Shown here: one piece after another, positions 1 to 64,000 of the stretch
Numbering within the stretch: position 1 is the stretch's first letter
Layout: the number at the start of each line of letters is the position of its first letter
Origin: Undaria pinnatifida
Taxonomy: Eukaryota > Sar > Phaeophyceae > Laminariales > Alariaceae
DNA length: 64,000 nt
Direction: 5' to 3'
Assembly (NCBI GenBank): GCA_012845835.1
Contig: JABAKD010000030.1
Coordinates: 13,487,076 to 13,551,075, forward strand
Position numbers and translations under genes: made by a program
Notes under the pieces: generated by a model
Seen by the model: the letters and a program-made list of their open reading frames with translations, nothing else
Told to the model about the DNA's origin: nothing
Databases searched by the model: none

Positions 1-70
1 TTCTTAGCTTTTGCCCTTGCCCTGAGCGCCCCTCCCCCCCCCCCCCCCCCCGCGCGCTCTTCCCCATCAG
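1..70 (+). other. End of an intron (C-rich tract and acceptor)
   Basis: A run of C's at about 34-50 is followed by CTCTTCCCCATCAG ending at base 70. This reads as the 3' end of an intron: a pyrimidine tract, here C rather than T, then a CAG acceptor. The open frame downstream is in phase with it. Confidence 0.6.
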
Positions 71-265
71 GCTGTATGCGCCCTAGTGCAAGCCGGAGCC
101 GACGTTTCCCTGCAAAACTCCAAGGGCCAGACGCCGCTAGATCTCGCTAGCACAAGAGAGGTAAAGGCTGCCCTAAACGAAGAGCCAGTGCCAGACGCGG
201 CATGCGTAAGCAGCGGGAGAGGCATTCTAGGAGATATCCGAGGAGGTGACGCCGCGGTGCAGCAA

Positions 266-297
<32 letters not shown>

Positions 298-880
298 ACA
301 GCAGCAGCAGCATCGGCGGGGTGGAAACGGGGCGCCGACGGAGGGAGAAACAGGCGGCGGTGCTGAAGCAGCTAAACGGCGGGATAGGGGGCAGGGGGGG
401 GCGGTGATGGAGGCGGTAGCGGTGGCGGGCGTGGAGACGGTAACGGGGGTTGGGGTCGGGGTGGCTGCCAAGGATGGCGAGACGGTGGCGGCCGCGCAAG
501 GAAACGGAGCCAAGCGAGAAGGAGGAGGAGGAGGAGGAGCTGAGGGTCGAGAGGAGGAGCCGGGAGGCGGAGGTGGGGGAGACGCCCCTACGAGCGAAAG
601 AGCCCCGGAAGGAGTTGCAGTGGGTAAGGAGGCGGGAGGAGGCTTGGCGGCTGGCGGGGATGGAGATGGGAAACGAGGCGCTAAGCAGGGAGGGATCATG
701 AGAGGAGGAGGAGCGGTTGCTGTGGAAGGAGGGGTTGCTGGTGAGAGTGGGGCGGGGAAGGTTGGAAGTCTCGCGGAGAGGCGCCGAAAGAGGAGAAAGC
801 GGGCTCAGGCGGAGGCGGCGGCCCAGAAGGGAGGGGGGGGGGTTAGCTTGTCGCACTTGGATGGCGACGAGGCCGTGTGA
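71..880 (+). CDS. Ankyrin-repeat protein, last exon (5' part outside window)
   Basis: An open frame runs from the acceptor at 70 to TGA at 878-880, about 269 codons. It opens with AVCALVQAGADVSLQNSKG, then QTPLDLAST, which is the second half of an ankyrin repeat (loop, then the TPLDLA helix). Earlier repeats must lie upstream of the window. Ankyrin repeats bind other proteins, so this was probably a scaffold or adaptor; the partner is unknown. The rest is low complexity: a Gln run encoded by CAG/CAA at about 258-312, Gly/Ala/Glu-rich stretches, then a basic segment (ERRRKRRKRAQAEAAAQ) near the C-terminus that could be a nuclear signal or a coiled coil. The first in-frame start-like codon inside the window is a GTG at 86, which I reject because the frame and the repeat continue upstream of it. 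The ankyrin identity is solid over one partial repeat only. Confidence 0.7.
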
Positions 881-1480
881 GTGGAGTGGAGTGGCTGACC
901 TCCCTGTGTTCTTTTTAAATGAGGTTTTGTTGTGTAGGGAGGGGGTTGGGGGAGGGGGAGGGTCCGAAAGGGGGGGGTTGTAAGAAGGAAGCGATCTGCG
1001 ACTTAACTGCTTTATTTGGCTTTTTGTGTGGGGTGGAGCTTTTAGTTAGTTTGAGGACTTGTATGTCACGTGTGGTTTACTGGGCAGATCTTGAGATTTT
1101 TCCTTGTGGACACTTTCATTTGTTCGATTGTTTTCGTGCCGTTCGTTTTGTTTTTATTTTTTACCCGGTACGTGGTACCTGGTCTTTATTTTTTTTGTGC
1201 CCTTTGGACTCTCTTCACTGGACTAGAAGGTCTTTTTCGGAGGGAAAGTTTTTTTTTGCCGCTTAAGAGTTTCGTCTCTCGAGCGACATCGCTCTGTTGG
1301 CTGCTTCCGAGAGTTTGTCAATTTTTTCTTGGCCAGAAAAAGCGGACGGTCGAGCCTTTCGTTTTTTCTCCCCCTTTCGTTTGTTGTCCTTATTGGCCGG
1401 CTTCGTGTATCGTGTTATAGCGTGCGGAACGTTCAATAGTGTGTTTTTGTTGCGGGGCATATACCAGTACATACTCTGGG
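881..1480 (+). other. T/G-rich 3' flank of the ankyrin gene
   Basis: The 600 bases after the stop codon are strongly T- and G-rich on the plus strand, with long T runs. The same bias on the sense strand follows the AP2 gene, so this is probably the 3' untranslated region and flank. No AATAAA was seen at a convincing place. The short open frames here are by-products of low C/A content. Confidence 0.4.
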
Positions 1481-1499
1481 GGTGCCGGGATACCTAGCC

Positions 1500-1800
1500 C
1501 GCCGAGTATGGCCCAAACAACCAGATTTGGTACCTGAGTACCCGAGAGTATACTCCGTGGATACGCTGGAGGTATCCGTATGTTCCCTGGATGTCTATGT
1601 ACTCTAAACGATGGAGGTGTACTTCGTATATGCTTTGGGAGGAACCGGGTACGTATTTACTCGAGTATGGCCCAAACGACGAGATTTAGTTCCTGGGTAC
1701 CCGCGAGATTATGTACATATACTCTGAGGGTAACCGAGTACCATCTATCCGAGTATGACCCCAACAAGGTTTGGCACCTGGGGTACCCCAGAGTATATAT
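1500..1800. repeat. Three diverged copies of a ~50-bp motif
   Basis: A motif of the form CGAGTATGGCCCAAAC, then AGATTTGGTACCTG, then a GTACCC-GAGTATA end occurs at about 1504-1553, 1663-1715 and 1757-1800. The copies are 94-160 bp apart and diverged. Several carry the GGTACC/ACCTGG core that recurs across the window. Confidence 0.5.
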
Positions 1801-2014
1801 ATATGCCCTCCTAAAGATACCCTTGGAAAAAATGATGGAATGACGTCTGCCGCGCGACTTCTTGTGCGCTCGGATCCGATGCGTTTTTCTGTGACGCCAT
1901 GTGTCGACCTCAAGCTTCTTTTTTTTCTTGACCGGCAACATGATCCCGAAACTGAAAACTTTCGAAAAACATTACATGGTATTATACATGTAACATACCT
2001 ACGGTGCATGATGC

Positions 2015-2265
2015 ATTCCACGGCCGTCAGATTCTGTCGCCCTCAAAAACGGGTTTTATAGTTTGCATGCACAAGTGGAGAACATCACGCTGTTGACCCT
2101 AGTACAAGCTACATGCTAGTTCTAAGGGGAGTCGCCGAGCCGACCTATATTCTTAATGAGGACACGAGGACACGCCCAGAAATACGCACGATTGGAGTAA
2201 CACACAGTTTGCAAAGATGAGTTTCGACGAAACCCTCGATCACACAGCTGGAGTGTATTTTAATT
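2015..2265 (+). repeat. Family A dispersed repeat, ~250-bp copy
   Basis: Contains the shared blocks of this family in order: CCTCAAAAACGGGTTTTATAG, then TGTTGACCCT, then GGGAGTCGCC, then a GAGGACAC stretch, then GCAAAGATGAGTTTCGAC, and the terminal CACAGCTGGAGTGTATTTT. The same blocks recur at about 15 places in the window in both orientations. Confidence 0.8.
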
Positions 2266-3180
2266 CTTCATTATAATATATACTATTAATAGTACATGAT
2301 ATCAATCTCACACCTGTAAAAAGAGGTTCTCACGCGTGAGAGGTGTGCCTTCTTTGACGAGCGAAGCGTGTTTGTTCATGATGCGGCCGCCTAAAACAGA
2401 GAGGCCTATTTCAAGCTGGGTGAGGATAGACATCCGCAGGTCCAACGGAAATGTCCGAAACAAACGTTGTTTTTTCTCTGCTTTCTGCGCTCCGCCAGCG
2501 CACCAAAGTTGACGAGAAATTGGTCCATCCTCCGGCGCAAGTTCCTAGCGCGAGCTATGTAATAGTATATACCCTATCTGGTTTATATGAGTACGTTGAA
2601 CATGCTGTTTTTCCCCGACTAACATTTGACCGAAAGCTTCATCTGTTTGGCTGGCTACAGGTCGGGCGAAAGCCGTGCCCCCCCCCCGGCCCCCCACCTG
2701 CGTGCTCGCGGATAGCATTATTGTAGTTAACGTGCGCTCATATCGTGAATCTGTTTCGAATGAACGCCACGAATATTTTATTTTCTCTATTTTTTTTTGC
2801 AGCGTAGCATAAGTTGTATCTTTTTGTGTGGCACACATGTTACAGTATAGGGAAGAGAGGGAGTATTCTTGGTTACGGTAGAAAGCAGTTACTGACTATT
2901 GTAGCTGTCTTTAGTTACATAATTCGGTATTTTTCGTGTGGCGATATCTCTCGTGTGCAAGTTTTTTATGTCAAGTGTGTTTTTTCCTTTCATGCTGTTT
3001 TTTCGGCGGGTTTTTGTTTTTCCCTCGCTGTCCTTGCGTGCTGTGTGTGACACCTGCCGTGTCGAAGATATGACCTCATGGCAAGGCCGAAAAAAACACA
3101 TGATATCACTCTGTTCTTGAATAAAAGTATCGTTTGGGTGTTCACATCAATGCCCAAACAATTCTTGAATTCCCGGACGG
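2266..3180. other. Intergenic DNA, no gene seen
   Basis: No open frame with coding character and no clear repeat except a pyrimidine run (2680-2700). T/G-rich stretches dominate 2840-3060. Confidence 0.5.
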
Positions 3181-3220
3181 AGTTATGGTCAATTATGGTC
3201 AATTATGGTCAATTATGGTC
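3181..3220 (+). repeat. 10-bp tandem repeat, four units
   Basis: AATTATGGTC is repeated four times in register (the first unit reads AGTTATGGTC). Simple minisatellite. Confidence 0.9.
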
Positions 3221-3294
3221 GAAACGATCCTTTCTCATATTGGTCATTGAAAATTGGCTGCGAGCAGATCTTGAATCTATGGATGCAAAACAAG

Positions 3295-3475
3295 AGCACT
3301 AGATTGGTAATAGTGCTATGAATACGAGCAGTATCAATTTCCAGGTAGTACCGGGGGGGGGGGGGGGGGGGAGGAAGACACATATGACCGCAGCAGCTTG
3401 TCCAGGAGACATGTGTTTGAGGGTAAATCCTCTCGCGGGTTGATCTGGAGAGTAAAAGTGATTGTTAAAAAAAAC
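3295..3475 (+). repeat. SINE family, partial copy
   Basis: The stretch GAGGAAGACAC, GACC..CAGCTTGTCCAG, GAGTAAAAGTG followed by an A-rich end matches the 3' body of the longer copies at about 34664 and 49040. A long G run sits inside it (3353-3371). The tRNA-like head is not visible in this copy. Confidence 0.5.
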
Positions 3476-3620
3476 AAGTATGCAAGGTTGAACAAAATAA
3501 ACCTGGGGTTTGCGGAGCGTTGGAGTGAATCGTAGCATAGGAGGCGTGATTGGGTGGAGGATAAGGGATGTAACGCAGTACAGTTAGTACTGCTGTAGGA
3601 GTGGCAGTGGTGCAAAATAT

Positions 3621-3830
3621 ACAGTTTCCGCGCGCAGAACAAGGCTGAACGTCATAGTCCTGTTGACCCTGGCATTAGCAGGGGAATCACCGACCTGTAT
3701 CCTTCACGAGGGTACACACCCCGTAACAGGCGCGATCGAAGTATCACACGCAGCGTGCAAAGCTGAGTTTTGATCAAAAAATCATTTTTGGTCGATCTCA
3801 CACGAGCTGAAGTGTATTTTTTCATTTTTC
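3621..3830 (+). repeat. Family A dispersed repeat, diverged copy
   Basis: Order of blocks as in the other copies: GTTTCCGCGCGCAG, TGTTGACCCTG, CACCGACCTGTATCC, a GCGCGATCGAAGTATCACAC-like block, then GATCTCACACGAGCTGAAGTG. More diverged than most copies. Confidence 0.7.
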
Positions 3831-4420
3831 GAAAATATTCAAGTCACGGCACTTTTTGACGGTAGCTGTTTTAGCAGCTCTTGGTGAACGATGCTCGGCT
3901 AGTCCTACTTCAGGAGTGATCCCCTCGCCGCCGCCCCCCCCTCCCCGCGCTTATACTGCCTCCATCTTCTTGCTATATGCTGCGATAGCAGGTAGCATTG
4001 AGAGAAATATGTTGCAGCTGTAAACTAATACGTGCCTGTCCATGCGTCAACAACCAAGGAAGATCTACGTCACGATAATGCATCGTTACCTTGATAGTCT
4101 AGACTATCAGCCTAGTCTAGACCAGTCTAGAGTACTCTTGTAGAGTGGCGGAGGTTATTTCCATCCCCGTGCCGAGTCGATGGCCTATGTTGCACTGGAC
4201 TAGGCGAGCAAGGCTCGTTTAATATTTTATACCTTGTATTGTACCAAGGTATCTATATACAAGGCTATATACTTGTACAAGTGTCTATTTGTCAACAGTG
4301 CCCCTCGACCCCTCATGCCGATAAGGGGGGTCGGATCAGAGGCTATTTGCCATTTTAGCGTGCGCGTATTACGAATAAATACGAAGAAACTCACCCACAT
4401 AGTATATTACAAGTACCAAC
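3831..4420. other. Intergenic DNA with an 18-bp perfect palindrome
   Basis: TGATAGTCTAGACTATCA at 4092-4109 is a perfect inverted repeat and is followed by two more CTAGTCTAGA-type motifs (4112-4131). Related TAGACTAGAC motifs recur at about 16300-16370. Nothing else recognised. Confidence 0.5.
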
Positions 4421-4423
4421 AAC

Positions 4424-5092
4424 GCAGCTTGCAAAGATGACTATTGACCCGATATTCGTCGAACTCACGGCTGACGTCCTGAAAATATTTTTGTAAAAAA
4501 TAGTTTATTTTATGAACGCGCGCACGTTCGGTGGGGGCGGCGGGCGGAGAAAATTTCGGAGTTATAGGCAGGCCAGCAAACGATATTAGCATTGTCGGGG
4601 CCTGGTTTTTGTGTACCTGGTACACATTTTGTTTACTTTTTTTTGCCTTGTTGCGGAGGACGTACAGTAGTATATACCTGGTACATGGGTAGCGTGGTTG
4701 TCGTGGTATTGTTTTTTTGTTTTTTTTTGCTTCTACCCCTCCTTCCCCCCCCCCCCCCCCCTCCCCTCCCGTTCCCCGTCTGGCTTTGTTGCGAGGGGGG
4801 TAAGTGGCGTGGCTGTGTTGTGTTGTTTTCGTTTGGTTCCCCCCCGAGCAGCGAGAGTTTATGGTCATAGGACTACGGCCATGCACAAACTGAGTACACC
4901 TCCCCCCCCGCCCTTCTGGGGGACGGCGGTAGCTTTCAGGTGGTGGGAGAAGCAATGGAGCTTGTTCTAAACAATCGAGAGATCGCTTTCATTCGTTCTG
5001 AGAAGCATATGTAATGAAAAAATTTAAAATACACTCCAGCTGTGAGATCGAAACTCATCTCTGCAAGTTGTGTGTGATACTCCGCATGAAGC
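4424..5092. repeat. Paired family A arms in inverted orientation
   Basis: At 4424-4500 (+) there is a diverged arm (CGCAGCTTGCAAAGATGA, then TATTGACC, CGTCGAACTCACGGCTGAC). At about 5015-5088 (-) is a normal arm (ACACTCCAGCTGTGAGATCG, reversed). The 510 bp between holds a reversed copy of family C (4849-4915), T/C-rich runs and two TACCTGGTA motifs (near 4615 and 4676). Confidence 0.6.
4849..4915 (-). repeat. Family C dispersed repeat
   Basis: Reads on the minus strand as a G run, then GTGTACTCAGTTTGTGCATG, then GCCGTAGTCCTATGACCATA. The same sequence occurs at 24297 and 52027, each time right after a G run. Confidence 0.8.
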
Positions 5093-5449
5093 GCTGAACT
5101 CTCTCAACACACTGCAAACTAAACAGCCGAGGCTGGTTTCTGTTGGAAAATGCAACAACAGAAGCGTATTGTATTTGTATACCTGGTACCGATACCAATT
5201 AGCGAAACAGTCGAGGCTTGTTCTGCGAGCAATGATTTCGCTTCGTAAATGGCGAAGTAGCGTACGATATCGTATGTGTTACGTGTACTATGATCCCTGT
5301 ACTCGTATTATTCAACTACTACAGCCTATATAATACCGGTCGCCACGGTGATGTGATGTAGTGGTGATTGTGGTGTGTTACCTTCGAACGCGAAGAGTTG
5401 GTCCTAGAGTTCGAATTTCACGAGGGTCGGAATTTTTGTTCATTTGCGA

Positions 5450-5521
5450 AAAAAAAATTAAGGAATCAACTGCTGAGAGCGCAAAAAAGAAAAAAATCAA
5501 GGAATCAACTGCTGAGAGCGC
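5450..5521 (+). repeat. 38-bp tandem duplication
   Basis: AGGAATCAACTGCTGAGAGC occurs at 5461 and again at 5499, each preceded by an A-rich stretch; two units of 38 bp. Confidence 0.85.
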
Positions 5522-7990
5522 CTACGCAGCTTGGGTATAGGCGCAATTCGATGCGAGTCGACACGAGAAGAAAGGCCTCAAGTCTTGTGGCGATGAAAAC
5601 GAAGGCACGCACCGTACGCAGTGGGGCGGGGGGAAGGAGAGCCTGCTTTGTGACACCCTGCGTTCGAGTTAAACGTCTAGAGACGGAGAAAGAGAGAAAA
5701 AAACTGCGAAGATGGTAAGATTAGATGAGCAAAAAAAAAGAAGGTATTCCTAGTCTACCATTAATACCAGGTAGGTGTTAATACTACAGCAGTACTACTA
5801 CTGCGGTAGGTACTCGTATTTGACTTGAATATAAAAAATGATACTTGAGCTGTGAGGTGGACCAAATTTTTTTTATTTGACTTACCCTGTGTTATGGAGT
5901 ATCACTTATTGCTCGGGTCCCGAGGCTCTAGCCTGGTGTATCTTCCTGGCTATGATACTCTCTTTTGATGTTGTATTGCCTCTTGACTGTTGAATCGATC
6001 ATGTTATTATACTTGGAGGGGAATAGCGGAACATAGATCCAATAAAAAAAAACGGCAGGTCTTATTCCGTGAGGCAACCAAAAAATATACCAGGTAGTTA
6101 TTTGTGGCGCGGGAGAGAGGTTCATAGACACACCAGGACCGCCTTGGAGGCTCGGAGTCCCAAACGCCTCTGATTTTTTTTTCGCTCTGAATTGTTTTCG
6201 CTCCCACAAACCGATTTTTTTGTGTCTATTCTTCCGATTTTTTTTTTCGGTTGCCTCGACCTGGGGTCTTAACGGTGATCCGAGATCTAGTTTGGCTCTG
6301 GGTTCAGGTTTGGATTTTCGTTTTCGGGGTCGGAAAAAAACATGTGGAGTCTCAGGCTCATGATTGTCTTTTTCGGCCGCGAGATAAACGCGTGGAGGTC
6401 CCTGGTTGGTCCATGCGATTTTTCTCGTATTTTTCGGGGATAATCACGCACGACACGTGGAGGTGTCTGGTTGGTATATATATGATGGTTTTGATCTGGC
6501 GAGGTCTTTTTACAACATGTCTTGGTGCTTTATACTGACATACATGCTGAAGGAGATTTCAGATTACGGTACTTGTATGCTGCTGTAATTTTTGCAAAGT
6601 ATGCACCGGTATGTACATACATGCATACCTGGTACGAAAATTATTCCTGGGATAATAGTTGTTGCGTTTGCCTGAGAGAAGGGAAAATTTCAAAATTTGA
6701 GATTTTCTGAACTCGTTTGCTTCGGAGTATTGTATATGATCTCGGGTCGAGGGAAGGGAGGGGGGGCGGGAGGGAACGGGGGAGGGGGGAGGTTCCACGA
6801 TCTAGATTTTGATTTTTGGATTGTGGATTTTGTGGCGGAGTTTCTGCCCGAGATTTCGAGGTCTGTATATTTTTAGTGTTCAGAAATTGAGGGAGAGAAA
6901 CAGATTTGAGATTTGAGAATCAAGAATCGGGGATCGGATTGGATGTTGTTCCTCGATTCGTCAGTGTCGTGGCGGTTGGACGCGAGATCTGAGATCTTTA
7001 AATTTCGCTTTTGCCCGGGACGTGATGAGAAATTAAAAAATATATAAATGGATGTGGATACTGTTCGGTTTCACTCGGGCGTGGGGGAGTTTTCCCGCCT
7101 TGTGTTCTTAAGTTTCGACTCCGCCCGCCCACCAGCGCTCGCGGGGCGAGGAAGATGAGCTTCGGGGGAAGGAGCGGAGGCATTTTGCACTCGATGCGAA
7201 AATAATAGAAGACATGAATGTGTATATATTATATTAAAGGTGACTTACGGTGACAATGAGTATCGTGGTATCGGTATTGTTAGTGAACGCTGTACGAGTC
7301 GTTTATAAATGGTGCCATGTTATATGGTGACCTCAAACGCGGCCAGTTGATGTTCAACATTTTGTTTTTCCGAATGTGTGGGTCGTTGGTCGTCGCTTGT
7401 GTGTGGTCTTCATGATGAATTTATGGCGTCAAAACAAGTACCAGCAGCAGTGAAAAATACCGTTACGTCTCTCGCCATGTTGCGGCATTCGTTCACTATG
7501 ATACGAGTTACGAGTACCGCTTGAAACGAGGAAGACAAGCACACAAGAAGCGCAGGCGAAGGGCAGCTTGCCCTCCAACCCCTTTCTTTTGTTGTGCGAG
7601 GTGGTTTAACACTTAATAATGCTCTTGAAACCAATTGAAAACGCCAAAGTTGGGAAACCCCGGCCGGTCAGCCAAAGGATCCAACCGCGGTCTCCTCGTG
7701 TAACAGCATGTTTGATTTCAACAAGTACCCGTAGCAGATGGAAAGACAGACGCAAGCGGTAGACTGACGAACATATTACATGTGATTAATCGCCGGCGCT
7801 CTCTACGGCATCCGTTTCGAACCGTACCAAACGAAGATAAAAATTAGCACCACTGCTGTAGTGGTTGTTGGCGAGCGAAAAAAAAAACAGGCAAGGCATC
7901 CATGAATCGCAACCCACCCACTGGTGGGCAGTGCGTGCGTGCGCATGTCCAAAAAATCTGGGACCACGACGGCAGTTTTTATGCAAATGT
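5522..7990. other. Intergenic DNA, no gene supported
   Basis: About 2.5 kb without a supportable exon. The strand is T/G-rich from 6160 to 7020 with a loosely repeated GTGGAGGTCYCTGGTTGGT motif (about 6390 and 6460). TACCWGGTA motifs are at about 5770, 6090 and 6630. A single AACCGCGGTCTCCT motif at 7683-7696 matches the cluster at 31.7-33.4 kb. Confidence 0.4.
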
Positions 7991-10900
7991 ATATGGATTA
8001 ATTTGATACAAGTTAAGTGTAACACACACTAGCTATATCCAAAGTTATCGTCTTATCGTCTCTCCTCGTGTCGCCCGCCTCCCGCTACCGTCGAAAATCA
8101 AGGTGACAAAACCAACCCGCCCCCTCCGAAACGCCTCTCTCCTTTCCCTTTCGATCGTGGCGTCGTTTCATCGTTCTTTCGAAACTTACACCTTGCTATT
8201 CGTCACCATCACCACCACCCTCCATCTTAACCAACTTCTTTTCCCCGAAACTACTACAGTACGTATCACAATCTCATCGCCAGGGGGGAAGGAAGAAAGG
8301 CATCCAAATCTCCACGAAACCCCTCAACTATGCCCAAGCCAGGCCATGCCATCCTCCCCTCATCACCCACCGACTGGTCGCCTCATAATGCGTGTCTGAG
8401 AAAGCCTATACAACGACTATAGAGCTACTACTTCAACCAACCCACCCCACGGCAAAAACATCATGACATCGTCCCAAGTCACTGACCAACCCAGAGAAAT
8501 GCAAACGCCAATTCCTGAACAAAACCCGCCGCCCCGACCCGTTCGGATCCACTTCTTTTTTGCCCTGATCTATCATGGAGGGGGGGTCCCGTAGTTGCCT
8601 CAAAATGGAAGCGCGCTGGCGCCTATTATACGTGGCAAAACCCCCTCTAGCAGGCAAGAAGAAAGTGAGGCAGCAACTAATGGACACACAACCCGAAGAT
8701 CGACGTAAGAGTTTTCCTCTCCGCTCTTGCTTGTAGAGACAACATTCGACGCCGGAAAAGGCAAAAACAACAACCAATAACAACAACAAAAATAAAAAGA
8801 GCAGGCTGCACTCTAGCAGGTAGGCTTGGCTGGCATAGCTGGCTCGCAGTCCAGTCTATAGTCCGTAACGTAGAGTATAAATGTACCGGGTAGTATATCG
8901 TCAAGCCAGTCAAGCTCAACCAATCAAACAAGAGCAGAACAACAACGCCTACGTACTGTAAAATATATATATATATTTATATATACCGCCCGTAACGTAC
9001 ACCGAGCTGTCACAAAACAACGAAAAAAAGTACACACAAAACACACAAAACACACGCAGGCGTATGTAGTAGTAGTACTGGAGGACGGCAGGGGAAAACA
9101 AAACACGAAACCCTTACCACCCCGGCCTCCGCCTCGAAATCACCGCCTCTTTTTCATCTACCGCGGGGGGAGCCCGAACTTACTAGTGTATAGTGTATAG
9201 CAGCTTAGTGGAACACGCCTCTTCAATTCTCTCGACACGACACAAAAAAAAACACGACGCACTCACACGCACAGTAATATCAACCATTCCATCACCACCA
9301 CCACCAATCACCATCACCACCTCTCAGCCACAAAACAAGCCAGCATTAACGTACGCAAGACGCACCGAAAAAAAGAAGGGCCTTCTTTTCTTCCCTCGGC
9401 TAGGCGGCGCGAGGGCGGCAGACAGATCATGGCCAAGAACAAGGAAAATAATGAGATACTGATGAACCTTTTTTGTTTTACCCAACCCAACCCAAATTTT
9501 CATAAAAAGAGGCCAAGAGGCCAAGACGACGCCCCTCTCCCCCCCCCCCCCCCTACCGCCTCCCCTCCCGCACACAGACTGAATGATGAGGTCGGTTTTC
9601 CCCGCCTACACCACCTTGTTTGTTACCACAACAGCAAGCACCGTTCCTTGAGGACTGACTAGTGCTTTACAGAAAAGTGATGCATGACGACACTTTAGAA
9701 GCCGGTATACTCCAGGCGACACAGACAATACACGCACACACACAACAAACAAACAAACCGCGATACGTGTAGATATATAGATAGAATAGACAAGACAGAT
9801 ATATAGATATATAAAGAAAATACTACAGCATGATACCTAAACCTCGTGTCATGGAAAGATAGATAGCACCCAAAACAAAGACGAACCACGCAGAACGATC
9901 GCAGCACGCAGGGATAAGACGACCTTGCAAAAAGAAAACAAAAAAAATACACACAACCACAGAGAGAAGTAGTAGAGCAAAAAAAAACAACCGAGAGAAC
10001 ACCCCCCACGCCGAAGTATAACCCACGCGGCGAACGGAAAAGAAAATTTTCAAAAAACGGTCGAAATTAGAAATACGAAACTTACAACAAACGTCATTAT
10101 TCTACTGCTGTGCGGGCGGCGTTTTGTGACCCAAGCTACCGAGCCTCCTCCCCCTCCGCCCGCACGGGAAAAGTACTGAGGGGCATCAACAAAGCGAAGC
10201 GCGGCACAGCTAGCACGCGAAGCAAGCAACGTCTTCCAGGGCGCAACCCAAGCGCCACAACCATCACGCACACAAACCCTGCTCAACCCCTTAGCATAAC
10301 CCCCACCGACAGCTGTTCCGGCCCCCAAGATTGCCAAACAAACCGCGGGTGGGGGGAGGGGGAGGGGGTGGGAGGGGACCAAACAAACCAAGCCCCTCCC
10401 CTCCCCCCCCTCAAGCGTAACAAACAGATCGTGCTATACACGCAGAACCAACCCAACCCAACCCCAACACCAGCCCACCCACCCACCAACCCCTCTCCCC
10501 CCTTACCTCGCCCAGAGCGAGGCCTATGTACAACATCAAGAACGTTCTGAGCATTCTTCGTTTTTTTTTTTTTTGTCTTTGTTCCTTTACTTACAACGAG
10601 AAAGGGGGAAGAGGGAGAGACGGGGGGAGGGGGGGGGGGGAGGGGCACGGCGGGGCATCAAACACCCAACCACGCGCTGCGAAAGCTTTACGTTTTCGCA
10701 ACCCGTCCAAAACCAAAATTGCACCAGCTGTGTACACGGCGGATCCACCAAGATCGCACGACGATCTTGGTCGAATCCCGAGATCGAACCCTTTTTATCC
10801 CCTTATATTAGTGCTCACCAGCGCTCTCCCCCCCCTCCCCTTCTACCCAAAGACAACGTCAGCGAAAGACCACTTTATTCTTTCTGCTCACCTCGCTCTT

Positions 10901-11427
10901 TTCCAACGAACACGGAGCTATCTGACTGCAAGAAACTACGTAGTTATAGTTGCAGTCGCCAAAAATCGCCTTTGATAGGAAAGCAAGGGGAAAAAAGGGA
11001 GGGAGGGGGGGGGTTGGACACGACTGAACGTGTCCCGCCCCCACCTCCCTCCCCATACACATCCCTGATCCGCGTTGCGATAAGAGGGCACAAGGATCAA
11101 CAGAACCAGAAAATAAACAAGACCAATCCAAGAAAACCCAAGATACCTGGTAGAAAACGAAAGGTCAACAACAGCAACAACAACAGCAGATTTCGTATCA
11201 TAGCAGGCGTGGCAAAGCCCCAAAAACAAAACACAGCAAAAAAATAACGCCAATACCATCACCATCATCATCGTACATCACTCTTCTCCTCCTCCGGCTG
11301 TGCAGGCTGCATATTCTTGATCGTAGTTTCAGCGCGCGACGAACCCAACCCCCCTATCAGAGGAAGAAATTTCCAGCCGCCGCGACCACCACTGCCTTCC
11401 CCCCCCCCGCGATGACAACCTCCGTTT
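7991..11427 (-). other. Long C/A-rich (T/G-rich on minus) 3' flank of the AP2 gene
   Basis: From about 8030 to the AP2 stop codon the plus strand is markedly C- and A-rich, so the AP2 sense strand is T/G-rich for about 3.4 kb. The 3' flank of the ankyrin gene has the same bias. This suggests a long 3' UTR or transcribed downstream zone. The many open frames here follow from composition. No second gene was recognised. Confidence 0.4.
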
Positions 11428-13675
11428 TCATCTCCTGTTCTTCCACGGTCCCCCCTCACGTACCCACTCATCCTCCTCCTGATCAGACGCGAAGGTACTC
11501 TTCCTGCTGCGCTTGCGAACAGCATCACCACCCCCCCCTGCAACAGCAGCCGTTGCCGCCGAGGCACCCCCCCCCTCCTCCATGGCAGGAGGGGTAGAAG
11601 ACCTCGCCGCAGCAGCACCCCCAGCGCCCGCAGTCTCAAAAGGTTTGCCACTGCTCCCACTAGAGATCTCGTTCAGCTGCTGCTCCACCCCATCCGGAAA
11701 ATTCAGTTTGGCACCCTCCGCGAAATGCTGCAGAGCCGCAGCATCATAAGCCCGCGCTGCGTCAAACTCGCTGTCGAAAACTCCCAGATATTTCTGCTTC
11801 CTGCCGATGTAAATCACCGCGCGCCACTTCCCGGCCCGCGTGATGCAGACCCCCTTGAACCGCGACTGCCCCCTGGGCCCGCGGCGCCCTGACGCTTGCA
11901 CGCGGATCGGGGCCGGTACTGATCCTGCGCTGGCGGATACCACAGCCGGAGAGGGCATGTACACTGCTGCAGTGGGGTTGGCCGAGGGGGGGAGGGGCTG
12001 GAGAGGCTTGAAGCTCGCTGGGGGTTGCGTTGCCGTTGCTGTTGATGTTGACGCGCGGTCGAGCATCCTCTGCGGAAGCGTAGCGAGCAGGCACGCAGCA
12101 TCGGCAGTGCTTCCAGAGTACGCAGGTCCTCCTCCAGCCACCTCGTCCATCCCACCTCCGCGCCGGTGGGTGGGCTTGCGAGGTCCTAGCTCGGGGGAGA
12201 CGGATGCAGCCAGGCCGGACGAGGAGGGAAGGTAACGGTTTGCCCCGACGCTGGAGTGGTGGAGCGGGGAGCGGTCGGTGTGGTGGTAGTGGTGGTGCTC
12301 GAAGCGGGGCACAGCACGGGCCGCGGGCGGTTCGGGCACGCGTTCAGCCCGCTGGGCCCGCAGCTCGAGATCTACCGCCCCAAGGAGGTTCTCCCAGTCT
12401 GACTTCTTGCCCGCCGAACCGGCCGGAGACAGCTCCAGCTTGGCACTGCACGCCAACACAGCCAGGGGTGAGGGCGATCTTGAGGGCACCTGTACCGCGG
12501 ATGGCCTCGGGCGCGAGGCATGGGCACGCTGCTGCTGCTGGTGGTGGGTGGAGGTGATGGTGGTGGTGTCCTTCCTCCACCTGGAAGACGGAGCTTCCGC
12601 CGAAAGATGATGGCAATTTGAGCCTCCGGTGGTGCTGCAGGTGCACTCGTACTGGCAGCGGCAAGATTTTCGGGGCACGCGCGCAGGCGCCCCGGGATCG
12701 TCGTACGCGAAGGCTTCCTTCACGGGATACCCAGCGTACCCGTGGGGGTAGAGCGAAGCGGCCATCTCTTGGGCGGCGTAGCTGCGGGGGTTGGGGGATT
12801 GGCGCTCGGTGGGACGTCCCTCCGACAGGTAACGGGCGGGCATGTGGTGGCTCGTTGGAAATCCTCCGAACGAACGGTGGTCAGGCGCAGGATCTGAGGG
12901 GATGTTGCGCAATATAGGCGACCTGGGAGACGGTGGAGGGATCGTAGAGGGTAGAGAGGGAGGGCATGGGTGGGACGTGAGGTTAGGGCCGGCGGGTGGG
13001 GGGTGGGGCGCTGGGTGCTGGGAGCCTGGGAGATGGGTATGGTTGGTGGTGTTCGATGCTAGATGGCGGAAAAAATCGAGACGTGACTCAAAGGCATGTC
13101 CTACGCTGGCCAGTGATCATGAGTTAAACATGATCCACCCAAACGGTGACCGATCGAACCCGGCAGGAATTCGGCGCGCCCACACAACCCGCAGATCCAC
13201 CACAATAGATCACAGACCTCTGAGCGAGGCTCGGACGTGGTGGCGGCGGTGGCGGTGGCGGCGGCCGGGCGCAGGGGAGGCCGGGCGAGGCAGGGGGGCA
13301 GCTGGCGCTGAGAACAGTTTGTGACGAGTTTTCGAAGAAGGACCGGTAAAGGAACCTTACCCCCGTCCGACTCTCTTTGTCAGAACGGAACATCGGGAAA
13401 AAACAATCCCTCCACGGCCCAATCGGCGCGCACAAATTAACCAAACCGATGGACGCGAGTCCACCGAGGACGCTCTCAGTGAGCCTCGCTCACGAGACCT
13501 CGCGGGGCGCACGGGGGCTCGGCTTCGCGAGGCAGATTCAAGACACGGTTTGTTTTACCCGCCGGGGAACAAATTTCAAAACATAAACAGACGAGAAAAT
13601 TAAAGTACAGTTTAAAGACAAAGCCGTTCGAGAAGCTGGGGAGATTACTCACGTGTCAGCTATCAGGGCTGTCAT
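11428..13675 (-). CDS. AP2-domain transcription factor, two coding exons
   Basis: A single AP2 DNA-binding domain lies at about residues 361-419 of a 505-residue model: SRFKGVCITRAGKWRAVIYI, then GRKQKYLGVFD, then FDAARAYDAAALQHF, then KLNFP. These are the three-strand sheet (YRGV-like start, WRA, LGxF) and the helix with its AARAYD signature. The protein probably acts in the nucleus as a sequence-specific regulator; target genes are unknown. Exon 2 is 11428-12922. It is open upstream of its first start-like codon (TTG at 12912), so the start lies in another exon. An ATG at 13675 gives a 23-nt exon (MTALIAD plus two bases) ending at 13653 before GTGAGT; the intron 13652-12923 ends in CTCCCAG and the phases match. 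Other features: a Cys cluster at 95-111 (CRCQYECTC), His/Gln and Ala/Pro-rich stretches, a basic RKRSRKS motif and an acidic tail. The domain is certain; exon 1 is probable. Confidence 0.88.
12923..13652 (-). other. Intron 1 of the AP2 gene (730 bp)
   Basis: Donor AC|GTGAGT at 13653/13652, acceptor CCGTCTCCCAG|G at 12923/12922 with a pyrimidine-rich tract upstream (CCTCCCTCTCTACCCTC). Exon 1 leaves two bases and exon 2 supplies the third, so the frame is kept. Confidence 0.65.
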
Positions 13676-14700
13676 GGTATCACAGTCTCGAGGTCCTCCG
13701 TCCAGCGCTGATATATCTCTGTCTCTCGGGTGCGGGGGTCAAGCGCGGTGCGTGTGTCTGGCTTGCCTCTCGGATGGCGGAATTAAAGCGCTTGGGGGAT
13801 TTGTTGTGTGCCTGTCTGCGCGAAGGTGTGGAGCAATTCGTGCGAAATAAAGTGCATGTTGAAACAGGAAAAAAAAAGGCAGTAGTTCAAATTATGGAAC
13901 AACCACCATCACCTCGTACTTTTTTTGGAAACTTTTTTGGAAACTATTCTTTTTCGTTTCTCGTCTTTTCGTCTCGTGTGCGACCCTCGTCTTTGGCATG
14001 ATGATTCATGGCAAAATGTTCATGGCAACATGCATCTTTATGATGTTCATTTTGCATGTTCTGGCAGCATGTTTCATGACGAATAATTGGCCACCAGCGG
14101 CCCGCGAATCCGATCCCGACACATATCTCCCTTATTGTTGCGTCTTATACATGTATAAGCGCTCGTGCCCCGGTTAGGACCTCTCCTCCTCCCCGAAATC
14201 GGCCAAGAAAAAAGTATAACCGTGGCTGGTCGGGTTATAACGTTGATGAATAAAAAAAGTCAGCCCAAAAATCAAGATAAAAAAATCAAGACGATATTTT
14301 TTTTTCTTGTATATTTTTCCCCCTCCTCTCTGTTTGTTGTGTGGTGGGATATGACATGATGCACACATAATCTAATGCGAACACTAAATAAATGAGTGGT
14401 GGTCTGGCTCACATGATAATGATAAAATGATACAAATTTTATTTTACAGAGAGGGGGAAGACAATGTGGGCGGCACAGCTTGCCCTGAAAACACACCACA
14501 CACATGAATCACATATTATATGGTGACAGCACGGACTGGGTGACACACATTCATTCACATGTTTTTTTCATATTAATTTTCCATCTCAACATTATTATAT
14601 AGGTCTACTATATTGTGTATTTATCATGTTATTTAAAAAACACTGTCTGTTAAAATACTGTCACGTATTATATTACAGTAAAACTTGTTACCAGTAATTA
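13676..14700. other. 5' flank of the AP2 gene
   Basis: Contains the presumed promoter. No TATA box at a convincing place. 13930-14060 has short tandem pieces (TTTTTTGGAAAC twice; GGCAACATG/TTCATGGCA motifs). From 14270 on it is A/T-rich with no coding signal. Confidence 0.3.
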
Positions 14701-16560
14701 ACAATAATTAATATTAATACAGCAGGTACCAGGTACGTACGAGGTATGATATAGTCTACTATATGTCCATCAACAACGTATTATTACCACCACCACATCG
14801 ACATGAACAAACCATTAATAATAATGATAATAATGAATTACACCACCACCAGGTAGGTGGTGGTGGTGCTGCTACTACTACAGTACTACATAACTACGAT
14901 GATGGTACTACTACGACTACTGCCTGGTATATTATTACTATTTAAAGTAACAACATGATCGAAGCACAATTTCAACAAACTCTTCTTCTTGTTGTGGACT
15001 ACTACAACAGTAGTACTACTATACTGCTGCTAACAGCAAGAAATAATACTACTACCTGGTGGTGGTGGTACGTACTATTATACACACTATATTACTACTA
15101 GCAGAGGTACCTGGTACTACGTACGAAAGGGAAAAGCAGCAGCAGCAGCAGCCCCGCAACACTCAACAACAAACAGCAGCGCAGCAGCAGCAGCAGCATC
15201 ACAACAAAAACAGCAAGCAGCAAGCAGCACAAAATCAAACGGCAGTCGCACAGTCGTCGTCTTCTCGCCAACTAGAAGAGGAGACCCCGATCGCTCGCCG
15301 ATCGCCACATCAACACCAAAAACACCACGACCCCAACATGTCAAAGGGGCCGTCGGTGGTACTACTGCAGTGTGGATCCACCCACACATCGCACACTACA
15401 CGAAGGGGTACATACACCTACGCCCAGCCCCCTACACCCACCACCTACACAGGATCTTCTCTAGATCTTGATCATGATTATTTACAGAAAGGGTATAAAA
15501 TCTTCATGAAAATTACGGCCGGTGGCGCCGGTGATATTAGTTGCCACAGGCCAGTATGATACCACAGCACACAGCAGTATCTTCCGCGGATCTCAAGAGG
15601 CCGCTGTGCTTTCTGTTTTGGTATTTTACTGCCAGAGATTCCGCAGATTCCGCACCTTGAACATGATAAGAAAATGAATCCTGAAAGCCGTTCGTACGAT
15701 GATCTCGTTGTTCGTGCTGCTGTGGTGGTTGGTGGTGTTTCTCTGTACATCATGTATGTGTCAATATTACTCTGCTGCTGTGCTTCTGCTGTCTCCTCGT
15801 AAACAATGCTGCTGTGTGATCTTCTGCGTGCTGCGGTTTATTTATTGTCGCTCGTTCATGTTGGTATGTGTCTGAACAGCTCGTTCGTCGTGTACAGCAC
15901 CGAACCAGATGACTCCTCCACATACATACTACACACAAGATGCACACGCAATATTTTTTCTCGTCCAAGCAGAATGTTCTTTATTATGTGTCGCACACAT
16001 CCTCGCGGACACCGGACACGTTGTTGCTACTATTCTTCTTCGTATTAAAAATATATCTTCGACAACCAACGCCTCATCATGCATATCATCATCAGATAAT
16101 CTCGTCGCATTATTATATGTCATCATGCAGTCATCATCACGCACCGACAAACCCACCACCACCACGGCCAACAAGACCTCTACAACTAACTCAGTAGTAG
16201 TACTACAAGTAATAAGTAAGTACTAAAGCTAGCGGGTTCCATCATCACACCCCCAACTCACCAGCAGACTGAGAACACATAACAAACCACCACCATAGAG
16301 AGTCTATAGTCTATACCATGGTAGACTAGACTAAATGTCTGTCATCGCCTATTAGACTAGACTTTATACCTACCTGATGATACCACAACTCAACCGACAA
16401 TAGAAAACAGATACCATACGCTCGTACGGTAATTTTTTGGTAATTTTATTCCTGGTATTTATACAACAACCTGGCACCAGTTTTTTAGCGTCTTGTATTA
16501 TTAGTAGTATTAGCCTAGTCTGGACTAGTCTATATAGATAGGTTATATTTTTTTACCGTA
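14701..16560. other. Trinucleotide-rich intergenic DNA
   Basis: About 1.9 kb rich in short ACC, GGT, CAG, CTG, TAC and GTA runs on both strands (e.g. 14780-14890, 15000-15200, 16130-16210). Open frames with Gln or Ser runs here follow from the repeats; I saw no conserved domain. TACCWGGTA occurs near 14725 and 15108. TAGACTAGAC-type motifs cluster at 16300-16370. Confidence 0.4.
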
Positions 16561-16865
16561 CGACGTACGTGTCGTACGTAGAGTATACCGGTAATAATGG
16601 ATCAATAAAAAAAAGGTGCAAAAAGATACAGCAAGCAGCAAGCAGGAGATAAATATCATCAAACATCGTGAAGAGGGGCAACAACAGCAGCAGCAGCGCT
16701 GATGATGAGTGATGTATCAGCTGCATCAGAAACTGCTGCTGCCATAGATAGACTAAAAAAAAAACAGGTACATCCGAGGCGCGCAAGCGCCAACGCTATG
16801 TGCACTCGACAGAGACACTTCACAAAAATCTCACCCTCCCCACCTTGCTTCGCGGCGGAAAATAA

Positions 16866-16950
16866 ATAACGCAGCTTTTTTTGCAAAGATGAGTATTGAC
16901 CTGAAATTCGTCAAACTCACGGCTGACGTCCTTGAAGATTAGTTATAAAA
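16866..16950 (+). repeat. Family A, variant arm
   Basis: ACGCAGC, then TTTGCAAAGATGAGTATTG, then ACCTGAAATTCGTC, then ACTCACGGCTGACGTCC. This is the same variant as at 4424 and 25978, but no partner arm was seen nearby. Confidence 0.7.
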
Positions 16951-17098
16951 TACTTCGAAGTATGTTTCTTTCTTGATGATGGGGTGGACGTCTCGGGGTT
17001 ATAGAAAATACCTGCTGCAGCTGTTAAACTTTACATCGATTAGCGCTGCTACTACTGCTTGTTGCTGTCGCTGCTGCTGTTCTCCTGCTGCTGGTCGC

Positions 17099-18110
17099 GA
17101 GGAGGAGCAATCGCCGGGGGGGGGGGGGCGGATCCACACAACCGTAGCCCGGAAAGGAGTGCGCAAGTAGCACGCTTTGCATAGATTGTGTCTCGGTAAC
17201 CACGCCCATGAACCGGCGCAAAACTTCGCGAAGGGTGTCTCGCTTCAATTTTCCAACGTGCGTAGTAACTTTGAACTGAGCTAGAGGGGTTGGGGAGACT
17301 ACATGCAACAGAAGGAGCAGGAGAAGGGGGGGGGGGTAGACAGACTCGCATACCCATCCGATGGAGTGGGGACGATACATGCCTACTACGTATAGCTGAG
17401 CTGCGTGCTCACAGTGACATGGGGTCGCGAGGGAAGGCTCTATGCAGTTCGGGGAGCAGTAGGAGCAGGGGAGCGTCGGGGCCGGGTGGGGGGGGGGGGG
17501 CGCGTACTCATTATTTGTTGCTTGCCTAAGTCATTTGGCCATTGACCACGCATTCCGCGCGGGACGGAACCCCGTTCCTATAGCCCTAATAGAGACACCT
17601 CCAACATTTGAACGCTCATTGCGGCCGCCAGGGAAGGCCACGTGGTAGGAGGAGCAGGAGAACGGGGGGGGGGGTACCACAAACGTATACCCCCCCCCAT
17701 CCTGGCGTGAACGAACGTATATTGTAAAGTACAGCAGTATTAATAGTACTATTAAATATCAACGATGACAACATACCGGTACATCTTTGTTTAGTCATTA
17801 GACTATATTATGCTTTTTTTTATTTTCACAGTCAAGGCAAGATCTACGGCGTACGTACGTATTTCTTGCATGTAGGGACAGAGTGCGAAAGGTCTTATAT
17901 GCACCAGGCTCAAACAACGAAAAACAATAACGAGTGCCCCTGCAGACAGCTTCAGTTGCCACACAGGTATCCGTCTCGAGGGGGATGTGTCGGCTTCCAA
18001 TCCAATGCGAGATCGAGAGGAGGCTGCAATAATAGGAGAAGCGGAGGGTGGGGAGGGTCGGTATAGGAGGAGCGAGAAAAGGGGGGGGGGGGGGGGGGGG
18101 GAAGCAACAC
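17099..18110 (+). repeat. Five spaced copies of a GGAGCAGGAG + G-run motif
   Basis: A GAGGAGCAGGAGAA-like purine motif followed by a run of 9-23 G's occurs at about 17099-17130, 17309-17336, 17448-17500, 17650-17676 and 18066-18103. Spacing is 140-400 bp. Flanks of the copies are only weakly similar. Confidence 0.6.
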
Positions 18111-19099
18111 CCATAGCGGAATAGAGCCTGGATGCGGAGTAGAAGACGCAACGACAAAACAAGGTAGATTGGCATGATATATGAGAAGGTTACTGAAAGG
18201 ACAGCAACAGATCAAGAGCTCGTCATAGCTGAGATCGGTTTCAAGTTGGAAGCAGGTGGAGAAGCCAATGTAAATTCTACGTACCAGGTACAAGTTAACT
18301 CGACGTGAGTATAAAATGCATCTGGTATCTTCCTTGTTTGATTTTCCTTTGGGGGTTTTCTTCTCTTCTTCCTACTAGCTATTCGGGAGCGAGATTTGAG
18401 CCGGACATTGTTGGGGGGTAGTCTAAACATACAATAATAACAAGTTCCATAATATAAACATTTCGTTTGCCATCCAAGAGAGAACGTAAAGCGCATATAA
18501 TTTCGATCCTTAAAAACCCATGGAAGAAAACGAGAGAGCCAAGATCCATTCATTAGTACTTATAACTGTTGTAGACTAGTGTGTAGTAGACTGAAGTTAT
18601 AGCCGAAAAAAAATATTGAACAGTAAATCGAGCCCGCCCCAAATCCCGAGTTCGGAAAATCGGTGTTGCCGCAGGCACTATATATAGCTTACGGACTGAA
18701 AACCATCGACGAGCTGAAACTCAAGAATCCACCATAAACGGAACAATACGATATAGCACTCGTGCGAGTCGAGTACCATGTATCTTTTCAGAGGCATGCA
18801 ACGGATAAGCCGACAAAAATAAACGAACACTATGTAGACTATGTATCACTCTCGTCTAATCACTGCCCGGGGCCGCTTTCGCTGCTTAGGGACCTAAGCA
18901 TGAAAGCACTGCGCGATATCCCTACGCACCTCACTCAACCAATTATATGTACTGCCATTTCTCCCCTTCCTTGTGTTATATGTACCGTTATCTGGTCTTA
19001 TTTTACCCAAGCCATCGTTTACCCTCTACACATACATACATGGCACCCCCCTGCCATGGTTGGCAAACTCTCGGATTCTTCGTTCCTCTCCCTAGCGGC
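18111..19099. other. Intergenic DNA, no gene seen
   Basis: No coding signal or clear repeat apart from one TACCAGGTA near 18282. Composition shifts to higher GC toward the right edge, where the relic block begins. Confidence 0.4.
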
Positions 19100-21709
19100 C
19101 TAGTGGTTTGTCAGCGTGAGCTTCTGTACGGGTGCAACTGGCGTCAATCACGCGACCTGGGTGATGACCGAGATTGTCCGGAAATTACCCTCCTTGTAGA
19201 TGTTTTTCTCGGCCGGGGGCCCCGCGTCTTGCTTGTTGACGAAGGCACTGCCTTCCTGTCCGATACAGTCTCCGACGCACCAATAGTCCTCCACCCTGGG
19301 GGTGGTTTGTTTAATGCTGACTACGCTCATCGAAGGGCACGTGTTCCGGGCGAAAGAGACAATAGTGGTTGCGCCTGCGCAGTATAGATGGATGTGGAAG
19401 CAGTTGACCCTAATCGATCAGCGCTATATCTGGGTGCATGCATGTGAACCCCCCCCTGTATCCATAGGTCTGTGTATATGAACCCCCGCTTGATGGCTTT
19501 GTCCTGGTGCTCTAGCGCTGTAGCACCCTTGAGGCCTCTTCTCGCTATGACGACGCCATTTCGGGGACTCCTGTCGATGCTGAAGGGCGCACCGTTTTCC
19601 GCTTGATGGCCCACTTAACGGCGGAAGGGCGATCGCATTTGAAGACTTTTGGGAGAGCACGTGAACCGGCGGGTAACGCTGACTCGCCTACCTTTGCGCC
19701 TATTCCGAAGCCCGGATGCTATGAGTTAACCCCGGTGGTGCCGCAGCAGGGGTACTTCACCGCTAGAAACCCCTCCAGCAAGCGCCGTCATATGAACATC
19801 AACCCCGAGGCCGGTAGGGCTCACGGCGAGTTCACGGACCTCGTTCTCAAGCGGGTGGCAGCGCCCGGTCCTGGTTAGATCCATCGTTGGTCCTTGGGGA
19901 GGGCTCTGGTTTCGGTCTCCCTTAGCGCATCGCCCACACCGTACGGGAGTCTCGCCTGAGAGAGCTAGTTCAGAAAAACGAAACGCCCCTTTGTCATATA
20001 GCGCGCCTTACAGCGGACTCGGTTGACCTACTCCCCCCTTTTGTTGCTTCCCCCTTTGTTTTGAGTTTTTTTATGGAGCTGGCGGTTTCGACGTCGTACG
20101 CCGGCAACGCTTCAAACTCCTGAAGCGCCATTCTTCCCGCGACGGGAGTCCTTGTCCCCAGGCTAGCGGAACAACGTCCACCATCGCTCCCCTCGGCACC
20201 CACCTCGTACAAACCACGGAGGTTCTTTGCGCCTCCAGACGCCGCGGACGGGGCCCGAATTTGGCAGGTCATTTCGGACCTCGTTCCCCAGTGCGCCGGA
20301 GAGGTCAGCAAGAACCCCCGCCGTCACTGTCGCGATCAAATTCCGGATGGACGCTGATATTCTTCGTGAATCAGCCATCGACAGTCCAAACCTCCCGGTC
20401 CCCGTGGACAGGCTCACCTGCACTGCTGATTGGTGGAGCTGGGACGACAAACCGCTCGCTGAGCAGCCTCCGTCAAAAGAAGAGAGTCAGTTCGCTTTCC
20501 TTGGGGGCCCAAATAAGCAAATCGAGCATCCGCATCGCGCAATTGTCTACCCTCTAGCACAAAGGCAGGGGCATAGCAACGGGTGAACCACCCACTCAAT
20601 GAACGCGGTCCGCTGCACCATGGACCTGGTGACGATGTAGGTGGGCCGACTGCTCGCACGGCATACGCGGCAGCACTCGCCCAAATCGTTCCGCTCCACC
20701 ACCGTCTCGCAATACCTAAACGGCGTTGTCCACACCGCGTACGCACCGTTGCGGACGGGCACGCCAACCAACGTTTTACCCCGCATCCACCCGCGCTCCG
20801 CCTCAAAAGGGGTGCGTGGTCAATGGCCTAACGAGTAAGGCAAGCGCGACAAATGAGTACGCCCCCCTCCCATCCGCGATGCGGGGACCACCACTTTGGC
20901 AACGGTCATGAGGCATTGTGGGAGATTTTCAAAGAGGTATCATCAAACGGCTCGGTCATGCCTAGACACCCTTGATCTCAGGAGTAGCAGGGCATGAGAG
21001 CCCTCTACGTCGCCCACCGTCATCGCCGCCCGGCCTCCTTCCGGGTCTAACGGCCGTAACAACCCGGGGTCGATCTGAACTGCCGCCTCTAGTGCTACCC
21101 CGCTCCCCATGGAGGACCGTGCACCTGTATGCCCCAAGATAAGTTGTGCCGGTGCCTCACCTTCCGTGGCGGTGTTCACAAGACAGTCCCGGTGCCTCCA
21201 GCAATCACCTCCACACCATGCGTCACGCCGTCTTGGTTGCCGCTGGTGAAGGCACGGAGCTTCTGAACTTCCTCCCAGGCCACGCCCGACACCCTGCTCG
21301 ATCTTTCAGACGGTGACGCCCCCCCCGGGTAGGTAGGCGCGGGGGTGCGCAGGCAGACGGGCGGGCGGGCGGGCGGGCGGGCTTCTTTCTCCTGCATGTC
21401 CGCTGGTGCCGCGTCGTTGGCCCGTCGAGTGTTCGGAACCACTCAACCAGCGCACAGCTGTCCGGGGGATCTTACGCCACGCGATTGCGTCCGCTGTTTC
21501 ATAGGCGGGGGTCGCTCTCCCACCTACCTACTCCTTGCTCACCCGACGTCGGGGATAACGTGCTATCCCCAAGCTTAGGTGTTCGTTCTCGGTCGGTGCC
21601 AACCCCTTTTTCTGCTACGGTCGCTCGTAATTCCGGTCCAGACCCGCGTGGTCGGTCTCGCTCACCCCTCGCGGCCGGGCCCCTCATTCCCGCACCGTTA
21701 CCCTTAGAC

Positions 21710-21890
21710 AGGGATAGTCGTAGATATGGCCAGTACCTCGAAGACATGGCGAGTCGTATAGTCATGGTTAGTCGTAGACATGAATAGTCATATACATGGC
21801 CAGCCGTAGACATGGTTAGCTGTAGACATGGGTATCCGTAGACACGGCTATTAACAGTCGTAGACACGGCTCGTCGTAGACACGACCGTG
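21710..21890 (+). repeat. Degenerate tandem array of a GTAGACATGG motif
   Basis: About ten diverged units built on TAGTCGTAGACATGGC, with spacing of about 13-20 bp, across 180 bp inside the GC-rich block. Confidence 0.7.
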
Positions 21891-23259
21891 TCAGGCGTTG
21901 CAGAGGCGGCAATTGTTTGCGCGTCAGGGTAATCTTCAAGCGCTCTATCCGGCAGCATTGTGTCGCGGTTGCCATCGGCCCCACGGCCATCCTTGTCTCC
22001 ACGAGCAATGTCTAACTTGTCCAGCGGACTCAAGCGGACTGAACATGGGCCTCTTTCTTGCGCCGGAGTCTCCCGTTTCTGGAAAAGCAAACACCATCAC
22101 CGGCAAGAGAAGGGAAAAAAGGGGTGTTATCATCTGGTGTTTCGTGGACAGCACTCTAGCGTTCTACTGGGGGGGGGCGAGGGAGATACATTTCTTTTTC
22201 ATACTGTATCTCGGGAATACATTTTTTTCGATAAAAATTATTGAAAAAATTACTGAGAGTGTCTCGAGAGGGGAAGGAAAGCAACTCGGTAATTTCTTCC
22301 CGCAGCGCTTCGTTGGGGACTCCCGTATAGTCACGAGAGGGTCAGGTGCGACTGCCACACGCCATGAGGGTCTTCGAGGCTGCCCTGTACGTGGGACAAA
22401 CTCAGCGTACAGTCGTCGACCCGGAAGGCGTGTGAGGGTGTTTTATGGGTGGATCCGAATGGCTTCGAACAATTCACGATAGTCGGCGACTACAGTCCCG
22501 CCCTGCCCCCTGTTCTCTCCGGGTGCGAAAAGTCGAGATAGACCCGCCAAGACCGGCGGGGAGCGTCGCAGATGAGGCCTCGCGGGACGATTTAACCTCT
22601 TTACCATTACAAAAAAGGTCCTAAACTAACTTCAACCAAAACTTGCCCCCGAAAGCGTACGTGCTGGTCGAAAGGGGGTGGTGGGCTATTCTTCCCTTCG
22701 GCTCACAACATCTGCGCGAGCGATCCTTTTGTGCTTGTCGTCACGTACTCTACTGTGCCAGGTTCAGCATCAGGGGATCAGGTCCAGCCGTAGGGGGTCT
22801 GCCTCTGGAGGATACCAGCGACCGGCAGGACAACCATACCACCGAACGCCGCTCCCCAACCTGGGCCGGGGCCAGCCCCCAAGCGCGAGGATAGCGGATG
22901 TGGGGGTAGAAAAACGTTTGATGCCCGCAGTTTTGCTATTGTCTCTAGGCTCCCGACCGGCCACTTCGCGCGCCACTCGATGCAAGACCTCGCACCCTTG
23001 ACTCCGTGCGGGAGGCGCTCCGGACACGATACATTGTATGGATCGGCTTACCGTAGGTACACGGGAGCGAAACGGGCGCACCTGAAATAATGATGCGCTC
23101 CATCACTAGACTAATAATCCGTTGTATAGAGTGGCCATCTTTCCGTCCGTCTCCCACACGTTGTGTCGTTCAGGGAGCGACCGCAGCAGCGACATGGATG
23201 CCCGGGCAAGCGCCGAGTCCCTCTTTCCTAAAGATGTGCTCGTTTTTTTTGTCGCATGT

Positions 23260-23590
23260 GCTTGAGCTGCCTCGTTCTCCCCCGGCAAGGGATTCAAGCA
23301 CGCGCTACGATAGGAGGTGTACCGTTTTTTGGCGAAAATGTTTTGTGATGAAATATGACGGGGAGTTCCTTAACCTAAAATCGTCCGAAAATAAATAAAT
23401 AATGAGACATTTTTTTTTGCATTTGATGATTATCGTTGTGTGCACCTAGCGCACATTTGAGATTTTTTTTCATCTGATATTCATTAGCTTTTTTTTTTCT
23501 CTCTCTCTCCAAATCAGTTTTTGGGAGAGGTCTTCTTAAGCTCGTAAAGTGAGCAGCTCCTCAGAAAAAACGGAGCCCGCCTCTATCGTA
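23260..23590 (+). repeat. Family R dispersed repeat
   Basis: Shared blocks: CTACGATAG, GGTGTACC then a T run, GACGGGGAGTTCCTTAACCT, then CAAATCAGTTTTTGGGAGAG and a CTCAGAAAAAACGG end. The same order is found at 63560-63890, and the first part at 38640-38930. Confidence 0.6.
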
Positions 23591-23940
23591 GCCCGCGTCC
23601 TTCAGCTCTTCCAATCGTCCAATCGCAATGACACATACATCTTGAGCAGTCATGCGTTTGTGCCTGCAAATCTCCCGTGGAGAGCTGCAGAATGCGGTAG
23701 GTGGTCCGTGAAGAGGTCGGTGCCTCTGCGAGGTTTGACCTGGTTCCAAACGCACGCTTACCCCCAGCCACCGTCCTTCGCGTCAGCCATCGGGCGACTC
23801 AGTTTGTTCTAGAGACCGCAACGGGTGAGCGAGGCCCGCTTAAAGAGGGAAGCCATTCTCCCCTGATGCCATGCCCAGCGAACACACAATACAAGGAAGG
23901 GACCTGGGGCGACATTCACCGTCCCGAAGTCCACTCTCCT

Positions 23941-24026
23941 CTCACCCCTCACCCCTCACCCCTCACCCCTCACCCCTCACCCCTCACCCCTCACCCCTCA
24001 CCCCTCACCCCTCACCCCTCACCCCT
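23941..24026 (+). repeat. 7-bp tandem array (CTCACCC)n
   Basis: About twelve perfect units of CACCCCT/CTCACCC. It resembles a G/C-rich telomere-like or minisatellite repeat, but one strand is pure C/T/A and the unit is not a known telomere motif. Confidence 0.95.
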
Positions 24027-24296
24027 GTACCTGGACTCTCGTCGGATCATAGTCGAGCTCGCGCCAAACGCGGTTGTGGAGTTCGAGCAACGTCGTTCTG
24101 ACTCGGTGTGACTCGGTGCCCGTCCGTGGGTGTCGAGCGTGCCATTGCCAGCAGCATGGCGCTATCTACCGCTCGTAAAAGGCGCTCAGCGGCGGTGATC
24201 CTATCCCAAAGCGCGTCCTGGTCCATCCCGCTCGCGGACAGGCCACGTACAATACTCCAGGGAAACAAGGATTTCGTCATCAAGGATGCGGGCGCG

Positions 24297-24530
24297 GGGG
24301 GGGGGGGGGGTGTACTCAGTTTGTGCATGACCGTAGTCGTATGACCAAAGACCCTCGCATCCCTACTATGTCGGGACGGAGCACGTAAGGGTTTTCACCA
24401 ACCAGGCAGACATTGCGTAGGAGTTCGATGTAATGCACAGCCTTCGTCGTACGACCATAGAGCCTTGCATCCTAACAACGCCAGGACACGGAGTCACGTC
24501 GGGTTTTCACCGACCAGCGAGGCAAGACAT
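24297..24530 (+). repeat. Family C repeat, two tandem diverged units
   Basis: G run, then GTGTACTCAGTTTGTGCATG, then a unit GTAGTCGTATGACCA..CCTCGCATCC..GGGTTTTCACCAACCAG. A second, diverged unit follows at about 24435-24530 (GTCGTACGACCATAGAGCC, then GGGTTTTCACCGACCAG). Unit length is about 108 bp. It adjoins the right edge of the GC-rich relic. Confidence 0.7.
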
Positions 24531-25977
24531 CGCGCGCACCAAGCGCGAAGCGCCGTGAGGTTTTCGGCGAGTCGCCTGAAGGGTGCACTGAATCCTACAA
24601 AGGCTACAAAGGGCCCTTTGTGGGGCGGATTTCGACCCCCCTGTGCGCACTTTCCTGGACATTAATATGACGGATTCATTCACAAATGGGTTAGGCTGCG
24701 GAGCACTTTTCACGGCCCATCATGTCAACGACTCAGATCCCTTCGCGCTTTTAATACCGTCCACCTACCCGTCCTACCTATTTTTCAGGAAGTTTTGAAG
24801 CCGTTGTGCTTTTTTAGTTCGCGAGATATATACACCACGCGCGCGGTAGGAAAGTTTTGTCATTCTGCGCCAAATATTTGACGGTAGCAGAGTACAGGGT
24901 CGCTCTCGCGTAAGCGGCCCGAGCTCGGCGGTGGAAAGGGGGGTACCCCGCCCCTTGCACCCTGGAAGGCGTTATGCGCGTGGGATAAAGGGATAGATCT
25001 ATAGGATCCGCAGTTTTTCAAACTGCTGCTTGCTGTGTTTTACCTGGTCTGGTGGTAATAATGTTGTATTTTTCGTTATTGAAAGGCCGTAGATTATACC
25101 ATTTCAAACACAATGAATGTCAATGCCACAATATTCTGACAAGGTTGCCGCTAAAAAGCGGGGGGTAGTTCTGCAGGGGGATCGGAACGCACTGGCAGGC
25201 AACAACACCAATCATCCGATAATAAAAGCGCTTTGTGCGTCAATGCCTACGCAGTAACCTATAATACTGCTGCAGGATAACGCGCAGGAAACGCCACAGA
25301 ATGTGGTGGCCTGGCCCACGACGTGTGGTTCCACTATTATGAAGTAATAATAATACGTGATACCTGGAACCTGATCCCGGGTGGTACATCATATTTGGCA
25401 GCCCAAAGGCTCGTGCCCTTTAGTTTGTACTTACTTGTGTCTGACGGACACGGAAGAAGACGTAAGAAGACGCGGGGACATATATATATATATGCAGACA
25501 CAGAGACGTCTGACCTGGTACTGCATACACACAGACCTGTGGCACGTCAAATATTACATCTGGTACGCACGTTGTTATCGTAATATGTGATCATCATTGA
25601 TCAGGTGGAGAAGAAGGAGGTACTTTCGTGTGCATGCACCTGTTCTCAGCTGCAGCATGCTGGTGCTGGACCATACTCCTCTTTCAATTCAGCCATGCGA
25701 CATGTGTGCGACTACAAGAAAATGACACATTATGTCATGTATATGTATATGCTACATGCTACATGCATAATGTAAGATTGCTTGCTGCTCATGATGCGTA
25801 CCCTCTTCTTGTGGTACTTTTCTTGCAGATACCACCATCCGCAGATAATCGGTGGTACTCCGGTACCAGGTATTTATTATAATATGATGATGGTATTTTT
25901 AAAAACATTGCGAGGTACAGAATATTACTCAGTGCGACAGGAATTGCGAAATACAAAATTTTATTACAAGTAAGTAC
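24531..25977. other. Intergenic DNA, no gene seen
   Basis: No supportable exon. 25440-25500 has an AGACGTAAGAAGACG duplication and a (TA)n run. TACCAGGTA occurs near 25863. Confidence 0.4.
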
Positions 25978-26147
25978 CAACAACAACGCAGCTTGCAAAG
26001 ATGAGTATTGACCTAAAATTCGTCGAACTCACGGCTGACGTCCTTGTAATATTTTTATAAAATATCGTGTTACTATCTTATTATGATGAAAAATCAAAAT
26101 ACACTCCAGCAGCTGTGAGATCGAAGATTTCGTCGAAACTCATCATA
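25978..26147. repeat. Compact inverted pair of family A arms
   Basis: Left arm (+) 25981-26060: the variant with GATGAGTATTGACC and CTCACGGCTGACGTCC. Right arm (-) about 26090-26143: the normal terminus, ACTCCAGCAGCTGTGAGATC reversed. Only about 30 bp lie between, so the two could form an imperfect hairpin. Confidence 0.7.
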
Positions 26148-26707
26148 ACAGCAGCTAGCTGGCGATAAATATAAAGTACTCGTAGTAGTATTGATTTACA
26201 CCACAGGCACGAAAAATAGGCACGCGAACGGTTAGCTTTTTTTCAGGAAAAGTTGTAGAACGACGAAAAGCGAGACAAAACCCCGACGGGTAAACTATTA
26301 ATAAAATCTGTCACTCACCACCAGCAGGTAGAAGAAGGTGGTAATAAGCTATCATACGTACAGCAAGTACAGCCATAACTATTCTACTTGCAGATAATAC
26401 TAATAGTAATAATACTGTTACTTTTTACGTACTATTAATATTAAATAGTGGCAGATTTTCGACGCGAATCGACGAGGGAAGATGGTGCTGAAATATTATC
26501 TCGCTATAAAAAGGAAGGCATGTACGTACCACACCGCACTTTGGGGAGGGGGGGGGAAGCGCCCGCTGTGTGATCCCGGATCTGAGTTACTTCTGGGAGG
26601 GGGCGCGAGAGCAGTGCGAGGACAATAAATATGGGAGGTATTTTATTTTTATAATATATAGTCTATATATTGAGGCATAATATTATATTAAATGTTATTC
26701 ATCATAG
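26148..26707. other. Intergenic DNA, no gene seen
   Basis: A/T-rich with short TAA/TAG runs; nothing recognised. Confidence 0.4.
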
Positions 26708-28025
26708 TGGTATAAAGGGGTGTATTCTTGATACGTACATCCGTCAGATTTCTCCCCTTCAAGGATGTATAGTTTACGCGCACATATTGAAGTGTCCCGC
26801 CCGCCCCCCGCCCACCGCCCCCCCCGACCCCTCTTGTTCAAACGCCCCACCTAAAATCGAAATCTGCCAGAGTAGTAAACACTACCAGCCAGCTGATATC
26901 ACCTCATTATGCCCCCCCCCCCCCCTCCCTTTTTCTTTTCCCGTTACCTCTTGTTCAAACGACCCATCTAAAATCGAAATCGGTCAGAGTAAAAAACACT
27001 TCTACGCAATTGATATCACGTCATTATCTTTCTAGTCATCCATGACGTAGCTTTTAATTCAATCCCCCCCCCGCCCCCCAACCCCCCCCCCCCCCGCCCC
27101 AACGCCCCCTCCTTCCCCACCACCCGCACGATCGCCTAGACCTAGCACCACGCGTACAGCAAGCCCCTACATATACGCGATCTAAATCTGTTAAAAAAAA
27201 CTTCCCCCCCTCCCCCCCCCGTCCCCCCGCCCCCCTCCATTTTTTTCCCCCGCTTCCTCTTGCTCAAACGCCCCACCTAACATCGAAATCACCTCATTAT
27301 CCTTCTAGAGCCACCCATGCCGCTGCTCCAATTCATGCCCCTCCCCCCCCCCCCAACGCCCCCTCTTTCCCCACCACCCGCACCATCACTTATTACCTAG
27401 ACCTAGCACCACGCGTATAGCAAACCCCTACATCTATGCGACCTAAAGCTGTTTAAAACACTTTTGCCCCGACCCCTCCCCCCCCCCACCCACCCACCCC
27501 CTCGAACACTCCGCCTTCTCCTCACCGATTGTACGACTTACAGGATATACATGATAGACTGATGCATTCCTTCCAAAACCGTCAGATTTATCCCCTTCAA
27601 CGATTTATACTTTCCATGCATAGATTTCGTTGCCCCGCCCGTCCCCCCACCCCCCCACCCCGCTCCCTCTTGTTCAAACCCATGCCCCCACGTTCTTCAA
27701 AACTCCGCCCTCCCCTCACCGGTTACACAATTTACAGGATACACTTGATAAACTGATGCGTTTCCTTCCACAGCTGTCAGATTTTGTCCCCCTCAAAAAC
27801 AGGTTTAATAGTTTCCGCGCACAGACTGAATAACATCACCCTGTTGACCATGCATGGTACAAGCTACACCGTAGTTCCAAGGGGAGTCGCCGACCTATAT
27901 CCTTAATGAGGACACACACCCAGTAATACGCGCGATCGGAGTATCGCACACAGCTCGCAAAGATGAGTTTCGACAAAACCTTCGATCTCACAGCTGGAGC
28001 GTATTTTTATTTTTATTTTTGAACT
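26708..28025 (+). repeat. Family A, long poly-C-bearing copy (~1.3 kb)
   Basis: Begins TATAAAGGGGTGT, then CCCCTTCAAGG and GCGCACATATTGAA, then an alternation of C runs (7-18 C's) with the block GAAATCTGCCAGAGTAGTAA, ACTACCAGC, TGATATCACCTCATTATC. It ends with the common 3' part: AGATTTTGTCCCCCTCAAAA, TGTTGACC, GGGAGTCGCCGACCTATATC, then GATGAGTTTCGACAAAACC and CACAGCTGGAGCGTATTTT. The copy at about 39110-40445 has the same order. Open frames in it are short and Pro-rich from the C runs; no protein domain was found. Confidence 0.8.
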
Positions 28026-28379
28026 ATTATGCCCCGGGGGAAGAAGCGAACCATTTATTTTTGTTCGGGTGAATGAAGCTCCTCTTGTTTGAGGAGTTCT
28101 ACTACTGATATTAATATTATTGTTCATAATACCTGGTGGTATATATGTAACAGAGCGCCAGAACAAGCGAAAATGAGACTGGCTACAATTAAAGATCCCT
28201 CACACCTCGTAATGACGAGGCTAAAAACGCCTCATCGCAAGACATACTACCCTATGAGAAAAGGAGCTCACAACCATGATGACAGCTCGAGAAACGAAGG
28301 GTATGTACCTACGCTATACCAGTAGCAATCGGCCTACCTCTCCCGAAATGTTACCTGGCGGAAAACAAAATAAGTGCCA

Positions 28380-29335
28380 TAATAACACACACGCACACAA
28401 AAACAACCCCCGTCCCCCCCCCCGCCCCCCCCTTCCCCTGCTGCCCCACCTAAAATCGAAAATCTGTCGAAGTAATAAACACTACCAGACAGATGATATC
28501 ACCTTATTACCTTTCCAGCCATCCATGCCGTAGCTCCAACTCATGTATTATAACTTTTCCCGCCTAGACCTAGCACCACACGTGTAGTAAGTTCCCACCA
28601 GGTATACATTTCTGCGGCCTAAAGCGGTTGGCATCCCCCCCCCCTCTCCCCGCCCGCCCCGCCCCCCCCGCCCCGCCGCCCCCGCCCCCTCCCCCGCCCC
28701 CTCCCCTCGAAAACTCCGGGATACAATAAACTGATGCATTCCTTCCGCAACCGTGAGATTTGACCCCTTAAGGGGTTTATGGTTTCCGCGCACAGATTGA
28801 GTTGCCCGCCCCCCCCCCCCCCCCCCCCTCCACCCCACCCCCCGCTCCCCCCTCCTATTCAACCTGTAAATTTATAGGATTTCCTAACTTTCCCGAATAT
28901 AAAACGCCAACCTCATCATACGAAACCCATCCAAATGATCTCAAATTCGGATAATTACAGGCCTTTCGAGGCCGTATCTTAACATACCCCCGCCGCCCCC
29001 CCCCCCTAAAAACCCGGTTCTCCCCTCACCGGTTATACGACTTACAGGATACCCTTGATGAACTAATGCGTTTCCTTCCACAGCTGTTAGAATTTTTTGT
29101 CCCCCTCAAAAACGGGTTTTATAGTTTCCGCGCACAGACTGACTAACATCACCCTGTTGACCCTGATAGCTACACTGTAGTTCCAAGGGCAGTCGCCGAC
29201 CTATTGTGTCTTTAATGAGGACACACACCCAGCAATACGCGCGACTGGAGTATCACACACAGCTTGCCAAGATAAGTTTCGATTAAATCTTCGATCTCAC
29301 AGCTGGATGGAGTGTCTTTTTATTTTTTCAAAAAT
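28380..29335 (+). repeat. Family A, second long copy, interrupted by an LTR piece
   Basis: Same blocks as the copy just to the left: C runs, GAAAATCTGTCGAAGTAATA, GATGATATCACC, the CCTAGACCTAGCACCA block, CCCCCTCAAAAACGGGTTTT, and the terminal CTCACAGCTGGATGGAGTG. A 105-bp fragment of the gypsy LTR lies within it at 28880-28984. Confidence 0.75.
28880..28984. mobile_element. Partial LTR of the Ty3/gypsy family seen at 59425-63340 (fossil)
   Basis: TTCCTAACTTTCCCGAATAT, then CCATCCAAATGATCTCAAAT and GGCCTTTCGAGGCCGTATC, ending TTAACA. This matches the right-hand part of the 270-bp LTRs with a few differences, so it is older than the complete pair. It is an incomplete solo remnant. Confidence 0.85.
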
Positions 29336-29404
29336 ATACCACTTCAAGCATATACCCGATGACCAATCCTATATGGTCTAAGTATATACGGAGTATATAA
29401 TATT

Positions 29405-29535
29405 ATGAAAATAAAAAATACACTCCAGCTGTGAGATCGAAAAAAATGTCGAAAGTCATCTTTGCAAGCTGTGTGTGATACTCCGATCGCGCGTATTATC
29501 GGTTATGTGTCCTCATTAAGAAAGACATATTTCAA
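29405..29535 (-). repeat. Family A, ~130-bp copy
   Basis: Starts at the common terminus (AATACACTCCAGCTGTGAGA on plus) and stops after GTGTCCTCATTAAG. Inverted relative to the copy ending at 29335, with about 70 bp between. Confidence 0.85.
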
Positions 29536-29697
29536 AGCAATACAATGAAATTCAGACGATTTGGGGTTAATACATATATAAGGAGGAGGATTAATTAACG
29601 AGCTCCGTCATCCACAAAACGTTTTGATCAACAACTAAGTAGATATACGATTACTCCTAGAACCTTCTGTCGCAGCATGATGATATCGTCATTATTT

Positions 29698-30133
29698 TGA
29701 AAATGAAAATACACTCCTCCAGCTGTGACATCGAACATTTTGTCGAAACTCATTTTTGCAAGCTGTGTGTGATACTCCGATCGCGCGTATTACGGGTTGT
29801 GTGTCCTCATTAAGGATATAGGTCGGCGACTCCCCTTGCAACTACAGCAGTGTAGCTATCAGAGGGTCAACAGGGTGATGTTGGTCAGTCTGTGCGCGGA
29901 AACTATAAAACCCGTTTCTGAGGGGGACAAAATCTGACAGCTGTGGAAGGTTATGCATCAGTTTATCAAGTGAATCCTGTAAGTCGAATAACCGGTGAGG
30001 GGAGGGCGGAGTTTTTAGGGACGTGGGGGCCTGGGTTTGATCAAGCGGGAGGAGGGGCGGGGGGCGGGGGGGGGGAGCAGCTTAATCTGTGGGTGTGGAA
30101 ACTATAAATCCTATCCTGTAAGTCGTACAACCA
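29698..30133 (-). repeat. Family A, ~435-bp copy
   Basis: Runs from the common terminus (ACACTCCTCCAGCTGTGAC) through GGTCGGCGACTCCCCTTG, AGGGTCAACAGGGTGATG, AACTATAAAACCCGTTTCTG and on into a G-run block ending at a CTGTAAGTCGTACAACC motif. Confidence 0.85.
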
Positions 30134-31270
30134 GTCGTCATTATGTAGTATTAATGGCGGGGTGAAGTTTTTTTTTTTTTTTTTTCATACATAGCAATTT
30201 TATGCTACACATACGTATTATTATTTTAGTATTAATAGTATGATATGTAAAATAATACACTCACTTGCTTGTAGCACTACTACTATTATTTACACGATGC
30301 TGTTACACATTGCTTTCGTCACTATTTACGGTGCGGCGGTATGGCGTATGATACATGTTTTTTTGTCAATTGCACACGGTCAGCGTCTAACACCATGCCA
30401 ACATTCATCATCAGTCATCATCATCAATTAGTCCCCTGTCCTTGGACACTAGTTATTGGTAATGACCCCATGCATGACGATGTGGCACATAATTCCTACC
30501 TATTCATTATTGTTTAGCATTAGACAAATTATTGTACCAGGTAACTGCCCTATTTTATTAGTCATTCTCGACTTCCCCCCCCCCGGGTTTGGATCTATGA
30601 TCCGGCGCGAGATACTAGCCGGCATTCGTTATTCATGGCGTAGTTTATTTCGTTGTGTGTTGTCAATTGCGATGCCAACGTCTACCAGAACGTGAGTGCC
30701 ACGTCAATCCATTCAGTCATCAGTCATCAAAATCCTCAACTTTGTCTTGTTGCTTAGCAAGGATTGTGGCTGGCGTAGTTGATACGTTGCGAATGAACCG
30801 TACACACGCGCCATCAATCACCCGCCACCCCATCCTCCTCCCGGCAGCCTTTATTACTTAATATATTCACGTCCAAGCACGACGTGTACCGTACGTCGTA
30901 ACGTGCAGATAATAAATACCATAACTATTAATAAGTTCCCGCGAATCAACCGACCGTTTATTTCAAAACCATCACCCTCCACAGGCAAAGGAGTCCTTCT
31001 ACGGTTGTAGCCCCCCTCAACCTTTCTTCGACGAAATCGCCGGTTTTGAAACCAGCTCCCGGCCGTACCTCCTGAAATACCGTGCCCCTTGCCACCCCGA
31101 CGTCATCGCTCAATAGTAGTAGTAGCAGTCCTTCCTTCGCAAACAACAAAACATATGGAGACTAGTTTTTCATAGCGCCGTTTCTCGTGTCGAGCAACCA
31201 TGAAACGTTCGTTGATCAAAATCGCTGGTTTGGGTGGGGGCTATCGTAGAATCAGTCAAAGGAAGGTGCT
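30134..31270. other. Intergenic DNA with a weak internal duplication
   Basis: A GTCAATTGC..GCCAAC..TCATCAGTCATCA series occurs at about 30366-30425 and again at about 30663-30735, with diverged flanks. No coding signal. TACCAGGTA at about 30536. Confidence 0.35.
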
Positions 31271-31273
31271 ACC

Positions 31274-31342
31274 TGGTGGTGGTGGTGGTGGTGGTGGTGG
31301 TGGTGGTGGTGGTGGTGGTGGTGGTGGTGGAGGTGGTGGTGC
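31274..31342 (+). repeat. (GGT)n microsatellite
   Basis: About 23 GGT triplets with one GGA interruption. Confidence 0.95.
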
Positions 31343-31354
31343 CAATCATACATA

Positions 31355-32240
31355 CATTACATTTCTTATTATGATATCGTGATGGGTTTGTTATAGTGTG
31401 GGGGGGGTGAGTTGAGGGGTCAAACAGCGGCCTCGTACAATAAATAGGCATGTTTCGCCTCCTCCTATATTTGAACAAGCTTGTTTTGCCTCCTGTTATA
31501 TTTTGGCATCATCTGCTGGTGCTGTTGTTGCTGTCATTTCAGCATTATTAATAGGATACCGTCCTTTTGGCGCGTCAATGCCGTCAATGCCGTCAATGCC
31601 TATCTATTCGGCAATGTTGTAGTGGTTTTTAGTGAACGGGAGAGGTCAGTCAAGGGCGCGTCACAAAAGGTCTATTTGGCATTTGCTTACCTGGTTTCAG
31701 TGAAGGGGAGAGGTCAGTCAAGGGGTCAAACCGCGGTGTCCTAGATAATATAATAACGTAGTTGTCTACAGGGGTCGTCATGTAGCCATCTTATTATTTT
31801 GATATCGTGATGGCTTTGATAGGGTAGGAGGGCGGTGAGTCGAGGGGTCGAACATCGGCCTCGTACAAGTACAATGCATTGGCATATGCCGCCTCCTCTT
31901 CTAACAAGCATGTTTTGCCTCCCACTGTAAGTAGGCATCTATCTGTCGTCATTCAGCATTACTATTAGGATACCGTGCTTTTTCGGCGCGTCAATGCCGT
32001 CAACGCCACTATCTATTCGGCAATGTTGTAGTGTGGCTTTACTGAAGGAGAGAGGTCAGTCAAGGGCGCGTCAAGGTCTATGTGGCATTGTTGTACGGGT
32101 TTTAGTATTGGGAGAGGTCAGTCAAGGGCGCGTCAAAGCCTAAGTCATTGTCTTACCGGTGTTCAGTGAAGGGTAGAGGTCAGTCAAGGGGTCAAACCGC
32201 GATCTCCTAGCATAATACGTAGTAGTTGTCCACATACACT
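31355..32240 (+). repeat. Two tandem ~430-460-bp units
   Basis: Copy 1 (about 31355-31780) and copy 2 (about 31781-32240) share GATATCGTGATGG, GAGGGGTC..CGGCCTCGTACAA, AGGATACCGT..GGCGCGTCAATGCCGTCAA, TCTATTCGGCAATGTTGTAG, repeated GAGGTCAGTCAAGGGCGCGT motifs, and an end of GGTCAAACCGCGGTCTCCTA type. Copy 2 has an extra GAGGTCAGTCAAGGGC unit, which explains the length difference. Confidence 0.8.
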
Positions 32241-33440
32241 GCTGCCGAAGTTCGGCCATTTATGTGACGCTTTCATTGAGGCAGGGGGCGGATAGGCAAG
32301 GGACTGCACCCCGGCATTCTACTACAACAGTAACACACTCGTTAGCAGCCGCCGCAATTGGCTTTAATATTTTTTTACTGTGTATATGTAGAGAGGTGTT
32401 AGTGTGTAGAGGGGGCGGTCATCCAGGGGGGCAAACCGCGGTCTCCTATTAGTCATGGCATATGCGGAGAACTTTTGTTTTTTTCAATAGCTTAGGGGGA
32501 CGGTCCTTCAAGGGGGTCAAACCGCCGCTGCCTGATGGCGTATGTGTGTATCCCCACTCCCCTGTTTGCGGCGTTATGATTCATAGCTAGGGTCCCCTCA
32601 TTTCCTAGCAGGCGTTGTTGCCCCCCCTGAATGAGATGAACCCGCCCCCTTCTTCCCAGACAACTTTGGGAGGGACAGCAAGTAAGCAATACAAGAGATA
32701 CGGGCTTAGTTTGGGTTCGTATAGGCAATTGCTTATACCCAAACTAAGCCTTTTATAACTTATGACCCCTCTCCCCCCCTAAAATCGCGGGATAGCAGGT
32801 CGGCCGGGGATATACGGGTGGACGTGTCCGTATCCAAGCGGTTTCATTGCTTGGGGATACCGGGGATATCATTTTTCAAGTTCGACATGCCATATGATGG
32901 GGAAAGCCTGAAAACGTTTATTGAATTGTGGATTGGTGGGATTCGAACACACGACCCCGAAAAAACATGGTTCTGCACCGACGACGCCATTTGTTAAGGA
33001 TTTAGCGGGGTATTAGAGTCCGTTTGACCACCTGCAAAAGGTTAACCAATTGCTTTTTACCCAAACTGAGCCTCATAGCACGAGTGAGCAGCACATAGTC
33101 TATTTGTCAGCCAGAGGCACCCCTGCCTAGTAGTAGTCAGCCCCTGGGTCCCCATATGAGTGCCAAATCTGACCACATTGGCGTCGTTGGCAGGACTGCC
33201 CACTCTTGCTACAACACTTGTTCGTCCACAGCTGGCGCAGTTAGAGCCTAAATATGCAGGCTTTACTGTACGGGCAGGCGTTTTTACTGCATTATATAGC
33301 GGCGGGGTCAGTCAGGTAGGGGTCAAACCGCGATCTCCTAGGCAAGGATCTCGTCCTCCCTCGTCGGCGCATTTGGCCTTAGCAATGTGATGGTTTCATG
33401 CTGTTAAGGGGGAGGTCAGTCAAGCGGTGAAACGCGGCTT
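32241..33440. repeat. Further scattered copies of the GTCAAACCGCGGTCTCCTA motif
   Basis: After the two big units the closing motif recurs alone at about 32428-32450, 32508-32530, 33319-33342 and, degraded, 33410-33435, each preceded by a purine-rich GGGGGCGGTCA-like stretch. The TIR element at 32703 lies among them. Confidence 0.6.
32703..33072. mobile_element. Small TIR element (MITE-like), 370 bp
   Basis: The left end GGCTTAGTTTGGGT is matched at the right by ACCCAAACTGAGCC (33059-33072), one mismatch. The left end also carries its own perfect inverted copy, ACCCAAACTAAGCC at 32737-32750, so it forms a 14-bp stem hairpin by itself. CAATTG lies inside both ends. No target duplication is evident and there is no transposase. 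Inside, on the minus strand at about 32935-32998, is a tRNA-like pair of pol III boxes (TGGCGTCGTCGG and GTGTTCGAATCCC). Confidence 0.55.
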
Positions 33441-33457
33441 CTTGTCGTTCGTTATTC

Positions 33458-33627
33458 TAAAAATTGAAAGTACACTCCAGCTGTGAGATCGAAGACTTCG
33501 TCGAAACTCATCTTTGCAAGCTGTGTGCGGTACTCTGATCGCGCGTATTACTGGGTGTGTGTCCTCATTAATGATATAGGTCGGCGACTCCCCTTGGAAC
33601 TAGAGTGTAGCTTGTACCAGGATATAC
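33458..33627 (-). repeat. Family A, ~170-bp copy
   Basis: Common terminus (AGTACACTCCAGCTGTGAGA on plus) through CTCATCTTTGCAAGCTGTGT and GGTCGGCGACTCCCCTTGGA, stopping near TAGCTTGTACCAGG. Confidence 0.9.
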
Positions 33628-33654
33628 ACGTATATTATGTACGTCCACACAGAT

Positions 33655-33686
<32 letters not shown>

Positions 33687-33687
33687 G
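33655..33687 (+). repeat. (AAC)n microsatellite
   Basis: Ten or eleven AAC triplets. Confidence 0.95.
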
Positions 33688-34271
33688 TGTTAGGTAGCGC
33701 AACTCGCAATGATAAGCTTAGAGTACAAAAGTACATTAGTACACGGGGAGTTCACAACAAACAGTAGTACAGCAAGAAGTCTTGAGAGTGCGAGTGGCGC
33801 CCAGCGTGCCTTCACAATCTCCACTAGCCGAAGGAACACGCGGCGGGTGGATGCAGACAAACACCAACCATGAGGCACCCCAACGAACTCAGTGAACAAC
33901 GAAAATGCACCCACAAAAAAGAACATGTACCGAACCGACCGGTGTCTATTCGTCGCACACGAAAGAGTTTGACAGCAGTCATTGTGCTAGTGATTAATAG
34001 TTGCTATAAATAAGTTTTACGGTAATGAAATAATAGCGGTGACCTAGACGGTAACACTATTAACAGAGGACGGTCGGTCAAATACATTATCGGCCTTCCA
34101 CGGAATCGCTCATACGCAACATTAAATATTACTCCGAGTATAAAAAATGAAAACACAGCTGGGCCAGGTGTGCCCAATGCTATCGCTTATACGACTATGA
34201 ATTACCGCATTGATCTGATTGGTCAAACTTCTTACGTACGTACAAAACCCATATTTTCTCATACTTCGATA
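33688..34271. other. Intergenic DNA, no gene seen
   Basis: Nothing recognised; short open frames only. Confidence 0.4.
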
Positions 34272-34346
34272 ATATTCTGCACACTCCAGCTGTGAGATCG
34301 AATATTTTGTCGAAAATCATCTTTGCAAGCTGTGTGTGATACATTA
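34272..34346 (-). repeat. Family A, ~75-bp copy
   Basis: Only the shared end is present: ACACTCCAGCTGTGAGATCG through CAAGCTGTGTGTGATAC. One of the shortest copies. Confidence 0.85.
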
Positions 34347-34663
34347 AATATACGAGTCTAATTCCCTGGTACCCGGTATGTGCGGAGTGTAGACTGCGGG
34401 TGGATAAAACCATCAGCTACGGATTGACATATTATATACGGTATACATATGCCAGGTACCGGTGATATAGCATGTGCCAGGCAATGTTTGCGAGGATACC
34501 AACAGGTATTTCAGGTAGTTACTACCACTCTACTACTACTGCTACTACTGTTAGTACTACTACTGTTACTAGGCTAGCAAGACATGTGATATACTCTGTG
34601 CATGCATGTTGGGTAGTAGTTGAGAAAGAATGACATGCGGTGTAGATTAGCTACGTAGTAGTG

Positions 34664-34990
34664 TAAGTCCGGTCGCCCCGGTGGCGTATCAGGTTATCCT
34701 CGAGCCTGGTATAGGTCAGTTTCGTGAGTTCGAGCCCCGCCGAGTGCATACTCGTATAAATTCGTTGGGACTTTTTCTTGTGGACAAATTGACTTGCGGA
34801 AAGCGCGAGAGCGTGAGTTAGCAACATTCGATGAACAATCGACGAGCAGTGGGATTGCTGAACCCTATGCGCGATAAAAATTGAAGGCAAGAACCGGGGA
34901 GGAGAAGGGATGACACCTGTGACCACGGCTTGTCCAGAAGCTGGAAAGTGAAAGTGTGCTAAAGAAAAAAAAAAAAAAAAAAAAAAAAAA
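34664..34990 (+). mobile_element. tRNA-like SINE with poly-A tail
   Basis: The head has a pol III box A-like TGGCGTATCAGG (about 34681) and box B-like GAGTTCGAGCC (about 34728), a spacing typical of tRNA genes and SINEs. The body has CGACGAGCAGTGGGATTG, GGAGAAGGGATGACAC, ACCACGGCTTGTCCAG and GCTAAAG, then 26 A's at 34965-34990. The body is shared with 49040-49396 and 3295-3475. The box B stem is imperfect, so this is not a functional tRNA. Confidence 0.65.
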
Positions 34991-35442
34991 GGTGCGGCAA
35001 TTTGGACTGGTTAGTATCACAGGCGGTGGGCTAAAATGCTAATGCACCCACCAGATATCGCTCGGCACTCGGCATCCATCTGCTGGCTACGTATGTACTG
35101 CTGTAAGTGAGTTACAAAATACCAGGTACGCCTCATGACACCGACAAATCATCCCTCTCTAATAATACAAATATACTACTCTTCCGATTCTTGTTCGTGA
35201 TGGCCGATCGGTCATGATATCATACGTTGATACCAAACGTCCTCATGACGTCCGCCACTATTTATCATTAATTAGTATCATTACGGTTCTGCATGTGTCG
35301 GAGGCCAAAGTATAAAAAAGAGCCAGCACAGCAGCAGGTCACTTGGTTGCGCATTCTTCTTCGTTCGGGAGAACTGTTCGCACGCAAAAACAAGCAGGGG
35401 CAGCAGCGAGTCGTATCGTTCGGGGTACTTCTGTATATTATA

Positions 35443-35520
35443 AAAATTAAAATACACTCCAGCTGTGAGATCGTTTTTTTTGTCGAAACTCATCTTCGCA
35501 AGCTGTGTGTGATACTCCGT
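35443..35520 (-). repeat. Family A, ~75-bp copy
   Basis: Shared terminus only (AATACACTCCAGCTGTGAGA on plus, ending GTGTGTGATACTCCG). Confidence 0.85.
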
Positions 35521-36767
35521 ACGTATTCCGTACGTATGTATATACGTATACAACCTCGGATATGGTTTCAGCCGCACCCAACAGGTACACCAAAACCCCC
35601 AAAACCACAAAAACGCCCTTTCCTATATTCTCAAGTCTCCAGCTCAGAATAGGAGCGAAGCGAACCCCTTCACCGAGGAGGTGATGCGAGTCAACGGTTA
35701 AAGATCGGGTCGTCACTAATGAACATAATAAAATCAGACCACCACCAATCACCACCACCGTGCACCATCAACCACCACCATCACCGCTATCCAGCTGCCG
35801 CTAACCATCACCACCACTCACTACGACCACCGACCACAATTAGGTGAAAAATTGCACTATATAATAATCACTCGCACTAAATCCAGTGCAGTGCTGCAGT
35901 AGCCCACCTATCAACACACATATCATATGCGACATCATACACCACCAGTTATAATCGCGCGTCGCGACTTACCATCGATATCACAGCCCAGGTGCGTGAG
36001 ATATTGAATACATCGCGGCATCGTCATTCCACAGGTATTTCATCACTAATCAAACAAAGGGTTTATAGAGAAACGCCTCCGCTGAAACCGCGAAAAGAAC
36101 TACAGGCCCAACGCTCACAAGCCTTGAAATACGGTCTCTTAAAAAACTCCGCCCCACCCATAGCAGCAGTACCTGCAGACTTTTTGTCCCTATGCCTGGT
36201 ATATGATACCTGGTGTGAGCTATGCTACGGTCTACGGCAAGAAAATTATCGCCGTCAAACCCATACGAGTACGACGTAGTACTAAAAACATATAATTTAG
36301 ATGTTATATAGTACCATTGTTAACATTAATAGTACTACTTGTATGTAAATTGTACCACACATCATGTGAAAACGCATACCTGGTACCTGGTACTAGGCAA
36401 CGTCACCAACCGACAAACAGAAACAATCGTAGCCCTGGTACACATTCAACTCCGCAGGGCAACTTCAACTCGCAAATTTCCAGCAGCAACAAACGCAGTA
36501 TAGCATCCGCGGCAGCAGTACTCTTGCGTCTACCACGCCCTACCCGCCGCCCCCACCATCACCCCTATCCTCAACCTCAACAGAGAAAACAAAAACGCAC
36601 CACACGTATGTATGTAGATATATAACACGACGGGATGCGTGCGAAATTCACCCTTTTTCGTGACCGCGGGCTACATTTCAGAGAAAACGAGCTCATGTGG
36701 GAACATCGCCATCCTCGATACGTACGTCTGTCTCCGACACAAAAAAGCGCCACGGTATCTTCCCGCT
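35521..36767. other. Intergenic DNA downstream of the ubiquitin-like gene
   Basis: CCA/ACC triplet-rich (35735-35840) and A/C-rich on plus, i.e. T/G-rich on the sense strand of the gene to the right, consistent with a 3' flank. Two overlapping TACCTGGTA motifs lie at about 36378-36394. No gene supported. Confidence 0.35.
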
Positions 36768-37604
36768 CTAACTCCAATCCACCACCGGAACAACATCTCT
36801 CTGGCGGTTGAAAAGGTCCAGACTCCCCGCCGTTTCATCATCCCGCAAAACTCTGCCACCCAAGGTCAAGCTTACCCGGTCCAACGGCAGCACTCCGGAC
36901 CGCGGCTGCCGTGCAATCTCCCGGCGGAGCTCCGCCACAGTACTCCCCTCCCTCAAATCCGTTCTCACAAAAAACCCAGAGGCTCCCTCCGGTACATACA
37001 GCTGAAATCTCCAAGAAGCGGGAATGCGCGCGCGTTTCTCCGAAACGCCATCCAGGGGGAGTACAACTTCCAGCCCGGGGGGTACGCTCTGCCACGGGTG
37101 CACGCGCTGCCACTCATACGAGGGCACAAACTCTTCCCTTGCAACGGTGTCAAGCTGTGTGTTCGCTTTGGGCGACAGCTTTGACCAGTCCACGACCGCA
37201 ACGAGCTCCCTCTGACGATTGAACAGGTCCAACCCGCCCACCGTCTCATCATCCCGAAGAACATTTCCATCAAGCGTTAAGGTCGCGCGGTCCAACGGCA
37301 GCACTCCAAACCGCGGCTGTTGCGCAACCTCCCGGCGGAGCTCCCCCACCGTGCTATGTTCCCTCAAATCTGTCCTCACGAAAAACCCGGGATGTTCGCT
37401 CCCCTCCCCCCCCCCCGGTACATACAGCTGAAGTCTCCAGAAAGGAGGGATGCGCGCGCGGGTCTCCGAAAAGCCATCCAGGGGCAGTACAACTTCCAGC
37501 CCCGGGGGTACGCTCTGCCACGGGTAGACGCGTTGCCACTGATACGACGGTAAAAAATCGTCTCGCGCAACGACCGCAAGGTCTGTAGTTGATACGGGCG
37601 ACAT
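36768..37604 (-). CDS. Protein of two tandem ubiquitin-like units
   Basis: From ATG at 37604 to TAG at 36768, 278 residues. It consists almost wholly of two copies of one ~138-residue unit (residues 2-143 and 144-278) about 75% alike by eye. Each unit has FxPSYxWQRVxPWQSVPPGL, EVVLPLDG and RARIP, then a ubiquitin-like fold: a first strand (WRLQLYVP), a second strand (GFFVRTDLRE), a helix (TVGELRREVAQQ) and a closing LTLDGNVLRDDETVGGLDLF. That last motif aligns with the LIFAGKQLEDGRTL region of ubiquitin. No C-terminal Gly-Gly is present, so it is not a conjugated modifier; a binding or scaffold role is an inference. The frame is open 20 codons further up to a GTG at 37664, so an upstream exon joining at CCTTCCAG|G (near 37665) is possible. 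The name of the front half of the unit is unknown to me. Confidence 0.7.
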   Translation of the reverse strand: MSPVSTTDLAVVARDDFLPSYQWQRVYPWQSVPPGLEVVLPLDGFSETRARIPPFWRLQLYVPGGGEGSEHPGFFVRTDLREHSTVGELRREVAQQPRFGVLPLDRATLTLDGNVLRDDETVGGLDLFNRQRELVAVVDWSKLSPKANTQLDTVAREEFVPSYEWQRVHPWQSVPPGLEVVLPLDGVSEKRARIPASWRFQLYVPEGASGFFVRTDLREGSTVAELRREIARQPRSGVLPLDRVSLTLGGRVLRDDETAGSLDLFNRQRDVVPVVDWS

Positions 37605-38640
37605 GAGGGTAGGGGTGTTGGCGCCTTTTCCGGGCTCTGCCCGCGCAACGACGGCCGCTGACACCCTGGAAGGCGGTAGCCGGTTTCACACGCAAAGGGG
37701 GGAGGGGGTGTGCATAAGAGGGGTGCGCGGTCGGCACAAGGCGATGGTTGCGAAAAAAGAGCGCGTCAGGGCTGTTACTACAGCCGGGAGCAGCTGAGGC
37801 AATAATATTACTCCACAGCTGATTGTTGCGTAAACTCAGTAGCAGGCAGCGTGAACATGCTGAGAAGCGGGCGTGGGGGCGCTATGCACTCGTACGTACC
37901 AGGTGTACATGCACATGTAGTTTGTAGGGGTTGGCCCGCTAGAATGTTGCTAAAAAGACACGCCCGAAGACACGCCCAGACAAGGTGCGCATTGCCCTGC
38001 AAGAGCGCGTACGCTGCCCGTCCCCGCTCTCCACACGCCCCTGCCCAGCATCAATACACTTGGAAAACCCCCCAACACGCTTTTCATGGACAAGGTGGTC
38101 GCAGGTGGTGTTTATCTCTGGCCCAATCGCATTTCCGCGATAGAATATAGATTGAACGATGTTAGAGGTGTTGCCGGAAACAGGAAAAGTAGGTTCAAAC
38201 ATGCGAACGGCGATGGCGCCGGTACGATGCTGCTGCAGCAGGGGCGTGGAGTTTGTAAAGACCCACAACAACAGCGCCCCCGGGGGTGTGATCTACTCAC
38301 CAACTAATTGGTGCGGCCTCAGCAGCACAAAACAAGAATCAATGAACACTCCGTTGGCGAGTCAGCCAAGGTTCGGGGCTGCAATTTCTGACATCCTGGT
38401 AATGTGAATGTGAATGTGAATGTGAGTGTTGTGAATGTGAATGTGAACGTGAACGTTGTCAATGTAACGGCTGAGCTCAAGTCCGGAACTAGAGGTTTCT
38501 AGTCCTAAAGTCTGGTCATTTCACGAGTATACTTGCAGGACAAGCGCACAGGCTTGTTGGTCGCAATGCGCCAACGAACGTCTTCGAAATCATGTTTCGG
38601 GTGATGATGGATGATGATGGATGATGATGTCTCACGCTAG
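37605..38640. other. 5' flank of the ubiquitin-like gene
   Basis: 37939-38271 (-) has an open frame of moderately protein-like composition, but no splice partner was found. At 38402-38460 is a (GTGAAT)n-type hexamer array. Otherwise nothing. Confidence 0.3.
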
Positions 38641-38930
38641 GAGCTCAGAAAATTCTTGGAATATGCTGCACCCCAAGCACGGGATGGCTCTGACCCCTGC
38701 TTTCAGAACTGCGACGCGTGCTATGGTATGGTATAGGTATACCCCTTTTGGGCTAAAGTACATTCTGGATGACCGGGCCCACTCCTTAACCCTCCCTAGC
38801 CCCAAATGGTCTAAATGTCAGGCTTGTTCTGGGACATGACTGTTTTGCGCACCTCGGCCGTGGGTTTGTTCATCGGATTGCCCTTTCAGTGTACTCAAAG
38901 GAAGGTTTGTGGTGAGGTATATCATGTATA
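38640..38930 (+). repeat. Family R dispersed repeat, diverged
   Basis: GGTATACCCCTTTTGGGCTA, then GACCGGGCCCACTCCTTAAC, then TGGGTTTGTTCATCGGATTG. The same order is seen at 63640-63790, and in part at 23315-23400. Confidence 0.6.
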
Positions 38931-39109
38931 CCATGTACATCATGTCTATAATGTAGATGATGTGTACCTATCGATTGAAACATCCTATCTTTCGATCCAT
39001 GTACAATAACAAATTATGAAGCTTTTAACACGTTGTTTACTACACCCAAGAACTGGGTTGCATACGACATGTACCATCAAACCTTCTAGAAAAATAAACA
39101 TTACCAGGC

Positions 39110-40445
39110 GGGTGATATAAAGGGGTGTCTTCTTGCTGCAACCGCCATATTCGTCCCCTTCAAGGGTTTATAGTTTCCGCGCACATATTGAAATGCTCGC
39201 CCCCCCGCCCCCGCCCCCCCCGATCCCTCTTGTTTAAACGCACCACCTGAAATCAAAATCTGCCAGAGTAGTGAACACTACCAGCCAGCTGATATCATCT
39301 CATTATCCATCTAGCCATCCATGCCGTAGCTCCAACTCATCTCCGCCCGCCCCCCCCCCCCCCTCCCCTTTGTTCCCCGCCCAGTTCGTTCAAACGCCCC
39401 ACTTACAATCGAAATCGGCCAGAGTAATAAACACTTCTAAGCAATTGATACCACGTCATTATCTTTCTAGCCATCCATGACGTAGCTTTCATTCATCCCC
39501 CCTCCCCCCCTCCAACGCCCCCTCCTTCCCAACACCCCGCACGATCGCCTAGACCCAGCACCGCGCGTATAGCAAGCCCCTACATGTATGATTAATACGC
39601 GCGATCGGAGGATCACACACAATGTTGCGAACATCAGTGTCGATCAAATCCTTGATTTTAATATTATATGTGACCTCAACCTCTTGAAAACCCTTCCCCC
39701 CCCCCCCCCCCACCGCCTTTTTTTTCTTTTTTTCTTCTTTTTTTTCTTCCCTCGCTTCCTTTTGCTTAAACGCCCCACCTACTATCGAAATCCGCCAGAG
39801 TAATAAACACTTCCACGCCCTGGATATCGCCTCGTTATCGTTTCAGAGCCGTCCATGCCGCTGCTGCAATTCCCACCCACCCCCGTCCCCAACGCCCTCT
39901 CCTTCCCCACCACCCGCACCATCGCCTAGACCTAGCACCCCGCGTATAGCAAACCCCTACATCTATGCGACCTAAAGCCCTCCCCCCCGCCCCCGCCCCC
40001 CCCCCGGCACATTCCCCCCCCCTCCTCTACAAAAAATATTTATAGTTTCGACGCACAAATTGACCTGCCCCACCCGTCCCCTCCCCCCCCCTCCCCCCCC
40101 TCCCGCCCCCCTTTTGATCAAAACCAGGCCCCCACGTCCTTAAAAACTCCGCCCTCCCCTCACCGGATATTCGACTTGCAGGATTCACTTGATAAACTGA
40201 TGCATTTCCTTTCAAAGCTGTCAGATTTTGTCCCCCTCAGAAACGGGTTTTATAGTTTCCGCGCACAGACTGCCTAACATCACCCTGTTGACCCTGATAG
40301 CTACACTGTAGTTGCAAGGGGAGTCGCCGACCTATATCCCTAATGAAGACACACAATTACGCGCGATCGGAGTATCACACACAGCTTGCAAAGATGAGTT
40401 TCGACAAAATCTGCGATCTCACAGCTGGAGTGTATTATAATTTTT
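39110..40445 (+). repeat. Family A, long poly-C-bearing copy (~1.34 kb)
   Basis: Begins ATATAAAGGGGTGT as at 26708. Three copies of the inner block (AGAGTAATAAACACTTC, GATATCACGTCATTATC-like, CATCCATGCCGTAGC) are separated by C runs, then come the shared 3' part and the terminus CTCACAGCTGGAGTGTATT. With 26708-28025 it defines the full length of the family. No coding frame. Confidence 0.8.
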
Positions 40446-41044
40446 ATAATATCATGTATACATCTCCACCTCAACTGGCGAAGAGTCTCAGAAAGCAAAC
40501 GGTGCACCTCCAACGCAGCATGTGCCTGTCCTGCACTCGTGTTGTCGGACACAAAAGTACCTTGAATCGGTGTAACATAAACTTAGCAGCGGTAAAACGA
40601 GTATTAATGATGACCATATTTTACCAATCGTTTATTGTCGGTAAAGCACGCAGTGCTACTAAGCCCGTACTATAAAAATAGTTCTCTGCAGCTTACACCG
40701 GCCATAAATTAATCATTTTATATACCCTGCACCAGCCTTAGTCTGCCTTCACGAAGTTCGTATTATCAATACCAGATTTCTACGCCTTACACCTGCCTCT
40801 ATACATGTTGTACTATACTGCTAAGAGTTTTACACCTGCCTTTGTGAGCACGTGGCGAACGCAGAGAGTTGTTCGCCTAAATAAGCCGACTTTACGTCGA
40901 CGGTCGCAATTTTGTTTCGTTTTTGTTCCATTTTGGTTGTGTATCGTGGATTACTGACTACCTATTTCTAACACTCCGTCGTATCGTGCCTAATAAAATC
41001 AATTTCAATATTGGAGCGCAAATCTACTGCACAGATATTACAAG
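40446..41044. other. Intergenic DNA, no gene seen
   Basis: ATTGGAGCGCAAATCTACT at about 41011 recurs at about 41312 on the other side of the next repeat copy, so that copy may sit inside a duplicated segment. Nothing else. Confidence 0.4.
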
Positions 41045-41275
41045 AAGAAAAAATACACTCCTCTCCAGCTGTGAGATCGAAGATTTCGTCGAAACTCATA
41101 TTTGTAAGCTGTGTGTAATACTCCGATCGCGCGTATTACTGCGTGTGTGTCCTCATGAATGATACAGGTCGGCGACTCCCCCTGGAACTACAACGTAGCT
41201 TGTACCAGGGTCAACAGGGTGATGTTAACCAATCTGTGCGTGGAAACTATAAAATCTGTTTCTGAGGGCTATTAT
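41045..41275 (-). repeat. Family A, ~230-bp copy
   Basis: Shared terminus (AATACACTCCTCTCCAGCTG on plus) through GGTCGGCGACTCCCCCTGGA, GGTCAACAGGGTGATG and AACTATAAAATCTGTTTCTG, then stops. ATTGGAGCGCAAATCTACT flanks it on both sides. Confidence 0.9.
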
Positions 41276-41407
41276 GTTCACGCTTTCATGCATGTACTCT
41301 CAAACTTTTTAATTGGAGCGCAAATCTACTATGATAGCAGACATTACATTAACCCTTCAGAAATCCACTCCAACTTTTGAATCAGAGCGCAAATGTGCTA
41401 CCTGGCA

Positions 41408-41610
41408 CAGTAGGAGTCCCCCCCTAAGGCGGTATCCCTATATAAGGCGGTATCCCGATACAAGGCGGTCAAAAACGCTTGGCGCGACCATTTAAAAGGG
41501 AATTGTTGCACTCAAAACCTGGAGTGAATAAGGCAGCGTCCCTCGATAAGGCGGTCACATTGCTCTGGCCTACTATACCACCGCCATACCGAGGGACCCC
41601 TATCATACTG
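41408..41610. mobile_element. Small DNA transposon (mariner/pogo-like MITE), ~203 bp
   Basis: The left end CAGTAGGAGTCCCCCC..TAAGGCGGTATCCC mirrors the right end, which read on minus is CAGTATGATAGGGGTCCCTC..TATGGCGGT. The motif AAGGCGGTATCCC/AAGGCGGTC is repeated several times inside (41426, 41444, 41462 and about 41549). CAGT.. ends with a CTCGATAAGGCGGTC-type interior resemble pogo-like elements. CA lies on both sides. No transposase. Confidence 0.5.
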
Positions 41611-41670
41611 CAATGCATACTGTAATGCGTACTGTAATGCATACTGTGATGCATACTGTAATGCATACTG
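41602..41670 (+). repeat. 12-bp tandem array
   Basis: ATGCATACTGTA is repeated five to six times with single-base changes, starting at the right end of the small transposon. Confidence 0.85.
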
Positions 41671-42390
41671 CTACTGTAGCTACTGCTGTACTGGGATGCT
41701 CACCCTTTGGGCACTTCAAAAAAATAACACTTGAAAAAAGGGAACACTAAAAAAGCGTTTTTAGTGCCTACACAAAGCAACGCGGCCTCCAAGGATAGGA
41801 GATGCTGCTACGATATTAGTTCCACGATTTTCAACGCAAGGACTTGTGCGTAACGCGCGCAGCATTATACAGCTCGCACTGGTGTGCTGTGACACAAGAT
41901 ATACGATAAGACCGCAAGTTTAGTTTTCGTTGAGCTTTCATCGCTGTAATATACCAGGTACCAGATACTTGAGATTCAAAAGGGTCGCAAACACAAGCAG
42001 TACCACAACCTACCGGTCTAACAGGTAGAGGAGATGATATCTGGTACCGGTATATACAAGTCAGATATCAGGAGCAGAGTACGAGTATACCTGGTAACAG
42101 ATGAGCGGAATCAAGGCGTACACCTGACAACACGTGCATCATAGGAGGGCTCGGCGAGCCGAAAGCATACAGCGCCTCGCACATAGATAACAGGCAGTCC
42201 GGCTGCGGGTGGATGCCCACTGCGCGGATGGAATTATACACAGCCAGTGCACAGCTCAGCGCCAGGACGAAAAGTCGGTATGTGTACCAAAGTTACGTAT
42301 CGATATATCATACGCCCATCAAGAACGAAGACGTCGCAAAATATATACTCGTATTCATATGTATCATATTGCAACGACAACCAGTGATAA
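41671..42390. other. Intergenic DNA, no gene seen
   Basis: TACCAGGTA or TACCTGGTA motifs near 41951 and 42087; otherwise nothing. Confidence 0.35.
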
Positions 42391-42396
42391 GTGATG

Positions 42397-42657
42397 GAGA
42401 TGGTCTCCGAAAACAGCAGTGCCGATCAAGTCTTGAAAAAGATCGCCCGCCAAAAGCCAACTTTGATCCTTTCGGCATTATTCCTGGCAGAAAGGAATGA
42501 AAGCGACAAATCTCAAATAAATCTCAATCTCAATCTCAATCTCAATCCTGATCTCGTCAAACTTGAAGCGGTTGTGATGTTATCTGAGGGTAACGCGACC
42601 GAGGGTCACATGAAATCACATGAAGGCATTGTATTGCCGTGCAAACTCTATCAGTAG
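42397..42657 (+). CDS. Possible small coding stretch, unrecognised
   Basis: Open frame of 86 codons from ATG: MVSENSSADQVLKKIARQKP, then TLILSALFLAERNESDKSQ, an (Asn-Leu)n run from AATCTC repeats, then a C-terminal KLEAVVMLSEGNATEGHMKS. Composition is protein-like at the start, but no domain was recognised and no splice sites support it. The hexamer array (42514-42547) inside it argues for non-coding DNA. Confidence 0.2.
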   Translation, partial: EMVSENSSADQVLKKIARQKPTLILSALFLAERNESDKSQINLNLNLNLNPDLVKLEAVVMLSEGNATEGHMKSHEGIVLPCKLYQ

Positions 42658-42891
42658 AGTATATTTAAGGTTTGATTTGCCTGTGTAAAACCCGCACCAT
42701 AATCACTAACCCATAGTCAGCGCTGACTATGATAGTCTACATTTAATAGCGTGGTTCTGGCGCATGTTCAACAGACTCATGGTACATTATACTTTCCGAC
42801 ACAAGCTCCAAGTACATTGCAGCCGAAATGAAGCATTGCAGTTCTAAACATGTCCGTTGGTACTCTCGCCTCACGCCCCACGATGGACAGC

Positions 42892-42931
42892 CGTCAAGGA
42901 CAGCCGTCAAGGACAGCCGTCAATGATGTTC
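42892..42931 (+). repeat. 13-bp tandem repeat
   Basis: GACAGCCGTCAAG three times in a row (last unit ends T). Confidence 0.95.
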
Positions 42932-42959
42932 TAACGCTAAAACTAGTGCAAAAAGACGT

Positions 42960-43260
42960 CGGTTGACGGCATTCTTGCCCCTTACAAGGCACTTAACAAT
43001 ATCAAAACTAGAATATCAAGGCTGAATAGGTCTCGGGCGGGAAAAACTAGATGGTCAACCGACATGTTTGCCACATTTGAAGGTTTCCACCATCAAGTGT
43101 TACACGGTGAGGCGATATGTAGGCGGAGAGTAAGCAGGGTTGAGATTGAGATTGAGATTGAATCACCCAATCTCGATCAATTTCCATCACCCGCGTGTTC
43201 ATTGACCTTGGCATTGCATGGCCAAAATACCTTGCTGTATTTACAAAGTATATATTTGTC
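42960..43260 (+). other. Coding-like stretch, unrecognised
   Basis: One frame reads KKTSVDGILAPYKALNNIKT, then RISRLNRSRAGKTRWSTDM and on through an (IE)n run (GAGATT repeats at 43140-43160). The character is that of a basic protein fragment. The GAGATT array mirrors the AATCTC array at 42514, so the two stretches may be arms of one decayed repeat. Confidence 0.2.
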
Positions 43261-43635
43261 TCTCGTGATTTGCGACCACAGAGCTCGTCTCTCTTGTTGT
43301 TGTTGTTGTTGTTCTCACATTAACTCGCATAATCAAGTCCGTGGTCACAGGACAGGCTCCAGTCACTCTGGAGCTGAGGAATACCCCAGGGAAAAACACA
43401 CACAACCCAAGGTGGTACACGCATATATCACAGCTGACGCAATTCATGCCTCCACCAGAAACATATAAAAGTGAAATCGGGAGTCAGTCTACGATGTGCC
43501 AGGTCGGTGCATACGTCTCACTACTCACGCCTGGAGAAACCAAATATTCCGATTGCCACCCAAGGAAGACTACCACGTATATATTACACGTACTATCTAT
43601 CACTACGCATACGCACGACAGGCATAAGTCAATTG

Positions 43636-43826
43636 GAGAAAAAGAAACAAAGAAAAGAAGACAAAGGAAAGGAAAGAAAAGAGAAGAAAAAAACGAAACA
43701 AGACGAAAAAGGCAAGCAAAGAGAAGAAAAAGACAAGGAAAGCAAGAAAAGACAAGACAGGAAAGCAAGGAAAGAAGAAGAGAAAAAAAGAAAAAGAGAA
43801 ATAGAAAAAGAAAAGAAAGAAAAATG
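43636..43826 (+). repeat. Polypurine tract (~190 bp)
   Basis: Almost only A and G on the plus strand with very few C/T interruptions (GAAAAG, GGAAAG and AAGAAG units). Open frames through it (Lys/Glu/Arg on plus, Phe/Leu/Ser on minus) are compositional. Confidence 0.9.
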
Positions 43827-44144
43827 TCATACTAGCAGACCCTAGGAACTGGCTAAGGATGGCATTGGACTAACAGAGGGTATCACGTCCATCATCAATG
43901 GCACCTGGGAGATAACGCAACATGGCGAAGAAGTCAGGGCGGTCTTATGCTATCTTGTGATGGCCATTAGAAAGCCCACAACTTTCAATACGATAGAAGA
44001 CACCGACACGGACACTGGTTGTGCTGGATATAGATGGGCGGAAATATGAAAGATCAGTGTAATGTGAAGACCACGCACTCGCGGAAACCCATCTCGTTTA
44101 CGCAGTTGTCGACGGTTAGTTAACATCTGACTCGCAAAGGGAGG

Positions 44145-44255
44145 ATTGTAAACCAATCAAATGAACTATGGTGTTTCTGGCTTCTAATCACCACGAGGAT
44201 TGTGAACCAATCAAACGAACGACGATGGTGTTTCTGGCTTCCAATCACCATCGTG
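44145..44255 (+). repeat. ~55-bp tandem duplication
   Basis: AACCAATCAAATGAAC, then ATGGTGTTTCTGGCTTCTAA, then TCACCACGAGGATTGT, repeated once with a few changes. Confidence 0.85.
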
Positions 44256-45040
44256 CAGAACGGTAAAAAGCCTGACAAGTGTCCGCGGTGCCGCGTCTCC
44301 ACGTGTCTGATTGACCCATCGCAAAAAAGCTGCAGTGATTATCCCGGAGCAACCAAATAACGAAACAAGCCGTAGATTAGACCATGATACTGCTGCTACG
44401 ACTATAGTACCGGAAACAACGTAAGATAAAGAAAGGGTCATACATTGACTACAGGAATATATAAGAAATCCGGGAGAAGTTATACAGAAATATAGTGTAG
44501 AAGTCACCCTCTCCCAAATAAGAAACCCAGCCGGGGGGTCGGAAATTATGTTTCTCACTGGTGCCCTGTACTCTTGTAGTTGTTGCGCTGCCACAGCAGC
44601 AGTACGTAACGAAAGTGAAGCTGCGAACGCGCGGCACGTACCTATGCGACCCAACGGCCAAGCCATTCATGGGAAGCTCTCCCTGCTCCCCCTCGAAGCA
44701 GAACGGCCCTGACCTCGTACTCGGCGTTTTAAGTTTGCTGTTGGTAACTTTGGGACCTCCGGTGGTGCCGTCGGTAGCTTTGGTGGTGTCGGCGGTGCTA
44801 TCTACCCAGACACACACCTGCAGAGAATGATCGATTACAGCAGCAGCAGCATATAGTCGATTTGTCAAATACCTGGTATAGACTTACTTAGATATTTTTG
44901 CTGAAAGTATTCGATTGGCACCTCCCTGGCATCTCCGGGGGTCTCAATTTGACACTGCCTCCGTGCATTACTTGCGGAACGGTCCAGCTTTTCTTTGGTG
45001 TCTATCTCGGCCTTTATTATTTTTGATTCTGCTCGTTTTG
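44256..45040. other. Intergenic DNA, no gene supported
   Basis: The two long minus-strand frames (44211-44666, 44449-44868) overlap each other in different frames and show no domain or splice logic. CATTACTTGCGGAACGGTCC occurs at about 44966 and again at about 45186. Confidence 0.35.
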
Positions 45041-46415
45041 TCAGTTGTTTCTTGACTTTTCAGCTGCTTCCTGCAAAATTGGTTTTTCTGCCAACAACAC
45101 GATTTTGAACTTTTTCGCGATTTTTTCTTCCTTTTTGTCTAGTAAGTTGAACTTCCTACCATTTGCCGCTAATTTTCCGCCTGTGCATTACTTGCGGAAC
45201 GGTCCAGCTTTTAGCTTTTCTTTGATTCCCACCATTTGTTTTGTACTTGACGAAGTTTCATCCGCTGAGATCTGGGCTTGGCTCATCAGCTCCGCGCCGC
45301 CCAGCACCCCACCGTGCTATAGCTCACAGCAACGCAGCGCCGTGCAGTGTCTTGCGATGCCCTGCAGCTTTAGCTCAGCAGAGCGCAGCGCTGTGCTTTG
45401 CCGTGCTTTGCCATGCTGCGTGCTTTGCTATACTTTTTTATTAGTTCGTACATGGCAGTAATATTCGAAGTATCATACCACGTACCGGTACTAATAATAC
45501 TACACCAGGTTTGTTCATTTGACGTTGTTATTGGATCACAAACAATGCACCCCCAGCTCAGTTCAGCTCGGCTATATATAGCTCGGCAGCGCAGCGCAGC
45601 GCAGTGCGGTGCCGTGCCTTGCTCTTCGTTTTGCGGTGCTGTGTCGTGCGGCGCTGTGCGTTCTTTTGAACATGCAGCAGCAGTTACTAGTAGTAGTTGT
45701 AATACCAGGTATGATACAGATACCAGGTTTATGTACGTGTTTTGTGTACTCGTCTTTTTGCTTTCTTCAGTTGATTGTCCTCTCTCGGTCCCCATGCCCC
45801 CCCCCCCCCCCGCAAATATCGCACGTACTGCCGTTCAGAACATGGCATCAACAAGCACACAGCACAGCGCAGGGCAATTAGCTCTGCACAAGCACACCTC
45901 TTGGCATTATGATAATTCGCTATTCGCACCAAACAATCACGGGCCTCTTCTTCCTGTCCCATTTATTAACGTGTTTCAGTTAGTTGCATTCTTCCTTGCG
46001 CGAGCGTAGCGGGCGGCGTCAGCAGCCTTGCGGAGCAGAGCCCTGTGCTTTCTTTAGAACCAAACAGAGTACCACCAGGTATTGGGCCAAGTACCAGGTA
46101 CCATGTACCGTTGGTACGTGTGTGTACTCGGCTTTTTGCTTTTTCGTCGTTGATTTTGTTCTCCATCTCGGTCCTCTTCGCGATTTTTTCTTCGCAAATT
46201 ACACCCGTTCTGCTGCCGATCAGAACGTGACTTCGCCAACATACAGCACAGCACAGACAGGGCAATCAGCTCCGCACAAGTAGCTCTTGGCGGTATCAAA
46301 TCGCTAGTTGACTAAATCATGGGCCTCTTCTTTCTGCCCCCTTTACATTATTATTAGTTGAAATCTTCCTTGCGCGAGCGTAGCTCACGCCGCCCGTGGA
46401 GCGGAGCCCTTGTAT
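45041..46415 (+). repeat. Degenerate ~380-bp tandem repeat region
   Basis: The clearest pair is 45735-46010 and 46121-46384: GTGTACTCG, CTTTTTGCTTT, TCTCGGTCC, TCGCAAAT, a GTTCAGAACATGG-type block, AGCACAGC, GGGCAATTAGCTC, GGGCCTCTTCTT and CTTCCTTGCGCGAGCGTAG. Parts recur at 45100-45460. CTTTGC/GTGCTTTG/GCAGCGCA stretches separate the units. No coding support. Confidence 0.65.
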
Positions 46416-46960
46416 GGAATACGGAACAACGCCATTGGGGGAATTGGAGCATCGGACATGTAGTATCGTAGCATAGAGGCGGGCTGTCTACCCGCGCTTG
46501 TGTGCAACCAGAACATACAGCAGGACCAGGTAGCACACAAACTACGCTTGGCTGTTGGTGCGGGCTGTATCATCTGCTTGGCTGTATCATCTGCTTGCGT
46601 ACGCCACAGCAGCAGTACGTCGTACTAGGTACCTGGTACTAAATAGTGGTGACATGCAGCCTGAAGCACTTCTTGCCTAAGGTATAAGCGACGGCCGGTG
46701 CTGTCGTGCGCAACGCGCGCTCTACATTGCTACGTCAGAGCGATGAATTCCCATGGCTATACCACGTGAACCTCATGATACTATGCATGATGCTACGACT
46801 ATAGACCTATACCGGGCTCGCTGATGCTGTCGACGTATCATCCTGTGGGCTGTTATTGCACTGGAATGTTCTCTCAAGCTGAAACTCCCACTAAAGCCCA
46901 TTGTACCAAAAACAGCAGTTAGTACCACAGGAGTGATCTACTGCCTGCCGCACTCATCAG
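46416..46960. other. Intergenic DNA
   Basis: A CTGTATCATCTGCTTG duplication at about 46566-46600 and a TACCTGGTA at about 46632. Nothing else. Confidence 0.35.
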
Positions 46961-47263
46961 CACAACGACCCATCCCACACCTGCATCCCATTAAAGTCCG
47001 CTTGCGGTTCTCGCAGGACCTCGTACGAGCTCACAGCCGACGCCTTCGCATCAGGCGACCTGACAGTCAACACCGATCCCTCCATTGGAAGTTTGATTCG
47101 AACAGCGTACCGCGTGCCTGCAGCCGCGGCGTGGGAAACCATCGATCGCCGGCAGACAAGCAGCAGCATCGTAGACATAGGCAACGGGAGGCGGCAGAAG
47201 AGCGGTAGTCTTGTCATCTCCCGTGTGTTGCGGTGCGCTGCTTGGTGGCTGCGCGAGTTATGA
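46961..47263 (+). CDS. Possible terminal exon of an unrecognised gene
   Basis: After a plausible acceptor (CTGCCGCACTCATCAG at 46945-46960) the frame is open for 100 codons to TGA at 47261. The middle is strongly protein-like: SYELTADAFASGDLTVNTDP, then SIGSLIRTAYRVPAAAAWET, then IDRRQTSSSIVDIGNG. I do not recognise a domain and found no upstream exon. It lies 300 bp before the SGF29 start on the same strand. It could also be a relic. Confidence 0.3.
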   Translation, partial: HNDPSHTCIPLKSACGSRRTSYELTADAFASGDLTVNTDPSIGSLIRTAYRVPAAAAWETIDRRQTSSSIVDIGNGRRQKSGSLVISRVLRCAAWWLREL

Positions 47264-47558
47264 CTCACAGCATTTTGATTTCTGCACTGTTGCACTGCAG
47301 AGATGTTGCGCTGCACTGCTCGCTACAGTAGCTGCTTGCTTTACCTGTTACACGTGTACACGTGTTAGACAGTCGTGGCCTCTCTGTTGTGATGTGGTCT
47401 CGACTGGGATTCTCGTCTCGACGAAAAGATACTAAAAATTGATCCATCCTCAATCCCCTCTTGAACAAAGCCACCATTTAATCTTGGAACTCTCCAGGTG
47501 GCACCGCCATACGCCGTACATACACGACGCACGACACACCACAACGCTTTCACCCGCC

Positions 47559-50500
47559 ATGGCTGGACTTCCTCAAGCTCTGCTGACCAAATGGGCGACC
47601 CCGTTCGACCACGAAACAGCCAAACTCCGATCGTTCTGTGAGTACAGTGGAGTTCGGATGGTTTCTGGCGTGCTTGAGACATCGTACTGCACTGCTTCTG
47701 TGCTGCTGCTGTCACGTACGTACCGCCCGTTCAAAAACATAATCAAATCATAGACGGTGCAGCATCAGAAGTCAGTGCAGCAGGAGTGGCTCTACTGCTG
47801 TGGACTACTGGCCTAGACTACAGGAATCTATACCAGTATGCTGAGATAATTCTCTCTCTGTCCCCCTTTCTCTCTGCATTTTGAAAAGTTGGCGGCCAGT
47901 ACAACTAATTGCCGATGTTGCTGCTGTTGCTGCCGTCTGCTGTCGCTCCTTGGTGGGCAGTGCCTTTGGGCCCTTTTCCGGACCATCTGACGGAAGACAA
48001 GTGCTTGAAGCTACACGCCATCTACCGTGATGCTGTCCAGGTGACGCCTATGTCGGGCATACAGCAGTTAGCTGCTCGTTCATAGTATGAATACTGCCGT
48101 AGGGAACAGGTGGACTCGATACTTCATCAACCAAATACATGCCAGTTTGGTCAGTGGGTGCTGGCTCTCGCAACTCGCAACCCTAAATAGCGGTACCCTT
48201 CGCTCCGCTCGTTCTCTGGCCGTGGCGCCCCACGAGGAAGAGCAGATGGCGCAGCACCGTGCTCGCTTTCGCACTTCGCTTCCTCAAGACAGAGAGTACA
48301 TGCCCTTGGCCGAAGACGCGCGCATCGTGTCGAACGTAGCTCTGCTGTGGGCCGTTCTCCCCTGTCCCCGACCCCCCCCTCCCCCCTTCCCCCCGCCTCC
48401 GTATAAACGCATATTTCGCGACCTCGTTCCGCCAGCAAACCGAAGAACTCGAAGGCATCGTAGCCTCGAGGCTGAAGGACCTCAAGCGGAAGCGGAGTCG
48501 CAGCTCTAGCAACAACACCAGCACCAGCAACGGCAACAGCACCAACAACGCCAACACCAATGCCAACACCAACATCAGCACCAACAGCAACACTCACAAC
48601 AGCAGCAACACCAACAACAGCCACGGCAACAACAACAACTCCGTTGGTTGGGTCGAGGCTCGTAGTGAGGGAGAAAGCCGCGCACCCCCGTCCAAGCACA
48701 AGCAATCACCACTAAAGAAGAAGGACCGCGCTCGGGTGGGGGGGGCGGGAGGAACGGGGGGGGCGGGAGGAACGGGGGGGGCGGGAGGGATAGGGGGAGC
48801 GGGGGCGGGAGGAGACAACCAGCACAACAAGCGCCGAAAGGGCTCTTCCGGCAAGGAGAGCAAAAGGTGCGAAAGGCGTTCGGTGGGGGGAAGAGGGAGG
48901 GTTGTCGTTGTTATGCACGGTATGCACGGCCGTACATCTGTCACACCATAGACCTTCTCACCCCTACAATGCCAGGGGGACGGGGACAGGGGGGGTGCAT
49001 GGCCGGAACCGCCTGCCTATCAAGAGTCGCTTTTTTTGGCTAGATTTTCGTTTCTTGTTCTAGGGCGCAGTTGGTTAGTCTAACCACTACATTGTCGCCC
49101 CTGCTGCGGGATTTTTTGTCGGTGCCCTTCTCGGTGATACCGTCTTAGTTTCCCATCGAAAGCGCAACCGCGCGTCTCGGAAATGGGCCATGGAGATCGA
49201 CGAGCAGTGTCGGAAGGTTGAACCGTATGCGCCATACAAACTTGATAGCTACGAGTAAGGCATGTATGTACCAGGGGGGAGAAGGGAAGACATATTTTAC
49301 CACGGCTTGTGCGGGAGGTGGCCCAGCATCAAAGTTAATGGGTGTGGGCGTGAGAAGTTCATGTGAGGACCAGCTAAAGAAAGTCTGGTGATGTGTGTAG
49401 AGCAGGTCTCTCAATCCTTTTGCAGTTTCTTACTCTCCAGGCCTTGCCGTTTGCTCGTGACGATCCTTTGGCGCTCATTCTAACACGCCCCCTCAACTAC
49501 CCAGGATTTGGCGGTAGATTCTTATAGACATGTATGCGATGCTGCGGAGGAATACGCGCCCCTGATATGCCACCGGTGGCGGTGTTGCATATGCCGTTCT
49601 CAATGATCCCGGTGGTGTGAAGTGCTTTTTTCAAGTACATGATTGTTTGCGTCATTCCACTTTGTGCAGACGGGAAGAAAAACAACTCGACAGTTATACT
49701 GCGATAGCCATTATACGGTACAGTTATACGGTACGGTTGTATTGCCTCAAGATATTGATTGGATAAGCAACACCAAGGACAAACCCGCGTGCTATGTCAG
49801 TGGCGCACGAAACGATTCTGAGGCTCCTCACTTGAAGGCCGCTATGTATACCCATACTTTTACTTGTACCTCGCCCCAAACCTGACTTTCAGAAGGAAAA
49901 AAAACGATTCTTTGTCTCACTAAGACGCCGGGAGACAACACCTTCATCCCTTGACAGACGTCATGTTTGCCTTTAGTTTGTCTTGACTGACACCAAACTC
50001 CACGAAAGTACTATACGACTATTAATAGGTTTTATTGTGGAACACTCGGCACCACACCCTTGACAGCGCGCATTTTGCCTTGCCTGACGTATCTATTAAT
50101 ATATTTGGCTTCTGATGCACAGGTCCTCTCAGCAGTGGCCTGCCTGGTCCACTCGCACGCCCAAGTCCGGAGATCAGGTGGGTGACCAGCAAGTTAACTT
50201 CGGATTATCGCGCAGGAAATACGTGTAAATCTAACGTACTACTGTTAACACGTACCAAGAATTACGTGGTAGTTCTCGAAAGCTACTGTTAGGGTTTCGC
50301 CCTCTTATTGCAGGTCTCCACAGGTATCGATATGCTTTGCCGCAACCTATTGACTAGCTACTATTGACAGACCAATAGGCATATCCACTGGGCTATTGTC
50401 CATGGTGTCGTAAATAGTAGCCATGTGCATATAACAGTTCGGTCTTATTTTGGCTATTTTGACGCCGGCATCTTTTAAAAGGTGGTCTGCGATCGCTGCA

Positions 50501-53203
50501 GGGTGTGTGTAGTATGTTTATACCGCCCGTGTTTTCTGGGGCGGGCTGCTGTTGGGTGTGTTTGTGCGTCAATCACACCAGTCGGGCGTTATACTCAGAT
50601 CCATATGTTGGCGTTGCAAACCGCTGACATCCGCCGTGTATATCCCGACCGATTTTTTCGTGTTTTGCAAAACGTTGTCATCCGTCATCTATACCCCGAC
50701 CGACGTCTTAGTTTTACGAAACGCTGTCCGGCTGACATGTATGCCCCGATAGATTCATTGGCGCTAGACACCGCTGTCGTCCGTCATAGATACCCTAATC
50801 GCTTTCTTGGCGGTGCAAATTGCTGTTCGCTGTTCGCAGGTGGCCGCGAAGGTAGAAGATGAGGCGCTGTGGATCCTCGCCACCGTGGAAAAACACAACG
50901 AGAAAAAAGGCATCTTTGTGGTGGTGGACGATGACGCCGGAGAGGACAAGCGCAGGTGAGTAAATATGGATCATCGTCTCGGCCTTGCGGAACCCCTTTT
51001 GTATCTTGTTCTTGTTTTCTTGGTGTTTAGTTTTCGTGGAAGATGGGGTTGCGTGCGCTATCGTGTAGAAGCCACATTTATATACGAAGTATGCAGGGTT
51101 TTTATTTCATCCATTCGATCTGCTGTCTTTGCGCTTTTTCTCCAGCTCCGTCTCTGTTCGTAACTCAGATCACGTAAAAGATAATGTGCTAACCCGTATG
51201 ATGGTCCCACTGCCATGTGGACGTGAACGAGTGAATGACTTTCGGTTGTTCCACCAGAGGAGGTAGGGCTAGCATCGGAAGTAAGACTAGCCGTGCAGGT
51301 CTTCATCACCACCTTGCGCTGTCAACCGCCACGGGTTTGGTCCGGTCGAGATGCTCTGATCGAAGTTTCTCTGCGGCTATATCCGAGCTGTACCAGTAAT
51401 GAACGTCAAGGTGGTAACCGGGACGATACTGTCATTGTCAGGTATGGCTGAGGATTGGTTGGCTGTGCTAATAGTATACTAATTAGTAAGTCGTCGACTG
51501 TAACTTCGCAAATCCCTTTTTGCGAAACTTTTTCGTATGTGCTGTCACGTACTATAGGCCGACCATATATCATTACCACATTCTAGGTACTCTCGTGAAC
51601 CCCTCCCGCCCCTCCCTTCCACACCCCGTTGCCTTCCTCGCTTCGCTGGCTTTTCCTGCGTTGCAGGCAGTTCAAGTTGAGGAGGAGCAACATCCTAACG
51701 CTGCCTCGACCAGAAGAAGCGTCCGGAGCCATATTTCCGGTGGGGTCTCGAGTGATGACCCTCTACCCGCAAACGACGACCTTCTACCCGGCCACCATCA
51801 GCGGACCTTTCGTGGAAGGGCGGGTGAGAACGTGTTTGGCGTTGGCGTGGTGATTCTAGCTTTTTCGCTATCGCTTGCGCGCGTTATCAACATCAGCTGA
51901 TGAATGCCAGCAGGGCGGCTGGTGTTTTTTATCCCAAAGTAGAACAGGTTATCGCGTGTACGCTTTACTTCGCGCCGCTACGGCCGCTCCGTAAAATGTG
52001 AATGTACTTCGAAATATGCTGTTAAGGGGGGGGGGTGTACTCAGTTTGTGCATGGCCGTAGTCGTATGACCATAAACCCTCATGCTATTGGGGGGGGGGT
52101 ATTATATATAGTTTTCATGTCCGCATCAGAGGGAGAAGATATGTGATAGTGAACAGAACAACGTCTCTGGAAATGATTCCCCCCCGAAAATGCTAGGCGA
52201 GCAATTGGTGTGGAAACCCCGGCGGCACCTTGGTGAATTTAATGGTTGTTGGAACGCGGTGCATTTTGTGATTTACGCGACCTATGGTGTGACAGCGGGA
52301 GGATCTTAACAGGAAGGAAAACATTTTATAAAGCCTTTGTTTAATTCGGGAATAGAGGCGTTCAATTGTTCCTGCTATCTAGTTGGATCGATTTTAGCCT
52401 ACCTATCAAACGACTGTTGACTACCGTGTACTCGTCTAGCTCTACACGTACAGAAGTCGGCGATTTGTCTTTTGTGTTTTTTTTTTCCTGCAGAAAAACG
52501 ATAGCCACAGCACTCACCCGTTCAAGCCATATCCACCCGGTCCATGGCACTCTAGCGTCCGGAAAGAGGGAAGAGGCTGCTGGTGGACCGTTTCGTTCTC
52601 GCCCGCATCCCAGCCCTTTTACTACTTCTCAAACATCGTACACTTATCTCAAGTAGTTTGTCCGGAAAAAATGGGGCAGCTCTAACGGGATTTACGTCGC
52701 ATTTTCAGGGCGGTACGTCCGCTTCCCCTCGCAGGCGGCGGCGTATTATTCCCCACCCACGCCGAGCCATCCCACGCTAGGCGTGCAGCAGATTATTATA
52801 AGAAGTTTCTGAGCTCCTGACATGACGAGCTCAATATCTCGCCGGACACATGACTTCGAAGGCATTCGTTCTCGCAACCCGACCAACACTTGTTATTAGT
52901 ATGCTCTAGTCCTAAAACAAAGATACTCGTTAAAGTGTTATGCTAACCGATAGCTCCACCCTACTTGAGGAGCTCAACCGCACTGTACAGGTCAGAAAGT
53001 CAGAAACGTTTCGCCTCAAAAGTGCAACACCTACGGTGGGATGACTCCACAGCACTTGCCCCCCCCCCCCCCCCCCCACGATTCTTCAACAGGACGGTGG
53101 AACCGACTTTTGCGTGATGCAGTTTCAAGATGACGAGCTAACGGCTGATGGTGTCCTCCCTCACTGGAGGCTGCCCGCGCGGTTTGTTCGCCAGCGAAAT
53201 TGA
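47559..53203 (+). CDS. SGF29: SGF29, tandem-Tudor histone reader of SAGA-type complexes
   Basis: Modelled in eight exons: 47559-47637, 47961-48040, about 48246-48335, 48436-48866, 50123-50177, 50840-50955, 51667-51823 and 53093-53203 (372 residues; human SGF29 has 293). All junctions are GT-AG and in phase. SGF29 brings SAGA/ATAC acetyltransferase complexes to histone H3 methylated at lysine 4. The N-terminal helical part (KLHAIYRDAVQ) fits the family's coiled region. Residues about 105-225 are an Asn/Ser-rich then Gly-rich linker. The tandem Tudor part starts SGDQVAAKVEDEALWILATV, continues with LRRSNILTLPRPEEA, then GSRVMTLYPQTTTFYPATI, and ends CVMQFQDDELTADGV..RFVRQRN. The aromatic cage residues known for the family are present: Tyr317 (LYPQTT), Tyr324 (TFYPA) and Phe347 (QFQDD), as are acidic residues before the first Trp. 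Exon 3 limits and the short intron 48336-48435 (donor GTAGCT) are the least certain; its acceptor could be 48236 instead of 48245. Confidence 0.88.
48867..50122 (+). other. SGF29 intron 4, carrying a SINE
   Basis: Donor AAAAG|GTGCGA, acceptor TTCTGATGCACAG. The intron holds the SINE copy at 49040-49396. Short open frames inside are not exons of this gene. Confidence 0.6.
49040..49396 (+). mobile_element. SINE copy inside an SGF29 intron
   Basis: The head has GGGCGCAGTTGGTTAGTC, a tRNA D-arm/box A-like stretch. The body shares CGACGAGCAGTG, TGAACC.TATGCGC, GGAGAAGGGAAGACA, ACCACGGCTTGT and GCTAAAGAAAG with the copy at 34664. No long A-tail remains and box B is not clear, so this copy is older. 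Confidence 0.55.
50608..50838 (+). repeat. ~50-bp tandem array ending at the SGF29 exon 6 acceptor
   Basis: Units begin at 50608, 50657, 50708, 50758 and 50807 (TTGGCGTTGCAAACCGCTG, then CATCCGCC, then TATATCCCGACCGATTTT). Period 49-51 bp; four full diverged units and a partial fifth that runs into TTCGCTGTTCGCAG, the acceptor of exon 6. Confidence 0.8.
51824..53092 (+). other. SGF29 last intron (1269 bp) with a family C repeat
   Basis: Donor GGGCGG|GTGAGA; acceptor ATTCTTCAACAG at 53092, preceded by a run of 20 C's (53058-53077). A family C copy lies at 52027-52085, after a G run. Several cryptic acceptors (e.g. TTTTCCTGCAG near 52494, TTTTCAG near 52709) lead to frames that do not resemble the family; only the exon at 53093 completes the second Tudor domain. 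Confidence 0.75.
52027..52085 (+). repeat. Family C dispersed repeat
   Basis: G run, then GTGTACTCAGTTTGTGCATG, then GCCGTAGTCGTATGACCATA. Confidence 0.85.
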
Positions 53204-54277
53204 CGGTGCTATCGCGCATGTGCTACTTGAGTTTTTTTCCCGTGGTGTCGGAGCCGCGCCACCTTGTTTGTCTATCTGCGAACATGACAGGGCGGTGTAA
53301 TTGTCGCTGGGAATCGTGGGTGTTTCCTTTTTTTTCAATGCGGCGGTAGTAGCTGTGGAGGCGATGATAGCATGATAGCGATAGGGAGCAGTATCGTGCC
53401 TTCAGCGAAGGAGTGTTTCTCTTCGTGCGAGAGCGGCATGCCTTCGCGGCAGTAGCACACCTGCTGATACCGCGGCAGCAGCAGCAGTTCTTGACTTTTT
53501 TTTTTGTAAGGAGTAGATGGCAGTGCAACACGCGACGGTTGCAACCGCGATACTGATACCGCAGCAACAGTAGCGGCAGCAGCAGTTGCCAGCTCTAGTT
53601 TTTTGTTTTCTGTATGTAGGTGCCGTCGGATATCGGTCGGCTTTTGACCGTTTAGTGGTCGTTTTTTGCCGGCGCGTTGGCGGGTTTTTGTGTGCAACAA
53701 GAGGTATGATAGCTTTGCAGCAGTATGATCGTGGTGCAGTAGTAGTGTCGAAAGGGTTAACAGCTAGGGGGGCAGGGGCACGCTGAGACCGGCCGGCGTA
53801 GTGGGCGCTCACCCAGCACACTATGCTGTGCTCTGTGTCATGGGCGTACGTTAACGAATAACGGTAATTGTTTTCTGTTCATGTTACTAGTGATTTATCC
53901 ACTTTATCTATGTACGAACTCCACCGCAATGCGTGAAGCAAGAAGTACATATTACGTGCTATGGAGCTGTGCATCTAATGGGATGTCTCGTGTTGGTACA
54001 CCCTCGGCAGGTGCTAGAGTAGGCGTGCGCTATTTAACAACATTCAATGCCTTTTTTTTTTATTTCCGCTCATGGGTGTCCTTTCATTATGGATCTACCG
54101 CTTGCTAGCCGACACGTTAAGGCCCGCTTCTGGCACCAGTTGCTCTCCAAACGCCGAAAGGCACGATTAACACTTTGACGTACCGACCCTCGTAGGTACG
54201 CAGAACAGGGCGGGGGAAGCTATAATATCTACAAGCATGACTTAGCAAACACTGACGCAGGACGCAACACACCGTCC
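53204..54277. other. Region between the convergent SGF29 and GNAT-fusion genes
   Basis: Shared 3' flanks. 53204-53900 is T/G-rich with GCAGCAGCAG runs (53475-53585). The minus-strand frames over 53223-53821 are mirror images of this composition. No gene. Confidence 0.4.
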
Positions 54278-54395
54278 ACACCAAAACTTCAACAACTCGC
54301 ACCGCAAAACCTCTACAACCCGCAACGCAAACCCCCTGCAACTTGCACCCCGTAAAACTTCAACAACTTGCACCGCAAAAAATCTCCAACCTCTA
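54278..54395 (+). repeat. ~30-bp tandem array
   Basis: About four diverged units of AAAACTTCAACAACTTGCACC type, immediately downstream of the GNAT-fusion stop codon (on minus), so probably in its 3' UTR. Confidence 0.75.
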
Positions 54396-54406
54396 CAACA
54401 TCTAAA

Positions 54407-56832
54407 CTAAACTGCGTGGTCTGGCGGCGGGATGGGAGCGATCATAGCCCGGGGCAACCCCAAATGCTCCTCGGCCCTAACAAATCCCATCTCCTCGTAG
54501 AAACCGAACAGGCCGCCGCTGCCGTTGTCCTTCACGATGATCAACGCGAACCGGAACCCTCGCCTGGCCAGGCTACGCATAGCCTCCAGAAACAGCCGCC
54601 TCCCCAACCCCAACCCCCTGTACCGCGGGTCGACGAAGACGTACTTTATCGGCGGTACCGGTACGCCCACAAACCGCTCCCGCACCGCCGCCGCCGCCGC
54701 CACCGCCGCTTCTTCCTGTGGTGCTCCAAATAGTTCTTGTAGCGCCGCGTCCATGATGGGAGAGGTCCCCGCTGCAGTACTCAGTCCCGCCTTACCCACC
54801 TGTCGTCGTCGATCCCACGGATAACGTCTTCGAAGGATGGCAGACAGGGTAACGTCAGCTGTCTTCTTTGATCCAGGAAGCCACGACGTTCTGCCCTCGA
54901 CCAGATCGATTACCGGCCGTCCCCCTGGGTCGACGATAGGGACATCCATGCCTTCCAGCCCCTGTCGGTAGTACCGGTGCGCCACGGACGTGTTCATGCG
55001 TTCCAAGGGCTGCCTGTAAGAAGCAGTGACGGCATCGGCCGGCGTCATGCCCCCCTCGCCCGTTGCCCCCGCTACCTCAGCTACGCTACCACCCGACCCA
55101 TCACTCACCCAAGCTCTATCGAGAATATATTGATCCTTGATCCAAGGAGCATCTACATGCCAAGCGGGAGAGCCCCACTGCGACCGCGCCACATCCTCCC
55201 GGATGGACGGGTGTTGGATAGAAGCGAACCCCCTGAGGAGAACCACGGGTGCTACCTCTTCCGCCGCGGCCCCCCCGCCCGACCCGGCATGCCCTTCAGC
55301 ACCCGCCTCGGACGATAGGGTAACGCAGGCGTGACGTATTTTCCCGGAGAACACTACCCCCGCCCCTTGTCCGTTCGGGCGGAGACACTGTCGGCGTTGC
55401 TCCACGCACACGGCCCACGCCGGCGTCTCCTCCGCGCTCAAGGCCACGCAGAACGTGACCAGCGACTTGCTGCGTCTGAACTCCACCGCGGCCGAGAGCT
55501 GCCGCAGCTGCTGCGGCTGCCTCTGCCTCTGCCGCCACCCCTTCGCCTCAGCCCTCCCGCAACCTTCCGGTCCCGCCTTGCAAACAAATACGTCCCCCGC
55601 TCCGACCGCGATACTGCTCTGCTGCACGCCGTAGATAGCGCCGATTCGTGTGCGAACCGCATCTCCCGTTTCCCCGGACCACAGCGCCCGTGACAACGGG
55701 AGGTGCTCGAGGCTTGTCGCTTCAGAATCTTCACCCAGGTCGCCGTCCCAGTGAGCCCAGTCTTTCATCTCCTGCGCTTCGCCGAGGATAGTCTCACAGT
55801 CCCCGCGGGACAGCAACGCCCCCACCCCGACAAGCCCGAGGGGGTTTCCAGATGTGGCTGCTGCTTGCGGCGGAGGGGTCATTACCAGAGCCCTTTTAGC
55901 TAGGACGCGAGCGTAGAATCGCTGCAAACGCCTTCGTGCTTTTCCCGCCATATCACGCGACGCCGTTTCTCCCTCTGGTTCCTTCCGCCGCGGCCGGGGT
56001 TTGGGCGCCAGCTCAACTGAAAACACGTCCGTTCTAGACGTGATACTTACCACGCTCTGGGGGGTCGGGAGGCGGGTTAGAGAGGGAGGGTGGGGGAACA
56101 GCGGGGGGCAAGGGGGCCGAGGGGTGTGAGGTGTAGGGCCTAGTGGGTGTAATGCAAGTTAAATAATGTTGCGTTACGTTCAAATATGGTGCGGTAAATA
56201 AGGCGCTGTTGTGTCGAATTCGGGTCCGCATCAGGTCTTGTCTTCTGAGGATCAGCGGGACACCGACCGTAACAAACAGCGCGATGCTTGCGTTTTATTC
56301 GAGCTTGTTTTTCTTACGGGCAACCACGGGTACGTCACATAGTCACGTATACCAACATGCCCAGAAGCTTAAGGACCGTTTGGTATTCGTTTAAATATCC
56401 AAACGGTCCTTATATTTACGGACATCGTGGTAGCATATATTCTGCAGATAATTTATAACGCATCGCCGGCTATCGTTCTGTTTCTGCTACACCTGTATGT
56501 ATGTACCCGTATTTTTCTATGTAAAACCTGATCAAGATTGCAACATCTGGGCTGAGCTATCATGGACAACCCCAGCCACCACTGGAATCGAAGCAATACC
56601 GCCGACGCGCGAGGGACGGACTACGCACGGACGGACCGACCGACGGACGAGACTTTCCTCTCACCTCGATCACGCCTTCCAGGCGACGTGCATCTGAACT
56701 TCGGGTCTCACGCTTCTTCCATGATCCCCGCATCAGAGATTCCGTCGACGGTTCCTGTTTCGAGGCGACAGCAAGGATTGCGGGGGGAACTATATACGTC
56801 ATGGTATCTCCTCTTCCTGGTTGCGGCGTCAT
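54407..56832 (-). CDS. 2OG-Fe(II) oxygenase-like + GNAT acetyltransferase fusion
   Basis: Two exons: 56665-56832 (56 codons from ATG, donor GAG|GTGAGA) and 54407-56056 (acceptor CCCCCCAG), in phase, 605 residues. GNAT domains move an acetyl group from acetyl-CoA to an amine. The C-terminal one (about 525-600) has KYVFVDPRYRG, then the acetyl-CoA loop RGLGLG (536-541), then LIIVKDNGSGGLFGFYEEMG and F, the typical motif A and B pattern. Residues about 134-335 resemble a prolyl-4-hydroxylase-type double-stranded barrel: LLSRGDCETIL, DVFVCK, EFRRSKSLVTFCVALS, LRPNGQGAGVVFSGKIRH and VVLLRGF. The distal His (298) and the 2OG-binding Arg (331) are there, but RRS (250-252) stands where HxD is expected, so this half may not bind iron. 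Start alternatives: ATG at 56802, 56733 or, without exon 1, 55951. The GNAT call is firm, the barrel moderate, the substrate unknown. Confidence 0.8.
56057..56664 (-). other. Intron 1 of the GNAT-fusion gene (608 bp)
   Basis: GTGAGA donor at 56664, C-rich acceptor CCTCCCGACCCCCCAG at 56057. A GTAAGT sits six bases into exon 2 (about 56050) and TTTTCAG follows 34 bp on; I treat these as part of the exon because the frame is open. Confidence 0.65.
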
Positions 56833-57532
56833 GGTCTAGCGTACGAAAGTGTCCCCTCGCCATACCTGGCAGGCGTTATCGCCCGCCTCCAGACATTAAC
56901 GCCTGCCTGCGTGAGGAACGAATTGGCCCTTTTCGGCCCTAAGACCTTTGAGAGAGGCAAGCAGCCATTAAACAATTTTAAAAAAGGCACCTTCATAATG
57001 GGCTATCGATGTCAGACGGGCGGGTGCCCCCGCGCGTGCCTCTAGGCCATAGTAGCAGGTCCCATGCGCGTGCGTGCCTCGTGGCCGTGGGTGAGTTGGA
57101 GCACTTTGCGTACGAATACGCAACAAAACAGCAGAGGGTTTACCTCTGCACTGCTCTACAGAAATATGTGCACAGCAGCAGTAAAAAGCACTACGAGTAC
57201 CAGGAAACCCTGGTAACCCTGGTGTAAATGAGCAGACCGGACTTAAACTCTCACAGACTAGAGCGATGTCCGAGCGCGGGACGTTAGGACGTCATCCTTG
57301 TGTGCGGAACTACTTGTTGGTTTTGTGACATGCTTGAACTACTGTTGGATACCTGGTACTTGGGATAGGAAATGACACGAGCGAAATCAGACACGCATGT
57401 TCTGCTGAGAAGGCCCCACAACATATTTGCAGCACAACAACAGCAGCACAACATCACCGGCACAGCAGCACCAGCATGAGAGCACCAACACAACAGCAGC
57501 AGCACAGCTATCATAGCAGCAGCACAACGTAC
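56833..57532. other. Flank of the GNAT-fusion gene and 3' part of the next gene
   Basis: Possible promoter of the gene to the left. CAG/CTG triplets at 57430-57525. A possible last exon of the 57.5-kb gene could start after CCTTCTCAG (about 57404 on minus) but adds only a few codons, so it is not claimed. Confidence 0.3.
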
Positions 57533-58086
57533 ATTCCGATCGATCCCGCAGATGTCCCAGCGACGCTCGCCCACGGCGAGAAACCTCGACCCGTCATGGT
57601 TCTTGGACTCGTATTCGTCCAACCACGGTCCGCCATGGAGGTGATGCACAACGAGAAAGTTCGAGCTGGTCATTGTGGCCGTAGCCTCTGGGCCCAGCAG
57701 TCGGCGCGAGGGGTTGGTGCCGAGTAGGCGGTGTAGCCTCCCGTACACAGCGAGGGCGGCAGCGTCCTCGTGTCCCTCGTGTTCATGTTCAATCTCGTAC
57801 ACGATCATTGTTCCACGATCCTGCTTCTGCTGTTGTTGGTTGATGTTGATGTTGTCGTCGTTGTTGCTATTGCTACCACTGAGAATAACTGCTGCACCCA
57901 CGTGGTCCAGATAAACCACACGTCGATGCACGGCCGTGCTATGACGGTGACGAGGGCTCTCTCCTCGGCTACATCGACATCCCCTCACCCTTCCCATCGA
58001 ACCAACGAAGGCACAGCAGTGCCCGCCTCCAGCACAACAACATGATGACCAGATCCGCTCCGAGCTCGAAGAGCTGCGGCGACCAT
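57533..58086 (-). CDS. Unrecognised protein, 5' part of a gene (two exons modelled)
   Basis: The exon 57533-57938 ends at AAT|GTACGT and encodes VHRRVVYLDHVGAAVILSG, an Asn/Gln linker, then MIVYEIEHEHEGHEDAAALA, VYGRLHRLLGTNPSRRLLGP, then NFLVVHHLHGGPWLDEYESK and NHDGSRFLAVGERRWDICGI. The sequence is clearly protein-like, a small alpha/beta domain by look. I do not recognise the family. A likely first exon, 57989-58086 (ATG in AAAATGG, starting MVAAALRARSGSGHHVVVLE), joins it across a 50-nt GT-AG intron in phase. A reading without that intron is also open (to 58228), so the N-terminus is uncertain. Further 3' exons were not found. Confidence 0.5.
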
Positions 58087-59424
58087 TTTGCAGCGTTTCA
58101 GGACGCCAAGCAGCGGGGGGGGGCGAGAGGAGTGTGGCAGGGGTATCTCGGTCGTTCCAGTGTGTCGTGGCCAAGAGGCCAAGGGACCCGATCCCTCGCA
58201 TCTTGGGTCGAATGTTGAACATGTCCATCGTTCATCGTTCATCTTCGCTCGAGAAAGGAGTTCCAACAAAACAATTGGCATGTCGTGTTCAGCATAAAAG
58301 CTAAAAAAGCGGTATGAAACCGCCCAAACCCGACGAAACCACGGATCCGTTACGCGTTGCACCGTTGAATCTTCTCCCTTTCTCGAGCTGTTCTCCAGCA
58401 TCGCCTGCGTCCTGTTTTTGACGCTCCTCTCCATCTATCTGAACTGTCTATGGCGGTTACAGCTTCTGGTCCTCTTGAACCCGACACCCCCCACACCACC
58501 GCCAAGCGATCGCCAACGCATACAACCACGCATCTCTACTCTGGCCGGCGTCCGACCTAAAGAACGCCGTAAAACGCGCCGACTACATCGACTACAACAA
58601 CATTTATTTGCCAGTCTGTACGAGTACTCTCGATACACGTCTGTACCCCCATACCATCGCGTGTTACGATGACTATTCTCCGTATCTCTAAATCAAACCA
58701 TACGCGACTTCGACCGGCGTGTACGGTGAAGCAAAGAGCAATAAAAAAGGAGGAGGGCTCAAACAAGGAGATGCCACGAGCGTATTGATAGCCAGACCTC
58801 ACGCTTCGAACCCACAGAGATGGTGTTGTGGGATCTGCCGCCATCATCAGAGCTTCTCTCGTAACTGTAGTTGTTAACACCGGTTTATACACTTGTGAAA
58901 CCGGGACAACAAAGCCATGAAATATTAACAACTTGGTACAACGCGTCTCCAGGCTCCATCCCCACGCCATGGGTGTGGATCCGTCCCCCCCCCCCCCCCC
59001 CCGCCGCCGCCCGTGCTCCTTCTACCCTCTTGTTGGCGATGGTCACCAAGTCGACCTGCAACACGCACTCCTCGATACCCAACATATTTCTGCACATACC
59101 CACAAACTACGGGAATGACTCGAAGGGGGTCAAATGGTCCCGCCCGAAGCCGCTCCTGAGAGGCTCCTGTGACGAGCCTTGGTCATGGCCCTCGTTTGCT
59201 GTTCTCCTAGTGGACTGTCGGGGTCCATTATGACTAGCATGTGTCATGACGCTCAGAGCCATAACTGACACTGGACGAGATCGATCGTGGCTGCATCTGG
59301 TGCGAGGGGAGAGTTCCAATGGGTCGCGATCTAGGGCACGTCGGTGGGCGGGGAAAGAGGCGGGGGCGCATCCAGTGCGCGGTCGTGTGAAACAAACTCA
59401 AATAAGAAATGTAGCTTGAGTCGG
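58087..59424. other. Region between the 57.5-kb gene and the gypsy element
   Basis: 58435-58640 and 58870-59230 have open frames of mixed character on both strands. The minus frame at 58885-59103 (GIEECVLQVDLVTIANKRVE) looks mildly protein-like and could be an exon, but has no supported splice sites. A C run at 58987-59002. Confidence 0.3.
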
Positions 59425-59694
59425 TGTTAAATTAATAGGTGGGGGACACAGAGTGCCCCCTGCAGGTCTGCCAATTGAGCAGGTCTTCGGGGAGTACTCA
59501 CTTTCGTTCCTTCGTAGAGATGTAGCTTTATTCGTTTCCACCAGAGCCCGGGATAGCTTCTGAGATCGGAGGCGCGTGCCTCCGATCTAATTCCTAACTT
59601 CCCCGAATATAAACCGCCAACCTTATCATACGAAACCCATCCAAATGATCTCAAATTCGGATACCTACAGGCCTTTCGAGGCCGTATCTTAACA
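59425..59694 (-). repeat. 3' LTR of the gypsy element
   Basis: 270 bp, inverted ends TGTTAA..TTAACA. It contains two small inverted repeats: GGGGGACAC..GTGCCCCC near the left end, and GATCGGAGGC..GCCTCCGATC in the middle (59553-59576). Appears base-for-base the same as 63071-63340. Confidence 0.95.
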
Positions 59695-59899
59695 CTAGCC
59701 CACCCTGATGAGTCGCATATGCAGAAATATGGGAGATTCGGGGAAACTCCGGTTCTACGAACTAGACCATGAGTCGAAGATGCGGCTCCTCAAACCCCAC
59801 TCCCACACCTCTAACCGTCTGGCTACGGAGCCAGGAACACGCGAAGAAGAGCAGTAGAAAGAAAAGCAGACCCTACAGCAAGGCAATAGTCACCCATCA

Positions 59900-60000
59900 A
59901 AAACCTGCCGCATGCCGCCGGTGTGGCGGGGGGGGCAGAAAAGGCTCTAGAACCTGCCGCATGCCGCGGGTGTGGCGGGGGGGGCAGGAAAGGCTCTACG
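59900..60000 (+). repeat. ~50-bp tandem duplication inside the element
   Basis: AACCTGCCGCATGCCGC, then GGTGTGGCGGGGGGGGCAG, then AAAGGCTCTA occurs twice in a row. Confidence 0.9.
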
Positions 60001-60548
60001 GTAAACCAACCACAGAAAAGGTACTATGGCGAGGCGAGCCCTCGTCGATATGGAGGGGAACACAGGCGCTAACACAAGGGAGAAGTCATGCGAAAAACCT
60101 CCCGCGGGCCATCGGCAAGGCGGGGGGTTAGACGAGGAAACGACGAATACCCGGGATGGAAGATGTCAACACCTACAGCCCCGCTAGGGGAGGAAGTGTT
60201 TAGACAAAAAAATCAGAACAAATACAACACACAAAACATAAAAGATGACACACAGACCCGTACACTGGTCGCCCCCCGGCTCTGGGCTGAGGAGGCCGTC
60301 GGCAGGGCGAATTCAAACAATGACAAAAAGGCGACAGCCCTGCGCCTCAGATAGCGGCGTTTTACCCGAACCCTGACCCGGCACTGAGCAGGGGGTTCGG
60401 CTGGACAGAAAAGAGAAAAAAAATGGAAAGAACCGCTCCAAAACTCGATGAAGACCCTCAGGACACTACGAACGACCCAAAGACAAAGACGCAAAACTCA
60501 TACCTCAAAAAATTGAAGAACTATCGAGAAGCGGTGGTGGCTTGGAAG

Positions 60549-62291
60549 TCAACTGGCCACGGCCGCGCCTCGAGATTCGTCTACGTTACGTTGGATTCCC
60601 CGAGGAAACGCACTAGCGATGTGAACTTGCAAGCACCAAGAGCCTCGTACGGCTCCCGTTGAAGTCGTGTAGCGCGCCGGGGGAAGAGGGAGTTTAATCG
60701 GTCCCGGGTCGTCCAGAAAGCGGACCAGGTATACCTTGTCCTCGGTAGTGCTCGCGCTGATTTTTCCTAGCCACCATAAACCATCGTCTCCCTTGTACCA
60801 AAAGTGGGCTCCCTTAGGAAGTACGGTGTCGTGGTGGCGACGGAGCCAATCGGTGCGGGAAACACAGGCGTAGCCCGGCGCTAGGAAACGTTCCCCGTTG
60901 TTGCGGGAGAGCTCACGCTGTGCCGCCCCGATCCGCATTCGGCGGTAAAGGCGGTTGGTTTGGCGGTGCTGGTCCGGGGTTCCGGCCCAATAACGCAAGA
61001 TGTGGGAGCGGGAGAGGTGAAGGTCCATTTCCCGCTCCCAGGACGGTTCGGAGAGTCCCGCCCAATGCGTCTTGTATAGCACCGCGATGACGCCACCTCG
61101 CCCCCGTACCGACTGATGACCAGTGATCTGCTCCACCTCCAGCCGTTGGAGGGGAGTCGAAACGTCGTCTTGAGTGACGTGGTACGGCGGGGACTTCTTG
61201 GAAAATTTGTTGAGCACATACTGTGTCAGCCCCGCCGGTAGGTATTTGGGCATGTCCCCGCTGTCGTGGGGGTTGGCACAGGGTTTGCAGCGCTCGATAG
61301 CCACACGCCGACGAGCGTCCGAACCAGGCAGGTCGGAAGGGAGATCCAAATAAAGGAGGTTGCTCCCGAGCGGCGAGCCGTCCGGGGTCTCGGCGGCGGA
61401 GCAGGGACCGACGGCCAGGACCTTGTATGGGCCCGTCCAGTTAAGCGCGAGTTTGGCCTTGAGTACCTTGGCGTCGGTATTCGCTTTCACACCCTGGCGG
61501 ATGGTAGAGGCAGAATTGTATACCCATGCCCAACCACCCACAGTGAAGTTAGGTGCTGGACGCAGCGCGTCGGCGAGGGCGGAGTTTCTGCGGTTAACAC
61601 GGGAAACGGTGAGGGCGTGGTGTGCGCGGACAATGTCGTTCGCGCGCTTTTGCCGGTCGGTGGCCAAATCGCAATAGGCCAGGTGGTCACGGGCCAGACT
61701 CTGGTGTCCCACGACACCTTTGCGGTCGAAAATCGTCAGGGGGAGCCGTGGGAGTCTGCCCATGTGGACCTCGTTGGGCGCCAAACCCGTCGCCGCGCTG
61801 ACAGAGTTGTTGTAAGCGAATTCGACGTGGGGTAGATGCGAGTCCCAGTCGTCTTGTCGCTCGTTGACGACCATAGCCAGCATTTGTGCCATAGTGTGAT
61901 TTACCCGCTCAACGCCCCCGTTACAGTTGGGATGGTAGGAGCTTGTAGCAAGCTTGTGTACACCTAACAGCTGATATACAGCTTGTGAAAGCTTGGAGCA
62001 GAACTGCAGTCCGTTGTCCGAGAGTATGGTGCGCGGGCACCCCCACAAGGGGATGTATTGGTTCACCAGGATATTGGCTGTACCTTCCGCGGTGAACTCA
62101 GCGGCAGTGACGGGGAACATGTCGGCCCGACGACTGAAGCGATCGGTGAACAGCAGGATGTAGGTGTTGCCTCGCGGTGTGGCCGGAAGGGGGCCGAAGT
62201 AGTCAACACTGACGGCGATACCTGGACCTTCCGGCAGAGGCATTGTGATGATGGGCCAGCGGACAGTCAGCCGCCGTCCTTTTTCTCGCAA
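60549..62291 (-). CDS. Integrase end of gypsy pol, with chromodomain and an extra C-terminal domain
   Basis: Open over 580 codons. Order of parts: an integrase catalytic core of the DDE type (SVDYFGPLPATPRGNTYILL, SDNGLQFCSKL, NGGVERVNHT), a GPY/F-like module (ALNWTGPYKVLAV), a chromodomain (ITGHQSVRGRGGVIAVLYK, then THWAGLSEPSWEREMDL) and, at about residues 490-560, a segment HFWYKGDDGLWWLGKI with VYLVRFLDDPGPIKLPLPP that looks Tudor- or SH3-like. Integrases join element cDNA to chromosomes, and chromodomains in this group steer insertion to marked chromatin. This is the surviving part of an incomplete element. Confidence 0.9.
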   Translation of the reverse strand: MREKGRRLTVRWPIITMPLPEGPGIAVSVDYFGPLPATPRGNTYILLFTDRFSRRADMFPVTAAEFTAEGTANILVNQYIPLWGCPRTILSDNGLQFCSKLSQAVYQLLGVHKLATSSYHPNCNGGVERVNHTMAQMLAMVVNERQDDWDSHLPHVEFAYNNSVSAATGLAPNEVHMGRLPRLPLTIFDRKGVVGHQSLARDHLAYCDLATDRQKRANDIVRAHHALTVSRVNRRNSALADALRPAPNFTVGGWAWVYNSASTIRQGVKANTDAKVLKAKLALNWTGPYKVLAVGPCSAAETPDGSPLGSNLLYLDLPSDLPGSDARRRVAIERCKPCANPHDSGDMPKYLPAGLTQYVLNKFSKKSPPYHVTQDDVSTPLQRLEVEQITGHQSVRGRGGVIAVLYKTHWAGLSEPSWEREMDLHLSRSHILRYWAGTPDQHRQTNRLYRRMRIGAAQRELSRNNGERFLAPGYACVSRTDWLRRHHDTVLPKGAHFWYKGDDGLWWLGKISASTTEDKVYLVRFLDDPGPIKLPLPPARYTTSTGAVRGSWCLQVHIASAFPRGIQRNVDESRGAAVAS

Positions 62292-63070
62292 TGGTCCGAT
62301 GAGCGTGGGCGTTTTGGGCGACGCTTTCCTGTGCTACCTCCCCCCGCCTAGGTTGAATGATACCTGTCTAAATGTGATGGCTGCAGACGTACCCTTACTG
62401 TGTTGCACCCCCTGCACTGCGGTTAGGGTCAGTGCTGCCCAGTTTTGACTCCTTGTACTGCGGTTCGTGCGGGCGTTACCCATATACCCTACGGTCAGAC
62501 TGGGCGCTGCTCTTACGTTGCGGTTATGATGATTGGTACCTTGTTACTGCTGTACTCCTCTTATACGGCTAGTTGACGTGGCTGCTACCATCACTGAGGC
62601 TGGACGGAGTCAAGGCCCATATTGTTGCTGTTTTGCTGAAACACAGATATACCGCTCCTTGGAGCAGGAACACCACAACAATTTATCTGTCTCCATAGCT
62701 TCTTCACGCGTCGTTCCTCTCCCCCCCCCCCCCTTCACTACACCTAGGCACCATGTCCACCGGTGACGATGGGGGCTACTCGGGGCTGGCTGAGGTCTTC
62801 CACGCACCCCAACCTGGATGCCCACGAGACAGGGAGAGCTCGCTCGAGATGCCGCGACTCGAGACGGGGGGAACCACCGGTGGCGGGTTCCGGTGACGAG
62901 ACAGAAGACGGAGCACCATACCTCCACCCGCTCCCACCAACCAAGCGGGTCGATTCGCTGGTTCGCGCTGAGAAGAAGACGGACCAACCCCCACCGGACT
63001 CGGGGGCGTCTCGACGCCAGCTCTCTTTCAAAAAAAAAAAAATCTTTTCTGTCCTGCCGACGACGCCACT

Positions 63071-63340
63071 TGTTAAATTAATAGGTGGGGGACACAGAGT
63101 GCCCCCTGCAGGTCTGCCAATTGAGCAGGTCTTCGGGGAGTACTCACTTTCGTTCCTTCGTAGAGATGTAGCTTTATTCGTTTCCACCAGAGCCCGGGAT
63201 AGCTTCTGAGATCGGAGGCGCGTGCCTCCGATCTAATTCCTAACTTCCCCGAATATAAACCGCCAACCTTATCATACGAAACCCATCCAAATGATCTCAA
63301 ATTCGGATACCTACAGGCCTTTCGAGGCCGTATCTTAACA
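63071..63340 (-). repeat. 5' LTR of the gypsy element
   Basis: 270 bp, same ends and sequence as 59425-59694, followed on the right by the target duplication TCGG. Confidence 0.95.
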
Positions 63341-63559
63341 TCGGTCAGTACGCCCCTGTTTTCTATTTGAAAGTTTCATGTTTTTACAGTACAAGTAGGG
63401 ACACCAGTAGCGCACACGTCTGTCATGCCTCGCACACGTTATTTGTACTCTTAAGAGTTCCATATATGTATAATGTAACGTTATGGAATGACGGCTGTGG
63501 AGTGGATTGTGGGTCTGTGGATTGCTGACATACTGCTTTCGTTAAAGTGATCGCCCATT

Positions 63560-63890
63560 AGCCTTACAGCCGTGTGCACATTGCAGAGTACACCCCAAAA
63601 TATGACGAATATTCCACGCATGAGCTACGATAGATCTAGAAGTATCAAGGTATACCCCTTTTTGGCTGAAACGCATTTTTTTCTGATTGACGGGGCTCCT
63701 TAACCTAACTCGTCAGTTATTTTTTCCCTCTTTTTTATATATATTTCGTTGTATTTTTGTAGGTGATCATGGGATTATTCATCGGGTAGCTTTTTTTTTG
63801 TTTTCCCCAATTCAGTTTTTTTTTCTGGGGGGGGGGAGATTCAAGGCCCAAGTGAGGAGCGCAAACTCAGAAGGAAAACGAAAACGGTTC
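63560..63890 (+). repeat. Family R dispersed repeat
   Basis: CTACGATAG, GGTATACCCCTTTTTGGCTG, GACGGGGCTCCTTAACCTAA, TGGGATTATTCATCGGGTAG, then CAATTCAGT with a T run and CTCAGAAGGAAAACG. Same order as 23260-23590. Confidence 0.65.
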
Positions 63891-63914
63891 ACCTTCGCCG
63901 TAGCGCGCATCACT

Positions 63915-63968
63915 TGTGTCCCTCGTGTCCCTCGTGTTCCTCGTGTCCCTCGTCTCCCTCGTCTCCCT
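63915..63968 (+). repeat. 9-bp tandem array
   Basis: Six units of CCCTCGTGT type (variants TCCTCGTGT, CCCTCGTCT). Confidence 0.9.
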
Positions 63969-64000
63969 TTCAAGGACATAATGCCTCCCCCGATAATTTT

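Follow-up and report, generated by a model that had tools for sequence, protein, structure and literature searches.

The window analysed here is a stretch of 64,000 nt from the 511-Mb genome of the brown alga Undaria pinnatifida. It contains 13 copies of a repeat, family A, with a common end and lengths of 49-1476 nt, counted between the 5' limit of BLAST homology and the final core base. A covariance model of this core, built on 16 copies, matched 17 places in the window, namely the 13 family A copies, three copies of a family B (25983, 4412, and 16861), and a nested fragment that matched only weakly (39609, E=0.15). The same copy set was obtained by BLAST of two long copies against the window, in line with the at least 13 copies sharing one end that the earlier note had reported. 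The sequence CTCACAGCTGGAGTGTATTTT occurs seven times in the window at up to three mismatches, with zero occurrences expected from 100 shuffles. In the following list lower-case letters denote modules, h being the 3' core.

38963..40447, + strand: longest family A copy of the window (39110 copy); modules b-f-abc-abcd-(nested fragment)-abcd-f-ef-g-h and T-rich tail; 5' limit approximate (38953-38978)
39593..39656, + strand: weak nested g-h fragment inside the 39110 copy
40371..40438, + strand: 3' core (module h) within the 39110 copy; bulged hairpin predicted, with CAGCU..AGCUG around UGAG..CUCA, then T-rich tail
26707..28021, + strand: long family A copy (26708 copy); f-ab-abcd-abcd-ef-ef-g-h, tail TATTTTTATTTTTATTTTT
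28414..29333, + strand: long family A copy (28996 copy); interrupted by an LTR piece at 28881-28985
29696..30134, - strand: 5'-truncated family A copy (29698 copy); e-f-ef-g-h; candidate target duplication ATAATGACGA, exact 10 bp, at 29686-29695 and 30135-30144
2016..2281, + strand: 5'-truncated family A copy; f-g-h
3640..3823, + strand: diverged 5'-truncated family A copy; g-h; 5' limit approximate
5010..5084, - strand: 5'-truncated family A copy; h; upper hairpin deleted
26080..26144, - strand: shortest 5'-truncated family A copy; tail-to-tail with a family B copy
29405..29520, - strand: 5'-truncated family A copy; tail-to-tail with the 28996 copy
33453..33621, - strand: 5'-truncated family A copy; by BLAST and covariance model
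34281..34342, - strand: 5'-truncated family A copy; ends at GTGT, without T-rich tail
35435..35525, - strand: 5'-truncated family A copy; imperfect candidate target duplication (11/14 identical); 5' limit approximate
41045..41268, - strand: 5'-truncated family A copy; within another local repeat
25972..26068, + strand: family B copy; other upstream sequence, same 3' core
4411..4504, + strand: family B copy; by BLAST and covariance model
16865..16952, + strand: family B copy; by BLAST and covariance model

In case of the two copies formerly estimated at about 1.3 kb, the 26708 copy indeed starts at 26707, but the 39110 copy has another start, since its homology with L037 and L051 reaches upstream to 38953-38978, resulting in a length of ~1.49 kb. 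The 29698 copy was located at ~29696-30134, and part of its interior is absent. The 28996 copy is longer than formerly described, with modules a-d and e-f at 28443-28800 separated from the remainder by the inserted LTR piece (105 bp, 95%), and the same LTR bounds an element at 59425-63340. According to BLAST, copies 5010 and 35435 both start at the consensus word CGGAGTATC, and thus 12 or 13 distinct 5' starts are present among the family A copies. Except for poly-C matches, BLAST detected no body fragments without a linked 3' end in the window.

Beyond the window, homology ceases just past the fixed end in 26 of the 30 fetched loci (at locus positions 1597-1619), identifying this end as the 3' end of family A. 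Exceptions are given by L010, in which a second copy follows, and by L025-L027, which belong to a segmental duplication. Copies close to the query (98-99% over 83 nt) are present in L004, L005, L011, L018, and L019. In 20 arbitrarily placed 10-kb stretches, drawn from two contigs only, 16 of 23 family A fragments extend to the 3' end; among the further fragments, two are cut by the end of the stretch, and for two the next fragment, in the same orientation, begins within 100 bp. Two fixed ends were observed neither in the window copies nor in the 30 loci or the sampled stretches, and the 5' ends vary from copy to copy. In L008 and L012, adjacent head-to-tail copies have internal sequences unlike each other and are therefore not recent tandem duplications.

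Exact 18-nt duplications flank the truncated copies L008 and L021. For L005, an exact 12-nt duplication is probable, which requires two nested inserts and ~9-12 extra bases (by eye). A permutation test for flanking duplications resulted in p=0.0046 for 28 loci; restricted to the 16 copies of the window, p was 0.28. A wider search placed only 4 of 40 copies above their controls, a plain T-run being responsible in one case. L026 and L027, which as segmental duplicates are nearly identical to L025, were excluded from the 28-locus test and the 40-copy search, and the 39110 copy entered the latter as L003. Flank searches of window copies and loci revealed no recognisable target duplication for most family A copies. 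CATGTA, a former candidate for the target duplication of the 39110 copy, was dropped because this copy proved longer.

These flanks bear on the reading of family A as a Helitron-like or other DNA transposon with copies trimmed by later deletion. A non-coding sequence without poly-A and with a hairpin close to one end would be compatible with such an element, but the loci examined possess a single fixed end, this end is T-rich, and a few of the truncated copies have target duplications at their flanks. Due to the scattered 5' ends, a common inverted repeat is not possible for family A, and we regard this reading as extremely improbable. Later deletion as the source of the short copies, raised in the earlier note as a counter-reading, is opposed for those few truncated copies by the duplications at their edges, whereas individual copies without a recognised duplication may have been shortened in this way; for the second counter-reading, an element with two fixed ends, the copies examined provide no example.

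The former description of a repeat without pol III promoter, coding frame, or A-tail holds. Family A is non-coding, with a longest stop-to-stop frame of 113-136 aa in four long copies, an A-tail was not found in its copies, nor was a B box within two mismatches in the two long copies tested. A-box-like words (up to one mismatch) are present, as expected for such a loose pattern, and a perfect one is situated at the start of the 26708 copy. The window contains no tRNA genes, and for positions 24000-42000 just four weak Rfam matches were obtained, all below the gathering score. A hammerhead ribozyme, as known from Penelope-like elements and retrozymes, was not among the Rfam matches to this region up to E=5. 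A true SINE, in which a LINE tail follows a head transcribed by pol III (tRNA, 5S, or 7SL), would be consistent with the A-box-like words and with a tail common to several families. It is disfavoured by the lack of B box and tRNA, the weak Rfam matches, and a body of up to ~1.5 kb, and has in our view hardly any chance of being correct.

Ragged 5' ends and a shared tail would fit equally well if the 1.3-1.5 kb sequence were a long 3' untranslated region belonging to an autonomous LINE, with all examined copies being 5'-truncated and families B and C representing other LINEs or derivatives. Just three of the copies examined reach 38953-38978, and longer forms may exist. However, the frames of the four long copies are short, the body consists of repeated non-coding modules, and the pairwise homologies of the 39110 copy with L051 and with L037 end within ~25 bp of each other, which hints at a real 5' end. 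We consider this reading unlikely. A point against the LINE-dependent reading given below is that scans for RT-like motifs in the window and upstream of cores yielded no autonomous LINE ending in the core: the window contains only FSDDF in a 46-aa frame, and the three matches upstream of cores are by eye unlike RT. L043 carries YVDDF in a 172-aa frame, and a core in the same orientation lies ~5 kb downstream of it; this frame, tried as an RT candidate, matched nothing in Pfam up to E=1.

The family A end comprises a ~60-nt core able to fold as a bulged hairpin, followed by the T-rich tail, and the same fold is predicted for the cores of families A, B, and C and of L001. In an alignment of 67 matches, fitted to the covariance model itself, pairing in the predicted structure amounts to 82.4% versus 20-33% in slid controls and the covariation score exceeds all 500 shuffles; one slid control shows 25 two-sided changes versus 16 for the core structure. 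In the 16-sequence alignment covariation is no higher than in shuffles, and the fold energies of family A are ordinary (z about -1.2). A run of at least four T occurs in 47/47 tails versus 11/47 in the control, and the ATAATA-like motif A[TC]A[AG]TA follows within 32 nt in 33/47 copies versus 4/47 in the control, although part of this enrichment may be due to composition, because the AT content of the control region is lower (55-57%, versus 76-93% in the tail region). Nine of these 47 copies were taken from the sampled stretches, and L003, L026, L027, and window copies 34281 and 3640 were left out.

Alternatively, the core could be conserved as the code for the C-terminus of a LINE protein and not as an RNA signal. 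By eye, the cores of A, B, and C contain one reading frame without stops and differ in length by multiples of three, but loop lengths break the frame in L001 and in copies of the possible families D and E. Searches of two frames (one copy each) against proteins, with length limits, found no such protein: one frame gave no candidate with three shared words, the other 14 candidates, none with E<=1. A coding core thus appears very unlikely.

Family B copies have ~100-125 nt of common upstream sequence, absent from A, and the same core as A. Of family C only short copies were seen, with their own upstream sequence and again the same core. L001, a contig filed under a bacterial MAG, contains a B/C-like core and is the single match in bacterial genomes; judging from the core that it shares and from a long frame unmatched in Pfam, it presumably represents algal contamination. 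Three scans of viral contigs gave no matches, and in the single match of a fourth, L002, the core is not visible by eye. In the 200 kb sampled, the core model yields 30 matches with E<=0.1, not all of them complete or strong, approximately one per 7 kb, and family A fragments occupy 10.3 kb (two contigs only). If this density held genome-wide, tens of thousands of copies would result.

Family A is thus probably a non-coding and non-autonomous retrotransposon that depends on a LINE and inserts by target-primed reverse transcription. The observed basis is the fixed 3' end with ragged 5' ends in loci and stretches, the tail common to several families, the T-rich tail with the motif behind it, and the few target duplications, which supports the reverse-transcription-primed insertion that the earlier note had read from one fixed end and ragged truncation. 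Among its three options a SINE/LINE tail fits best, a Helitron-like end does not, and "something new" applies only at the family level: the kind of element is known, family A forms a new family within it, and a body made of modules bounded by poly-C is unusual.

The RNA intermediate that we infer would end in the core, as predicted bulged hairpin, and a U-rich tail. This core end would be recognised by the endonuclease/reverse transcriptase of a LINE, possibly of the RTE/RTE-X type, which would nick AT-rich DNA with a putative preference for (T)n-ATAATA-like sites; the U-rich tail would anneal to the nicked strand, and the RNA would be copied from its 3' end, mostly halting early. A pol II promoter may reside within the tandem 5' modules. 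It is tempting to speculate, although we lean somewhat against it at present, that the non-coding families A, B, C, and perhaps D and E are moved via a single conserved hairpin at the 3' end of the RNA, with a bulge of 8 nt, and re-insert at the T-run and ATAATA that they leave themselves, family A being the largest parasite, in which a pol II promoter of poly-C-bounded tandem modules replaces the pol III head. Re-insertion at the motif left beside each insertion would explain the head-to-tail and tail-to-tail nests. Assignment by a LINE-type 3' tail makes a large unclassified fraction of TEs a testable class, and the 60-nt core provides a handle for the autonomous partner and for sister families across kelps.

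In mouse L1, the LINE 5' UTR is an array of monomers. The tandem 5' modules of family A may be likened to these, but are bounded by poly-C, are followed by no ORF, and have a putative promoter role. Binding of LINE proteins to the stem-loop in their own 3' tails has been described (PMC4176376). Some SINEs possess a stringent LINE tail, an example being tobacco TS and its RTE tail; they resemble family A in that the shared 3' end is of comparable size, ends in short repeats (T-rich or other), and contains a stem-loop, but differ by a pol III head, which family A lacks (PMC3747384). RTESINE1, MAR4, RTE1-N1_LA, and Bov-A2, introduced in the same source as RTE derivatives from LINE 5' and 3' ends, likewise combine a LINE tail with the lack of a tRNA head, but they occur in mammals and their 5' part is LINE-derived, whereas for that of family A a LINE origin would be hypothetical (PMC3747384).

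Most TE families of Ectocarpus, and hence of brown algae, are said to stay unclassified, and the single most abundant Ectocarpus family is non-autonomous and shares its 3' end with RTE-X LINEs (PMC12477816). By the account given there, RTEX-N1_Ec32 and similar families are grouped with LINEs because no pol III promoter was shown, and LINE-type families of Ectocarpus are, like family A, often 5'-truncated (PMC12477816). RTEX-N1_Ec32 is smaller (~600 bp versus up to ~1.5 kb) and has known autonomous RTE-X partners with the same 3' end (PMC12477816), whereas the partner of family A is putative. Both are nevertheless very abundant, non-autonomous elements of a brown alga with a 5' part of unknown origin, the abundance being described for the similar Ectocarpus families as well (PMC12477816). 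Judged by published description, family A is in our best reading an element like RTEX-N1 of Ectocarpus.

With the fixed end taken as 3', 13 copies of family A, ranging from 49 to 1476 nt, were identified in the window by BLAST with two long copies and by a covariance model built on the final 68 nt, both searches being concordant on the copy set. The count of at least 13 copies in both orientations made in the earlier note is thus borne out, and its fixed-end sequence is genuine, with 7 matches against 0 expected, far above chance. Three copies of family B, which have the tail in common with family A, and one weak nested fragment complete the set. Except for poly-C matches, BLAST of the two long copies revealed no body fragment in the window that lacks a linked fixed end, and according to BLAST, copies 5010 and 35435 have their first base at an identical consensus word. 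Copy pairs arranged tail to tail, a few to 75 bp apart, occur at 25972-26144 and 28996-29520 as well as at locus L025, and another dispersed or tandem repeat (TTGGAGCGCAAATCTAC) surrounds the 41045 copy at 41000-41400. The window (C38:13487076-13551075) belongs to a genome of 511,146,479 bases in 68 contigs, and a tRNA search of it returned no tRNA. Two of its features are:

about 38963 to 40447, longest family A copy of the window (the 39110 copy), its 5' limit set by homology to loci L037 and L051
54407-56158, minus strand, GNAT protein, 73% identity to a Laminaria digitata protein, with lower values of 49-59% for its Ectocarpus, Scytosiphon, and Hapterophycus counterparts, from which a brown-algal host is deduced

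Further elements of the window are a perfect array of 12 CTCACCC units (23941-24026), an internally repetitive frame matching the ubiquitin family (PF00240; 36771-37685), and an LTR element (59425-63340) whose 270-bp LTRs are identical and which contains an integrase frame (PF00665). No RT-like motif was detected in ORFs of at least 45 aa of the latter, which is possibly a young element without its own RT.

Beyond the window, the best 40 of 386 first-look candidates were scored, and at least 41 matches of 95-100% identity were obtained, including one that spans just 25 nt. At least 30 loci are represented among the matches listed, including the 39110 copy itself. For 26 of these 30 loci, homology to other loci ends at positions 1597-1619, just beyond the tail, and the 5' limits are scattered. 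Exceptions are given by L010, where a further copy follows, and by L025-L027, which lie in a segmental duplication. As a guard against end-selected sampling, contigs C36 and C38 were sampled at 20 evenly spaced 10-kb stretches. In these 200 kb, family A fragments total 10.3 kb and the core model gave 30 matches at E<=0.1; 16 of 23 fragments extend to the 3' end, two are cut by the stretch, two are followed by the next fragment within 100 bp, and three lack the 3' end. One fixed end with ragged truncation, as proposed from the window alone, is supported in both samples.

In long copies, abc(d) units (one to three) are followed by ef units (one or two) and then by modules g and h. An additional f precedes the units, joined in one copy by a b, and the modules are separated by poly-C runs. 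Homology of the 39110 copy extends further upstream than the start assigned to it earlier, and the 5' end of the 26708 copy is shorter. Between stops, the frames of four long copies reach at most 113-136 aa. No B box (at most two mismatches) was found in the two long copies tested, and judged by its pol III features family A is not a SINE. A-box-like words (at most one mismatch) are present in these copies, one of them perfect.

Behind the fixed end, all 47 tails contain a run of at least four T (control 11/47), a second T-run comes behind GTGTATTTT, and A[TC]A[AG]TA occurs within 32 nt in 33 of 47 copies (control 4/47). Since bases 11-20 behind CAGCTGGA have an AT content of 93%, compared to 55-57% beyond thirty, this motif enrichment over the control may be partly compositional. 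In copies with a clear duplication, the target includes at least part of the T-run and ATAATA: L008 and L021 are flanked on both sides by an exact 18-nt TTTT(T)ATAAT..., L005 by AATATATTTAGT once a few additional bases and a pair of nested inserts are discounted, and window copy 29696-30134 shows the candidate duplication ATAATGACGA. At most copies no duplication was found. Statistically, duplication is not significant for 16 window copies (p=0.28) and significant for 28 loci (p=0.0046); in a wide search, controls were exceeded in only 4 of 40 cases. In L008 and L012, a newer copy is situated directly behind an older one. Because both copies differ internally, a second insertion at the identical motif would be more likely than a recent tandem duplication. 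Within the A copy of L005, an insert at oriented positions of approximately 1163-1475 (GTGGCGTATCAG...GAGTTCGAGCCCCGC, with an A-rich end) looks by eye like a tRNA-derived SINE, its B-box-like word having two mismatches.

The last approximately 60 nt are common to families A, B, and C. Upstream of this, the copies of family B have 100-125 nt in common that are particular to B, and family C, seen in short copies only, differs upstream again. For A, B, C, and L001, similar folds with CAGCU/AGCUG, UGAG(U)/(A)CUCA, and UCGA/UCGA pairs and the bulge UGCAAAGA were predicted. Copies of D and E are more distant: the predicted fold of D differs from this hairpin, one of two E copies retains the inner hairpin alone, and the other folds differently. 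Pairing in the core is highly conserved; covariation among 16 sequences did not exceed shuffles, and among 62 distinct model-fitted rows it was above all 500 shuffles, with more two-sided changes in a slid control. As pairing is well conserved but covariation weak, the modelled hairpin is likely rather than proven. A coding function of the core is unlikely; two frames, one copy each, gave no protein match. L001 (JALZUP010000106.1), filed as a Robiginitomaculum MAG, carries the algal core at its contig end and is probably a eukaryotic contamination in the bacterial genome set.

Motif scans of the window, of regions upstream of cores, and of L043 revealed no RT frame attributable to family A. 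The matches were FSDDF in a 46-aa frame of the window, three unconvincing ones upstream of cores, and YVDDF in a 172-aa frame (L043:7747-8265, minus strand) approximately 5 kb upstream of a same-strand core; this last frame has no Pfam match and perhaps belongs to a retroelement of another class.

We consider it probable that family A is a LINE-dependent non-autonomous retrotransposon, with confidence lowered slightly because a common 5' end is less well supported. The earlier note was correct as to the mechanism class, reverse-transcription-primed insertion; its Helitron-like option does not apply, and an inverted-repeat transposon was rejected as well. Among the literature entries listed, no paper on family A was found, and the family may lack a published name. 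Its kind is already known; what is of interest is its abundance, its body of tandem modules, and that several families have one tail in common. The most abundant single family of Ectocarpus is described as a non-autonomous element of approximately 600 bp that matches autonomous RTE-X LINEs at its 3' end, the origin of its 5' part being unknown (PMC12477816), proteins of stringent-type LINEs are reported to bind a stem-loop of their own tail (PMC4176376), and SINE/LINE pairs with a common tail are most frequent in the CR1 and RTE clades (PMC3747384). By analogy, family A would work like the Ectocarpus element and the tail-sharing SINE/LINE pairs.
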